A stretch of 46,024 nucleotides of DNA, from IMG/VR virus record IMGVR_UViG_3300042475_003616, positions 1 to 46,024 of that record; one strand, 5' to 3'. Under the pieces are notes generated by a model that ran no database searches, had not been told where the DNA came from, and saw only the letters and a program-made list of their open reading frames with translations. Origin of the DNA: a virus. Below are positions 1 through 46,024 of the stretch, one piece after another. The translations under genes were made by a program, and so were the position numbers. Positions within the stretch are counted from its first letter, which is position 1. Every line of letters starts with the position of its first letter.

Positions 1-1161
1 ACGATCATATTGAAGAAATAGATTTTTTTTATTAAACATGGAATTATTAAATCCCGTTAAAAATCTTAGATCTATAAAATCATTATTATCAATTTTATTT
101 AAAAAATTTATTACGTTTGTCTGATAGGATAATAATTTTTGATTATTTTTTTCAAAATAAACGCCACTATATTGAGTTACAATATTATTGATTTCCCCAG
201 ATAAGTAAAATATTCCACTTAAAGGTATTTGCTTAATTTGGGGTTCATTCATATACCCCATTACCGTTATTCCCCACGGGTTTGTAAATTCTCCCGTTGC
301 AATTCTTTTATAACCAGTAATTTCTGTTCTGTATCCAGTAATTGCGGTATAGCTACCAGTAACACCGGTTGTTATAAAATTTGTCGTATATGAAGATGCA
401 GAAGCGAAATTATAAACAAAACCACTAACAACATTAATTATTTCGTAGTCAAATAAAGATGGTGAAGACAAAATAATATCTTCTATATAACCAATAAAAT
501 TTTGATTATTGCTATATAAAGATGCGGCTTGCGGATTATATCCAATATATAAGTTATTTGGGTCAAAAAAGTATTCATTTCTTACCCCAAAATGGGTATT
601 AACCATTTGATTTTTATTAAAATCGATATGCCCATAATTGATATTATTATTATTTATAATTAAATAAACAATAGATTTATCGTTAATCTTCGTGTTTGAT
701 ATTGAAATTTCTGGCCCAGTATTTTTAAAGTACTCAAAATACAAATAATTATTTGCGGTAACCCCAAACTCAAATCCTTTATAATAAAAACCGCTAACAA
801 TGTTTCCATTTAAAGATATAAATTCTTTATTATTTTCCTCGATAGAAGATAGTAATACCCCGCCATTATAATTTAATTTATCTAAAGATAAAATATATGA
901 AAAATTTTTAAAATCAAAAGAAGAATCTTCTAAATTTTCTAAAACTATATAATTACCAGAAATAAAACCAGCATTAGATTTTTCAGTCCAAAAAGACCCA
1001 GTATCTGGAAAAATATACCCAGTTATAATATGTTTGTCTTTGCCAAAATTCGATATAATCACGTTATCACTAAGATTTTCAAAATTAAAAAAACATGATA
1101 ATTTTTTATTAAAATTGGAAGAAGTATAATTAGCAAAGAAATTTAAAGCCCCAGTATTCAT
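1..1161 (-). CDS. LamG-like tail/fibre structural protein, C-terminus outside window
   Basis: An open frame of 387 codons reads on the minus strand from ATG at 1161 to the window edge without a stop, so the C-terminus is missing. The protein is rich in Asn, Tyr, Phe and Gly. Residues about 80-250 show the alternating strand pattern of concanavalin/LamG-like lectin folds, ending in the typical 'LYIGYN...FIGYIEDIILSS' segment. A Gly-Thr-rich stretch with TGY/TGV steps follows. The start directly abuts the stop of the upstream gene (1162) and has no Shine-Dalgarno sequence, so translation is probably coupled. Its position downstream of the tape measure and two distal tail genes fits a tail-tip or receptor-binding component. 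The fold is inferred from pattern only; binding partner unknown. Confidence 0.6.
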   Translation of the reverse strand, partial: MNTGALNFFANYTSSNFNKKLSCFFNFENLSDNVIISNFGKDKHIITGYIFPDTGSFWTEKSNAGFISGNYIVLENLEDSSFDFKNFSYILSLDKLNYNGGVLLSSIEENNKEFISLNGNIVSGFYYKGFEFGVTANNYLYFEYFKNTGPEISISNTKINDKSIVYLIINNNNINYGHIDFNKNQMVNTHFGVRNEYFFDPNNLYIGYNPQAASLYSNNQNFIGYIEDIILSSPSLFDYEIINVVSGFVYNFASASSYTTNFITTGVTGSYTAITGYRTEITGYKRIATGEFTNPWGITVMGYMNEPQIKQIPLSGIFYLSGEINNIVTQYSGVYFEKNNQKLLSYQTNVINFLNKIDNNDFIDLRFLTGFNNSMFNKKNLFLQYDR

Positions 1162-2718
1162 TTAAAAATTTAAAATAGCCCCTTTCTTAATCTCGAATTC
1201 GTAAACAATCCCATTATCAGAAGTATCTCCATAAGTTATATTTTTTTCTAATAATAATTCATCTTCAGGAGAAAAATCATTCATAGCACTATCTAATAAA
1301 TCAAGAGCTTCGTTTATAATTTGGCCATCCATTCCAGTTTGTTTAGTTACCGCCGTGCCTTTTATACTAGCAGACCCACGATTTTTAGCTTGAAAGTCAA
1401 ATGCCCCGCCACTACCATTTGTAAACTGTATTGGGATGAAAACATCTACAGATGGATTAACCTCAATATCATAATCAAAAGATATGTAATCATTATCCCC
1501 CCCTGGCATTACATCTTCGTTATTATAAGATACACTCACATCCGCAGTAATATCTGCACCTCTATTTATTGTAATAGAATAACTAACTGGATTATTTAAA
1601 TTTAATTTATTCGTTTGACTCGGAGAGTTTTTGGAAAATTCTTCTTCACATAAGCTGGCAAAATCATATTGTTCTATAATACCGTCAATAACCTCATCTC
1701 TTAATTTCATAGATATTTTACTATCAAAAGTAACTGTTCCAGAAATTGTTACCGTAACAATATCTCTTACATGGTCATAATCAGTAGTAAAATTAAAATA
1801 TCTTTTTTGACCTCCGGCCGGAAAAGTATTGTATGTAAAACTAAAATTAACGGTATCTGTTTCATCATTTTCTGAAAAATTAAGGTCCGCTGGGTCTGGA
1901 TCTAGAGTAGCCTCTGCACCCATCTTACCGAACGCATCATTTGCTAATTGAAAAGCGCCTATTTCACCAATTTGACTACGGACTGTAGAAATATTTGTTC
2001 TAATATTTCCTTCTATACTTCCGCTTACTGTAACAGAATAAATACCAGCTCTATCATCATATTGAATATCAATATTATAAACCAATATAGTATCTGTAGT
2101 TGATCCTTCATTTTGCACAAAAGTTACTTCTGCGCTTATTGATCCATTGACCCTATCTGTTGTTTGTAATAATGTTTTGGGAGACAAAGACGATAATTTT
2201 GGAAATCCAAACTTAGAAATGTCAGGAGGTGTTTCTAAATTTAAACTACTTAACCAAGACTGAACTGCACCAAAGCCTTTCTTTGAAGCCGCGCGAGCTG
2301 ATGCATTACGTTTAACAGTTAATAAGCCATCTTTTCCAATCGACGCACTAATATTATCAACAGGTTCTAAAATTCCAACCGTGCCTGAAAACCAATCATC
2401 TGGATATGCTAAAAATTCAGCTCTATATTCTGCGCCTAAATAATCAGAATTTGTGACTTCTATTGATTCGCATCTAGCATAATTAGCAGAAAAACCTCCG
2501 GCACTAATAGATTGATAACCATTTAAAGCCGCATTTTGCCATCCAGCAATTGCATCTAAAATTTGATTACCCGTATTAGGACCGTCCCCACATTCATAAA
2601 TCTTTCCACCAATTACAACTCTTTTTATAGCGCAGTGTTTACCGCCCCATAAAACAATTTCATCCGAAATTCCAACAAATGGATTCGTTCCTAAACTAAT
2701 ATTTCCAAAACTTGCCAT
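1162..2718 (-). CDS. Distal tail structural protein, paralogue of the next upstream gene
   Basis: A 518-residue protein of unknown family, starting at ATG 2718. The N-terminal 130 residues are Gly/Cys-rich and include a 'SIEVTNSDYLGAEYRAEF' segment. The rest is a series of beta-rich modules of about 100 residues, each with a 'VTVSGSI' or 'VTVTISGTV' strand, a helical Ala/Asp stretch and a 'NFSFTYN'-type strand. The same alternation occurs in the 522-residue upstream neighbour, suggesting duplication. It lies third after the tape measure in the tail operon, where distal tail, hub or baseplate proteins are usually encoded. No enzymatic motif is visible. Virion structural role is inferred from context. 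Confidence 0.55.
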   Translation of the reverse strand: MASFGNISLGTNPFVGISDEIVLWGGKHCAIKRVVIGGKIYECGDGPNTGNQILDAIAGWQNAALNGYQSISAGGFSANYARCESIEVTNSDYLGAEYRAEFLAYPDDWFSGTVGILEPVDNISASIGKDGLLTVKRNASARAASKKGFGAVQSWLSSLNLETPPDISKFGFPKLSSLSPKTLLQTTDRVNGSISAEVTFVQNEGSTTDTILVYNIDIQYDDRAGIYSVTVSGSIEGNIRTNISTVRSQIGEIGAFQLANDAFGKMGAEATLDPDPADLNFSENDETDTVNFSFTYNTFPAGGQKRYFNFTTDYDHVRDIVTVTISGTVTFDSKISMKLRDEVIDGIIEQYDFASLCEEEFSKNSPSQTNKLNLNNPVSYSITINRGADITADVSVSYNNEDVMPGGDNDYISFDYDIEVNPSVDVFIPIQFTNGSGGAFDFQAKNRGSASIKGTAVTKQTGMDGQIINEALDLLDSAMNDFSPEDELLLEKNITYGDTSDNGIVYEFEIKKGAILNF

Positions 2719-2722
2719 AATT

Positions 2723-4291
2723 TTAATTTAAAATTTCAAAATATCTAGATTCACATACGCACTCTCTTTTTTTAGGAGAGAATCTAATAGATATCGTATC
2801 ACCAATTTGTGTGGCAGCTGGTTTATATAAATTTTGTTTAAAATCTGATAAAATACAGGAGCTATTAGTACTAATAGTTGATCTTTTAATTTTTAAATTG
2901 GGTAGTAGGTTTGCTTGTTTTTGTAACAATTCTTTTAATTCTGGAATTAAAAAAGTACTGTGCAAGTACAATTCATCTTGTGTATTTTCACTGTTTATTT
3001 TTTTTCTTTCTTTTGTTTCGCCACCGTCTCCTTCGGGATAAAGTAAAGAATCGTTATCTGAAAAACTGTATTTGTAATCAATACTTCCTTCCCCATAATT
3101 TCTAGAAATAGATTCAGAAATACATACGCCATCACCGCCAGCTCTAGTTTTAGCGCTGCCCCTGGAGCAATTAGAACCAAAAAATTGTTCAGCATTATCA
3201 TATTTATCCGGAGAACCGCTAAGCTCATTAATTGATCGTATAGCACCTCCTCCGATAATCTTACCTTGCTCCGACACAATAGTTTCATCTGCTAATTTTT
3301 GAGTTTCGACTCCATATTCCCAATATATCAATTCATTATCTTGAAGATCGAAAGAATTCGTGTATGTAACACTAACAGTGCATTTAGCTTCGTTTCTATT
3401 AAAAATTAAAGATTGATTTATTTTTGCACCTTTTAATGGATCTTTTGACCCATTAACGTAACCACTATAACTACTGAATAAATCATCAGCTTTGTTATCT
3501 AAAAAACTAGAAGCTTTTGATAATGCCGCCTGAGCTCTAGATTCTACTGCTGCTCCTTCTGTAATACCTGTAATCTCAACAGAGAATGTAGCTGTAATAA
3601 CACCGTTAGAATATTGGAAAGACCCTTGCTGGACTACTATATTAGAATTATCTGAAAGATCATTTTCTACCCATTCTTTTACATTTTCATAATTATAAGA
3701 TTGACTTTCATCATCATAATTATAATTTTTAAAAATATAAACCCCATTATCGGAAAAACCGAATAAACTTTGTAATTTATTTCTATCTCCAAGAATACCT
3801 TTTAAAATAGAATCTGCTTGTCCTCCAATATCTTCAGGAGCGTTTAATTTAATCGAACATGAATGTGTTGATATTTTTCTATGTGTGGCCGTCTGCTCGG
3901 TGTAACTTTCTGATATAGAGTCTATATATTGAGAAACTTGTTTATTCACAGAAGAAAGAATTTCATCTAGTTCGCCTTCTTTTGTAATTGTGACTGTCGC
4001 TGAATAATTTTTTATTTGAACGTCTGGACCTTCAGGTTCTGCCTGTAAATTACTAACATATCCCGAACCAAACGAAACGCCATTAATAGTGATATCTTGA
4101 TAAAAAACCGAAGAGCTAAATGCATCACTTTCTTTTCCCGCTACTTCTGTATGTGTTTGGTTAAAACTTTGTCCATTACCAATGGCCGCAGATCTGATAT
4201 TTATCTCTAAAACATTCCTTATCTTTAAATGATCACCAGCCATTTCAGATCTACGATTATAACTTACCCCAACTGCATTAGAAAAGTTCAT
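2723..4291 (-). CDS. Distal tail structural protein
   Basis: A 522-residue protein immediately after the tape measure gene; its ATG overlaps the tape measure TGA stop as ATGA, so translation is probably coupled. The N-terminal part (about 1-120) is beta-rich, with 'INGVSFGSGYVSNLQAEPEG' followed by 'NYSATVTITKEG'. Residues about 220-340 hold a 'GVITATFSVEITGI' strand, an Ala-rich helical stretch and a 'CTVSVTYTNSF' strand, the same module seen in the next gene. The C-terminal 60 residues contain four Cys. The family is not recognised. The slot after the tape measure usually encodes the distal tail protein or hub, so tail-tip structure is the best inference. Confidence 0.55.
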   Translation of the reverse strand: MNFSNAVGVSYNRRSEMAGDHLKIRNVLEINIRSAAIGNGQSFNQTHTEVAGKESDAFSSSVFYQDITINGVSFGSGYVSNLQAEPEGPDVQIKNYSATVTITKEGELDEILSSVNKQVSQYIDSISESYTEQTATHRKISTHSCSIKLNAPEDIGGQADSILKGILGDRNKLQSLFGFSDNGVYIFKNYNYDDESQSYNYENVKEWVENDLSDNSNIVVQQGSFQYSNGVITATFSVEITGITEGAAVESRAQAALSKASSFLDNKADDLFSSYSGYVNGSKDPLKGAKINQSLIFNRNEAKCTVSVTYTNSFDLQDNELIYWEYGVETQKLADETIVSEQGKIIGGGAIRSINELSGSPDKYDNAEQFFGSNCSRGSAKTRAGGDGVCISESISRNYGEGSIDYKYSFSDNDSLLYPEGDGGETKERKKINSENTQDELYLHSTFLIPELKELLQKQANLLPNLKIKRSTISTNSSCILSDFKQNLYKPAATQIGDTISIRFSPKKRECVCESRYFEILN

Positions 4292-7200
4292 ATTATATTA
4301 ATAGATTGTAACGTACGTTTTGTTCTTGGTGTTCCGGAATTTAATTTCCCATCACGAATATTAGATTTAGTTATATTATCTAAAGAACCGTATTTATCCC
4401 ATACTGTTTTTAAAGAAGTTCTCATATCTGCAATCATTGTATCGTATTTTTTAGTAATATTTGCAAAATTTGGAATATCCCCATTACGTTGACTTGAATA
4501 AGTTGTTTGTGGGCTAAAATTAATATTAAATACCGGTCCAGAATTATTAGCAGAATTTGTTTTTGCCATACCATCTTTTGGCATTTTGTAGGCCATATTC
4601 GCAACAATATTTTTAGAAGCATTCGATCCAAATTGTCTTTTTACTACTCCTTCGTAACCTCCTTCAAAAGCATGATCTCTTATAGCAGAAGCTGGTGTTT
4701 GAGTTTTTGCATCGTAAACCATTGGTTTATTATTATACATTGTAAATGTTGGTATTGAATCTGAACCAGCTTCACGTTTTTCTCTCAATTTCGCAGCACT
4801 AATTGCTGTTGGGTCAATAGCAAAATTTGGGACATATCCTTTTGCATATCTATTTTTATCTTCGTCCTCCAAAGGAACAGGTTTAGGAATAATAAATGAC
4901 TCACGATCTTTTAAATATTGTTCGGAAGGACTGTTTTTCATTAAATACGCATCAGTTTCTTGTATGAATCGATCTGTTCTATTGATACTTGCCCTTGCTT
5001 GATCAATGGGTTTTCTTTGTTCTGCTCTTAAAATTTGACGTTCTTGTGCTGCTAAATATTCAGTTTCAAATCTGTCACCCATTCCAACAGATTCAGCTGA
5101 TTTCTTTAAATATTCCATTCTCATATTTTCAGCTTCTCTACTTTTTTGGGATATTATTGCTGGTCTTTTTCCACGCCCCTGAGTATATAATATTTCTTGC
5201 TGAGATTCTTTTTCTGTAAGTTCATACATAGGAGATACAAAGTTAATACCATTGGGTAATTTTTTTGCCAAATCTTCTTCAAAATAATATTTTGTCATTA
5301 TATCTCTTTGAGCTGGATCCATCTTAGATAAACGGTCTGCTCTTGGAGACATTCTATCTCTTGCTGCGGTTGTTGCCATTTCTATATCGCGTACGCTACC
5401 ACCAGCTTGTATTACCTTTTGAACTTCTGGAGTATAAGATAAACTTTGTGAAGAAGCTACTACGGCCCCTTTAGCATCCTCTATAAAAGTCTTTGCTGCT
5501 GGTCCATAATCACTATATTTTCTTCCCAAATAGTTTCCAAGTCCCCCTAACATAGCACCTTGGGAGCCATAATATTCAGTAACATTTCCTTTTCTAGATG
5601 CTATAGTATCATTGCTTGTTCCTTCTGTTACGTACTGCTCATTCTGTGGTCGAGTTACGGAACTTAAACGTAAATCTCGACGTGTTTGTCCAGGAATATT
5701 CTGTCTTGTATAATTAAATGTTCTTCCATCTGGCATGGTATAATTAAGACGACTCGGCATTGTACTTGCTGGTCCAGGACTACCAACATAACCATTACTC
5801 ATTGGAGATTGTGTCATAGCTAATGCTGCCGCATCATATGCCCTTTGATACCATTGGTCAAACTTTGCAGGAGGTTTATTTGGACCTTCGTTATATCCTA
5901 AGTTTGCAGTTCTTTGGTTTGAATATTTTCGATTATTCCATATCATCATTCTTGTACTCATTGGTAATGAACTATCATCCCAAGGACCAAAAAACATACT
6001 CTGAGAAGCTTTTGGGCCATTATCATAATTATTGGATCTTCTTATCGGATAATTTGGTAAAGACCTTTGAGCTATTTTTCCAGCTGGACTTCCAGATTTA
6101 AACATCCACTCTCGAAAATTAAATCTTTCTTTATTATAATTCTCTTCGCCTTCTTTATAAGGAACATATACAGGAAATTCATTTTTTGCTAATTTGGGCC
6201 CCCCATAATAAGAAAACCCTAAATCTTCAAAAAATTCCATATCTTTTTTTGACCAATTTTTAAATTTTGATAAATCAACTTGGGACATAACGCTTTGGTC
6301 ATCAAAAGAATTTGCTTCTTTATCTATAGAAGCACTTCTTAATTTTCGACTCCCACGACTACGCTCAGGTCCTGATCTACCTCTTTCTCTATTTCTAATG
6401 TCGGATCTCTCATTCAGTCTTTTCCAAAGACTTGGTTTCTCTATACTACTTTCAAATAATTTAGTTCTACTAGAATAAGTTCTAAACATTGGTGAATCTG
6501 ATTGTTTACTTTGTAATAATTTAGCCCTGCTCGAATAAGTTTTTCCTAATTCATAAAAATTAGGAACAAATCCATTAGAAAACCTATCTTCATCATCCAT
6601 CCCATGACGAGCTTTAATAGAATTAATTAAACCCATACCGCTATATTTTTGTGCTTTTTTGGGTATATAACCTTGGGCTACAGTCATCATTTTTTGCATT
6701 TCACGGGTTAAAACCGCAGTCTCTCCAGTTCCAGCAAAATTTGGAATTAATTTTTCACCACTGTTTATAACTGCTGGTTCGCCATTTAAATTTGGAATAA
6801 AGAGTGGGGTATCTGTTGGTATCGCACCACCGATGCCCTTACGAATATCTTGCATTTCTTTTGTAAAAGATGGTATATATCCATTAGCTTTTGTTTTTAT
6901 TTCTTCTTTTTCAAGATCTTCTATATAAACTTCTTTTTTAGGCGGAGGTGGTGGAACTTTTTTTACAGGATCTGCTTTTGGTACGTAATCGCCTTGACCT
7001 TTAGAATTAACTTGCATTGCCGGTTGATTATTTTCTCCACCAATTATTTTTTGACCAGTTTGTTCAAAACGAATTCTATCTCTCGCAATTCTTGTAGCTT
7101 TTTCGATATCAGAAATACTACCACCACGTTTAATTGCTTCTGCAACTTCTGGTTCATTAGCTAAACTTCTAGATGATCCAACTTTTTTTCCAGTATCGCT

Positions 7201-10200
7201 ATAAATCGTAGCATTACCTTTTGCATCAATTACTTTTTCACCTTTGTATCGTCCAAGCCCACCCAATTCAGCATCAGCAGTACTATAGTATTTAGTTCGA
7301 TTACCTTCTTTAACTCCAATGACATCATTACTAGTGCCTTCTGTTATATATTCTTGATTTGGCGGTCTAGTCGCTGAAACTAAACGTAATGGCATGTCTG
7401 ACCTGCCTTTTTCACGAACCCTCTTATATGATAGAATAGTACCATCTGGTTTAACATAATTAATTTCACGAGCCATGTCTCGACCAGGAAATACTAATCT
7501 TCCATCGGCTTGGAACCCTGCTCCAGCTGCCATGGCAGCCTCTCTATACCCCAAAGGTTTTTGTTTTGAACCGTTAACGTAACCGATTGTTAAAACTTGT
7601 CCAGATCTAGAAATAGCTCTACCATCATTACCAAGACCTAAACTATCAATCCATTTGTTCATTGATTTGGGGTTTTTTGCGTTGAATGCTTTTTGAATTT
7701 CTTTACTCAATGCATCTGTTGGTTTTTTAGTAGGATTTTCTAAATAACCCCTAACAGATTTATCAATTAAATCAAACGTTTCAGGATTATCAAGCATTAG
7801 CTTTCCTGGATTTTTGATATACTGATCTATAATTTTAGCTGGATCAGTATTTATTAAATTATTATTATTGGCGGTTCTATAAGTATCAATAATTGTACTT
7901 GCAAAATCTTTACCACCTGGTAGTGTAGAATTAATATTTGCAGTATCTGGAACGGAGGACGTAATTGATATAGATGGTTTTGCTGGTGTTTGACCGCCAC
8001 TAACGGATATAGATGGTTTTACTGGTTTTGGACCACCAATTAGACTTGAAATTTTTTCAATTTCTTTTATGATATAATCAGCTTCGTTTTGATCTTTTGC
8101 GAGTCCTTGAGTAATTAAATCTTCTTTTTTAATAGCTCTTTTTTGAAGGCCTTCGAAAAGCATCGCGTTTAAAGTACTTAGTCTTTCGATACTATAATCA
8201 CGAGAATTAGATCTTACAAATTCTGATGTTATAAATCCTCTATTTGGATCATTAACCCCAAACACTCTTTGGTCAAAGTCTTCCATTCCTGTTAAATTAA
8301 CAGTTTTTGTTTTGGCAAATGGCGTATTTGCATTTTCATTTAATGCAATAATTTTATCTGCATATTCTTTTAATCTTTCTCTATATGCTTTAGCGGCCTT
8401 TTCTTTTGTATCTTTATCACCAATAGAGCCTCGTTCGCCAAGAATACCAACCACTCTACCCATTTCTCTCATTTGTCTAATATTTTCATCCATTTTTGTT
8501 GGATTATAAGTAATACCAGCAGGTAATTCATTTTGTGTTAACGCTGTAGCTTCATTAGCAATAGTCCCAATACCAATTGATTCCCCACGTTTAAATGAAA
8601 CTTTTGCAGAACGTCCATAAATTTCTGTGAAGGCTCTGAAGTCTTTATTTTTAGGATCATTCGGATCAAACAATTCAACTCCAGGAATTTCTCCAGCCAT
8701 TCCCAATGGTTTGTCAAAACCTAAACCAAGATTTTTTTGAACTAAAGAATTTATACCGGCCGCTCTTAATAAAGCTTCTTGTAATTCTTTTTCATTCGGA
8801 ACATATCCTTTTGCCATATTTACAGCTTTTTGCATCTTTCTAGTTAAGATTGCTGTTTCGCCGGTATTGGCAAAATTCGGAATTAATTTTTCACCACTAT
8901 TAATCCAAGCTCCATCCCCATTTAAATTTGGAACAAAAAGTGGATAGTCAGAACCTTTAGCTCCACCAACACCTTTTCTAATTGAATTTAATTCTTTAGC
9001 ATATGCTGGCATATATCCTTTACCAAAATTTTGAAAATCTTCTTCATCTTTAAATATATCAAAAACTATCGGCTTAATGGCTTCTGGATCAACTGGTGGA
9101 GATATAGGTACGGATTCTTTTCTAGGCGCCCCGTTTGCACTATAGTTGCCATTACCGCTTCCACCCCCACTACTCCCCCCGCTACTACCATTTCCACTAG
9201 TTTCGGAAGAATTTTCTTTAGATGACTTTTTATTTTTTCCACCCGCATCTGGAGAACTTTGTGTAGAACTTCCTTTACTAGGCGTGTCGCCACTTTCAGA
9301 ACCGTTTTCTCCGCTTTTTTTTTGTCCAGATACCGGGTCCTGTAACGCATCTCTTATATCTGTTAACAGATCGGTATGTTTTCCTAATTCTGTTACCGCT
9401 AATGTTTCTGCACTAAGATTTTTACCGAAACCTTCTCGAAGAGCGGTTGCAGTTTCTTCTGAAATCTTTGGGTCTTTTAATAACTCTTCTATAGCTGAAT
9501 CTCTTAATGGCTGAAGTACTTGATCATCAACTTTTCCACCAACTTGGATAGCTGCTAATTTATCTGCTATAGTGTCAATTAGTGTCTCAATATTACCAGA
9601 TTCAATTTGAGCGGTGACCTCTTCTTCTTTTAAGCCGACTTGTTGTCCAAATGTTTTTAATATAGTTGTAGGCAAACCTCCCAATTGCTCTTGAGGTAAT
9701 TTTTTGAATTCTTCAAAAACAGAATTTAATTGATTAAAAATATCCAGTGATAAACCTTCAACTGCTTGTTGACGAAGTGGATTATCATTTCCAATTTCCG
9801 GAATAATATTACGACCAACAATAGTACTTACTTGATCTAAAAGACCTAAACTCGCGCGACCTTTTTCTATATCTACATCTCGACCTTGAGTACCTTTATT
9901 TAAATTTATTAAGTCCCCAATTGCTTGATAAAATGGGTTTAAAAAAGTTAAATTAGTATTTGCAAACCTTTCTCTTCCACCTACCGCAGTTTGAGAGGCA
10001 GCAATAAATTCTTTCATTATTTCTCCAACTTGCTGTTCTGCCATTACAGTATTTAATTGTTTTAGAAGAGTATTTCCCAAAACAGCTTCACGTACTAAAT
10101 TTTGTAATTCTGGTGTTAGTTTTTGAGCAAGTTCTGCTTGTTGTTCTTTTGGAACATTAGCTTTTTCAAATACCCTTTTTAAATTTTCTTCAATAGATTT

Positions 10201-13200
10201 AAATGGATCTATATCAGACTCTCCAGGTTTAAAATTAATACCAGATAATTGCTGAATTAATTTTTCTATAGATGCTCTAATTTCTACTTGAGCTTTTTGA
10301 GCTACTTTTAATGGATCTTCTTTTGCGCTAGGATCAGCAGTAGTTCTCGTGGATTCTTGCGTCTTTTTTGCCTGTTCTACTAAATATTGGGTTAAAACCC
10401 CCTGAATTTGGGAAAAAGCATTATTCATACTTTCATTACGCTGACGCTCGTTTTCCAATACAGAAGCTTGTGCGTTATATCCACGTGCAGCACTAGTATC
10501 TCCAAGCTGAGATGCTGCGTCTGCAAAATTTCCCAATTTAGCGGCTTCAACAGCTGTTTTAGCAGCTGCCAAGGCATTATTAAAATCTTTTTGAAGTGTT
10601 AAAGAAAAACCGACTGATTGTGCGAAATTATCAAATTTACCCCTAACATCTCCTATATTTTGAAGAAGAGCTTGGACTTCTTTATCAAACTTTCCACTGT
10701 TTCGATCTATAGATGTAAATAAATCACTTTTAGTCTTTGTTTCTCCTAGAGCTGGGCGAGTAACCTGTTCATAAAAATCACCCTGACTTAATTTTTGAAA
10801 TTGTTCTTGTTGGTCTTTTGGAATCTCCAATAAATTTAATAAATCAGTTCTAGATTGACCGGATAAATTTCTTAATTTTTCGGGATCATATCTTCCGCCA
10901 CGAGGGCCGGTGGGAGCCATGTTTTTTTTAAAAAAAGTATCTAATTGATTTACAAATTTTCTATTTTCTTCCAGATTACCAGTACTAGCTATTTTTGAGC
11001 CCAAAGAATTTCTGAATTCTGTATCTATCTGTTTTCTATCTTTGTTTGTATAAATTTTGTCGGAACTAATGCCCATTTCTACATCAGTATAACCGATTTC
11101 ATCTCTAGTTTTTTCAAAATATTTCTGAATACTTTCTCTATTGTTATCACTTTCTGTTTTAGTCTGTAATGCTATAGTATTCTTATCGAGAGCGACTTGT
11201 AGTCCTGCAAAATCTTTATTAATTACGGCAGAGATCGCTTGAGCTTGTAATTCTGGATTACTAGTAAAATCTTTGCCAATGTTTTTTATTAATTCCTGTT
11301 CTGCTTTTCCAGCTTCAATATTTTGACCTTTACTTTGCAAATCTTGAAGTTGTTCAAAACTAGTTTTTGTTCTTTGGCTAGCCTCTGTAAATTGAGTTAA
11401 CTCGGATGCAGACTGTTGTGCTTTAGAAGATAACTCTGGTAAATTTGTATTTAATTCTTTTATAACTCCAGTTAAACCAGTTAAAGCCCCAATTAAACCT
11501 CCAACAATAGCGCCTTTTGGACCAGCAACTAAAGCCCCTGTTCCTGCAAAGCTACCTATATCTCCGAAAGCTGACGCTGCTGCTGAACCAACCCTGGTTT
11601 CTTTAGTTTGTTGTCCGATAGCATTTGCAATTGTTTGTGCTAAAATTGGAGCACCAATTGCTAATGCCGAACCTCCAGCGGTAACACCAGCTCCAAGTTT
11701 TTGCCCGAAAGTAGTTTTTTGGGCATTTCTAACGTTTTGACTTAATTGGCGACGAGTTTCTTCCGATGCTAATCCAGAATCCCTGGCTGCTCTTAAGTTT
11801 GCTTTCGCAGCTTCAACATTTGTTTTTGTTAAATCATTTAAACTTTGTTTAAACTGGTTTCCAAATCCAGAAAGAGCAAAAGCAACAAATCCTAATTGCG
11901 TTACTAATGCTGCAACACTAGCGCTTAAATCTGCTGGAGCCGTATCTTCTTCTACAAAGTTTGGAACAAAACCTCCACTGTAACCACGACTTTTAATAGC
12001 TCGTGATCTAGCCCCTGAATTCGGTTCGTCACGAGTGTTAAAAACACCTAAGCCTAAAGGATTGTAACCGCTAGCAGCTAAGCGTTTGTCTTGAGCAACA
12101 TAAATTTTTCCAGATGAAACGCCAGCTGCGCGCTCACGATTAACAGCGTCCTGCAATGCTGAGAAATTTGGAACATATCCTTGAGCAGCAAGTTTTGCTG
12201 TTTTATCATAAGGAATTCCAGTGGCAGATGCCATCTTTTTTACAAAACTAAGTACGGAATCTGGAGATTTTCTAAATTTTAAATCCGCTGCTGCAAAACC
12301 ACCTACATTTCCATCAAAAATATCTTGTAATTTTACCCCATTTGGGCCTGCTAACTCGCTTGCAAAAAATTCAAATCTTTGATTACCACTTTCGCCTTTA
12401 ACAGCTTTACTTAAAGCTCTATTAACTACAGCTTCAAATAATCTTCCATAAATTTGAGAAAATGCAGACTTATCTATAAATTGATTAAAATCTTCTCCAG
12501 TAACTGGAACTATTTGCGATCCTTTTGGAAGAACTTGATTTGCTAAATCTGTAATAATTGGTGTTAAACGATTATTGATATCATCTTGAAAAGTAAAAGG
12601 GTTTTTAGTCCCCATCGTAGTAAAATCAAAAGGGACTGGCTTTGCGCCTTTAGTTAATATAATTTTACCCCTCTCTTCATCTTGGGGGCCTTGAGAAGCG
12701 TACAAGTAACCAAATTTACCAGAGCCTCTTAGCGCCCCACTGGTAGTAACAATACCTTTCCTTGAAGCAGCAAGTTGTCTGATATCATCTTCAATCTCTT
12801 GTTGGCTTCGATTCCCACCATTTTTTAATACGGCAGCTTTTACTAATCCATAATCTGTTGAAGTTACTTGTCCAACTTTTAATCCAAGACTATCAGCAAA
12901 AGGAATATATTTACCAATATTAGATTTAGAGACATTAAAATTTGGAACGAATCCCTTTGCGGCATTTGGTGGTGTCACAAACGTTCCCTTTTCATCGTTT
13001 GGGCCGACCACTGTTTTAAAAGATTCTGCATTATTAACTGTAGCTAAAAATGAACCGCCCTGACCATCATATAATCTTTTCTTCCTAATTCCTCCTGGTT
13101 CATAACCAGCTTGATAAGCTCCAATAGTTTCCGCAAGAGCATCTTTTTTTGAAACCCCCGCTGCAAAATTTGGTACATAACCAGCCGCTTTTCCTGGCTT

Positions 13201-14808
13201 TCCTGTTGGTGGGGCCATCGGAACCCCATCTTTAACTTTAACACCACCTCTAGATAAAATACTAGCAACTTGAGCCGCAACTTGTTGTTGTTTTTGTAAC
13301 TCGACAGTTTGGGCTCTTAATGTTGTTAATAAAGTTTCTGCAAGTTTATTGACTCCAGCAGTTCCTTGGCTCATTTGAGCAATTAAAGCTGGATTCTTTG
13401 AAAGAATATCTGTTATACTTCTTTGTAATTCTGCTTGTTGTTTTGCCGCATTATTTAATCCTAAAAAGTCTTTAGCACTCCCCACCGCATACTTACTTAA
13501 ATCAGCAAATAGTTTTGCAAAAATTCCTCCTAGTAATGCTAAACCTGGCCCAGCAATAATTTGCCCCAAACCATCAAGAATACCTTTTCCTAGCACACTA
13601 CCATAACTGCCCCCCTCGCTTTCATTAATGCCCCCCAATACTTGATTTGCTCCACCTACTACACGTTCAAAAGCTGGACCAAGAACTCTCCCCCCAGCGT
13701 TAGCCGCAAGTTGTTTTGCATTTTCTTTTAATATATTAATTTGTGCCGCATAAGTTTGATTTAGTTCTTCATTACGACGGATGGCTTGGTCAGTAGTAGA
13801 TGCAGCGACATTTAAAGCACTATTATAGATGGAATATTCTTTGCCTAAATCCGCAAGAGCTGCTTTTAAAATGTTAATTTGGAAAACACCACCAACTTTT
13901 TCAGCAACGTCTGCTTGTTGTAATGTTCCTAATTGATCATAAGTTTTAGCTAAGTCTTGTAACAATTGAATCGTAGACTTAATTTGTCCAGAACTATCCA
14001 TTGTATCAATTCCTAAATTTTCTAATAAATCTACAACCTTACCTCTTTGTAATCTTGTAAAGATTGTTTTAAATGAGTTACCGATTACGGCGCCACCACG
14101 GGCGGTTGTTTGTTGCGCCGCTGTTACGATAGCGATTAATTCATTTAGTGATACTCCAGATTGTGCCGCGCTACTACCAACACGAGATAACGCATCCGCT
14201 AAATCAGCAGAACTGACAGCAAAGGCTGCGTCAACGTTAGCGAATTTATTAACAACTTCTGAAGCCGTAACCGCTTGAGAAGCATAAGAGTTGACTGCCG
14301 CAGTAAGAGACTCGACACTTTTAGCTGCATCTAAGCCACTTAACCTTGATAAAATTAAAGCTTGGTTTGTTCTTTTTAATGTTTCTTCCACTCCAAGACC
14401 TTGACGAGAAAATTCTGTAGCAGCTTTAGCTACTTCGCCAAAAGATTGTCCAGTATCTTTTGCAATATTAAATAGCTCTGATCCAAATTTGTTTAACTGA
14501 GAAGTCGAAACATTAAGAATAACATTTATTTCTGCTAAAGATTTTTGAACTTCTACCGTAGAAGCAGCTAAAGCCCCAAAAGCTTTTTCTAAACCGAATA
14601 TGATTCCAGCGCTAGCACCGAAAGCAATTACGCGAGCATTAGATGCCGCTAATGATTTTTCAAATTCATTAACTTGACCAGTAATTCTACCAAGTGGTTG
14701 ATCACCCTTGGTTTTTAAATTGATGTTATACGACTTATTGACAGTTTTCTGAATTTCTCTTTCTAACTGTCGTGTATCTCCACCAACTGAAACATTAATT
14801 GCAGCCAT
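4288..14808 (-). CDS. Giant tail tape measure protein (TP901-like core plus polyprotein-like domains)
   Basis: A 3506-residue protein, ATG 14808, with AAGGA-type ribosome-binding sequence just upstream. Residues about 50-400 match the tape measure core (TP901/PhageMin-type): 'TEFSRQGLGVEETLKR', 'SYASQAVTASEVVNKFANVD', 'TTARGGAVIGNSFKTIFTR'. Gly/Ala-rich hydrophobic segments lie near 400-440, 950-980 and 1045-1115; coiled-coil-like helices fill much of 1100-1810. A Gly/Ser/Asn linker lies at about 1820-1900. After it the protein is modular, with two copies of a 75-residue block and two of a 130-residue block. A G(Y/F)(V/I)PNF-type motif recurs near residues 544, 618, 876, 945, 1932, 1999, 2642, 2713, 2745, 3322 and 3442. 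Between 620 and 875 is a possible PD-(D/E)XK domain. The protein sets tail length and is ejected with DNA in characterised phages. At about 0.15 nm per residue the upper limit is near 525 nm, less if only the helical half acts as ruler. Confidence 0.9.
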   Translation of the reverse strand: MAAINVSVGGDTRQLEREIQKTVNKSYNINLKTKGDQPLGRITGQVNEFEKSLAASNARVIAFGASAGIIFGLEKAFGALAASTVEVQKSLAEINVILNVSTSQLNKFGSELFNIAKDTGQSFGEVAKAATEFSRQGLGVEETLKRTNQALILSRLSGLDAAKSVESLTAAVNSYASQAVTASEVVNKFANVDAAFAVSSADLADALSRVGSSAAQSGVSLNELIAIVTAAQQTTARGGAVIGNSFKTIFTRLQRGKVVDLLENLGIDTMDSSGQIKSTIQLLQDLAKTYDQLGTLQQADVAEKVGGVFQINILKAALADLGKEYSIYNSALNVAASTTDQAIRRNEELNQTYAAQINILKENAKQLAANAGGRVLGPAFERVVGGANQVLGGINESEGGSYGSVLGKGILDGLGQIIAGPGLALLGGIFAKLFADLSKYAVGSAKDFLGLNNAAKQQAELQRSITDILSKNPALIAQMSQGTAGVNKLAETLLTTLRAQTVELQKQQQVAAQVASILSRGGVKVKDGVPMAPPTGKPGKAAGYVPNFAAGVSKKDALAETIGAYQAGYEPGGIRKKRLYDGQGGSFLATVNNAESFKTVVGPNDEKGTFVTPPNAAKGFVPNFNVSKSNIGKYIPFADSLGLKVGQVTSTDYGLVKAAVLKNGGNRSQQEIEDDIRQLAASRKGIVTTSGALRGSGKFGYLYASQGPQDEERGKIILTKGAKPVPFDFTTMGTKNPFTFQDDINNRLTPIITDLANQVLPKGSQIVPVTGEDFNQFIDKSAFSQIYGRLFEAVVNRALSKAVKGESGNQRFEFFASELAGPNGVKLQDIFDGNVGGFAAADLKFRKSPDSVLSFVKKMASATGIPYDKTAKLAAQGYVPNFSALQDAVNRERAAGVSSGKIYVAQDKRLAASGYNPLGLGVFNTRDEPNSGARSRAIKSRGYSGGFVPNFVEEDTAPADLSASVAALVTQLGFVAFALSGFGNQFKQSLNDLTKTNVEAAKANLRAARDSGLASEETRRQLSQNVRNAQKTTFGQKLGAGVTAGGSALAIGAPILAQTIANAIGQQTKETRVGSAAASAFGDIGSFAGTGALVAGPKGAIVGGLIGALTGLTGVIKELNTNLPELSSKAQQSASELTQFTEASQRTKTSFEQLQDLQSKGQNIEAGKAEQELIKNIGKDFTSNPELQAQAISAVINKDFAGLQVALDKNTIALQTKTESDNNRESIQKYFEKTRDEIGYTDVEMGISSDKIYTNKDRKQIDTEFRNSLGSKIASTGNLEENRKFVNQLDTFFKKNMAPTGPRGGRYDPEKLRNLSGQSRTDLLNLLEIPKDQQEQFQKLSQGDFYEQVTRPALGETKTKSDLFTSIDRNSGKFDKEVQALLQNIGDVRGKFDNFAQSVGFSLTLQKDFNNALAAAKTAVEAAKLGNFADAASQLGDTSAARGYNAQASVLENERQRNESMNNAFSQIQGVLTQYLVEQAKKTQESTRTTADPSAKEDPLKVAQKAQVEIRASIEKLIQQLSGINFKPGESDIDPFKSIEENLKRVFEKANVPKEQQAELAQKLTPELQNLVREAVLGNTLLKQLNTVMAEQQVGEIMKEFIAASQTAVGGRERFANTNLTFLNPFYQAIGDLINLNKGTQGRDVDIEKGRASLGLLDQVSTIVGRNIIPEIGNDNPLRQQAVEGLSLDIFNQLNSVFEEFKKLPQEQLGGLPTTILKTFGQQVGLKEEEVTAQIESGNIETLIDTIADKLAAIQVGGKVDDQVLQPLRDSAIEELLKDPKISEETATALREGFGKNLSAETLAVTELGKHTDLLTDIRDALQDPVSGQKKSGENGSESGDTPSKGSSTQSSPDAGGKNKKSSKENSSETSGNGSSGGSSGGGSGNGNYSANGAPRKESVPISPPVDPEAIKPIVFDIFKDEEDFQNFGKGYMPAYAKELNSIRKGVGGAKGSDYPLFVPNLNGDGAWINSGEKLIPNFANTGETAILTRKMQKAVNMAKGYVPNEKELQEALLRAAGINSLVQKNLGLGFDKPLGMAGEIPGVELFDPNDPKNKDFRAFTEIYGRSAKVSFKRGESIGIGTIANEATALTQNELPAGITYNPTKMDENIRQMREMGRVVGILGERGSIGDKDTKEKAAKAYRERLKEYADKIIALNENANTPFAKTKTVNLTGMEDFDQRVFGVNDPNRGFITSEFVRSNSRDYSIERLSTLNAMLFEGLQKRAIKKEDLITQGLAKDQNEADYIIKEIEKISSLIGGPKPVKPSISVSGGQTPAKPSISITSSVPDTANINSTLPGGKDFASTIIDTYRTANNNNLINTDPAKIIDQYIKNPGKLMLDNPETFDLIDKSVRGYLENPTKKPTDALSKEIQKAFNAKNPKSMNKWIDSLGLGNDGRAISRSGQVLTIGYVNGSKQKPLGYREAAMAAGAGFQADGRLVFPGRDMAREINYVKPDGTILSYKRVREKGRSDMPLRLVSATRPPNQEYITEGTSNDVIGVKEGNRTKYYSTADAELGGLGRYKGEKVIDAKGNATIYSDTGKKVGSSRSLANEPEVAEAIKRGGSISDIEKATRIARDRIRFEQTGQKIIGGENNQPAMQVNSKGQGDYVPKADPVKKVPPPPPKKEVYIEDLEKEEIKTKANGYIPSFTKEMQDIRKGIGGAIPTDTPLFIPNLNGEPAVINSGEKLIPNFAGTGETAVLTREMQKMMTVAQGYIPKKAQKYSGMGLINSIKARHGMDDEDRFSNGFVPNFYELGKTYSSRAKLLQSKQSDSPMFRTYSSRTKLFESSIEKPSLWKRLNERSDIRNRERGRSGPERSRGSRKLRSASIDKEANSFDDQSVMSQVDLSKFKNWSKKDMEFFEDLGFSYYGGPKLAKNEFPVYVPYKEGEENYNKERFNFREWMFKSGSPAGKIAQRSLPNYPIRRSNNYDNGPKASQSMFFGPWDDSSLPMSTRMMIWNNRKYSNQRTANLGYNEGPNKPPAKFDQWYQRAYDAAALAMTQSPMSNGYVGSPGPASTMPSRLNYTMPDGRTFNYTRQNIPGQTRRDLRLSSVTRPQNEQYVTEGTSNDTIASRKGNVTEYYGSQGAMLGGLGNYLGRKYSDYGPAAKTFIEDAKGAVVASSQSLSYTPEVQKVIQAGGSVRDIEMATTAARDRMSPRADRLSKMDPAQRDIMTKYYFEEDLAKKLPNGINFVSPMYELTEKESQQEILYTQGRGKRPAIISQKSREAENMRMEYLKKSAESVGMGDRFETEYLAAQERQILRAEQRKPIDQARASINRTDRFIQETDAYLMKNSPSEQYLKDRESFIIPKPVPLEDEDKNRYAKGYVPNFAIDPTAISAAKLREKREAGSDSIPTFTMYNNKPMVYDAKTQTPASAIRDHAFEGGYEGVVKRQFGSNASKNIVANMAYKMPKDGMAKTNSANNSGPVFNINFSPQTTYSSQRNGDIPNFANITKKYDTMIADMRTSLKTVWDKYGSLDNITKSNIRDGKLNSGTPRTKRTLQSINII
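5350..5750 (-). repeat. Tape measure domain duplication, copy 2
   Basis: Codes for about residues 3020-3153 of the tape measure. It shares an ordered set of motifs with the copy at 7075-7470: 'NYTMPDGRTFNYTR', 'LRLSSVTRPQNEQYVTEGTS', 'GGLGNYLG', a Ser-rich step, 'PEVQKVIQAGGSVRDIE' and 'AARDRM'. The function of this domain is unknown. Confidence 0.75.
6440..6548 (-). repeat. Short tandem repeat in tape measure (YSSR(A/T)KL)
   Basis: Two adjacent copies of about 19 residues, 'KTYSSRAKLLQSKQSDSPMF' and 'RTYSSRTKLFESS', sit just after a GFVPNF motif. The nucleotide copies also match closely (gaataagtt...ttagttctact / gaataagtt...ttagccctgct). A small recent tandem duplication is the likely origin. 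Confidence 0.7.
6660..6888 (-). repeat. Tape measure 75-residue block, copy 2
   Basis: Codes for about residues 2641-2716. The order 'GYIPSFTKEMQDIRKGIGGA', 'PLFIPNLNG', 'INSGEKLIPNFAGTGETAVL', 'TREMQK' and 'GYIPKK' repeats that of the block at 8797-9021 almost residue for residue, so the two are clear duplicates. Both flank large domains of unknown function. Confidence 0.85.
7075..7470 (-). repeat. Tape measure domain duplication, copy 1
   Basis: Codes for about residues 2447-2578. Matching motifs with copy 2 (5350-5750) are 'NYVKPDGTILSYKR', 'LRLVSATRPPNQEYITEGTS', 'GGLGRYKG', 'SSRSLANEPEVAEAIKRGGS' and 'ARDRI'. The function of this domain is unknown. Confidence 0.75.
8797..9021 (-). repeat. 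Tape measure 75-residue block, copy 1
   Basis: Codes for about residues 1930-2004, right after the Gly/Ser linker. Shared order with copy 2 (6660-6888): 'GYMPAYAKELNSIRKGVGGA', 'PLFVPNLNG', 'INSGEKLIPNFANTGETAIL', 'TRKMQK' and 'GYVPNEKE'. Confidence 0.85.
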
Positions 14809-14833
14809 TTTTCCTTATTCCTTTGTTATTAAG

Positions 14834-14843
14834 TATTTACACT
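14834..14843 (-). promoter_or_regulatory. AGTGTAAATA motif upstream of the tape measure gene
   Basis: Minus-strand AGTGTAAATA ends 25 nt before the tape measure ATG and starts right after the stop of the upstream ORF. It is identical to the copies at 42477-42486 and 41133-41142. A ribosome-binding sequence (AAGGA) lies between motif and start, so a promoter here would give a normal leader. Proposed late promoter; not tested. Confidence 0.5.
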
Positions 14844-15863
14844 TTATAAACTTTCTCGAACCTTTAAATAATCATGTTTTTCTAAAGTACCACCTTTTTC
14901 TTTAGCCAAATCTAATAAAGTTTTACCTTTAAACTTTTCTACTTTAATACCCATTTGTTCTAAATCTTCTGGGGTCGCTCCAACTAGGCTTGATACTGCA
15001 TTTTTACCTTTATTCTTTTTATTAGCTGCTTTTTTGTAAGATTTATTTTGATCTTCTAGCCATCCTATAAATTTTTCCGGATCTTCTAAGATATTTTCAG
15101 GAACAGGGCTTCCACTTTCGGCATAACTTTTTATAGTATTTTTATATAGTTTCCCGTATATAAGAATATCTGATTGATATTTTGTACAATCTAATAATTT
15201 TTTACCCCAAAAAACTTCTGGATTTTCTGTTAAAAAAACTAGATTTTGAAAGAATCCTGATGCGGCTAATAATTTAATATGCAATTCACTAATTTTGTGT
15301 TGGAAAATCCCAAATGTTTTTTTTAACTTTTCAAAAAAATCTTCATCTATATCATAATAATCAGAAAAATCACTAAAAAATTTATTTTGTAAAGAGGCGT
15401 CTTTATAAGTATTAAAAACTATTAGTTCGTCAACGAACCTGTTATTTGCATAATCTTCTGCCGTATAGTTGATAATTTCATTTCTTTCTTTGATAAGAGT
15501 AATTAAAATCGACTCAACTTTTTTGATCTGTTTATCAATCGCACGCTTTTCAGTTGGGAACTGTAGGCTTAACTTTGTTTTATTTAAATTTGATTTTGAA
15601 CGTTGTAAAATTTTAATTTCAGATTCTTTTTTACTAGTCCACCAGCCGCCGTCAATAGCTTCTTTAATTTTTTCTTCTTCCGTTGGTAGACCCTTTTGTT
15701 TTGCGGCCTCTAATAGGTTTTTATATTTTGAATTAACGCCAAAGCTTTCGATTATCGTAGGATGTTTAAAATAAATATTATAATTATCTATTTTATATAA
15801 AGTATACCCACAAATTATTTCATAAAATAATTCTTCATAATTTAATGAAGATTTATTATCCAC
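14844..15863 (-). CDS. Tail assembly chaperone-like protein (GTG start)
   Basis: A 339-residue protein of unrecognised family. No ATG lies in the N-terminal half; the first in-frame start is GTG 15863, directly preceded in frame by TAG and TAA, which end the upstream 274-residue ORF. The two ORFs therefore share one frame, separated by two stops and one codon. A weak GGG precedes the GTG. The protein is mostly helical and Lys/Glu-rich, with a tract 'KSYKKAANKKNKGKNA' near residue 275. Its C-terminus, 'GIKVEKFKGKTLLDLAKEKG', faintly resembles an ankyrin-type turn. The position between tail tube and tape measure fits the second tail assembly chaperone (lambda gpGT slot). This assignment comes mainly from context. 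Confidence 0.45.
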   Translation of the reverse strand: MDNKSSLNYEELFYEIICGYTLYKIDNYNIYFKHPTIIESFGVNSKYKNLLEAAKQKGLPTEEEKIKEAIDGGWWTSKKESEIKILQRSKSNLNKTKLSLQFPTEKRAIDKQIKKVESILITLIKERNEIINYTAEDYANNRFVDELIVFNTYKDASLQNKFFSDFSDYYDIDEDFFEKLKKTFGIFQHKISELHIKLLAASGFFQNLVFLTENPEVFWGKKLLDCTKYQSDILIYGKLYKNTIKSYAESGSPVPENILEDPEKFIGWLEDQNKSYKKAANKKNKGKNAVSSLVGATPEDLEQMGIKVEKFKGKTLLDLAKEKGGTLEKHDYLKVRESL

Positions 15864-15869
15864 ATTCTA

Positions 15870-16694
15870 TTACCCAACGCTTTGGGGCGCCGGAGGTGTA
15901 GCCAGACTATCCGAAATTACATCTGACGTGGATTCAGGCGCGGGAGCGGGCGCAGGAGCAGGCTCGGTTTCTTCTGTAGAAATAACTTCGGATTCATTTA
16001 CTTCTTCTACTTGGTTTAAACTATCATCATATGATTTCAAATCTTCAAAAGAATTTGCCCTACCTAAAAACCATAAAGTAATTAAATATGTTAATCGTCT
16101 TAATACTGTTAAAATAAAAGTATTTTTATCAGCACCATCTTCTAATAAATCATAAGAATCCAATTTAGAATCGAAATTTGGTTCTTCAAAAATCATTTTA
16201 GGCTGCTCTTCTATTATTTCATAAGAAAGGTTTAATACCCACCATAAAATACTACGATTACGAGCTTTCGATTCGGCTGTATTTTCAAAAATAGAAATTT
16301 GAGAAGCTTCAAAAGCTTGAATTTCATTTTTGATATTTTCTAAATCATTTATCAAAATTCCGGCGCGTTCTTTTTCGTCTTCCGTTCTATCACTAACATT
16401 TTTAATTAAAATAGATTGTAATTCAAAAGATTTATCTCTAAAATCTATTAATAAATTTCCATATACCTCTCTATCTTTTTCACTTATACTTCCGCCCCCA
16501 TTTGATAAGATCGTATTCCACGCAGCTTTTGGAAGAACTCCAGCTTTAGCAAATCTTGACACTTCTGATGAATAAAAAAGCTCACCTTCTTCTTTTAATT
16601 TTCTATTAGGTTTTAAAATAGCAAATTTTTTAGTTTCGTCTTTATCATTTTTTATTTCAAACTCGTATAACCAATTTTTATTATATTTTTCCAT
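15870..16694 (-). CDS. Tail assembly chaperone-like protein
   Basis: A 274-residue protein with ATG at 16694. The N-terminus 'KNWLYEFEIKND...KKFAILKPNRKLKEEGELFYSSE' resembles the opening of putative tail assembly chaperones of large phages, with an early beta segment and then a conserved 'P.....EE.EL.YS' helix. The middle is helical. The C-terminal 50 residues are acidic and Pro/Ala-rich (PAPAPAPAPE), a likely flexible tail. The next ORF continues in the same frame after TAA TAG. In characterised siphoviruses such chaperones bind the tape measure and recruit tail tube subunits. The assignment rests on position and this N-terminal pattern. Confidence 0.5.
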   Translation of the reverse strand: MEKYNKNWLYEFEIKNDKDETKKFAILKPNRKLKEEGELFYSSEVSRFAKAGVLPKAAWNTILSNGGGSISEKDREVYGNLLIDFRDKSFELQSILIKNVSDRTEDEKERAGILINDLENIKNEIQAFEASQISIFENTAESKARNRSILWWVLNLSYEIIEEQPKMIFEEPNFDSKLDSYDLLEDGADKNTFILTVLRRLTYLITLWFLGRANSFEDLKSYDDSLNQVEEVNESEVISTEETEPAPAPAPAPESTSDVISDSLATPPAPQSVG

Positions 16695-16708
16695 ATATAT
16701 ATTTAATA

Positions 16709-16933
16709 TTATTTCTTTGTTAAATTAAAATCAAAATTATTTAACTGCTCTTCGATATTTCTATAACAATTATTTCCATAATCAAGAACACGTTTCCTTA
16801 ATCGTTGAAAATCTTCTTCATTGATTTTACCTTGAGATTCAAGATCTTCTAAAGTATATAAAAAACTTAAATATAATTTTTTAATATCTCTATAAATAAA
16901 CCCTCTTACGAAATCATTTAAGTCAATATTCAT
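16709..16933 (-). CDS. Small helical protein between tail tube and chaperone genes
   Basis: A 74-residue, predominantly helical protein, beginning 'MNIDLNDFVRGFIYRDIKK' and containing 'KINEEDFQRLRKRVLDYG'. The start at ATG 16933 is preceded very closely by AAAGG. It is the first gene after the tail tube terminator and has a GTGTAA-type motif 27 nt upstream, so it probably opens the tail-assembly operon that runs through the tape measure. No family recognised; a role in tail assembly is inferred only from position. Confidence 0.55.
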   Translation of the reverse strand: MNIDLNDFVRGFIYRDIKKLYLSFLYTLEDLESQGKINEEDFQRLRKRVLDYGNNCYRNIEEQLNNFDFNLTKK

Positions 16934-16960
16934 CCTTTACAAAACCTTTTACCTTAAAAT

Positions 16961-16970
16961 AGATTACACA
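16961..16970 (-). promoter_or_regulatory. TGTGTAATCT motif upstream of the 74-residue gene
   Basis: Minus-strand TGTGTAATCT lies between the tail tube terminator (16974-17003) and ATG 16933, with 27 nt between motif and start. It keeps the GTGTAA core but diverges after it. Its location just after a terminator supports a new transcription start for the tail-assembly block. Confidence 0.4.
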
Positions 16971-16973
16971 TAT

Positions 16974-17003
16974 AAAAAAAAATGGGCACCTTTCGGTGCC
17001 CAT
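16974..17003 (-). terminator. Intrinsic terminator after the tail tube gene
   Basis: Read on the minus strand, a perfect 9-bp stem ATGGGCACC/GGTGCCCAT with a GAAA tetraloop is followed by a run of eight T. It lies 21 nt after the tail tube stop codon, the textbook arrangement for a Rho-independent terminator. It would limit read-through from the abundant tube mRNA into the assembly genes. Confidence 0.9.
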
Positions 17004-17024
17004 AATTTTAATTTATATTTTTAA

Positions 17025-18134
17025 TTAGGCTGCGTAAGATCCTGAGATAAAGATACCTTTAAGGTTATCTTGAGGACTACCTAATTGAACTTCGTATGTA
17101 GCACTCATTGTTGCATTATCTCCGATTGCAGAACTGAAATTCTGACTGATTAACTTGGCTCCTTTGAAAATATATTTTAACGAAGGGGCACCATTTCCAT
17201 TGCAATCAGGCTTTTTCATTGTGATGGTAAAATCATATGTTGTTCCATCGCAAAGTAAATCTGCTAAATTGCCATCTTGTAAGTCACCGACTTCCGCATT
17301 AACTTCTAATGTAGCGGTAACTGGGAAATCAATTTCACGAGAAAATGCGAATTTAGATCCGAGTTTTTGAAGTGGCGTACGAGCTAAATCGAACGAAAGC
17401 GTGAAATCTTGAACTTTGAGATTTGCTTCATCGTAACCAACAATACCGTCGAGAGTAAAATCAATATCTCCAGGTTGTAGGGCGGTTGCTTGAGAAGCAT
17501 TATCGTTAGTTTGAGCAACTGGTAATTTGAATTGGGCTGTTGTAATTGGCAACCCATTAACAGGATTTACAGCTGGTACGTTATCAGTACCATCTGCATC
17601 AGCATACACTCTAATATTAAGAGCCTCTACGTCTACAGTAGCTGTTGGAATTTCTCCTACAGCTGCATTAATACTATAGGAAGTAACGAAACCATTACCA
17701 AGAGCAAGAACCCCACTTTTACCAACTGGGGAAACAGAATCGGCATTATAGCTACTAGCATCATTACCTTCGTCAGCAATTAAAAGGTAATAATTTTTTT
17801 CATCACTTGATTTGTTTAAAATTCCAGAAATACAAGAAACGTTATTTGAACTACCACTTGGGGTGACAGTCAAGCCTAGGTATTTTTCATTGCTACCATC
17901 TGTAACATAGTATGAAAGACTACCGTTAACGGTTGGGGCTTCTACTTCAATGCGGTCAATTGCAGCTAAATTACCAAACTGATTAACATCGGTAAGATTT
18001 CTGCTGAAGTCTTCGTCAAAAGATTGTACACGAGTTAATTGTTTGATTGAATTAACTCCAGTTTGCATGCCACTAGGACTTACTTGACTAGCATATAAAG
18101 CTAAAACGTTATAAATTATTCTATTTCTGCTCAT
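17025..18134 (-). CDS. Major tail (tube) protein
   Basis: A 369-residue protein, ATG 18134. It starts 'MSRNRIIYNVLALYASQV' and contains 'QLTRVQSFDEDFSRNLTDVN', a pattern typical of tail tube proteins in large siphoviruses. Long beta-strand stretches follow, such as 'VTATLEVNAEVGDLQDGN' and 'NATMSATYEVQLGSPQDN'. It is a single gene with its own terminator and upstream motif, between the head-tail connectors and the tape measure, as expected for the most abundant tail component. A sheath would need a second comparable gene, and none is present here. Codons look less AT-biased than in neighbouring minor genes, consistent with high expression. Confidence 0.75.
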   Translation of the reverse strand: MSRNRIIYNVLALYASQVSPSGMQTGVNSIKQLTRVQSFDEDFSRNLTDVNQFGNLAAIDRIEVEAPTVNGSLSYYVTDGSNEKYLGLTVTPSGSSNNVSCISGILNKSSDEKNYYLLIADEGNDASSYNADSVSPVGKSGVLALGNGFVTSYSINAAVGEIPTATVDVEALNIRVYADADGTDNVPAVNPVNGLPITTAQFKLPVAQTNDNASQATALQPGDIDFTLDGIVGYDEANLKVQDFTLSFDLARTPLQKLGSKFAFSREIDFPVTATLEVNAEVGDLQDGNLADLLCDGTTYDFTITMKKPDCNGNGAPSLKYIFKGAKLISQNFSSAIGDNATMSATYEVQLGSPQDNLKGIFISGSYAA

Positions 18135-18140
18135 ATTATT

Positions 18141-18150
18141 ATATTACAGT
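18141..18150 (-). promoter_or_regulatory. ACTGTAATAT motif upstream of the tail tube gene
   Basis: Minus-strand ACTGTAATAT ends 6 nt before ATG 18134. It is the most divergent member of the GTGTAA family (C for G at position 2). A further AGTGTC lies just upstream at 18165-18170. No Shine-Dalgarno sequence separates it from the start. Confidence 0.35.
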
Positions 18151-18170
18151 ATATTTTTTCTTTAGACACT

Positions 18171-19019
18171 TTATTTTCTTGGGTTTCGGATATTAGATAA
18201 TTCAAAATCTACAAGGGCGGCTACACATTTTTTATTAATTTTTGCATTTTCAAGTTCGTCTAGTTTTGACACTGTTACCCTATCAATATACACTAAACTA
18301 GAAGGGGCTTGATTATTACATAATTCTTTATAATTAAAATAATTTCCCGACTTAAAATCTCCAAAATAATTAAAAGGAAAACTATTAGAACTTAAAACTG
18401 GAAAAACTTTTCTAGCGCTATCGCTTAAAATAGAAATAACCCCATCTAAGGAAAAACTATTGGATGCTAAAATAATACAACGAACCATTGTTTCTGTAGA
18501 ATCTTCCCCACCAAATGCAAAAGGTATATTTTCACCCCTGCGATGTTTAATGAATATACATGGGTAAGGAGTATCTAAATAACCCAGAGCTCCAGTTATT
18601 TGCGTGACTTTTGGAGTAATACTGTAAGATTTTTCAAAAAGAAGCTTTTCTTCTCTTTCGTCTGTATAATAAAGATTATACTCTTTAAAACTATAATTAA
18701 TAGTTACATTATCAGAATTTATATTATTATTCATGATAACACGGCCTTTATTAAAGTCAATATTTAAACCACTTATACCACGTGAAACATAATTATTGTT
18801 TATGAAAACTCCAGATGGTATGTTTACATTCGGAATACTACTATCATATATCCATTGACGAAATGGTGCGCTATAAATAGAATTATTAAAAAAATTTGGA
18901 TCAGAAGATGGGTAAAGTTTTCCGCTATGATTTGTAAAAGCCTCGCCTTTATACAAAATTTCATGATCCAACCATAAATAAAAACTAGACATTAAATTTG
19001 TAATATACGAAGCTTTCAT
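18171..19019 (-). CDS. Putative tail completion/terminator protein
   Basis: A 282-residue protein, ATG 19019 overlapping the stop of the previous gene by one base. It is rich in Asn, Ser, Tyr and Phe, with beta-strand segments such as 'GKVTQ'-like turns and 'SITPKVTQITGALGYLD', and a 'CIFIKHRRGENIPFAFGG' motif. It is the last gene before the tail tube, the place of tail terminator or tail completion proteins in siphoviruses. No definite family match is recognised; role inferred from gene order. Confidence 0.45.
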   Translation of the reverse strand: MKASYITNLMSSFYLWLDHEILYKGEAFTNHSGKLYPSSDPNFFNNSIYSAPFRQWIYDSSIPNVNIPSGVFINNNYVSRGISGLNIDFNKGRVIMNNNINSDNVTINYSFKEYNLYYTDEREEKLLFEKSYSITPKVTQITGALGYLDTPYPCIFIKHRRGENIPFAFGGEDSTETMVRCIILASNSFSLDGVISILSDSARKVFPVLSSNSFPFNYFGDFKSGNYFNYKELCNNQAPSSLVYIDRVTVSKLDELENAKINKKCVAALVDFELSNIRNPRK

Positions 19020-19597
19020 TATTTTTTAGCCCCAATTCTATTTAAAAATTTTTTATATATAAAACTAAAGTATTGCGTAGATCTAAATGTTGTTCCTCTA
19101 TAGTTAAATTTTGACTGTATTCCATAGCCAGATCTTGATTTAGAATATTGACGATATAAATAAGCACCCAGACCAGAAATGCCTTTTTCAATATCAAATA
19201 ACCAACTTCTTCCAGATTCCCATGGCATTTTAGATACAGACATAAAATCACTTTTGTCTGGGATATTAACTTGAACATTAAATAAATTTTTAGAAAAGTT
19301 TACGTTTACTGCTTTGATTTGTTTGATTAAATCAAATACTGGAGATATAGGGTCAAACCCTTTATTAAAACCTATAAAAGAAAACAAATTACCATAACCC
19401 CCCAAAGTTCCCGAAGAATTTGAAGCAGTTTCTCCGCCACTAATTTCTTGTGTTACTGGGTGATTTTCAAATTCGCTCATAAATATTTTTTTGTTTTTTT
19501 CAATTTCTTGACTGACAACTTCTAACACTAATTTTTGAGTAACTCTCGAATTTAAAATCTCATTTTCTAAAAGTTTTTTGTTAATTTTTCCAGCCAT
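19019..19597 (-). CDS. Head-tail connector / gp10-like neck protein
   Basis: A 192-residue protein with a strong AAGGAG eight bases before ATG 19597. N-terminal 40 residues are helical and charged ('RVTQKLVLEVVSQEIEKNKK'). The C-terminal half has 'WESGRSWLFDIEKGISGLGAYLYR' split by Gly turns, then basic residues and 'KKFLNRIGAKK'. Small basic proteins of this size between stopper and tail terminator genes are often HK97 gp10-like. Assignment is by size, position and composition. Confidence 0.45.
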   Translation of the reverse strand: MAGKINKKLLENEILNSRVTQKLVLEVVSQEIEKNKKIFMSEFENHPVTQEISGGETASNSSGTLGGYGNLFSFIGFNKGFDPISPVFDLIKQIKAVNVNFSKNLFNVQVNIPDKSDFMSVSKMPWESGRSWLFDIEKGISGLGAYLYRQYSKSRSGYGIQSKFNYRGTTFRSTQYFSFIYKKFLNRIGAKK

Positions 19598-20028
19598 TAC
19601 TCGCTCTCCTTAAAAAATAATGTATAAAAATCTATATTAAAAAGTCCATGCGGTCGGGTTGTTCCCATTGATTGAACGGGACGCCCATCAATTTCAATAC
19701 GTTCTGCATCACTGACAAAATCTACAAAATCTTTTTTGGCCTTAATTCTACAAATATTTCCACGAACTTCTTCACGAATTTCTGGCCACCCCATTGTTCT
19801 AGAAGGGTCTTGCCATTGAATCCGACAATCAAAAATACCACTTATTGGGGTGTATGATACTTCAATAGAGTCCTGATCATTATATAAGAAATTATAATTT
19901 GAATCACTAGAAATCACGACCCTTTCTGGAGTCTTCCATACTTTTACTGGCCTAGCAAATGTATCATGCAATTTTTGAAATGCTTTTGAATAACCAGCTT
20001 TTTGTTTATCTGTTAGGTATCCCGCCAT
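19597..20028 (-). CDS. Head-tail connector (stopper-like) protein
   Basis: A 143-residue protein whose stop overlaps the next start at 19597. The N-terminus 'KAGYSKAFQKLHDTFARPV' is followed by beta segments 'IFDCRIQWQDPSR', 'GNICRIKAKKDFVDFV' and 'AERIEIDGRPVQ', compatible with the small beta-barrel of head-tail stopper proteins. It sits second in the connector cluster after the adaptor-like gene. No catalytic residues are apparent. The role is inferred from context. Confidence 0.5.
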   Translation of the reverse strand: MAGYLTDKQKAGYSKAFQKLHDTFARPVKVWKTPERVVISSDSNYNFLYNDQDSIEVSYTPISGIFDCRIQWQDPSRTMGWPEIREEVRGNICRIKAKKDFVDFVSDAERIEIDGRPVQSMGTTRPHGLFNIDFYTLFFKESE

Positions 20029-20032
20029 AATT

Positions 20033-20563
20033 TTAGTTTAATGTTCTATGATATTCTTGTATAATATAATTAGAAATACCCTGCGTGTCATCTCCTACGA
20101 CTTGATCAGGAATAGCATTATATTTAAGGTACATTTTTACAGCTTTGTCCAAATCTTGTTTTATATCTCTAGCCATCGCTCTGAAATTTTTTGCTATTTC
20201 GTTTTTGTTTACACGTTGAACTCTACTATCTCCCTCCCCGAGGGAAACCCATTCTTCCCCCTCAACTAGAGAGCTTGATGTAGCAAAGCGCGCTTGAGCT
20301 TTGAAATATTCAAAATCAAATATCATTTTATAGATAGCTAATTGATCATTACTAGGATTTGGAACAAGATCGTATCCAGTTACAACACCATATTGGTCTT
20401 TATAGGCAACACCAGATATTTGAGTCCCAATTAAATTATTTAATTTACCAACATTTGCATTATCTAAAAACCAAGAAGAAATTTTGGCTATAGAATAACT
20501 GTCCGGCTCGTCTAATTCTGTATATACACCATATACGAATTTTGTAAAATATTCTTGATCCAT
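20033..20563 (-). CDS. Head-tail adaptor-like protein
   Basis: A 176-residue, mainly helical protein (ATG 20563) with 'EYFTKFVYGVYTELDEPDSY', 'IYKMIFDFEYFKAQARFAT' and 'KNFRAMARDIKQDLDKAVK'. The helical bundle look and position directly downstream of the capsid block fit the adaptor that docks on the portal ring (gp6/gp15-type). A TGTGTAAAAT motif ends 5 nt upstream, so this gene probably begins the connector transcript. Confidence 0.5.
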   Translation of the reverse strand: MDQEYFTKFVYGVYTELDEPDSYSIAKISSWFLDNANVGKLNNLIGTQISGVAYKDQYGVVTGYDLVPNPSNDQLAIYKMIFDFEYFKAQARFATSSSLVEGEEWVSLGEGDSRVQRVNKNEIAKNFRAMARDIKQDLDKAVKMYLKYNAIPDQVVGDDTQGISNYIIQEYHRTLN

Positions 20564-20568
20564 GTATT

Positions 20569-20578
20569 ATTTTACACA
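20569..20578 (-). promoter_or_regulatory. TGTGTAAAAT motif upstream of the connector genes
   Basis: Minus-strand TGTGTAAAAT ends 5 nt before ATG 20563 and lies in the 29-nt gap after the 125-residue gene. The spacing leaves no room for a Shine-Dalgarno sequence. If it is a -10-type element the mRNA would be leaderless. Confidence 0.4.
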
Positions 20579-20592
20579 GAAAACGAGAAATC

Positions 20593-20970
20593 TTACGCGC
20601 CTTCTCTTAATATCTTTTTAGCTTTTGCGTCTAAATCTTCTACTGATTTAACTTGTCCAGTGGCAACATTACTACCATATCTTGAATTCCATTTAACGAA
20701 TTCTTGAGCTAAACGATCAGTTAAAACTTTTCTATCCGGAGTTGGAACCAGCCCAATTTTATAAGCATGTGCTTGTAAATCGGTCATATTCATTTCAGCT
20801 AATTGACCACGATACTCTTCCGAACTATTAGCTGTATAAATAGAAAGAGTTTCTCCCAAGATTTCATCTAAAGAAGATGGTGGTTTTTGAACTTTTTCTT
20901 CTTTTCCGTGAATTTGTAACATTTCTTTTTTGGAGGGGCGACCTCTTTTCTTTTTGTTCGTAGTATTCAT
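20593..20970 (-). CDS. Small basic protein with AT-hook-like and SAP-like segments
   Basis: A 125-residue protein, ATG 20970, first after the capsid terminator. The N-terminus 'NTTNKKKRGRPSKKE' carries a GRP core like that of AT-hook DNA-binding motifs. Residues about 58-92, 'LAEMNMTDLQAHAYKIGL' and then 'RKVLTDRLAQEF', look like a SAP or Rho-N-type helix-loop-helix. Such proteins next to capsid genes may be head-associated or DNA-binding, but the function is not known. A clear GTGTAA motif is absent upstream. Confidence 0.5.
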   Translation of the reverse strand: MNTTNKKKRGRPSKKEMLQIHGKEEKVQKPPSSLDEILGETLSIYTANSSEEYRGQLAEMNMTDLQAHAYKIGLVPTPDRKVLTDRLAQEFVKWNSRYGSNVATGQVKSVEDLDAKAKKILREGA

Positions 20971-21015
20971 CTTAAATATTATGTTATTTTATATAATAAT
21001 AATCTAATTTATTAT

Positions 21016-21042
21016 AAAAAAAGAGCCACCCTTTCGGGTGGC
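21016..21042 (-). terminator. Intrinsic terminator after the major capsid gene
   Basis: On the minus strand, stem GCCACCC/GGGTGGC with a GAAA loop is followed by CTCTTTTTTTAT. It lies about 28 nt past the capsid stop and has the same loop as the tail tube terminator. The next gene downstream (20593-20970) would depend on read-through or its own promoter. Confidence 0.9.
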
Positions 21043-21069
21043 CCTTAATTTTTTAAACTATTTGTTTAA

Positions 21070-22188
21070 TTATACAATTAAACCAACAGCTGCACGAGCG
21101 TCAACGGCTACGCGGCCTTCTTCTACATAACTGTAGAAACCAACTTTTTGGCTACGAGCCAAGAATTGATCGTCAGGAAGAACCTTGACTTGACCACGGG
21201 TTTCGCTTTGGATTGCGACTGGGCGCAAGAAAGCGTTACGGCTAGCGTCGATACCAAGAATTAACTCATCGGAAGCACTTGTGAAAGCTGTTCCGTTAGC
21301 TTGTCCATAGGTATTGAATAGTGTCGATCCAGCGAAGGTATCGAACAAGTCATTATACTTACGGCCTTCGCCAAGTTCAAGCAATTCATGAATTGTTACG
21401 CCGAAGATTTCGTTCGTACCAGCGGCACGATAGATATCTTCACGAACGCTATCAGGAAGAGCAACGTTACCAGCACTGGTTCCGCCACCACTTCTTGTGT
21501 TCATTGGGTTGTAAGCAAATGCACGAATTTGTTCTTTGATTTCTGGGCTTACGAAGATATCAGTTAACCCACGGCTTTGAAGAGCTTGTGGAGTACCGCC
21601 TGTGTAAGCAGCATTGAGTCTACGGACTAAAGTCCAGAGTTTATTCATGTCATCAAGTTGGAAAGTTCCAGCAGTACCAACACGGAAAACGTGTTTAGTG
21701 CTGTTTGTGGAAGCTTCGGCCAAGAGTTTGAGAATAACAGCCCAAGCATTACGTTCTTGTTTAACAAGAATTTCATTGGCCATACGTTCTAAACCAGCGG
21801 CTACAACGTCGAGACGGGCTCTACGAACATAACGCTTGTCCATACTGATTGCACTGTCAAGACGATAGGTGTTAACCTTCATTTCTTGCATGCCTTGAAC
21901 AAAGTTAGTTGGGAGACCGCCACCTACAGTTTGTGACCAAACGCTGATGTGCCCTTCATTAAGACCATAGTATAAGTCGAGAGGAATCGAAGGAGAATCA
22001 TCCTCGTCAAATTCTACGTCACGATAAATCATTGAAGCAGTACCGGCTTGATAAATAACTTGCTGGATAACATCACTAATAAATGCAGCAAAAGCTTCTT
22101 GGGCTTCAACAGCTACAGTTTTGTTATCTGAAGCAAGAGCCTTAATAAGCTCGATTTGCTCAGGATTTTTGTCAAATTGAATTTTCAT
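21070..22188 (-). CDS. Major capsid protein (HK97-fold)
   Basis: A 372-residue protein, ATG 22188, preceded by an A-rich leader without a strong Shine-Dalgarno sequence. Size, position after protease/scaffold and decoration genes, and its own terminator all fit the major head protein. Sequence features include an N-terminal helix, 'VEFDEDDSPSIPLDLYYG', 'MDKRYVRRARLDVVAAGLER', 'GLTDIFVSPEIKEQIRAFAY' and a long A-domain-like C-terminal part with 'FGVTIHELLELGEG'. The DNA is visibly richer in G/C and in preferred codons than flanking minor genes, as expected for a very abundant protein. It assembles the icosahedral shell. Confidence 0.85.
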   Translation of the reverse strand: MKIQFDKNPEQIELIKALASDNKTVAVEAQEAFAAFISDVIQQVIYQAGTASMIYRDVEFDEDDSPSIPLDLYYGLNEGHISVWSQTVGGGLPTNFVQGMQEMKVNTYRLDSAISMDKRYVRRARLDVVAAGLERMANEILVKQERNAWAVILKLLAEASTNSTKHVFRVGTAGTFQLDDMNKLWTLVRRLNAAYTGGTPQALQSRGLTDIFVSPEIKEQIRAFAYNPMNTRSGGGTSAGNVALPDSVREDIYRAAGTNEIFGVTIHELLELGEGRKYNDLFDTFAGSTLFNTYGQANGTAFTSASDELILGIDASRNAFLRPVAIQSETRGQVKVLPDDQFLARSQKVGFYSYVEEGRVAVDARAAVGLIV

Positions 22189-22215
22189 ATTTTTTTATAA
22201 TTTCTTTCTAATTGA

Positions 22216-22752
22216 TTAGAGTTCTACCTTTAGTAAGGCATATCCTTCGTCATTTTTAGGTCCGAGGAATTTACCAACTGTTGCACTACCATAGGCAACG
22301 ACTTTAAGGTCTCCACCACCAGCGTCAGAAACGGCTGCGCCGCTACCGAATCCTGGGGTGCCAACAATACCGTTAACAAGGACAAGACCCTTCGTAAGGA
22401 TGGGGCATGCTTGACCAGTGATGATGACATCCATCTCAGCGGCCTTGCGTGGGTTGTAAATTAATTGTTCACCGTTCTCATCATAACGACGGACGTCTTT
22501 CAAAAGCAATCCTACGATTTGGCCTTTAGCAGCGCCAGAAGCGGCTGGGCTAACAGTCCAAGGAACGTTGAATTGAGCTGAAAGAGTATTATCGTATGAA
22601 GAGAGGTTGTCTAATGATAAAGCGCTTTTGAGATCAACTCCATTAGCGTCAGCTGTAACTACAGTACCTTTATTGGCACTTTCAGCATTGACGGCAAAAA
22701 GGTTGATAACATCATGCTCATCATAATCTCTAAATGGTTTTAAATTTGCCAT
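22216..22752 (-). CDS. Head decoration / capsid-stabilising protein
   Basis: A 178-residue protein, ATG 22752, between protease-scaffold and major capsid genes. It begins 'MANLKPFRDYDEHDVINLFA' and holds Gly/Ala-rich beta segments ('GQIVGLLLKDVRRYDENGEQ', 'GIVGTPGFGSGAAVSDAGG'). This N-terminal 'DYDEHDVINLFA' start and size are seen in putative decoration or capsid cement proteins of large phages. Its codon use is capsid-like, implying high copy number. The 27-nt gap to the capsid gene shows no terminator, so both probably share a transcript. Confidence 0.6.
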   Translation of the reverse strand: MANLKPFRDYDEHDVINLFAVNAESANKGTVVTADANGVDLKSALSLDNLSSYDNTLSAQFNVPWTVSPAASGAAKGQIVGLLLKDVRRYDENGEQLIYNPRKAAEMDVIITGQACPILTKGLVLVNGIVGTPGFGSGAAVSDAGGGDLKVVAYGSATVGKFLGPKNDEGYALLKVEL

Positions 22753-22772
22753 AATATTTTATCTTTCTTTTT

Positions 22773-24599
22773 TTATTTAATTTTTACGCTGTTTTTATTG
22801 AAAGCTGCACCGATTTTTTCAACCAGTGAAACTTCTTGAGGAGAGGAAGCGTTTGGAAGGACTTCTTCCGTTACCTCTGCACTCGAAATTACTTCTTCTA
22901 CAGTTTTTTCTTCGCTAGCTACGACTTCAGAAGCTTTTTCTTCTTTTTCTTTATCGTCTTCTTTTTCTTCACCTTCTTTTTTGAAGGGAACAAACTTTTT
23001 GTCTGATTTCTTTTTAGCTGCGGCAAATGTAGAAAACTTCTTATACCATTTTTCGAACTGTTCGTCGTTTTCGATGGCGTTTAAATCTTCTGCGATGATA
23101 CTACGATCTTCATCAGTAAGATCGAATTCTTCATCAAGCAAGGCCATACGGCGTTGGAAATTGGCTTCAATTTCTTTAGCTTTGAGGTCTTCTTGAATCT
23201 TTGTGAATTCTTCTTTTACTTTTTCACTATCAGCTTTGATTGCTTCGAGATCTGTTTTCAATGTTGAAATTTGATCTTCGGCAGCTTTAAGTGCTGTTTC
23301 TTTTTCTTCAACTTTTGATTTCCATTCTTGAGCAAGTTCTGCAATACGATTCGAAATAAATTCACGAACAGCACTAGCAGCAACTTCCTTGATGGAATCG
23401 TCCGTAATATCATCAATATTTTTTAGTTGCATATTATTTTTTACATTATTATTTACAGAATGGACACTTTTTTTATTCATTTTAATTTCAGAGGACTCTA
23501 CTTCATTTTCTTCTTCATCATCTTCTTCTTCAATTTCTTCATAATCTTCACTACCACATTTTGGACAAACTTCTGCTTCAGAACCTTTGTATCCACATTT
23601 GGCACAAACATATTTCTCTTCTTCGGCTTTAACAGTTTCTTCTGTTTGTGGCTTATCATAAGAAATAACAACACCACTAACTTCAGCAGCTGGTGTATTG
23701 GTAAAACCAATACCTAAAGGAAGAACATTCCCCTGAAGATTTAAAAGAACTATATCTCCATCTTCTGTATAGCCATTTCCACCAAAAACTTTAAGACGAT
23801 CTTTTAATTCTACAATATCTTCTTCTTTTTCTATAATGGTTGCATCAGCTAAATTTTTATTTCCTTTAGCTACGTTAAATTCATTAAATCCAAGTTCCCA
23901 GCTTGCGCTTACAGAAAGATATTTATTAGAGGATGGATCACTACTTTCAACAAGTTCAGATGCGAATTCTGGATTTACAATTTTCCATACATATCCAGAA
24001 AGAACTACATTAAAAGGATCTTTCATCGCTTTAACCTCTTCTAAAGTTAAAGGCTTGCTACTTCCAAATTCACTAAATCCATAACCGGTACAAACACCAA
24101 CAACTATTTTACGATTATGTTCGATATTAAATGGCTTATTAATAAAATTTTCGACCATTGCTAACGCAACATCCGTACTAATAATATGACCATTTTTATT
24201 TCCGCGATTAACAACAAAAGCGTCAAAAGCAACACCCATTAAGTCACGATTCACATCAAGATCTACATTACTAGGAAGATATTGTTTTAATTGATCAATC
24301 GAAGCCACAGCTAAATATTTATCTTGATCGAAAGGAACCATCGCTTGAACAATAATACCATTAAATTTAATTGAATATTTGAAATCTTTCATTGCATCCA
24401 TTTGTAAATTTACACTTTCTTCGGCTAATAAGGCAACATTTTTAAGTTTATTGCTGATTACAATTTCTTTGTCGCTAGATTCTTTTAGTTCAAAAGCGCA
24501 CAATGATACTGGGCGAGTAAATGAAATTGATAAATCAGATAAATCAAATCCTGTTTTTGGATCGACCATTTCTACAGAAACATCTTCATATGTAGGCAT
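22773..24599 (-). CDS. Prohead protease-scaffold fusion with internal zinc ribbon
   Basis: A 608-residue protein, ATG 24599. Residues about 110-320 look like an assemblin-type serine protease: 'LMGVAFDAFVVNRGNKNGH', a likely catalytic His in 'FNIEHNRK' (H161) and a likely catalytic Ser in 'LSVSASWE' (about 229-231). At 332-348 lies CxxC-x9-CxxC (CAKCG...CPKCG), a zinc ribbon, followed by a run of Glu/Asp. Residues about 400-500 form a long coiled coil, and the C-terminal 120 residues are highly charged, as in scaffolds. In related phages the protease matures scaffold and capsid during head assembly. Internal ATGs at 23480 and 23432 could also yield a separate scaffold. It is transcribed ahead of decoration and capsid genes. 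Confidence 0.75.
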   Translation of the reverse strand: MPTYEDVSVEMVDPKTGFDLSDLSISFTRPVSLCAFELKESSDKEIVISNKLKNVALLAEESVNLQMDAMKDFKYSIKFNGIIVQAMVPFDQDKYLAVASIDQLKQYLPSNVDLDVNRDLMGVAFDAFVVNRGNKNGHIISTDVALAMVENFINKPFNIEHNRKIVVGVCTGYGFSEFGSSKPLTLEEVKAMKDPFNVVLSGYVWKIVNPEFASELVESSDPSSNKYLSVSASWELGFNEFNVAKGNKNLADATIIEKEEDIVELKDRLKVFGGNGYTEDGDIVLLNLQGNVLPLGIGFTNTPAAEVSGVVISYDKPQTEETVKAEEEKYVCAKCGYKGSEAEVCPKCGSEDYEEIEEEDDEEENEVESSEIKMNKKSVHSVNNNVKNNMQLKNIDDITDDSIKEVAASAVREFISNRIAELAQEWKSKVEEKETALKAAEDQISTLKTDLEAIKADSEKVKEEFTKIQEDLKAKEIEANFQRRMALLDEEFDLTDEDRSIIAEDLNAIENDEQFEKWYKKFSTFAAAKKKSDKKFVPFKKEGEEKEDDKEKEEKASEVVASEEKTVEEVISSAEVTEEVLPNASSPQEVSLVEKIGAAFNKNSVKIK

Positions 24600-24611
24600 A
24601 TTATATTATAT

Positions 24612-24621
24612 TTATTACACT
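24612..24621 (-). promoter_or_regulatory. AGTGTAATAA motif upstream of the head operon
   Basis: Minus-strand AGTGTAATAA ends 12 nt before ATG 24599, in the 38-nt gap behind the endolysin gene. It is identical to the copy before the portal gene (35970-35979). It probably drives protease, decoration and capsid genes. Confidence 0.5.
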
Positions 24622-24637
24622 TTATTTTTATAATTTA

Positions 24638-25333
24638 TTATAAATAAGCTGCTTGAAAATGCATCCAATCAAAATTTCTCGCACGACCTAAACTTGTCCA
24701 GCCTTCGGCTTCTACAATTTTCCAAAAATCGTTATATATGGGCTTAGCAAAAGAAGCACTATCTTTTCCCATTTTTAATTGATTGTTATCAGGGTCTAAA
24801 TCCACAGCTGCGCCCCAAGAATGAATAGACCAAGAAGACCCACCTCTTTTTCGTCTTACATTAACACAACCGCCAAACATATCTAATCTTAATTTGACTA
24901 TTTCTTTTTCTCCATATATTTTTAATGTATTTTCAAAAATTGTATATAAAGATTTGGCTACTTTTTCATTACAAGAAATTTTATTTAATGTTGTTGTAGG
25001 ATCCCATGCTAATTTTAATTTATATGGGACTTCAAGTTTTGTTATGTTCTCCCCAACCGGCCCATAAAAATTACACATTGATGTATAATCTTGTTTTGGC
25101 CAGCGTTGCGATAAGGGAGTGTTGTTAGAAATATTAGTTACGAATTTCCAAGTTTTTGGCCCAACAACTCCATCTGGTTTTAAGCCATTTTTAAGTTGAA
25201 ATTTTATAGTTTCTTTTTCTGTTTGTGGCCCAAAAGCTCCATCAACTGTTGGAATTTTATAACCAGCACTTTGTAAAAACAATTGCCATTGTTTAACTTC
25301 TTCATTAACATCTCCACGCTCTAGCGCTTTCAT
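24638..25333 (-). CDS. Endolysin: peptidoglycan-binding domain plus M15-type peptidase
   Basis: A 231-residue enzyme, ATG 25333 with GGAG nine bases upstream. Residues 1-65 are a PG_binding_1 domain ('GDVNEEVKQWQLFLQSAGY', 'DGAFGPQTEKETIKFQ', 'DGVVGPKTW'). Residues about 105-231 form an M15-family zinc peptidase: 'SIHSWGAAVDLD' gives H171 and D178, and 'DWMHF' gives H225, the SxHxxGxAxD...H zinc-binding set. It should cleave peptidoglycan cross-link or stem peptides at lysis. There is no signal peptide, so release depends on a holin, probably the upstream gene. It ends the lysis cassette. Family assignment is firm; exact bond is not known. Confidence 0.9.
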   Translation of the reverse strand: MKALERGDVNEEVKQWQLFLQSAGYKIPTVDGAFGPQTEKETIKFQLKNGLKPDGVVGPKTWKFVTNISNNTPLSQRWPKQDYTSMCNFYGPVGENITKLEVPYKLKLAWDPTTTLNKISCNEKVAKSLYTIFENTLKIYGEKEIVKLRLDMFGGCVNVRRKRGGSSWSIHSWGAAVDLDPDNNQLKMGKDSASFAKPIYNDFWKIVEAEGWTSLGRARNFDWMHFQAAYL

Positions 25334-25809
25334 TGTTGATCTCCGTAACTAAATACCCATTCAATTGGAGCATATGAAGGATCATCTTTAAATTTATTCG
25401 CATAAACTATAGTTTGTTCTTCAATTACTTTTTCTTCTCGTTGTTCGGACGTTAAAATAGAATCTAAATTTACATTAGAAGAACTTCCATATTTAAAATC
25501 AACAGCCGCTTGAACACCAATATAACTTGCTACAATAATTGCAATAATTTCTACCGTCTTTGTAAAAATTGTAACATATCCAGCGATAAGCTCATTCTTA
25601 GTAGGTAATAAAAATAATATAAAAACCGAGAGTAAATAAAAAGCCAATAACCCAATGAATGAAGAAAATGCTAAAAAGAATTTTTTAGATTTAAAATGGT
25701 TTTCATTTCGTAATGAAGATTGTAATTCAATAGGAGTTCCAGGTGGAACTTTATTTGAACTTAAAAATGCGGCAGCATTACTTGCAATATTTTTAATATT
25801 ATTCCACAT
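25330..25809 (-). CDS. Holin-like membrane protein
   Basis: Read from ATG 25809 (159 residues), one base after the upstream stop; a longer frame from TTG 25857 is open but the TTG is less likely. Two hydrophobic segments, around 'FIGLLAFYLLSVFILFLL' and 'IIAIIVASYIGVQAAVDF', are separated by a short polar turn with 'PTKNELIAGYVTIF'. The C-terminus is charged. Two membrane spans, small size and a four-base overlap with the endolysin start fit a holin that permeabilises the inner membrane. Family is not identified from sequence alone. Confidence 0.6.
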   Translation of the reverse strand: MWNNIKNIASNAAAFLSSNKVPPGTPIELQSSLRNENHFKSKKFFLAFSSFIGLLAFYLLSVFILFLLPTKNELIAGYVTIFTKTVEIIAIIVASYIGVQAAVDFKYGSSSNVNLDSILTSEQREEKVIEEQTIVYANKFKDDPSYAPIEWVFSYGDQQ

Positions 25810-25810
25810 A

Positions 25811-26323
25811 TTATAAAAACACCCAAACAAGTGTTGAAAATAATCCCGCACCACCAATTGGAACTAACAAGTTATATGGTGGCGGAACAAACCCCATAAT
25901 TTGCAAGCCCAAAAGTACCCCAACCGCACCAGCAATAATTGCGGCAATCCATTTTAAACGATGATATCGTTTGATTGCATTTGTATATTTTTCAAGCCAT
26001 TTTTGAGCCTCTGCTTGTTGAACAATACCCCATTCTTTTAAAGTAGTAATGTCTTTATTTAATTTTTCGATTTGTATAAATCCATTTTTAACATTAACAT
26101 TAGCTTCATTTAAATTTTGCTTCAACTTTGCGTTTTCATTTTTTGCAATTTTTAATTCTGATTGTAATTCTTTAACAATTTGTTTTGCATCTTGAATTGG
26201 TGTTTTTGATTTTTCTACTAAAACCGGAGTTGGTTTTGGAGTTGCTTTAGGTTTTGGTTTCCAAAATTGACCAAAACTCGTAACAGGTAAAACTAATAAT
26301 ATAATTAATAATAATTTTTTCAT
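25811..26323 (-). CDS. Coiled-coil membrane protein, spanin-like
   Basis: A 170-residue protein with AAAGGAG ahead of ATG 26323. Residues 1-19 are a hydrophobic signal ('KKLLLIILLVLPVTSFGQ'), followed by a Pro/Lys segment, a coiled coil (about 45-110) and, unusually, two C-terminal hydrophobic segments ('WIAAIIAGAVGVLLGLQIMG' and 'LLVPIGGAGLFSTLVWVFL'). The neighbouring lipoprotein and the lysis context suggest an inner-membrane spanin partner, but classical i-spanins have only the N-terminal anchor. It could also be a holin-associated protein. The overlap of start and previous stop (26320-26323) indicates coupled translation. Confidence 0.5.
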   Translation of the reverse strand: MKKLLLIILLVLPVTSFGQFWKPKPKATPKPTPVLVEKSKTPIQDAKQIVKELQSELKIAKNENAKLKQNLNEANVNVKNGFIQIEKLNKDITTLKEWGIVQQAEAQKWLEKYTNAIKRYHRLKWIAAIIAGAVGVLLGLQIMGFVPPPYNLLVPIGGAGLFSTLVWVFL

Positions 26324-26589
26324 TTAATTGGCTCCTTTATTATTTTTGATTCTGATTGGTCTATCTGCTCCAACAATTTTTCTAAACGCTCGGCAAGTGT
26401 TAAAGCTTTTTCTACTTTTTCACCAACTACAGTATTTGATTCGCCAGCTTTTTGTAATTCAGTTTTTGTTTTTTCTAATAAGCTAATGACTTCTCCAGTA
26501 TTAGCAATTGGCGGTGCAGATTTTTTATGATCTGGGTTTAAACATATACATCCAGTCAAGAACATGCTGAATATTAATAAATATCTCAT
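26320..26589 (-). CDS. Small lipoprotein, outer-membrane spanin-like
   Basis: An 89-residue protein, ATG 26589. The signal 'MRYLLIFSMFLTGC' ends in a lipobox LTGC, predicting lipid attachment at C14 and outer-membrane sorting. The mature part is helical ('GEVISLLEKTKTELQKAG', 'EKALTLAERLEKLLEQ'). First gene of the lysis cassette, four-base overlap with the coiled-coil gene. In Gram-negative phages, o-spanin/i-spanin pairs fuse inner and outer membranes after the wall is cut. The lipobox is clear; spanin pairing is inferred. Confidence 0.6.
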   Translation of the reverse strand: MRYLLIFSMFLTGCICLNPDHKKSAPPIANTGEVISLLEKTKTELQKAGESNTVVGEKVEKALTLAERLEKLLEQIDQSESKIIKEPIK

Positions 26590-26596
26590 ATATATT

Positions 26597-26606
26597 TATA
26601 TACACT
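26597..26606 (-). promoter_or_regulatory. AGTGTATATA motif upstream of the lysis cassette
   Basis: Minus-strand AGTGTATATA ends 7 nt before ATG 26589, giving the lysis cassette its own start. Just upstream (26621-26636) is a 7+2+7 AT-only palindrome, AAAATAT TT ATATTTT, which might be a regulatory site. No terminator is visible in the rest of this 57-base gap. Confidence 0.4.
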
Positions 26607-26646
26607 AACTTTTAAATTATAAAATATTTATATTTTATTTTAATTA

Positions 26647-28626
26647 TCAGTTATAAAATATAACTTGCAAATTATAACGTAAAAGAGTTGCTCCTCCAGG
26701 ATTATCATAACTCATTGTTTCTAGTTTTAAGGATTGTCCTGGCGCTAGTGTTCCATTATATGGGGTTATTGAATGCGCACCATTAATAGGAAAACTGCAA
26801 TTACATACTCGAGATGGCCATCCCAAAAAAGGATACATACCAGACTCATAAAGAACATTGTTAATAAATAATTCGTCATCTACGTCCCCTATAATAGAAT
26901 ATTCTAAGTTTGCATTTGATGTATTAACATAATTAAAAATTTCTAATTTTTGACACCCTAGTACGTCACCCATGATAGTTATATTGGGAACATTTCTTGT
27001 AAGAATTGTTGAATCGCTACTATTTGTTTTAACATTTAAAACCGGGGATATAACGCTTTGACCTAATTCGTTAACAGCTCTTACTCTTGTATAATAATTT
27101 GTACTACTAGCTACATTTTGAACAAGCTCAAAATTTACATTTAATGTTTTATTATTATATCCAGCAATATAATTTGTGAAATTAGAATCAGTAGATATAT
27201 CTAATCTATACCCAGTTGCACTATTAATATTATTCCAACTAAGTTTAAAACTATTAGAGCTTAAATTTGTTACAAATATTTGAGAAATCGGATCTGGAAC
27301 AGTCTCATATTTAATGTTATTAAAATATAATCCATAATTAAACCAGTCTACTGGAGACACATTCGGAAAAGTTCTTGCGGTAAACGTTAAACCGGTAACA
27401 AAATTTGACCAATCTACATTTAGTCCAGTAATACGATTAATATATAATGGTTCAGAAATACCAGTAGATCTAACTACCATTTCCATGCCAGTTCCTAAAT
27501 TAGTTAATCTATAATTAAAAGCTTTTAAATAGGCACCCAAACCTCCAGTAATTAAATGTGTGCCAGTGGTAGTTGGAACACCTGCGATTCCAGAAGTAAA
27601 AAAAGTTAAATTATCATTTTCACCATGAAAAAAACGATATCTAGTATTGTTTATAGCGTCTGGATGGGGAGATCCAAATTCTTGTATTATACCCCCGTAA
27701 CCTCTAAAAATAACCTCTCTTACTCCGCCATACCATGCATAATTAACATCGAATGACAAAGAACTCCCCGTATTGAATTTTTTGGTTAAATCAAAATTCG
27801 CTATATGACTTGATAATATAGAACCCGTATTCCCAACAATGAAGAACGCATCATTACCGATACTTTGTCTTCCAAATTGATTAGAATTACTCGTATTTCT
27901 GAATGTGCCAAATCCACTACTAAAAGACCATCGTCCAAAAAGCGCTTTCCCAGGCCCGTCAATCCAATCAATATCATACGCGTCACCAACCTCAAGCGAT
28001 GTTGTAAAAACAGATTTATTTATACAGGAAAAAATAGGACACCCATTTAAAGCGCCAGTTCCAATATAAGATAATAATTGAGTATTCGGATTACAAGTAG
28101 GTATTGTTACCGGCTTACAATTGTTTTTATAATCTATTTCAATATTAATAACTGGATATTTATTTCCAGTTTTAAATAAATATTGATATTTTAACTCGCC
28201 ACTCGAAGCTAGAGAATTATCTATTGACCATTCTTGTATTGGCGGATTTAAATTTATAGGGGTCGCAAAATTATGAGTAAATAAATCTATTCCCGCAAGT
28301 TTATTTCCACCAATCGATAATTTAGATAATTTATAAGACCCAGTTTTTCTATTTCCCCATGGTTGTATTAAGGTCCCAATTGGAGCTGGAGATAACATAA
28401 TTTGACCACCAGAAAGATATTGTAAATATCTAAAATCTGGAGTTCCATCGTTATCTCTCCAAGAATTGATTCTAGGTCTATCATTTATGTTTTCAACCCC
28501 AGGAGGGTTAAAATCTAGAAGAAAAACATCATTAAAATTCCAATTAATTGTTGGTTCAATTATATTCGGCGAGTTAACAAAATTACTAGCAACTACACCA
28601 GCTGTTGCTGTAAAATTTCCAAACAT
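26647..28626 (-). CDS. Tail fibre/adhesin protein with fibronectin type III domain
   Basis: A 659-residue protein, ATG 28626, GGAG nine to twelve bases upstream. The large N-terminal part (1-440) is beta-rich with many Asn, Gly and aromatic residues; six Cys cluster at about 162-202. Residues about 445-540 form an FN3 domain ('NLSSNSFKLSWNNINSATGY', 'YYTRVRAVNELGQSVISP'). The last 115 residues form a separate beta domain with 'CNCSFPINGAHSITPYNG'. FN3 modules are common in phage fibre and adhesion proteins, where they may hold weak carbohydrate contacts. Last gene of the fibre block; its start overlaps the previous stop. Confidence 0.6.
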   Translation of the reverse strand: MFGNFTATAGVVASNFVNSPNIIEPTINWNFNDVFLLDFNPPGVENINDRPRINSWRDNDGTPDFRYLQYLSGGQIMLSPAPIGTLIQPWGNRKTGSYKLSKLSIGGNKLAGIDLFTHNFATPINLNPPIQEWSIDNSLASSGELKYQYLFKTGNKYPVINIEIDYKNNCKPVTIPTCNPNTQLLSYIGTGALNGCPIFSCINKSVFTTSLEVGDAYDIDWIDGPGKALFGRWSFSSGFGTFRNTSNSNQFGRQSIGNDAFFIVGNTGSILSSHIANFDLTKKFNTGSSLSFDVNYAWYGGVREVIFRGYGGIIQEFGSPHPDAINNTRYRFFHGENDNLTFFTSGIAGVPTTTGTHLITGGLGAYLKAFNYRLTNLGTGMEMVVRSTGISEPLYINRITGLNVDWSNFVTGLTFTARTFPNVSPVDWFNYGLYFNNIKYETVPDPISQIFVTNLSSNSFKLSWNNINSATGYRLDISTDSNFTNYIAGYNNKTLNVNFELVQNVASSTNYYTRVRAVNELGQSVISPVLNVKTNSSDSTILTRNVPNITIMGDVLGCQKLEIFNYVNTSNANLEYSIIGDVDDELFINNVLYESGMYPFLGWPSRVCNCSFPINGAHSITPYNGTLAPGQSLKLETMSYDNPGGATLLRYNLQVIFYN

Positions 28627-29132
28627 TATATAATATCTCCATACAATATAAAAAGACTAGTATCTTTTAATCTTAATATAGATGCAACTGCATATTGTCC
28701 AGCGGTCTGATTAAACCCTACTCTATTTATTATTCCTAATGGTAATTGCCCAGATATAGTAATACGACCAAGACCTTGTTGTACAATCGTAGTATTATAT
28801 CCAATTGGGTAATCTTGTATATTTCCAGTAATAAGACCGGTAACATTTAGAGCGCTATTTACATATATAACATTTCCATTATATGTATTATTTATATTAA
28901 AATTTCCAGCATTATTAAACTCTATATAATCAACATTATTTGTAACAATTTTTTCCCAAGTATTGTCTCCTTGAAATACATATAAATTTTTATCTCCAGT
29001 TACATAACATGATAAGCCTGGATATTTATTTGGTATGTTGTTTAAATTAGATGCAGTTCCAGTCCAAATCATTCGACTATCGATTGGTTTTGTTACTGCT
29101 ACGTCAAAATCTCCTGCTAGTGGTACTCCCAT
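28626..29132 (-). CDS. Small virion structural / fibre-associated protein
   Basis: A 168-residue protein with a strong AAGGAG upstream of ATG 29132. The segment 'PIDSRMIWTGTASNLNNIPN' and following 'YPGLSCYVTGDKNLYVFQG' occurs in similar form in many phage virion proteins of unknown role. The middle has short Asn-rich beta turns. It lies between two fibre genes, so it probably belongs to the adsorption apparatus. No enzymatic motif. Confidence 0.5.
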   Translation of the reverse strand: MGVPLAGDFDVAVTKPIDSRMIWTGTASNLNNIPNKYPGLSCYVTGDKNLYVFQGDNTWEKIVTNNVDYIEFNNAGNFNINNTYNGNVIYVNSALNVTGLITGNIQDYPIGYNTTIVQQGLGRITISGQLPLGIINRVGFNQTAGQYAVASILRLKDTSLFILYGDII

Positions 29133-29144
29133 AAATTATTCTCC

Positions 29145-30104
29145 TTATACAAATTTAAAATTAAGTGTGAAAGTTGTTGGTTGAATTATTGGTGTTAGCA
29201 ATGGTGACCTATATATCCTATAAGTCATATTCGATCTTGTCGGAAAATTAATATTGACAGTTGAATTTGTATACGTAGAACTATAATCTAAAAAGTTATT
29301 TGCATCCTGAATACCATTAGTTGAATTTAGAAAACCCCAATTATTGAGAGATTCTCCTACATTCTGAAAATCTGGATAAGCAAAATAAATATAACCGTTA
29401 GTAACAGAAAATTGTAACCCATTAATAAAAGAAGGTCTAGACCCGACATTATAATTAGAGCCGTTTATATTTAAATACGTAGAAGGATTAACTCTAGTTA
29501 AACCTGTAACATCAACTCCTAAATTTGGATTTGATGATACCCCAAAAAAGTAAGGTGGTTCAAAACGAAGTCTTACAGAATTAGAATCTTGTGTAAATTG
29601 AGTCGTTCCGCTTCTTATACCAAATATTCTTGTTATAAAAGATTGGGGGCTAGTACTTTGACGACTCGACGGCACTGGTGGAGATAATAAGAAATTAACA
29701 GGTGAAACTGAGTAATTATTATTTGTTACTAATGGGGTTGCTGATCCGCTTAAAACAGTATTAGAAAATAAAAATGCAATTCCAGTTACATTATCGTCTT
29801 TTACATCTAAAGTTCCCGCAAATGTTTCAGAGTTTATTGTATCATAACCATAAGTTTTATTTGTAAAATTGTTTAAAGTTAAAACTGATTGAGTATATGG
29901 AAAAAACATATTATTTAAAAATTCAGATACTGTGCCCCCACCATAAGGAGCATCTGAAACAGATGGTATTCTTCTAATTTGTCTATTACCATTAAAAATA
30001 ACTGAAGATGCAGACGCCTCGCCCTGTAATAAAACACCGGTTCCATTAACAACTGGTCTATTTTTAATTTCTAAATATCCTATTTGTAAACGTTCATTTA
30101 ACAT
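29145..30104 (-). CDS. Fibre protein sharing the RP(V/T)NGTGVLLQGE motif
   Basis: A 319-residue beta-rich protein, ATG 30104. It opens with 'IKNRPVVNGTGVLLQGEASA', the same motif repeated in the fibre proteins at 30227-31912 and 32407-34047, so the three likely share a shaft or connector element. The remainder is Asn/Ser/Thr/Phe-rich with 'GGGTVSEFLNNMFFPYTQ' and a C-terminal 'STVNINFPTRSNMTYRIYR'. Structural role in the tail-fibre assembly is inferred. Confidence 0.55.
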   Translation of the reverse strand: MLNERLQIGYLEIKNRPVVNGTGVLLQGEASASSVIFNGNRQIRRIPSVSDAPYGGGTVSEFLNNMFFPYTQSVLTLNNFTNKTYGYDTINSETFAGTLDVKDDNVTGIAFLFSNTVLSGSATPLVTNNNYSVSPVNFLLSPPVPSSRQSTSPQSFITRIFGIRSGTTQFTQDSNSVRLRFEPPYFFGVSSNPNLGVDVTGLTRVNPSTYLNINGSNYNVGSRPSFINGLQFSVTNGYIYFAYPDFQNVGESLNNWGFLNSTNGIQDANNFLDYSSTYTNSTVNINFPTRSNMTYRIYRSPLLTPIIQPTTFTLNFKFV

Positions 30105-30123
30105 AATTTTTTTATTAAATATA

Positions 30124-30216
30124 CTAACATGGACAACCTAACGTATTTCTACGGGTTGTCCTCGTGCTGTACCTTCTTAGGGCTAGCGCATAGGCCTCTT
30201 TGTTCAAGTTGCCCAT
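30124..30216 (-). CDS. 30-codon small ORF with internal hairpin
   Basis: ATG 30216 starts 10 nt after the stop of the upstream fibre gene, and TAG at 30124 ends 19 nt before the next start. The predicted peptide starts 'MGNLNKEAYALALRRY' and ends 'TRRNTLGCPC': basic, with a terminal CPC. The codons (GCC, GCG, AGG, ACG) are much richer in G/C than those around it. No ribosome-binding sequence is visible. An imperfect hairpin covers 30131-30161. The whole gap is otherwise 122 bases with no other content. It may be a real small gene in the fibre operon or a structured RNA that happens to be open; no family is recognised. Confidence 0.45.
   Translation of the reverse strand: MGNLNKEAYALALRRYSTRTTRRNTLGCPC
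30131..30161 (-). other. Hairpin with GAAA loop inside the small ORF
   Basis: On the minus strand GGACAACC pairs with GGTTGTCC. An inner CGTA/TACG helix is closed by a GAAA loop, with a three-base bulge (TTA) on the 3' side. No T run follows, so it is not a standard intrinsic terminator. It could be a structured RNA element or an mRNA processing/translation control site between two fibre genes. Confidence 0.6.
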
Positions 30217-30226
30217 ATTAATATAT

Positions 30227-31912
30227 TTACCAATGCTTAAATTCTGGAATTGATCCATCACCTCCTTTACTAATTATTATTACACGCTCTTTTTGAATAA
30301 AATCATAGTTTGCTCCAGATATTGTAAATATAGGAGTATTTGATCCATATGCTATTCCACTAACTATACATGGACTACTATCTGCCTGAAAAGTAAAACG
30401 TAAATTTAAACAAGTTCCTTGAACAAAAGGAAAACTACTCGGAGTACGAAATCTAATAAATCTAACATCCGGAGTTTGAACACCAGAACCAGATGGAACA
30501 AAAATATCATAAAAAGTTTCTAGATTTCTAGTTTTAGGTCTCAATATTGGAGAGTTATTACTATAAAAAGATTCTGGTAATAGAGAAAAAGATTTATAAC
30601 CATTTCCAATCGTAGAATTATACCTTATTTTTCTTATAGCTTTTCCAGAATAAGGAGTATTGTTTTTAAATTTAATTAAATTACGAGAACCAGTTATACT
30701 AGGGTCCATTGGGTCAACATTAATTAAAATTCCAGGGTTGACTTTTAAAGTTCTAGATCTCGTTGGAACATATTGTGGATTAAAATAGACATCTTTTTCA
30801 AAATAGAAATTTACTATATCTCCGTTTCGAATACCTGTAACAGGATTTAAACCACTTAAATATTTTTCCTGCGCGATGGAAGAGTCCGAGTAATATATTG
30901 GAAATTCATAATTATAAATACCAAAACTTGTATTACCATTAATTTTGTTTATATTAACATCATTGAATGTTTTGATTCCAACAATATTTTGATTTCCAGT
31001 CGTAAATACACAATTTTTATCATCAATAAAATTATATATTTCATTTAATATCGGAACAGGTGTCCATCTTCTTCCATTTGGGCCTTGGTGATATAAATTA
31101 AGACCTTTTTTACTTAATCCGCTTTCTATTGTTTTAAATAAATATATACCAGTAGGAACAATTGGGTTAATTTGATCCAAATGATAAATATTATATTTAC
31201 AACCCAAGCTACTGAATGTTAAATTTAATTCATCGCCTTCCAAACAATTTGTTCCACTTGGTAAATAAACATTTACAACCCCATTCGTATCTAATGAATT
31301 TATTTCGTAAAAAGTTTTACGGGCGGGTTGTATGAAAAATGGTAAGCCAGTATTTAACGATAAAATATTAACATTTGCATATGAGTCTCCATTTAAAAAT
31401 ACATTAGTATTATTAACCGTCGGTCTTATATTAAAATTTTTAAGACCATTAATATCTTGGTCCCCAGTTTTATAAACAATTATATTTGAAAATAATGATA
31501 TTTCACTGAATAAAACCGGTTGAGAATTGTTAATGGTAGGTTTGGATGTAAAATTTTTAAAACCATTAACTGTTTGATTTCCAGTTGTATATACAATAGA
31601 ATTTGGGAATAAAGATAACTCATCGCTTAATACTATTCCAGAACCATTTATATTTGGTTTGCGCTCAAAAGCCCAATCTCCTGAAAGAATTCGGTTCCAA
31701 TAATCTAAAGAAACTGTTACTGGGCCAGAATATAATTGCCCAGCTTGTAAATCAATTTTTTTATTTACTCCGGCTATACCGCTCCCTCTTATTTCAGGAC
31801 TGATAATTCTTTCATTAAAAGTTTTAATACCGTTAATTGTTTGATTATTAACTGTATATACAAATAATCCCGTTTCAATATTAACTGGATAAAACTGTGA
31901 TAAATTAAGCAT
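30227..31912 (-). CDS. Tail fibre shaft protein with TGNQTVNGFKNF repeats
   Basis: A 561-residue protein, ATG 31912. The first 170 residues hold at least three copies of a 40-residue unit built on 'TGNQTVNGFKNF' and 'KPTINNSQPVLFSE'; another 'TGNQNIVGIKTFNDV' occurs near 300. The same unit occurs in the 546-residue protein at 32407-34047 and, in part, in the 319-residue protein. Such repeats form intertwined beta fibres in long tail appendages. Between 175 and 290 is a beta domain with 'GVVNVYLPSGTNCLEGDELN'. The C-terminal part is beta-rich. A CGTGTAAATT motif lies 11 nt upstream of the start. Confidence 0.65.
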   Translation of the reverse strand: MLNLSQFYPVNIETGLFVYTVNNQTINGIKTFNERIISPEIRGSGIAGVNKKIDLQAGQLYSGPVTVSLDYWNRILSGDWAFERKPNINGSGIVLSDELSLFPNSIVYTTGNQTVNGFKNFTSKPTINNSQPVLFSEISLFSNIIVYKTGDQDINGLKNFNIRPTVNNTNVFLNGDSYANVNILSLNTGLPFFIQPARKTFYEINSLDTNGVVNVYLPSGTNCLEGDELNLTFSSLGCKYNIYHLDQINPIVPTGIYLFKTIESGLSKKGLNLYHQGPNGRRWTPVPILNEIYNFIDDKNCVFTTGNQNIVGIKTFNDVNINKINGNTSFGIYNYEFPIYYSDSSIAQEKYLSGLNPVTGIRNGDIVNFYFEKDVYFNPQYVPTRSRTLKVNPGILINVDPMDPSITGSRNLIKFKNNTPYSGKAIRKIRYNSTIGNGYKSFSLLPESFYSNNSPILRPKTRNLETFYDIFVPSGSGVQTPDVRFIRFRTPSSFPFVQGTCLNLRFTFQADSSPCIVSGIAYGSNTPIFTISGANYDFIQKERVIIISKGGDGSIPEFKHW

Positions 31913-31923
31913 ATATTAATTAT

Positions 31924-31933
31924 AATTTACACG
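31924..31933 (-). promoter_or_regulatory. CGTGTAAATT motif upstream of the fibre shaft gene
   Basis: Minus-strand CGTGTAAATT ends 11 nt before ATG 31912, in a 55-base gap. It keeps the GTGTAAAT core. No other signal was seen in this gap. Confidence 0.4.
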
Positions 31934-31967
31934 TAGTATTAAATATAAGGAATTTAATAAATCAAGT

Positions 31968-32405
31968 TTAGTAAAGAGTTTGTTCGGCCTCTTGACTTAT
32001 TTCGGCATATGAATACGGCGCTGGATTAAAATTATTAGAAGGAGCTGCAAATAACATATTTTCTAACCATTGCTTTGAAGATTGCATTTTTGGTCCTAAA
32101 TTTTTATTTTGTAATATAATATTTTGCTCTAATCTCATTAACGCTAAAACTTCTAAATTCGTAAAATATTTTTGAACCCATTCTTCTGATGTATAGATGG
32201 CATTTGGAAGGCCAGAAGACTTTATTTGTTCTATATTCATAACACCATTATTTTTTATATATTTAAATATAAAATCATCATTTTGAGATATATATTCACC
32301 AGTGATTGGAAATACTTCTCCAGAGCGATAGTACATAAATGTTTCTGGAACATTTAAAGTTCTGTACTCGTTTGGAATTAATTGGTTAAGGTCTTGTATA
32401 TTCAT
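31968..32405 (-). CDS. Small protein between fibre genes, unknown
   Basis: A 145-residue protein, ATG 32405, one base after the stop of the collagen-like fibre gene. Mixed alpha/beta; 'LNQLIPNEYRTLNVPETFMY', a 'FKYIKNNGVMNIEQIKSSGL' helix and a C-terminal helix. Not fibre-like in composition. A small chaperone or attachment protein for the neighbouring fibre is possible, but there is no sequence evidence for it. Confidence 0.5.
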   Translation of the reverse strand: MNIQDLNQLIPNEYRTLNVPETFMYYRSGEVFPITGEYISQNDDFIFKYIKNNGVMNIEQIKSSGLPNAIYTSEEWVQKYFTNLEVLALMRLEQNIILQNKNLGPKMQSSKQWLENMLFAAPSNNFNPAPYSYAEISQEAEQTLY

Positions 32406-32406
32406 A

Positions 32407-34047
32407 TTATTCCATATATATTAATAAACTAACATCTTGTATTGTAGCTCCATTTCCTCCACCGCCAGGAAGTGCATTATATGCAGCAAATTCTGGTCTA
32501 AAACTATAAAAATTACCATCAATTGGTAATGGGTCAGAAGTAGCTACATATCGTCTATCCGTACCAGCACTACCACCACCAAAATCCTGTAGTCCAGGAA
32601 CTATTGATTGTGTACCATTAGATTGCCTACGCCATAATCTGCAATGAACACCGTCATTAAAAGCTCCATTTACTCTTACTATCATAGTAATTTTATAGTA
32701 GGCGAAAAGTACTCTTTGGTTTAAGTAAATCTCAGAATTAAACCAAAAATAACGATTACTATTAAATAATAGCGAATCTGCCATACCATACGCAGTATTG
32801 CCAAAATAAGTTCCTAATGGAAAAAATCCATTAGATGGATTTCCAGGGCTATAATTACTATCACCGTATAAGACATTAATATTTCTGCATAAATCTACTG
32901 AAAATACATTTCTACGAGAGGCGTCAGATTGGATACCATTTAATTTCTCCTGATCTACTATAGATAAAATACCAGTTGCGCCAGTTGCGCCAGTTGCGCC
33001 TCCTGGGGTACCCTGTGGTCCTGTTGCGCCAGTAGCACCAGTAGCTCCAGTCGCACCGGTAGTGCCAGTAGCTCCAGTTGCGCCACTACCAGTTGCGCCA
33101 GTTGCTCCAGTTGCGCCAGTTGCTCCAGTTGCGCCAGTTGCGCCAGTTGCGCCAGTTGCGCCAGTTGCGCCAGTTGCGCCACTACCAGTTGCTCCTGTCG
33201 CTCCAGTTGCTCCAGTTGCGCCAGTTGCTCCAGTTGCGCCAGTCGCGCCACTACCAGTTGCTCCAGTTGCGCCAGTTGCGCCATTACCCGCTGGACCAGT
33301 TGCACCGGTAGCACCACCAGGACTGCCAGATGGGCCAGAAGGACCTGTAGCTCCAGGACTAGAAATTATTTGAATAGGAGCGGAAACAACGGCATATTGA
33401 GGTATAATTTCCCACCCTTTTATATTATTAATATAAACCAAATCAAAAGAAGACCCTTTCACATTGCATAATAAATTTTCGTCATATCCCTCAATTTTAG
33501 AATTTTGCTTATTAATAATTAAAGAATTAATATCAAAAGTATTATTATAATCAAGTATTGATATACTATCTCCAGTTAAAGGAACCAAAGGAAGGTTAAC
33601 AGTATAACTATTGGCACTAGTATCAATTACATATTTTAAACCAGCTGACAAATTACCCGATCCTGTAATCAATAAATATGCATTTATTGGGTGCTCTCCT
33701 CGAAGAAAAACTCCGCTTCCATTAACAGTAGGTCTTGTTATAAAATTTTTTAAACCACTAATAGTTTGATCTCCTGTTACATATACAGTTCCAGGCAAAA
33801 TCTCTCCTTGTAGAACAACGCCACTATTATTAATTGTTATTCTGTTAGAAAAATTTTTTAAACCATTAATATTTTGATCACCAGTAGTAAGAACTGTAAT
33901 TGATTTATTAAATTCAACAATACCGGATAATGACTGAGAAAGTGTATTAAAATCTCCAGATTTTACAAATATAGAACTTCCATATCCAGTTACTAAATCT
34001 CCTATATCTGGATGTAATTGATTTTTTCTAATTAAACTTCTACTCAT
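32407..34047 (-). CDS. Collagen-like tail fibre protein
   Basis: A 546-residue protein, ATG 34047, abutting the portal stop. Residues 30-125 hold two to three units of '[20 protein letters not shown]'-type repeats, shared with two other fibre genes. Residues about 230-358 are a Gly-X-Y tract, mainly Gly-Ala-Thr with Gly-Ser, Gly-Pro and Gly-Asn interruptions, expected to form a collagen-like triple helix. A short helical neck '[20 protein letters not shown]' leads to a C-terminal beta domain of about 165 residues, probably the trimeric tip. Phage collagen-like fibres commonly join a virion anchor to a receptor-binding tip. Confidence 0.8.
32973..33358 (-). repeat. 9-nt tandem repeat coding for Gly-Ala-Thr
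   Basis: On the plus strand the unit is gttgcgcca with synonymous variants (gttgctcca, gtagcacca, gtcgcacca), repeated with short interruptions over about 385 bases. Every unit length is a multiple of three, so copy-number change keeps the collagen frame. The longest uniform runs are near 33110-33180. The open frame on the opposite strand here (repeating Pro-Val-Ala) is a shadow. Confidence 0.9.
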
Positions 34048-34048
34048 A

Positions 34049-35953
34049 TTATTCTAATTTACTATGATATAATAAAATTGCTGTTTTATAATCCAAACCA
34101 TATTGAGCAGCAATTTCATTAATCTTTTCCATATTAACATTTAATTCGACCGGTTTGTTAATATAATCATTAATTTTATTAACCCAATCTTTTGGTAATT
34201 CATTTGTAGCAATTGTTTCGGCTATTGTTTGAATAATTTCTTTTTGTTCTTTGGTTAGTCTTTTACGATCATACTTTTCTTTTAAAGTTGTCTCAACAGC
34301 TTCAACTAAATTATCAAATTTAACCAAATTTTTAGCTACAAGATCGGCATTTATTTTAGGTTTAATTTCAGAAGCTTGTGCTGTTGGCGCTGTTCTAGGA
34401 GCTTTTGTTGTTTGGGGCGTTCCAGTTCCGGTAGGACGACCAGTTTCTTGTTGCTGTCCTTTATTTAATAAAGGTTGGTACAACCCTTCTTCTTGTAATT
34501 TTTTAAAATCTTTTTGTGATTCTATACTTTCATCTGGAAGTGGTAAACGACCAGTTTCAATGGCCGTAACCCCCTCTTCTGGAGTAAGAACCCCAAGCTC
34601 AATTAAGCGAGAATAAATTCTCGTTAAGTTCATATCATTTTTAAAATCAGCATCTTTAAAACGGGCGGTTGGCAAATTTTTGAAACCAAGATTTTTACCA
34701 ATTTTTTTCATTTCTGGTATAATAAACTCATTCATGAAAGTTTCTCTCGCATGTTTTAATCTTGATAAGAATACTTCTATTTTAGTATTAGTATTTGCAT
34801 ATTTTTCTTCGCCAAAAAGAACGTTATTTAAACCATAACGAATATCACGATCTACAACCTCATATTTTTTAGGATCAAGAATATTACTAATCTCTGGTAT
34901 AATAAATTTAATATTAGTTGTATAATCGGTAACTAAAATACGACCCACACTTTCATTTTCGAAAATCTTTCTTAATGTTGCGATTTGTTCTTTGGTTGGC
35001 ATACCGACTTCATCATTTCCCATTGTAACCAAAAGGACTGTTTGCTGTATGGTACGACTAATTGCCATATCCATGTTTTTAAGTTCTTGCTTCCAGTTAA
35101 TATCTTCGAGAACTGGAAAACCCATTGGTACGCTAAACGGTTCATAATCTTGTTTTTTGTAAAAAATTGGAACAAATCTTTCGGGGTCTAATTCAAATAC
35201 CATGTATTGATTTGATTGGGTGATATTACTAGTAGTTTTTAAATCTTTTACATTCTTGACTCTTTGAGCAAGTTCTTTATCTTGTTCATTATCCGGATTA
35301 GTTAAAACCTGCATTTCAAAATCATTTAAAACTTTAATATATTGAGGAGTAATAAATGAAGCTGACCCGATAGCTTGAATATCAGCCGGATTTAAAATAA
35401 TATATCTAACGGGAATTTCTCCCGTACGGGCTTCTGTAGTAATTAAATCAGTAAGAACGCGCATATCTTGTTTAGTAAACTGAGCATTTAATTTATATAA
35501 AAAGACATTACCACTACGAAAAAATTCACGGAAAAACATATCTTGTAATTTCCATAAATTTACACGGTCACCCCATGCTTGAAAAAATTTACGGGATTGT
35601 TCATTTCCACCAGTAAAATAAATAGGCGAACAACTAAATTCAGTCATTAAATCAATCGTATTCCTAAAAATAGAAAAATTATAATAAGCTTTTTGGCATA
35701 AGATAATAGTATCTTTTATACTAATATTAGAAGTATACTTTCCATAACCTCCGCCGTAAATAAAAGGAATAACTCCACCTTCGATATTTTTATATTTATC
35801 AGTTCTAGAAATAGTTGATGACCTATTCCTTCTTACGGAGGTATTCACTTCTCCACGGCTTGCTTTGATTTCTATAGTCTCATTAGACTTAATAGATCCT
35901 TCAATTACCTGTGGCTCTGGGAATTTAATATTTTTATTACTATTTCGTGCCAT
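34049..35953 (-). CDS. Portal protein
   Basis: A 634-residue protein, ATG 35953, directly downstream of TerL. Features match portal proteins: '[20 protein letters not shown]', '[19 protein letters not shown]', '[20 protein letters not shown]', a long helix region '[20 protein letters not shown]', and '[20 protein letters not shown]' followed by a wing/stem-like helix. Residues about 485-530 are a Pro/Thr/Gln-rich linker ('[18 protein letters not shown]'), and the last 100 residues are a helical extension ending '[20 protein letters not shown]'. The portal forms the dodecameric channel for DNA packaging. Confidence 0.9.
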
Positions 35954-35969
35954 AAATTATTATAACAGT

Positions 35970-35979
35970 TTATTACACT
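35970..35979 (-). promoter_or_regulatory. AGTGTAATAA motif upstream of the portal gene
   Basis: Minus-strand AGTGTAATAA ends 16 nt before ATG 35953, in the 42-base gap after TerL. It is identical to the copy preceding the head operon at 24612-24621. Confidence 0.5.
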
Positions 35980-35995
35980 AAAATCTGATATTTTA

Positions 35996-37900
35996 TTAGA
36001 TTAATTCTGCAACGAACTCTGTATTTTTCTTTGCAAAATTTTCTGGAGCCATTATATCAAAATAAGCTTTTACGCCCCAATTTCCCAACATAAGAGTAGT
36101 ATAGTTATCTTTTCTAGCTCTATTAATACTGGTTGATTTTCTCAAATGAGACGGTAAGTCAAAACTTTGAGTACCCCTAGATGTTGTTGTAACCTCTACA
36201 TTGGCACACTGATCTTTGGTATCCTGAACAATAAAATCTTGCTGTTCAATAAATTCTCTAACAGTTAATTTTTTGGTCTCATATTCATTATCTGCTTTAT
36301 CCCCGATGCCTCTTGGGTAAATATATTCCATTGGAAGATTCATTGTAAAGATATTTTCTAAAATATCTGGGTGATTGCTCGCGCGCGAGGCAAACCATAT
36401 TTTTTTATGATCTATACAGGTTTGTAAATAAGAATTTGCCCGACCCAAGAAGAAGCTTGTAAAATATTGTTTAATACATATATTACCAAAATCTTTATTG
36501 TATTGACGAGCACAATCTTTTAACATTTTTGTATAATCCTCATTCTCTTTATCAGAATCAAAATCTACAAACCCAATTTTACGATTTATGTCTTTAAAAT
36601 ATTGAGAATTATTAACAGCATCTATAAATGTATCTGCACCAGCATGGTCAATAACAATTAACGCAATATTAAAGTTTTTAAATAAATAGTAAAAATATTT
36701 TATATGATCTTGCAACGATGACCCTGCGGCTTGATATCCATGAACTAATACGCCTTGTTTTTTTTCTTCATCTAGCTCAATCACGCTCATGGCAAAATAG
36801 TCGGCAACTTTAGAAGACGAAAAGTTAGGGTCAATTGCTAAAACATATTTTTTATCACTATCTCCAATTACTTTTGTAGTTGGATATTCACCATCTAATA
36901 TAGTACATTCATGCATTTTTTTAGGTGAGAAATAACTATCCCCACCATCAATAAAACGGGCACAATATTCCCGTAAAAACGAATGGTGTGAACTCCCACC
37001 ACTTTTAGCAACTTGGATCGCGCCTTGATCGACCATGTGCTGAGGTAACGCTTCATAACTTAATTGGGAAATAAAATATGTCCCAGGCAGCTCGCCCTCT
37101 TTAGACTCTTGCTCATCTGGATGTTCTACTAAATTTGACCACTGTTGATACACACGAAATAAATGTTCAAAAGTATAACTAGCAGAACTTAAACATAACA
37201 TTTGGGACGTGTTCTCAAACACATGTTTATTATCTGGATGCAATAAACCTTTTTTTATTAACTCTTCTTCTAGTTTTCTAATACGAATACGCTCGCCTAC
37301 ATCTCTTGGCGAACTCAAGAATGGAATAAGAACATTGTCAATAATATCTGGGGGTAAAAGTAAAAACTCATCCAATATAAGTACGTTAGCACGGATACCA
37401 CGAATTTTTTCACCAGTTAGTGGGATAGCTGTGATACTACCGCCATTAATTTGCCATTCGTATTGGTCATTTCTCTTACTTTTTAAACCAAAGCATTGTC
37501 GCGCTAGTGCTGCGCCTGGAGACATTAAAAATTTTTCAATTTCATTAAAAACACGACGACTAGTACGAAAGTTAATAGATGCAATAAGTATTTTAGTTCC
37601 AGGCTCTAACATGCATTTAAGAATACAATAGATCGCAGCGCAAAAACTTTTAGCGCCACCACGCCCCCAAACTAACATACAATAATTTCTATTAAAAAAA
37701 GAATTAAGAGTTAATTCTTGATAGGCTTCTAAGGTTAAGCCCATTGATAATTCCGTAGTAAAACCAAGATTATATCTTAAAAATTTAGCAAGACTAACCC
37801 GTGCTTCTTCGTCAGTTAAATCGCCCTTTAAATTCAGTAACTCTTTATTAACGTTAGCTAATGGTTTAGATTTTTTTTGATTTCCTACGATGAGTGCCAT
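35996..37900 (-). CDS. terL: Terminase large subunit
   Basis: A 634-residue protein, ATG 37900, overlapping the ERCC4-type nuclease gene by 16 nt. ATPase: Walker A 'GRGGAKS' at 79-85 and Walker B 'VLILDE' at 173-178, with a 'SSASYTFEHLF' coupling motif near 238. Nuclease: 'YVLAIDPNF' with D357, 'KVADYFAMSVIEL' with D367, and 'IALIVIDHAG' with D418, the RNase H-like acidic set. It pumps DNA into the prohead and cuts concatemers. No obvious small subunit lies beside it; the 370-residue neighbour upstream is a candidate. The gene is intact with no intein. Confidence 0.95.
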   Translation of the reverse strand: MALIVGNQKKSKPLANVNKELLNLKGDLTDEEARVSLAKFLRYNLGFTTELSMGLTLEAYQELTLNSFFNRNYCMLVWGRGGAKSFCAAIYCILKCMLEPGTKILIASINFRTSRRVFNEIEKFLMSPGAALARQCFGLKSKRNDQYEWQINGGSITAIPLTGEKIRGIRANVLILDEFLLLPPDIIDNVLIPFLSSPRDVGERIRIRKLEEELIKKGLLHPDNKHVFENTSQMLCLSSASYTFEHLFRVYQQWSNLVEHPDEQESKEGELPGTYFISQLSYEALPQHMVDQGAIQVAKSGGSSHHSFLREYCARFIDGGDSYFSPKKMHECTILDGEYPTTKVIGDSDKKYVLAIDPNFSSSKVADYFAMSVIELDEEKKQGVLVHGYQAAGSSLQDHIKYFYYLFKNFNIALIVIDHAGADTFIDAVNNSQYFKDINRKIGFVDFDSDKENEDYTKMLKDCARQYNKDFGNICIKQYFTSFFLGRANSYLQTCIDHKKIWFASRASNHPDILENIFTMNLPMEYIYPRGIGDKADNEYETKKLTVREFIEQQDFIVQDTKDQCANVEVTTTSRGTQSFDLPSHLRKSTSINRARKDNYTTLMLGNWGVKAYFDIMAPENFAKKNTEFVAELI

Positions 37901-38820
37901 TTTGTATCAAAGTAATATTGTAAATCTATTTTACAGGCCTCTTCATTCATACCTAAAATATGAAGTGTTTTATTTCTCGCTTCTTCGCGCCCATCACAAA
38001 AAACAAATTGTAAATTATCATATTGACGTAATAATTTTCTCATGTTATGAGCAATAAATTCACCAGAAGCTTTACCAAATTTTTGTTTTTGATACATCGT
38101 ATTATTGAGAGTCGATTCTACGACTACGACAATATAACCTTCCATTTTTTTAGCCTTTTGAATTTCGCGTTCAAATCTTTCGCGGCCACCACTCAAAGTT
38201 CCATATAAATCAGATAAACTTTTTCTCTCTACTGCTAATTTATTGTTAGGGTGAAGAGAATAATCGCCATATTCTAATTTAGATTCAATTAAAGTATGCT
38301 CTTCAAAATGAAATGGTTTTTGTTCACGACTATCTACAATAATTTGTGGAATAGGAGTGAAAGGAATTTCATCAGGAATTTGATAATTAAATCTGGAATG
38401 CAATCCAATTTTTTTACATAAATCATTGTAACAGATTCCAGACAAAGCTTCCATTGTACTAATAGGTAATAAACAATTAATACTTTGACACTCTACCTGA
38501 CTGGGCGCCATATCAAGAGTTTTTAAATCACAATATTGCTCTAACTTACTTTTAAAATAATCCGCACACTCTTCTTTGGAAAGAGTCTTTAACCAGTTTT
38601 TATAGTTTTTTTTATCAACAAAATCGCAAGTAATGTATTGGTCAAAAGATTTATATTCTAATTTTGCCCCATTAAAACGATCAATACGTTTCCAATAAGT
38701 TTCAAAATAAGTTTTACAGGAAAGCTTATGGTAATATCTTAAATGTTTTTGAAGTTCGGCAAAATAATTAAATTCTTCACCACAAACTTTACATTTTAAG
38801 TATATTTTGTTCTTATTCAT
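37885..38820 (-). CDS. ERCC4-type nuclease with N-terminal zinc finger
   Basis: A 311-residue protein, ATG 38820. The N-terminus has a C2H2 zinc finger ('CKVCGEEFNYFAELQKHLRYYH': C10, C13, H26, H31; ligands read directly from spacing). Residues about 156-250 match the XPF/ERCC4 nuclease fold: 'IIVDSREQKPF' (D163), 'LEYGDYSL' (D186) and 'LAVERKSLSDL' (E198, K200), i.e. D...GDY...ERK. The region between 60 and 150 is Cys-rich. Such proteins cut branched or flap DNA. The overlap with terL suggests a role in processing replicated DNA before or during packaging. All catalytic positions are present. Confidence 0.85.
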   Translation of the reverse strand: MNKNKIYLKCKVCGEEFNYFAELQKHLRYYHKLSCKTYFETYWKRIDRFNGAKLEYKSFDQYITCDFVDKKNYKNWLKTLSKEECADYFKSKLEQYCDLKTLDMAPSQVECQSINCLLPISTMEALSGICYNDLCKKIGLHSRFNYQIPDEIPFTPIPQIIVDSREQKPFHFEEHTLIESKLEYGDYSLHPNNKLAVERKSLSDLYGTLSGGRERFEREIQKAKKMEGYIVVVVESTLNNTMYQKQKFGKASGEFIAHNMRKLLRQYDNLQFVFCDGREEARNKTLHILGMNEEACKIDLQYYFDTKWHSS

Positions 38821-38831
38821 AATATATTATA

Positions 38832-39944
38832 TTAACTATGAACCATTTCATCTATATCAATTCCACGAATTATTGCTTTTAGTTCGTCCATAGATGACAA
38901 GCGTTTGGCTTCATCTTCTAAATTTTGTTTTTGAGCTTCGGCTAAATGAATAATACTTTTACGGCGTTCCTCATCTTTCCACGCCTGCACTAAATTAAGA
39001 ATACTAGCATTTTCTTGTTTACGCTCCTGTATTTTTTTGGATCGATCATCAACAAGCGATTTATATAATTTATTTTGTCTATTACGACATTGGTTATATT
39101 CGGTTTGTAAACTACTAATCGCCTCATTAAGACTCATTTTAATATTGCGCCCCTCGTCTTCTTCGGAGGCTTGACGTAATAATTGGCGCAAATCTTCAAC
39201 TTGTTGTAAAATTGTAGAAGCCGTAACAACTTCTGTACATAAGGTAATAAATTGATCTAATTCTTCTTGTGTTAAATCTTCCTTATCATAAGTATAACGA
39301 ATAAAAGCATCCTCAAATAATTTACGGTCATCTTCACGGCGATAAGTATTAATTTGATAGCAAAAACTAAAAGTATTCAAATATCTTTGTAGCGTCTCAA
39401 CTTGTTTGATTTGAACGGCTTTTAATTTCTTATCTTCCCATCCTAAATTAAGATATTTATTAATTCTATATAAAGTTTGATCCATACGGCGCGGTGGAAA
39501 ATATTCTCCAATATGACTTTGTGTTGGAGCACCTGATTCTTTAGCAACATAAGTAGTCATATCTAAATATGTAGGATCATCCTTTTGTAATTTATTAACG
39601 TATTTATTAACTTCGCGTGATTCAAGACTCAAATGGGTTAAATTATTATTTTTAAATAAAATTTTCGCCATGTCTAAGTAGTGTTGGTTTTTATAATTGT
39701 TTTTTATAAATTCTTCGTGTTCATTTGTTAATTCAACACGACCTCTTTGAAAAACAGAGCGATTTTTATACTCAATATTATTATCTAACAAATACTGTTT
39801 TAAAATTCGACCTTCTTTACTGCGACTATCTATGTTTTCATCATTATAAGTATAAGCGGTAATCTCAGTAAGAGTGGCTTCCGGACTTTTTTGTAGAATT
39901 TCCGCTAACCTATTTTTTTGCTCTAATGTAAGAATGTCGTCCAT
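38832..39944 (-). CDS. Helical coiled-coil protein between sigma-like factor and nuclease
   Basis: A 370-residue protein, ATG 39944, directly abutting the stop of the sigma-like gene. The N-terminal 110 residues look like helix-turn-helix units ('LTLEQKNRLAEILQKSPEAT', 'RILKQYLLDNNIEYKN'). Residues about 245-345 form a long charged coiled coil. No enzyme motif is seen. The position two genes ahead of TerL and the HTH/coiled-coil make-up would fit a large terminase small subunit, or a regulator working with the sigma-like factor. Family not recognised. Confidence 0.5.
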   Translation of the reverse strand: MDDILTLEQKNRLAEILQKSPEATLTEITAYTYNDENIDSRSKEGRILKQYLLDNNIEYKNRSVFQRGRVELTNEHEEFIKNNYKNQHYLDMAKILFKNNNLTHLSLESREVNKYVNKLQKDDPTYLDMTTYVAKESGAPTQSHIGEYFPPRRMDQTLYRINKYLNLGWEDKKLKAVQIKQVETLQRYLNTFSFCYQINTYRREDDRKLFEDAFIRYTYDKEDLTQEELDQFITLCTEVVTASTILQQVEDLRQLLRQASEEDEGRNIKMSLNEAISSLQTEYNQCRNRQNKLYKSLVDDRSKKIQERKQENASILNLVQAWKDEERRKSIIHLAEAQKQNLEDEAKRLSSMDELKAIIRGIDIDEMVHS

Positions 39945-40655
39945 TTATAAAATATCTTTTACAATTTCCCTGGCTTTTTGTAAAATTTTTGATTTTATTT
40001 TTCCAATTTGTCTATATGCGGGCCTCCCTGCTTTTAAACTTAATTTATATCCCATTTTTTTAGCAACCTCTACTTCGTCTAAATGCTGTAGAAACATATA
40101 ATCATAAACTTTCCATTCAATAATAGTTAAATATTTTTTCATAACCTCATGAAAAACGGGTATTAAAGTTTGAATATCTACACCATTTTCTCTGTCTTGT
40201 AGTATATTTTCTAAAGTTGATTCTGGATTATCATGATTTGGACTATGAATACTTAATGGGAATTTAATATCATACGCAGATTTTTTATTTTTTTCCCATT
40301 TTGCATAATCTTTACACTCGTTATTTTGCGTTCCATAAATCGAACAACCATATTCACCAGTATTAAAAGGACATTTTAAACACGGTCTAGAGAAATTTGA
40401 ATAATGATTTCTTAACATATTTGTCATTTGATGATTAATAACTTGGTTTAACCATGGACGAATTGGCCTTGATGGGTCCCATTTATCCCATTTTTTATAA
40501 ATATGAATTCTTAATCTCTGAGAAACATCTTCAAAATCCATCCATGCGATAGCTGTAAGATGCCAACGATGTTTACGTTTTTGTATTTCCGAATTAATAA
40601 TATCTATTGATTCTTCAAAAGATGGTCTAACAATGCCTTTTTTATTTTTTGGCAT
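39945..40655 (-). CDS. Sigma-70-like RNA polymerase sigma factor with Cys-rich insert
   Basis: A 236-residue protein, ATG 40655. Residues 38-88 resemble sigma region 2: 'WMDFEDVSQRLRIHIYKKWD', then 'WDPSRPIRPWLNQVINHQMT', the 'DlvQe...FdpsrpF..Wl..i..n' pattern. Residues about 172-232 look like region 4 (helix-turn-helix) with 'IIEWKVYDYMFLQHLDEVEV' and 'GRPAYRQIGKIKSKILQKAR'. Between them C92, C95, C104 and C114 could bind a metal. If active it would redirect host polymerase to phage promoters; the GTGTAAATA-type sites in this window are candidate targets. It is followed without a gap by the coiled-coil gene. Similarity judged by eye. Confidence 0.7.
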   Translation of the reverse strand: MPKNKKGIVRPSFEESIDIINSEIQKRKHRWHLTAIAWMDFEDVSQRLRIHIYKKWDKWDPSRPIRPWLNQVINHQMTNMLRNHYSNFSRPCLKCPFNTGEYGCSIYGTQNNECKDYAKWEKNKKSAYDIKFPLSIHSPNHDNPESTLENILQDRENGVDIQTLIPVFHEVMKKYLTIIEWKVYDYMFLQHLDEVEVAKKMGYKLSLKAGRPAYRQIGKIKSKILQKAREIVKDIL

Positions 40656-40661
40656 ATAAGA

Positions 40662-41063
40662 TTATTCAGATCTTAAGGATCCAGCCTCTTTTTGAAATTC
40701 TGCCAAAACTTCTTCTTTAGTTTTTTTAGGTATAACATTATTTCCATTATTGATCTCGACAGGAGCGGAAGGGTTCTCAATTAAACTACCTAAAGATTCT
40801 CCTTTTGATTGGTACATATTTATTTTAAAAGATGGCTTAATTTTTTTGTAATTTATATTTTTTTCGATACTTTCCGAGTCTTCGTCATCGCTAGAGTTTA
40901 TATTTTTCTTTAATTTTAATTCATTTAAAAATTTAAGCCGTTGATTTTCAGCATCTAACGATGCGGGTTTATTAGCAAAAGCTTGGCCACAAAACGCACA
41001 AAATTTTGGTAATTCAAAATTATACTGAGTCGTCTTCCCACATACTGAGCAAAAATATTTCAT
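40662..41063 (-). CDS. Zinc-ribbon protein
   Basis: A 133-residue protein, ATG 41063. N-terminal 30 residues form a zinc ribbon: 'YFCSVCGKTTQY' and 'KFCAFCGQAF' (C5, C8, C22, C25). The remainder is charged and low-complexity ('NSSDDEDSESIEKN') and probably disordered, with a short C-terminal helix. First gene of the minus-strand operon leading through the sigma-like factor to TerL; it may bind nucleic acid or polymerase, but its role is unknown. The motif TGTGTAAACC lies 16 nt upstream. Confidence 0.6.
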   Translation of the reverse strand: MKYFCSVCGKTTQYNFELPKFCAFCGQAFANKPASLDAENQRLKFLNELKLKKNINSSDDEDSESIEKNINYKKIKPSFKINMYQSKGESLGSLIENPSAPVEINNGNNVIPKKTKEEVLAEFQKEAGSLRSE

Positions 41064-41079
41064 ACACTAGTATTCTATA

Positions 41080-41089
41080 GGTTTACACA
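41080..41089 (-). promoter_or_regulatory. TGTGTAAACC motif upstream of the zinc-ribbon/sigma operon
   Basis: Minus-strand TGTGTAAACC ends 16 nt before ATG 41063, within the 86-base divergent gap. A second weaker AGTGTATG overlaps the start codon. A sigma-like gene behind a copy of its own putative site would allow self-activation. Confidence 0.35.
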
Positions 41090-41132
41090 AAAAAATTCTA
41101 AAATCTCTTCTATAAAACTTTTTTAAAATTAT

Positions 41133-41142
41133 AGTGTAAATA
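41133..41142 (+). promoter_or_regulatory. AGTGTAAATA motif upstream of the zincin gene
   Basis: Plus-strand AGTGTAAATA ends 7 nt before ATG 41150. It is the only copy pointing right and precedes a plus-strand gene, so the motif follows gene orientation. No Shine-Dalgarno sequence is present; if it is a -10-type element, the mRNA would be nearly leaderless. Confidence 0.5.
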
Positions 41143-41149
41143 ACTATTG

Positions 41150-41737
41150 ATGTCGTCTTTAATTAATTCAAGGGTCTTTAGTATTATCAATGAAGATGTA
41201 GAATCCCTTGATGGTAAAATAATTTTATTAAAAGGATCTTATTGCGGCGGCAAGAGTAAATGCTCTGGACTTTTTTATCTAGATTCAAAAGATAATCCAG
41301 TTATTAAAGTTGCAAAAGGGTCTTTGCTAGAAGAAGAATGGTTTGGTATTCTGATTCATGAATATTGTCATTTTATACAATGGAGAGACGACTCTTCTTT
41401 ATGGAATAATTTTTGTAATCATGACGCTACATATGCACAAATTATATCGAAACCAGAAAAGCATAAAAAAGCTTTACAATCTTTAATAGACTTAGAAATA
41501 AATTGCGAAAAATGCACAACTAATATTATTAAAAATAATAAACTATTTAACCATAAAAAATATGCGCAAGGAGCTAATGCGATTATATATAAATATTCAA
41601 TGTTGTATAAATATCATAAATGGCCAGATGATAATAAAAAATATCAAAAAGTTCAAGATTTTTGCCCGTCTAAAATATTAAAATCTTATAAGGAATATTT
41701 AAATATACCTGAGAAAGTTTATAATTATTATAAATAA
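41150..41737 (+). CDS. Zincin-like metallopeptidase homologue
   Basis: Taken from ATG 41150 (195 residues); a TTG one codon earlier is less likely. 'ILIHEYCHFIQW' carries HExxH (H70, E71, H74), and 'SLIDLEINCEK' supplies a possible third ligand (E116), the layout of gluzincin-type zinc peptidases. The N-terminal half has 'GSYCGGKSKCSGLFYLDSKD' with two Cys, the middle two further Cys. Proteins of this type in phages have no agreed role; targets could be host or phage proteins. Stop at 41737 abuts the converging PhoH-like gene. Catalytic residues are seen directly; activity is inferred. Confidence 0.65.
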   Translation: MSSLINSRVFSIINEDVESLDGKIILLKGSYCGGKSKCSGLFYLDSKDNPVIKVAKGSLLEEEWFGILIHEYCHFIQWRDDSSLWNNFCNHDATYAQIISKPEKHKKALQSLIDLEINCEKCTTNIIKNNKLFNHKKYAQGANAIIYKYSMLYKYHKWPDDNKKYQKVQDFCPSKILKSYKEYLNIPEKVYNYYK

Positions 41738-42463
41738 TTATTTTTTAATATTTTCAAAACGCTCGATGATATAAGACAAGATTTCTGAACGTACAATGTC
41801 TTCTTTTCCAAACTCGAAAGTATGAATCCCCCGCTCTTTAGCACAGTCAGTATTGAACAGATTAAATATCTTATCAAACCCACTCTGTTTAATATCTGAT
41901 TGTTGGGCATCTCCACATATAAATAATGTAGAGAAATTTGCCATACGCGTCATAACTAGTAAAAAGTCCTCAACGCGACAATTTTGCGCTTCGTCCATAA
42001 TAAAACTGGCATTTGAAATATTTAAACCTCTCAAAAAACCCAGTGGAACGCCAACAATTCGTTCGTCCGCCATCAAAGCTTTAACATGGGGAATCGGGAG
42101 TAATTCATTTAATTTATCAACCAATGGTTGTGTATAGGGTGACATTTTTTCTTCAGACGTTCCTTTAATATACCCAATTCCATGAACAGAAGCTTCTACC
42201 GGAACGCGACTGTAATATATTTCACTAGATTTTTTATCTTTAATTTTTCTTAGGGCGCAGTAAACGGCCAAAATTGTTTTGGCAGTTCCTGCGACACCTT
42301 TAACAATAATTATTTTCGTGTTTTTATCTAGGGCTAGATTTATAAATTCTTTTTGTTTCTCTATCCATGGTAATTCACGAATGTTTAAATCTATGGTTGT
42401 TTTTGTTTTTTTCTTCTCCGTATAAGGAGAAACATCACGAGGGTTTTCTTTTTTTTGTTTCAT
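41738..42463 (-). CDS. phoH: PhoH-like P-loop ATPase
   Basis: A 241-residue protein, ATG 42463. Walker A 'VKGVAGTAKT' (GxxGxxKT, 56-63) and Walker B 'FIMDEAQN' (154-161) with the PhoH 'G.FLRGLNISNASFIMDEAQ' context. 'GDAQQSDIKQSGFDKI' follows, as in the family. About 240 residues is normal for phage PhoH. Many marine and freshwater phages carry it; the function is uncertain, with RNA-related ATPase or helicase activity proposed. It lies between a zincin and a small heat-shock gene and is oriented against both. An AGTGTAAATA motif ends 13 nt upstream. Confidence 0.9.
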   Translation of the reverse strand: MKQKKENPRDVSPYTEKKKTKTTIDLNIRELPWIEKQKEFINLALDKNTKIIIVKGVAGTAKTILAVYCALRKIKDKKSSEIYYSRVPVEASVHGIGYIKGTSEEKMSPYTQPLVDKLNELLPIPHVKALMADERIVGVPLGFLRGLNISNASFIMDEAQNCRVEDFLLVMTRMANFSTLFICGDAQQSDIKQSGFDKIFNLFNTDCAKERGIHTFEFGKEDIVRSEILSYIIERFENIKK

Positions 42464-42476
42464 GAAAGAACATATA

Positions 42477-42486
42477 TATTTACACT
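42477..42486 (-). promoter_or_regulatory. AGTGTAAATA motif upstream of phoH
   Basis: Minus-strand AGTGTAAATA ends 13 nt before ATG 42463. About 30 nt farther upstream a consensus -35 hexamer TTGACA (42517-42522) is also present, with TATTAT at a 20-nt spacing, so a second, host-type promoter is possible but the spacing is poor. Confidence 0.5.
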
Positions 42487-42529
42487 ATCTATAATAGAGA
42501 CACTTTTTATTTTACTTGTCAAATTTTTT

Positions 42530-42557
42530 TTGAACATTTGCATAGATTATATATCTA
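42530..42557 (+). promoter_or_regulatory. Weak sigma70-like promoter before the small heat-shock gene
   Basis: TTGAAC at 42530-42535 and TATCTA at 42552-42557 are separated by 16 nt, ending 10 nt before ATG 42568. A short inverted repeat TAGAT-TATAT-ATCTA (42543-42557) overlaps the -10. No GTGTAA motif points right here. The call is tentative. Confidence 0.3.
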
Positions 42558-42567
42558 ATCTACCACT

Positions 42568-42975
42568 ATGAATATTAATGCAAGTTTAGTTCCTAAAAGT
42601 TATAGCGGTTACAATACATGGGAAATTGTAGATCTTATTGATAATAATTGGCCGAAATGGTCAACTATGTTTGATGTTGTTACAAGTCCGTCATATAGCT
42701 TCTCTAATATGGTTGGATTTAAAGAACAAAATAAAGATTCTTATAATTTGGAAATTGAACTTCCACGTTTTCGCAAAGAGAATATTAAACTTTCTGCTGA
42801 AAATAATGTTTTACATATTAGTGCCGAACAAGATAATCTTAAATTTTATCATTCGGTAAGTATTCCTTCTACTTTAGACACAAATACAATTGAAGCCGAA
42901 CTTGATCATGGTGTACTCAAGATCTCCGCTCATAAAGTTGAACAGGCTAAAACAAAAACAATCAAGATTAAATAA
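42568..42975 (+). CDS. Small heat-shock protein (Hsp20/alpha-crystallin)
   Basis: A 135-residue protein, ATG 42568. The N-terminal 45 residues are variable, and the alpha-crystallin domain spans about 50-128: 'YNLEIELPRFRKENIKLS', 'VLHISAEQ' and the diagnostic 'AELDHGVLKISA' (A-x-x-x-GVL). The C-terminus 'KTIKIK' supplies an I-x-I-type anchor for oligomers. It keeps misfolding proteins soluble without ATP. Small heat-shock genes occur in T4-like cyanophages and other aquatic phages, where they may help virion assembly. It stands divergently from phoH. Confidence 0.9.
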   Translation: MNINASLVPKSYSGYNTWEIVDLIDNNWPKWSTMFDVVTSPSYSFSNMVGFKEQNKDSYNLEIELPRFRKENIKLSAENNVLHISAEQDNLKFYHSVSIPSTLDTNTIEAELDHGVLKISAHKVEQAKTKTIKIK

Positions 42976-42978
42976 ATC

Positions 42979-43007
42979 TTTACATACGATAAAATTATCG
43001 TTATAAT
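42979..43007 (+). promoter_or_regulatory. Sigma70-type promoter before first glycosyltransferase
   Basis: TTTACA (42979-42984) and a perfect TATAAT (43002-43007) are separated by exactly 17 nt. A start about 7 nt after the -10 would lie near 43014, only 5 nt before ATG 43019. It differs from the GTGTAAATA-type sites and suggests early expression by host polymerase. Confidence 0.7.
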
Positions 43008-43016
43008 AAACGATAA
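42986..43016 (+). promoter_or_regulatory. Three ACGATAA half-sites, putative operator
   Basis: ACGATAA (42986-42992), its inverse TTATCGT (42995-43001) and ACGATAA again (43010-43016) lie within 31 bases, across the spacer, the -10 flank and the presumed transcription start. The first two make a 7+2+7 palindrome; the second and third make an 8-bp stem flanking TATAAT. The layout is that expected of a repressor binding over a promoter. Confidence 0.6.
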
Positions 43017-43018
43017 GA

Positions 43019-44065
43019 ATGAAAAAAAATATTTATTTTTTTCAATGGGTATCTGACCTTGGAGGCGCAGATACAAGACTTAAAGAATTAATCCAGTTAT
43101 TATCTATAACAGGTAAATATAACTTATTTTCTATACCGAATGATGATTCTAGATTATCAGAATTAGATAATTTAAACTTTTTAAAAAAACATGGTGTTAA
43201 TGTTTTATCATGGAAAGATTTGCCAGATAAAGACAATAATGGTATAGCAATATCTTTTTGTAATTTTCGTCTTTTTTCTGAAAAATGGAGGATTGCAAAA
43301 ATTAAATCAATGGGGTTAAAACTCATATGGTCCAATGATATGATGTGGTCTACAAAAGATGAAGCAGACGCAATTCAAAATAAATATATAGATGCCGTAA
43401 TTTTTACTAGTGAATTTCATAAATATATTTTACAAAAAAATTATAAACATTTTCTAAAAGTAAAAAATTTAATTGTTCCAAATTATTTTCATTTTGAAAA
43501 TTATAAAAGATTAAGAAAGAAAGAATCTTTACTAAATAAATTTGTGGTAGGTAAATTGTCTAGAGCGGATATAATGAAATTTAGTGAAGATTTCCCACTT
43601 TTTTATGAAAAGATGCCAATTAATAATCCAAAATTTAGAGTAATGGGCTGGAATAAGATATTAAAAGAAAAATTCAATTGGTTTACTTTTGATAACGAGA
43701 AATGGGATCTTCTAGAAGAAAATAAAGAGACAATTGTAGAATTTTTATCTCAATTAGATTTATATGTTTTTAATGCTCATCACGAATATATAGAAAATCA
43801 AACGAGATCAATGGTTGAAGCTCAATTATTGGGCATACCAGCAATAGCCCCAAATTATGGGAATTTTCCTAACATGATTTGGCATGGCAAGAATGGTTTT
43901 TTATATGGTAATAACGAAGAATGCTATCATTATATAAATTTAGTAAATAAAATGCCAGATTTATATCAAGAGTTATCGTATAATAGTTTAAACTTAAGTA
44001 AATTTATTTGGACTAATAAAGATTATCATTTAAATATTTGGGATAATATTTTCAACAATTTATGA
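43019..44065 (+). CDS. Glycosyltransferase, GT-B (GT4-like)
   Basis: A 348-residue protein, ATG 43019. The N-terminus 'YFFQWVSDLGGADTRLKELI' is a GT-B-type acceptor-side loop. The nucleotide-sugar-binding half ends in 'NQTRSMVEAQLLGIPAIAPN' and 'WHGKNGFLYG' (about 257-300), as in GT4 enzymes. Only one Glu of the usual E-x7-E pair is clear here. It overlaps the next gene by four bases, so the two plus-strand enzymes are co-translated. Acceptor unknown; virion protein, host surface or DNA modification are possible. Confidence 0.75.
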   Translation: MKKNIYFFQWVSDLGGADTRLKELIQLLSITGKYNLFSIPNDDSRLSELDNLNFLKKHGVNVLSWKDLPDKDNNGIAISFCNFRLFSEKWRIAKIKSMGLKLIWSNDMMWSTKDEADAIQNKYIDAVIFTSEFHKYILQKNYKHFLKVKNLIVPNYFHFENYKRLRKKESLLNKFVVGKLSRADIMKFSEDFPLFYEKMPINNPKFRVMGWNKILKEKFNWFTFDNEKWDLLEENKETIVEFLSQLDLYVFNAHHEYIENQTRSMVEAQLLGIPAIAPNYGNFPNMIWHGKNGFLYGNNEECYHYINLVNKMPDLYQELSYNSLNLSKFIWTNKDYHLNIWDNIFNNL

Positions 44066-44856
44066 GTAAAAAAATATGTTACTGGTCGATCTCTTGGGGG
44101 GATTATGATTACATGGTACAGTCTTTAGTAAATTCTTTTAAAGACGTTGGGATGGAAGAGGACTTTGTTACTTTTACAGAAAAACCTATTAATAATTGTA
44201 TCAATTATCGTTTAGATAATTCTATAACTTTAGACAAATTACAATTTTTTAAATTTGAATATCTAAAAAATAAAATGAAACAAATGGATTATGATATTTT
44301 TGTTTTTATAGACGCAGACCATTTCTTTGTAAGGAAACCTGAAATAAAAATTGAAGACATTCTATCAGATTCTCCTTGGCACTCATTCTTAGAAAGTCCT
44401 ATTAACACAACAAAAACCCAAAGGACTGATTGGTGGGGAATACCAAATCAGTACCTGGTACAATCAATGAGATTTAATGGCGTTAATTCTGCAGAAATTA
44501 GAAATACGAACGGGGGGTTTTGGATATGTACAAAAGAGTTTATCGAACAGGCACATTTCTTTGCATATAAATTCCATAATTATTTAAAATCAAATAATTA
44601 CACAGTCCCAGAGGAGGTCTCCATTGGTTATATTTCCCATTTAATGTCTCCAATATTAAAAGATAGATATCTAGAGAATTATAAAAATTATTGGGCAAGT
44701 GATTGGACTGAAAATTTTAAAGATGTGATTCCCGTTGATAAAGAATGGGAATATACTTCATACATGACATTTGAAAAAATAAAAGTAAAACCAGCAATTG
44801 TTCATGCGATGAGAAGTAAAAAAGCTCTTGTCGAAAATGGTAAAAAAATCAGTTAA
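44062..44856 (+). CDS. Glycosyltransferase, GT-A with DxD motif
   Basis: A 264-residue protein, ATG 44062. 'DYDIFVFIDADHFFVRKPE' carries a DxD (D84, D86) for metal/nucleotide-sugar binding. 'EIRNTNGGFWICTKEFIEQA' with the NGG loop and a C-terminal 'AIVHAMRSKK' match GT-A enzymes resembling family 6 or 8 in layout. Its stop overlaps the converging GT4 gene by eight bases. With the preceding GT-B enzyme it could build a two-sugar or larger decoration. Confidence 0.7.
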   Translation: MSKKICYWSISWGDYDYMVQSLVNSFKDVGMEEDFVTFTEKPINNCINYRLDNSITLDKLQFFKFEYLKNKMKQMDYDIFVFIDADHFFVRKPEIKIEDILSDSPWHSFLESPINTTKTQRTDWWGIPNQYLVQSMRFNGVNSAEIRNTNGGFWICTKEFIEQAHFFAYKFHNYLKSNNYTVPEEVSIGYISHLMSPILKDRYLENYKNYWASDWTENFKDVIPVDKEWEYTSYMTFEKIKVKPAIVHAMRSKKALVENGKKIS

Positions 44857-45964
44857 TATAATTTTTATATAAAGCGTCTAAATTAGAACCGTCTTTTAGA
44901 GTATACCAACCTTTTCCAGTATATACATCGAGAACATCTTGAAAATATTTTTCATACATTAGAGCAACACGTTCCAATGAAAAGTTTTCGCCCCATTTGC
45001 GACAATCTATTGGTTTAATTTTATCTATATTTTTAATAGCTTCTACAAAATCCCCCATTGTGCGGCAACGATAACCTGTAATACCATGTAAATTATTTTC
45101 TGCAAAACTACCCCAATCAGTAGTAATAGTTGGAGTTCCAGAAAGTAAATTTTCAATTTGGACTCCACCAAATGGTTCTACATACATACTAGCAAGAAAA
45201 CTAGCGCGCGCTTTTTTCATTAAACGTTTACGAGTTTCAACATCTGCGTATCCAATATATTCAACATGATCTGGTAATTTATATCCTTCTTCTTTTTGTC
45301 CCGCTATAACCAACTTAACACCAGCAATTTGCGTAGCTTCAATTGCAATATTGACTCCTTTACCATTATATACGCGACCTAAATAAAGAAAATAATCTTC
45401 TTTCTCGTCGCAATAGTCAAAGTCTTCTAAATCAAAATAATTTGGTATTACCACTTCATACCAATCTTGATTACATTGCCCAACATTCTTTAATCCGCAA
45501 TAAGCATGATAAATTGCATAAGATTCAAAGATTTTCCAGCGCGCCCAATGTCCGCCAGCATATCCAATTCCAGGTTCAACCGTAATTAAATCAGGATGTG
45601 CATCACAGATCGCGCGCACGCCCGAGCCCCAAAATGGCAAAATAAAATCATGCTTTTGTTTTCTTTTACCAACTTCTATAATTGCATTTCTGAAAAAGGT
45701 TTGGTAAGCATGGTCATTTTGGTCAAATTTAAAAAACTTATTTTTCCAATCATGTGATCCATAACTAATCTCAAAATCTCTATTAGTTAATACTGTAACA
45801 TGTTCATCACAAATAACATCCGAATCTTCATGACCATAATGAATGATCGTGTGTCCACGAGCCTTCATCATTTTACAAAATTTAACTACTTTTTGGGTAT
45901 AAGCGCACGCGTTAAACTCTTTACTGGTAACAGTATGTGGAAGACCTAATACATGAAATCTCAT
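44849..45964 (-). CDS. Glycosyltransferase family 4
   Basis: A 371-residue protein, ATG 45964. N-terminal 'RFHVLGLPHTVTSKEFNACA' and the 'GSGVRAICDAHPDLITVEPG' region form the acceptor domain. The C-terminal domain has 'YFLYLGRVYNGKGVNIAIEA' and the E-x7-E signature 'EPFGGVQIE' (E263, E271) followed by 'LLSGTPTITTDWGSFAEN', all typical of retaining GT4 enzymes. It converges on the two plus-strand transferases and has its own promoter. The substrate is not predictable from sequence. Confidence 0.85.
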   Translation of the reverse strand: MRFHVLGLPHTVTSKEFNACAYTQKVVKFCKMMKARGHTIIHYGHEDSDVICDEHVTVLTNRDFEISYGSHDWKNKFFKFDQNDHAYQTFFRNAIIEVGKRKQKHDFILPFWGSGVRAICDAHPDLITVEPGIGYAGGHWARWKIFESYAIYHAYCGLKNVGQCNQDWYEVVIPNYFDLEDFDYCDEKEDYFLYLGRVYNGKGVNIAIEATQIAGVKLVIAGQKEEGYKLPDHVEYIGYADVETRKRLMKKARASFLASMYVEPFGGVQIENLLSGTPTITTDWGSFAENNLHGITGYRCRTMGDFVEAIKNIDKIKPIDCRKWGENFSLERVALMYEKYFQDVLDVYTGKGWYTLKDGSNLDALYKNYIN

Positions 45965-45972
45965 ATTTAATT

Positions 45973-46001
45973 ATTATATAAATAACAGAGATTTATTCCA
46001 A
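45973..46001 (-). promoter_or_regulatory. Sigma70-type promoter before the GT4 gene
   Basis: On the minus strand TTGGAA (45996-46001) is followed after 17 nt by TATAAT (45973-45978). The presumed start is about 2 nt before ATG 45964, so the mRNA would be leaderless or nearly so. The architecture matches the promoter at 42979-43007. Confidence 0.6.
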
Positions 46002-46008
46002 TAAATCT
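45989..46008. promoter_or_regulatory. 9+2+9 palindrome over the -35, putative operator
   Basis: AGATTTATT-CC-AATAAATCT: perfect 9-bp arms around a 2-nt centre, with the -35 TTGGAA of the GT4 promoter at the middle. A dimeric repressor bound here would block polymerase. Its half-site differs from the ACGATAA operator at 42986-43016. Confidence 0.5.
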
Positions 46009-46024
46009 ATTAATGATTGATTGT

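Follow-up and report, generated by a model that had tools for sequence, protein, structure and literature searches.

A phage tape measure protein with exchangeable, motif-bounded modules: a candidate carrier of cargo enzymes

The window, by which we mean the whole stretch of 46,024 bases analysed here, comes from a record classed as virus and contains one very long open frame on the minus strand. Residues 116–307 of the encoded protein matched the Pfam tape measure family PhageMin_Tail (PF10145) with an E-value of 2.1e-28 and a score of 100 bits, above the cut-off of 33.2, and PHROG tail length tape measure families were matched as well. The protein is long and helical and lies within a tail gene cluster, the window also giving matches to a tail fibre and to further tail proteins; it was assigned as a PhageMin_Tail tape measure. 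Elsewhere in the window, positions 26647–28626 carry an fn3 domain and a major-tail-like match, and positions 32407–34047 encode a tail fibre with collagen repeats and a BppL_N-like stretch. The overall layout of the tape measure gene is as follows.

4288..14808, minus strand: tape measure protein, 3,506 aa, single open frame
9334..11952, minus strand: helical tape measure core behind the slot, aa 953–1825, common to the shorter relative L002
9064..9333, minus strand: Gly/Ser-rich linker, aa 1826–1915 (approximate); the protein of relative L002 stops about here

An earlier note on this DNA had placed a Gly/Ser linker at residues ≈1820–1900 and had claimed that coiled-coil character is lost beyond it. 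The linker is real, with a G+P fraction of 0.278 over residues ≈1826–1915, and both helix propensity and heptad regularity are lower on its C-terminal side than in the core. In studied siphophages, the length of the tape measure determines the length of the tail, and the extension beyond the linker might merely lengthen the ruler to give a longer tail. We consider this very unlikely, given that the extension falls below the core in helix propensity and heptad regularity and contains duplicated framing units, described below.

The tape measure contains seven exact copies of the motif G[YF][VI]P[NS]F, against 0.0006 expected from 5,000 residue shuffles (maximum 1), ruling out chance, and there were none in the remaining frames of the window. 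The motif had been described as a regular feature of the C-terminal part. It does recur there, with three exact copies at aa 2643, 2746 and 3324, variants at 1931 (GYMPAY), 1958 (FVPNL), 1974 (KLIPNF) and 2001 (GYVPN), as well as at 2670, 2686, 2713 and 3444, and two internal duplications. It is not specific to that part, since four of the seven exact copies (aa 543, 619, 877 and 946) are in the N-terminal half, making the motif a feature of the entire tape measure. These four are conserved, and a repeat-driven artefact limited to the C-terminus was therefore ruled out. In the N-terminal half, the copies delimit two framing units (m1–m2 and m3–m4) on either side of a variable slot, with hydrophobic regions ahead and behind:

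13504..13560, minus strand: hydrophobic glycine-rich segment, aa 417–435 (IIAGPGLALLGGIFAKLFA), ahead of the slot, from hydropathy
12937..13182, minus strand: framing unit m1–m2, aa 543–624 (GYVPNF...GFVPNF)
12181..12936, minus strand: slot module, aa 625–876, with nuclease-like residues E792, E813 and D842-x-K844, from a 55-sequence alignment
11956..12180, minus strand: framing unit m3–m4, aa 877–951 (GYVPNF...R.E..AG...GLGVFN..DEP...GFVPNF)
11491..11928, minus strand: hydrophobic/glycine-rich cluster, aa 961–1106, behind the slot, just past m4

The analysis gave no sign of cleavage at the motif or of a role in packing within the tube. Were the motif a protease processing site, the protein would be a polyprotein from which individual cargo proteins are released. 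The regular occurrence of the motif at module ends would suit such a role, as would the zincin-like modules of some relatives, zincins having been proposed to process polyvalent proteins (PMC5512222). However, four of the sites are internal to the ruler and are retained by relatives with a single small module and without a recognised protease, and the unit is conserved over ≈75 aa, far longer than a cleavage site. Processing is thus improbable, and "module boundary" fits the motif better, because cleavage before assembly would cut the ruler mid-way in every relative. We propose that the framing unit is a uniform joint linking a changing cargo to a constant ruler. Near their ends, the C-termini of the L121 and L127 proteins have GGRVKGGSGTRDDVPA(M/L)L..GE(Y/F)VI, the spacing of which recalls the VINSGEKLIPNF framing unit; from this likeness, the boundary motif may be derived from a general tape measure motif. 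Our search of the open-access literature returned no papers on the boundary motif.

A peptide search identified a relative, L002, on a 166 kb contig, that is ≈40–44% identical to the window tape measure over the first ≈1,890 residues. It has the same four motifs in the same places and stops where the window linker starts, lacking the extension, showing that a tape measure of this type can do without the additional 1,600 aa. Searching viral contigs with a DNA pattern built on the block that follows motif 3 gave 96 matching stretches, many of them with four motifs near aa 540, 621, 880 and 955, and most relatives have their motifs positioned as in the N-terminal half of the window protein. With a profile of the core, the viral collection gave over 580 related stretches and the genome collection (GTDB) 10 matches, the latter mostly on uncultured MAG contigs assigned to Flavobacteriales, Halobacteriovorax, Neomarinimicrobiota and Verrucomicrobiales, along with a weak Ruminococcus match. 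The MAG contigs may be co-binned viruses and give no more than a lead to the host, the best being Flavobacteriales. No prophages with the m3–m4 block were found in the GTDB genomes. Among 50,697 phage records, the slot region was not found at the sensitivity used, yielding no cultured relatives, nor were any cultured relatives of the C-terminal extension found. Cultured relatives match the tape measure core only, at ≈25–28% identity in Bacillus, Lactococcus and other phages.

The alignment of 55 sequences of the commonest slot module showed invariant G..FE, K and K residues, a D in at least 90% of sequences and a (D/E)xK motif, at an overall identity of ≈20%. The E, D and (D/E)xK residues expected of the PD-(D/E)XK superfamily are thus conserved, with the window module having E813 where most relatives have D. 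The signature is repeated in independent module families in L106a, L152 and L156. While the slot module resembles this superfamily in its E...D...(D/E)xK...K pattern around an alpha helix and a strand, it differs in lacking any sequence-profile or fold match: searches of Pfam, the PDB and profile collections matched no nuclease family. Structure prediction of the modules, proposed in the earlier note as a check, succeeded in part. The slot version from L053 (L053:6472-7080) was predicted as a compact alpha/beta domain with a pLDDT of 87.5, not a continuous helix, whereas the model of the window module was poor (pLDDT 59) and gave no fold match. Foldseek found no fold similar to the L053 model in the PDB and BFVD, and the alpha-beta-beta-beta-alpha-beta core of the superfamily was not recognised in that model, which had no PDB match; the window module was not filed as a member. 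In light of the missing fold and profile matches, we call the module nuclease-like, on its residues only. Most likely, the residue pattern reflects a divergent PD-(D/E)XK-type nuclease, and the L053 model may represent a fold not seen before or a nuclease that has diverged very far.

The alignment of related tape measures, also suggested earlier, showed motif-bounded segments exchanged between near-identical proteins and multiplied or missing in others. We split 44 proteins into N-terminal core, m1–m2, slot, m3–m4 and following core, and determined pairwise identities for the 84 pairs with N-terminal cores at least 80% identical, after removal of duplicates. The two framing units had mean identities of 80% and 81% and fell below 35% in none of the 84 pairs; the slot had a mean of 39% and was below 35% in 56 of them. 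For the pair L021/L098, identities of the five parts in order were 98, 90, 25, 96 and 95%, and for L037/L064 they were 98, 86, 26, 96 and 88%. The reverse case was seen in L048/L058, where the slots are 91% identical and the following core 33%. As both flanks are near-identical, plain fast evolution is insufficient to explain the divergence of the slot. Judging from these comparisons, the modules are exchanged as cassettes that end at the motifs, and their gain, loss and exchange could have come about through recombination within or close to the flanking units. A 2023 survey found a mosaic signal in tape measures, leaving genuine recent cases unconfirmed (PMC10684548); the swapped pairs described here would be such cases.

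We looked for an immunity gene covarying with the slot, and found none adjoining the tape measure gene in the two swapped pairs, which argues against a classical toxin–immunity system. Far from the tape measure, one member of a swapped pair has a 204-aa gene (L109/L110 joined, 36102–36716) that the other lacks. The gene that follows the tape measure is 74% and 70% identical in the two pairs. This variation would be expected if the modules were structural components of the tail tip or tube wall that fit the ruler to changing tail-tip or receptor proteins and vary together with them, and the window's own modules, having no enzyme match, would be consistent with this as well. However, the slots swap while the neighbouring tail genes all retain homologues, empty slots occur, and some relatives have slot contents without an obvious tail role, namely GNAT, cytidyltransferase-like and sigma-r4 HTH domains. 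On balance, we give the structural explanation a small chance of being right.

Across uncultured aquatic phages, the slot is empty, has a single module, or has several (up to 11). In L126 and several others it is empty, the core continuing directly into m3–m4. L105 and L106 have two slot modules each, L087 and L095 have one extra module ended by an additional motif, and several modules are found in each of L152, L153, L154, L181 and L213. In L127 (IMGVR_UViG_3300027573_000779, a 208,933-bp contig), positions 240–16646 encode a tape measure of 5,468 aa; from m1 to m3 it has 11 segments that each reach 100 aa or more, totalling ≈3,160 aa. The 136 segments cut from the set grouped into 40 families. 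One of these has 73 members and 28 have a single member, a few of the latter being stretches of tape measure core and not cargo.

Two of the slot contents in relatives matched Pfam families above the cut-off: a GNAT acetyltransferase (PF00583, E 7e-8) and a cytidyltransferase-associated domain (PF16581, E 3e-8). In addition, there was a cytidyltransferase PHROG match (1e-5), a sigma-70 r4 match just under the cut-off (4e-5) along with a PHROG sigma factor (1e-6), a metalloprotease PHROG match (3e-5) with HExxH, a weak ParB-like match and DUF2441. Other segments were judged by eye to be P-loop, kinase-like or ART-like. Several distinct effector domains in one polypeptide were seen in L127 and L152–L154; the window tape measure has one nuclease-like module plus C-terminal modules without an assigned domain. 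The L127 modules include three HExxH segments, a sigma-r4-like HTH, a DUF2441 match and a weak HipA-like match. One slot module of L152 (L152:13670-14671) combines a HELFH zincin-like part with YDWDGTI, which resembles a HAD phosphatase motif. The sequences ANELTHLIQ in the L005 slot, which had no Pfam match, and NEATHVNQ in L160 are like the HExxHxxQ motif of DUF4157, except for Asn in place of the first His.

The proposal that motif-bounded modules serve as cargo thus gained support, in that they are swapped as units, vary in copy number and include some recognisable enzymes. Their placement in the C-terminal 1,600 residues did not stand as put forward: the main slot is in the N-terminal half, and the C-terminal modules of the window have no enzyme match. 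Another explanation is that the enzymes work in the cell that makes the virions or while these are assembled, for instance by altering the tail or shielding phage DNA, and that the tape measure serves as a platform for their expression. The acetyltransferase, sigma-like and metalloprotease-like domains could function in the infected cell at a late stage, but assembly would then require a folded enzyme chain to pass into the tube, and the rapid exchange and stacking of modules are like those of injected polyvalent proteins (PMC5512222), leaving this explanation quite improbable.

The extension behind the linker consists of the following parts.

8794..9018, minus strand: framing unit copy, aa 1931–2005, 56% identical to the L139 N-terminal m1–m2; repeats aa 2643–2717
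8041..8793, minus strand: module W1, aa 2006–2256, 64–68% identical in L105
7069..7488, minus strand: module D copy 1, aa ≈2441–2580, an internal repeat with a homologous stretch in L105
6658..6882, minus strand: framing unit copy, aa 2643–2717 (GYIPSF...NSGEKLIPNFAGTGETAVLTR...GYIP), 61% identical to the L139 N-terminal m1–m2, E 6e-25
5779..6573, minus strand: module W3, aa 2746–3010, GFVPNF at its start
5350..5772, minus strand: module D copy 2, aa 3013–3153
4291..4839, minus strand: last module, aa 3324–3506, GYVPNF at its start, 36% identical to the L105 C-terminus

The two internal duplications pair aa 1931–2005 with 2643–2717 and aa ≈2441–2580 with 3013–3153. The extension was found in only one other contig (L020/L105), at 64–68% identity over aa 1921–2256, and no further relatives were detected by peptide or DNA pattern; since a second contig carries it, an assembly chimera is unlikely. 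L138, L139, L151 and L160 likewise have copies of the motif in their C-terminal parts. Module W1 is weakly similar (E 8e-6) to the C-terminal module of L160 (L160:16478-17593), which contains the metalloprotease-like NEATHVNQ and had no match in Pfam and PHROGs. At this position W1 has NEATALTQ, so that one metal ligand would be lost if W1 is a metalloprotease relative; perhaps it is a degenerate one. No relatives of W3 were found, and no Pfam family or enzyme was matched by the window's C-terminal modules. The duplicated framing units, the lineage-specific presence and the one weak homology suggest that these modules, too, may be cargo. In that case, a copy of the framing unit would have been placed behind the Gly/Ser linker in this phage lineage, and a second cargo region of ≈1,600 aa would have grown at the C-terminus.

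In most relatives examined, the slot lies between two hydrophobic regions, with a segment like aa 417–435 similarly placed. A glycine zipper is required for translocation of a T6SS DNase effector, and a similar motif is present in tape measures (PMC10240207). We favour the reading, at a probability of about two in three, that this phage tape measure is a cargo carrier with an injected array resembling polyvalent proteins. Modularity, swapping, motif boundaries, duplication and, in relatives, enzyme domains are evident from the sequences; ejection, membrane topology and the activity and target of the modules are what the model would add. Delivery into the host at invasion is suggested by tape measure biology (PMC13190303, PMC13277306). 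The conserved helical core would set the tail length and span the tube, and the slot between the hydrophobic segments would carry separate modules, each closed by a G(Y/F)(V/I)PNF-type boundary. On infection, the chain would exit the tube before the DNA, the hydrophobic segments would insert in the inner membrane with the slot loop facing the periplasm or cytoplasm, and the modules would fold and act there. The wider claim, to which we lean slightly, is that in a widespread lineage of uncultured aquatic phages the tape measure is a general delivery vehicle, its standardised slot holding 0 to ≈12 exchangeable motif-bounded enzymes that are injected into the cytoplasm before the genome.

To our knowledge, defences must be neutralised at phage entry, and only virion-carried proteins act so early. 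Polyvalent proteins carried in the capsid are already known; a tail ruler with a swappable enzyme array would, if the cargo carrier reading is correct, be a second route, ready before the DNA arrives. The passage of folded enzymes through a narrow tube would become testable, the protein would offer a natural scaffold for delivering proteins into bacteria, and the boundary motif would be a means of finding new early effectors in metagenomes.

There is precedent for polyvalent proteins, for muralytic domains on tape measures and for tape-measure-like effectors; in the open-access literature searched, we found no description of a tape measure that combines an exchangeable multi-enzyme slot with its own boundary motif. 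Muralytic domains are found on tape measures such as that of mycobacteriophage TM4, as a motif, and YomI of SPbeta. The proteins described here likewise have enzyme domains on a tape measure, but the TM4 and YomI domains degrade the cell wall, whereas no peptidoglycan hydrolase was recognised here. Polymorphic toxin systems have an exchangeable toxin module on a conserved carrier. Exchange of modules is seen here in the sequences, and the window was not filed as a member, there being no adjacent covarying immunity gene in the two swapped pairs. Polyvalent proteins, described in phages and conjugative elements by Iyer et al. (2017) with tape measures not mentioned, similarly combine many exchangeable effector-like domains in one giant mobile-element polypeptide, including zincin-like peptidases and ParB/sulfiredoxin-like domains, for which similar motifs or weak matches are found here (PMC5512222). 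Unlike them, the array described here is in a tail ruler, between hydrophobic segments and with a dedicated boundary motif. Sle1 and Tme of contractile injection systems share with it a tube-packaged, tape-measure-like helical part and a reconfigurable functional domain; they are bacterial effectors with one C-terminal functional domain, whereas the present protein is itself the tape measure of a phage and has its multi-module slot inside the chain (PMC13277306).
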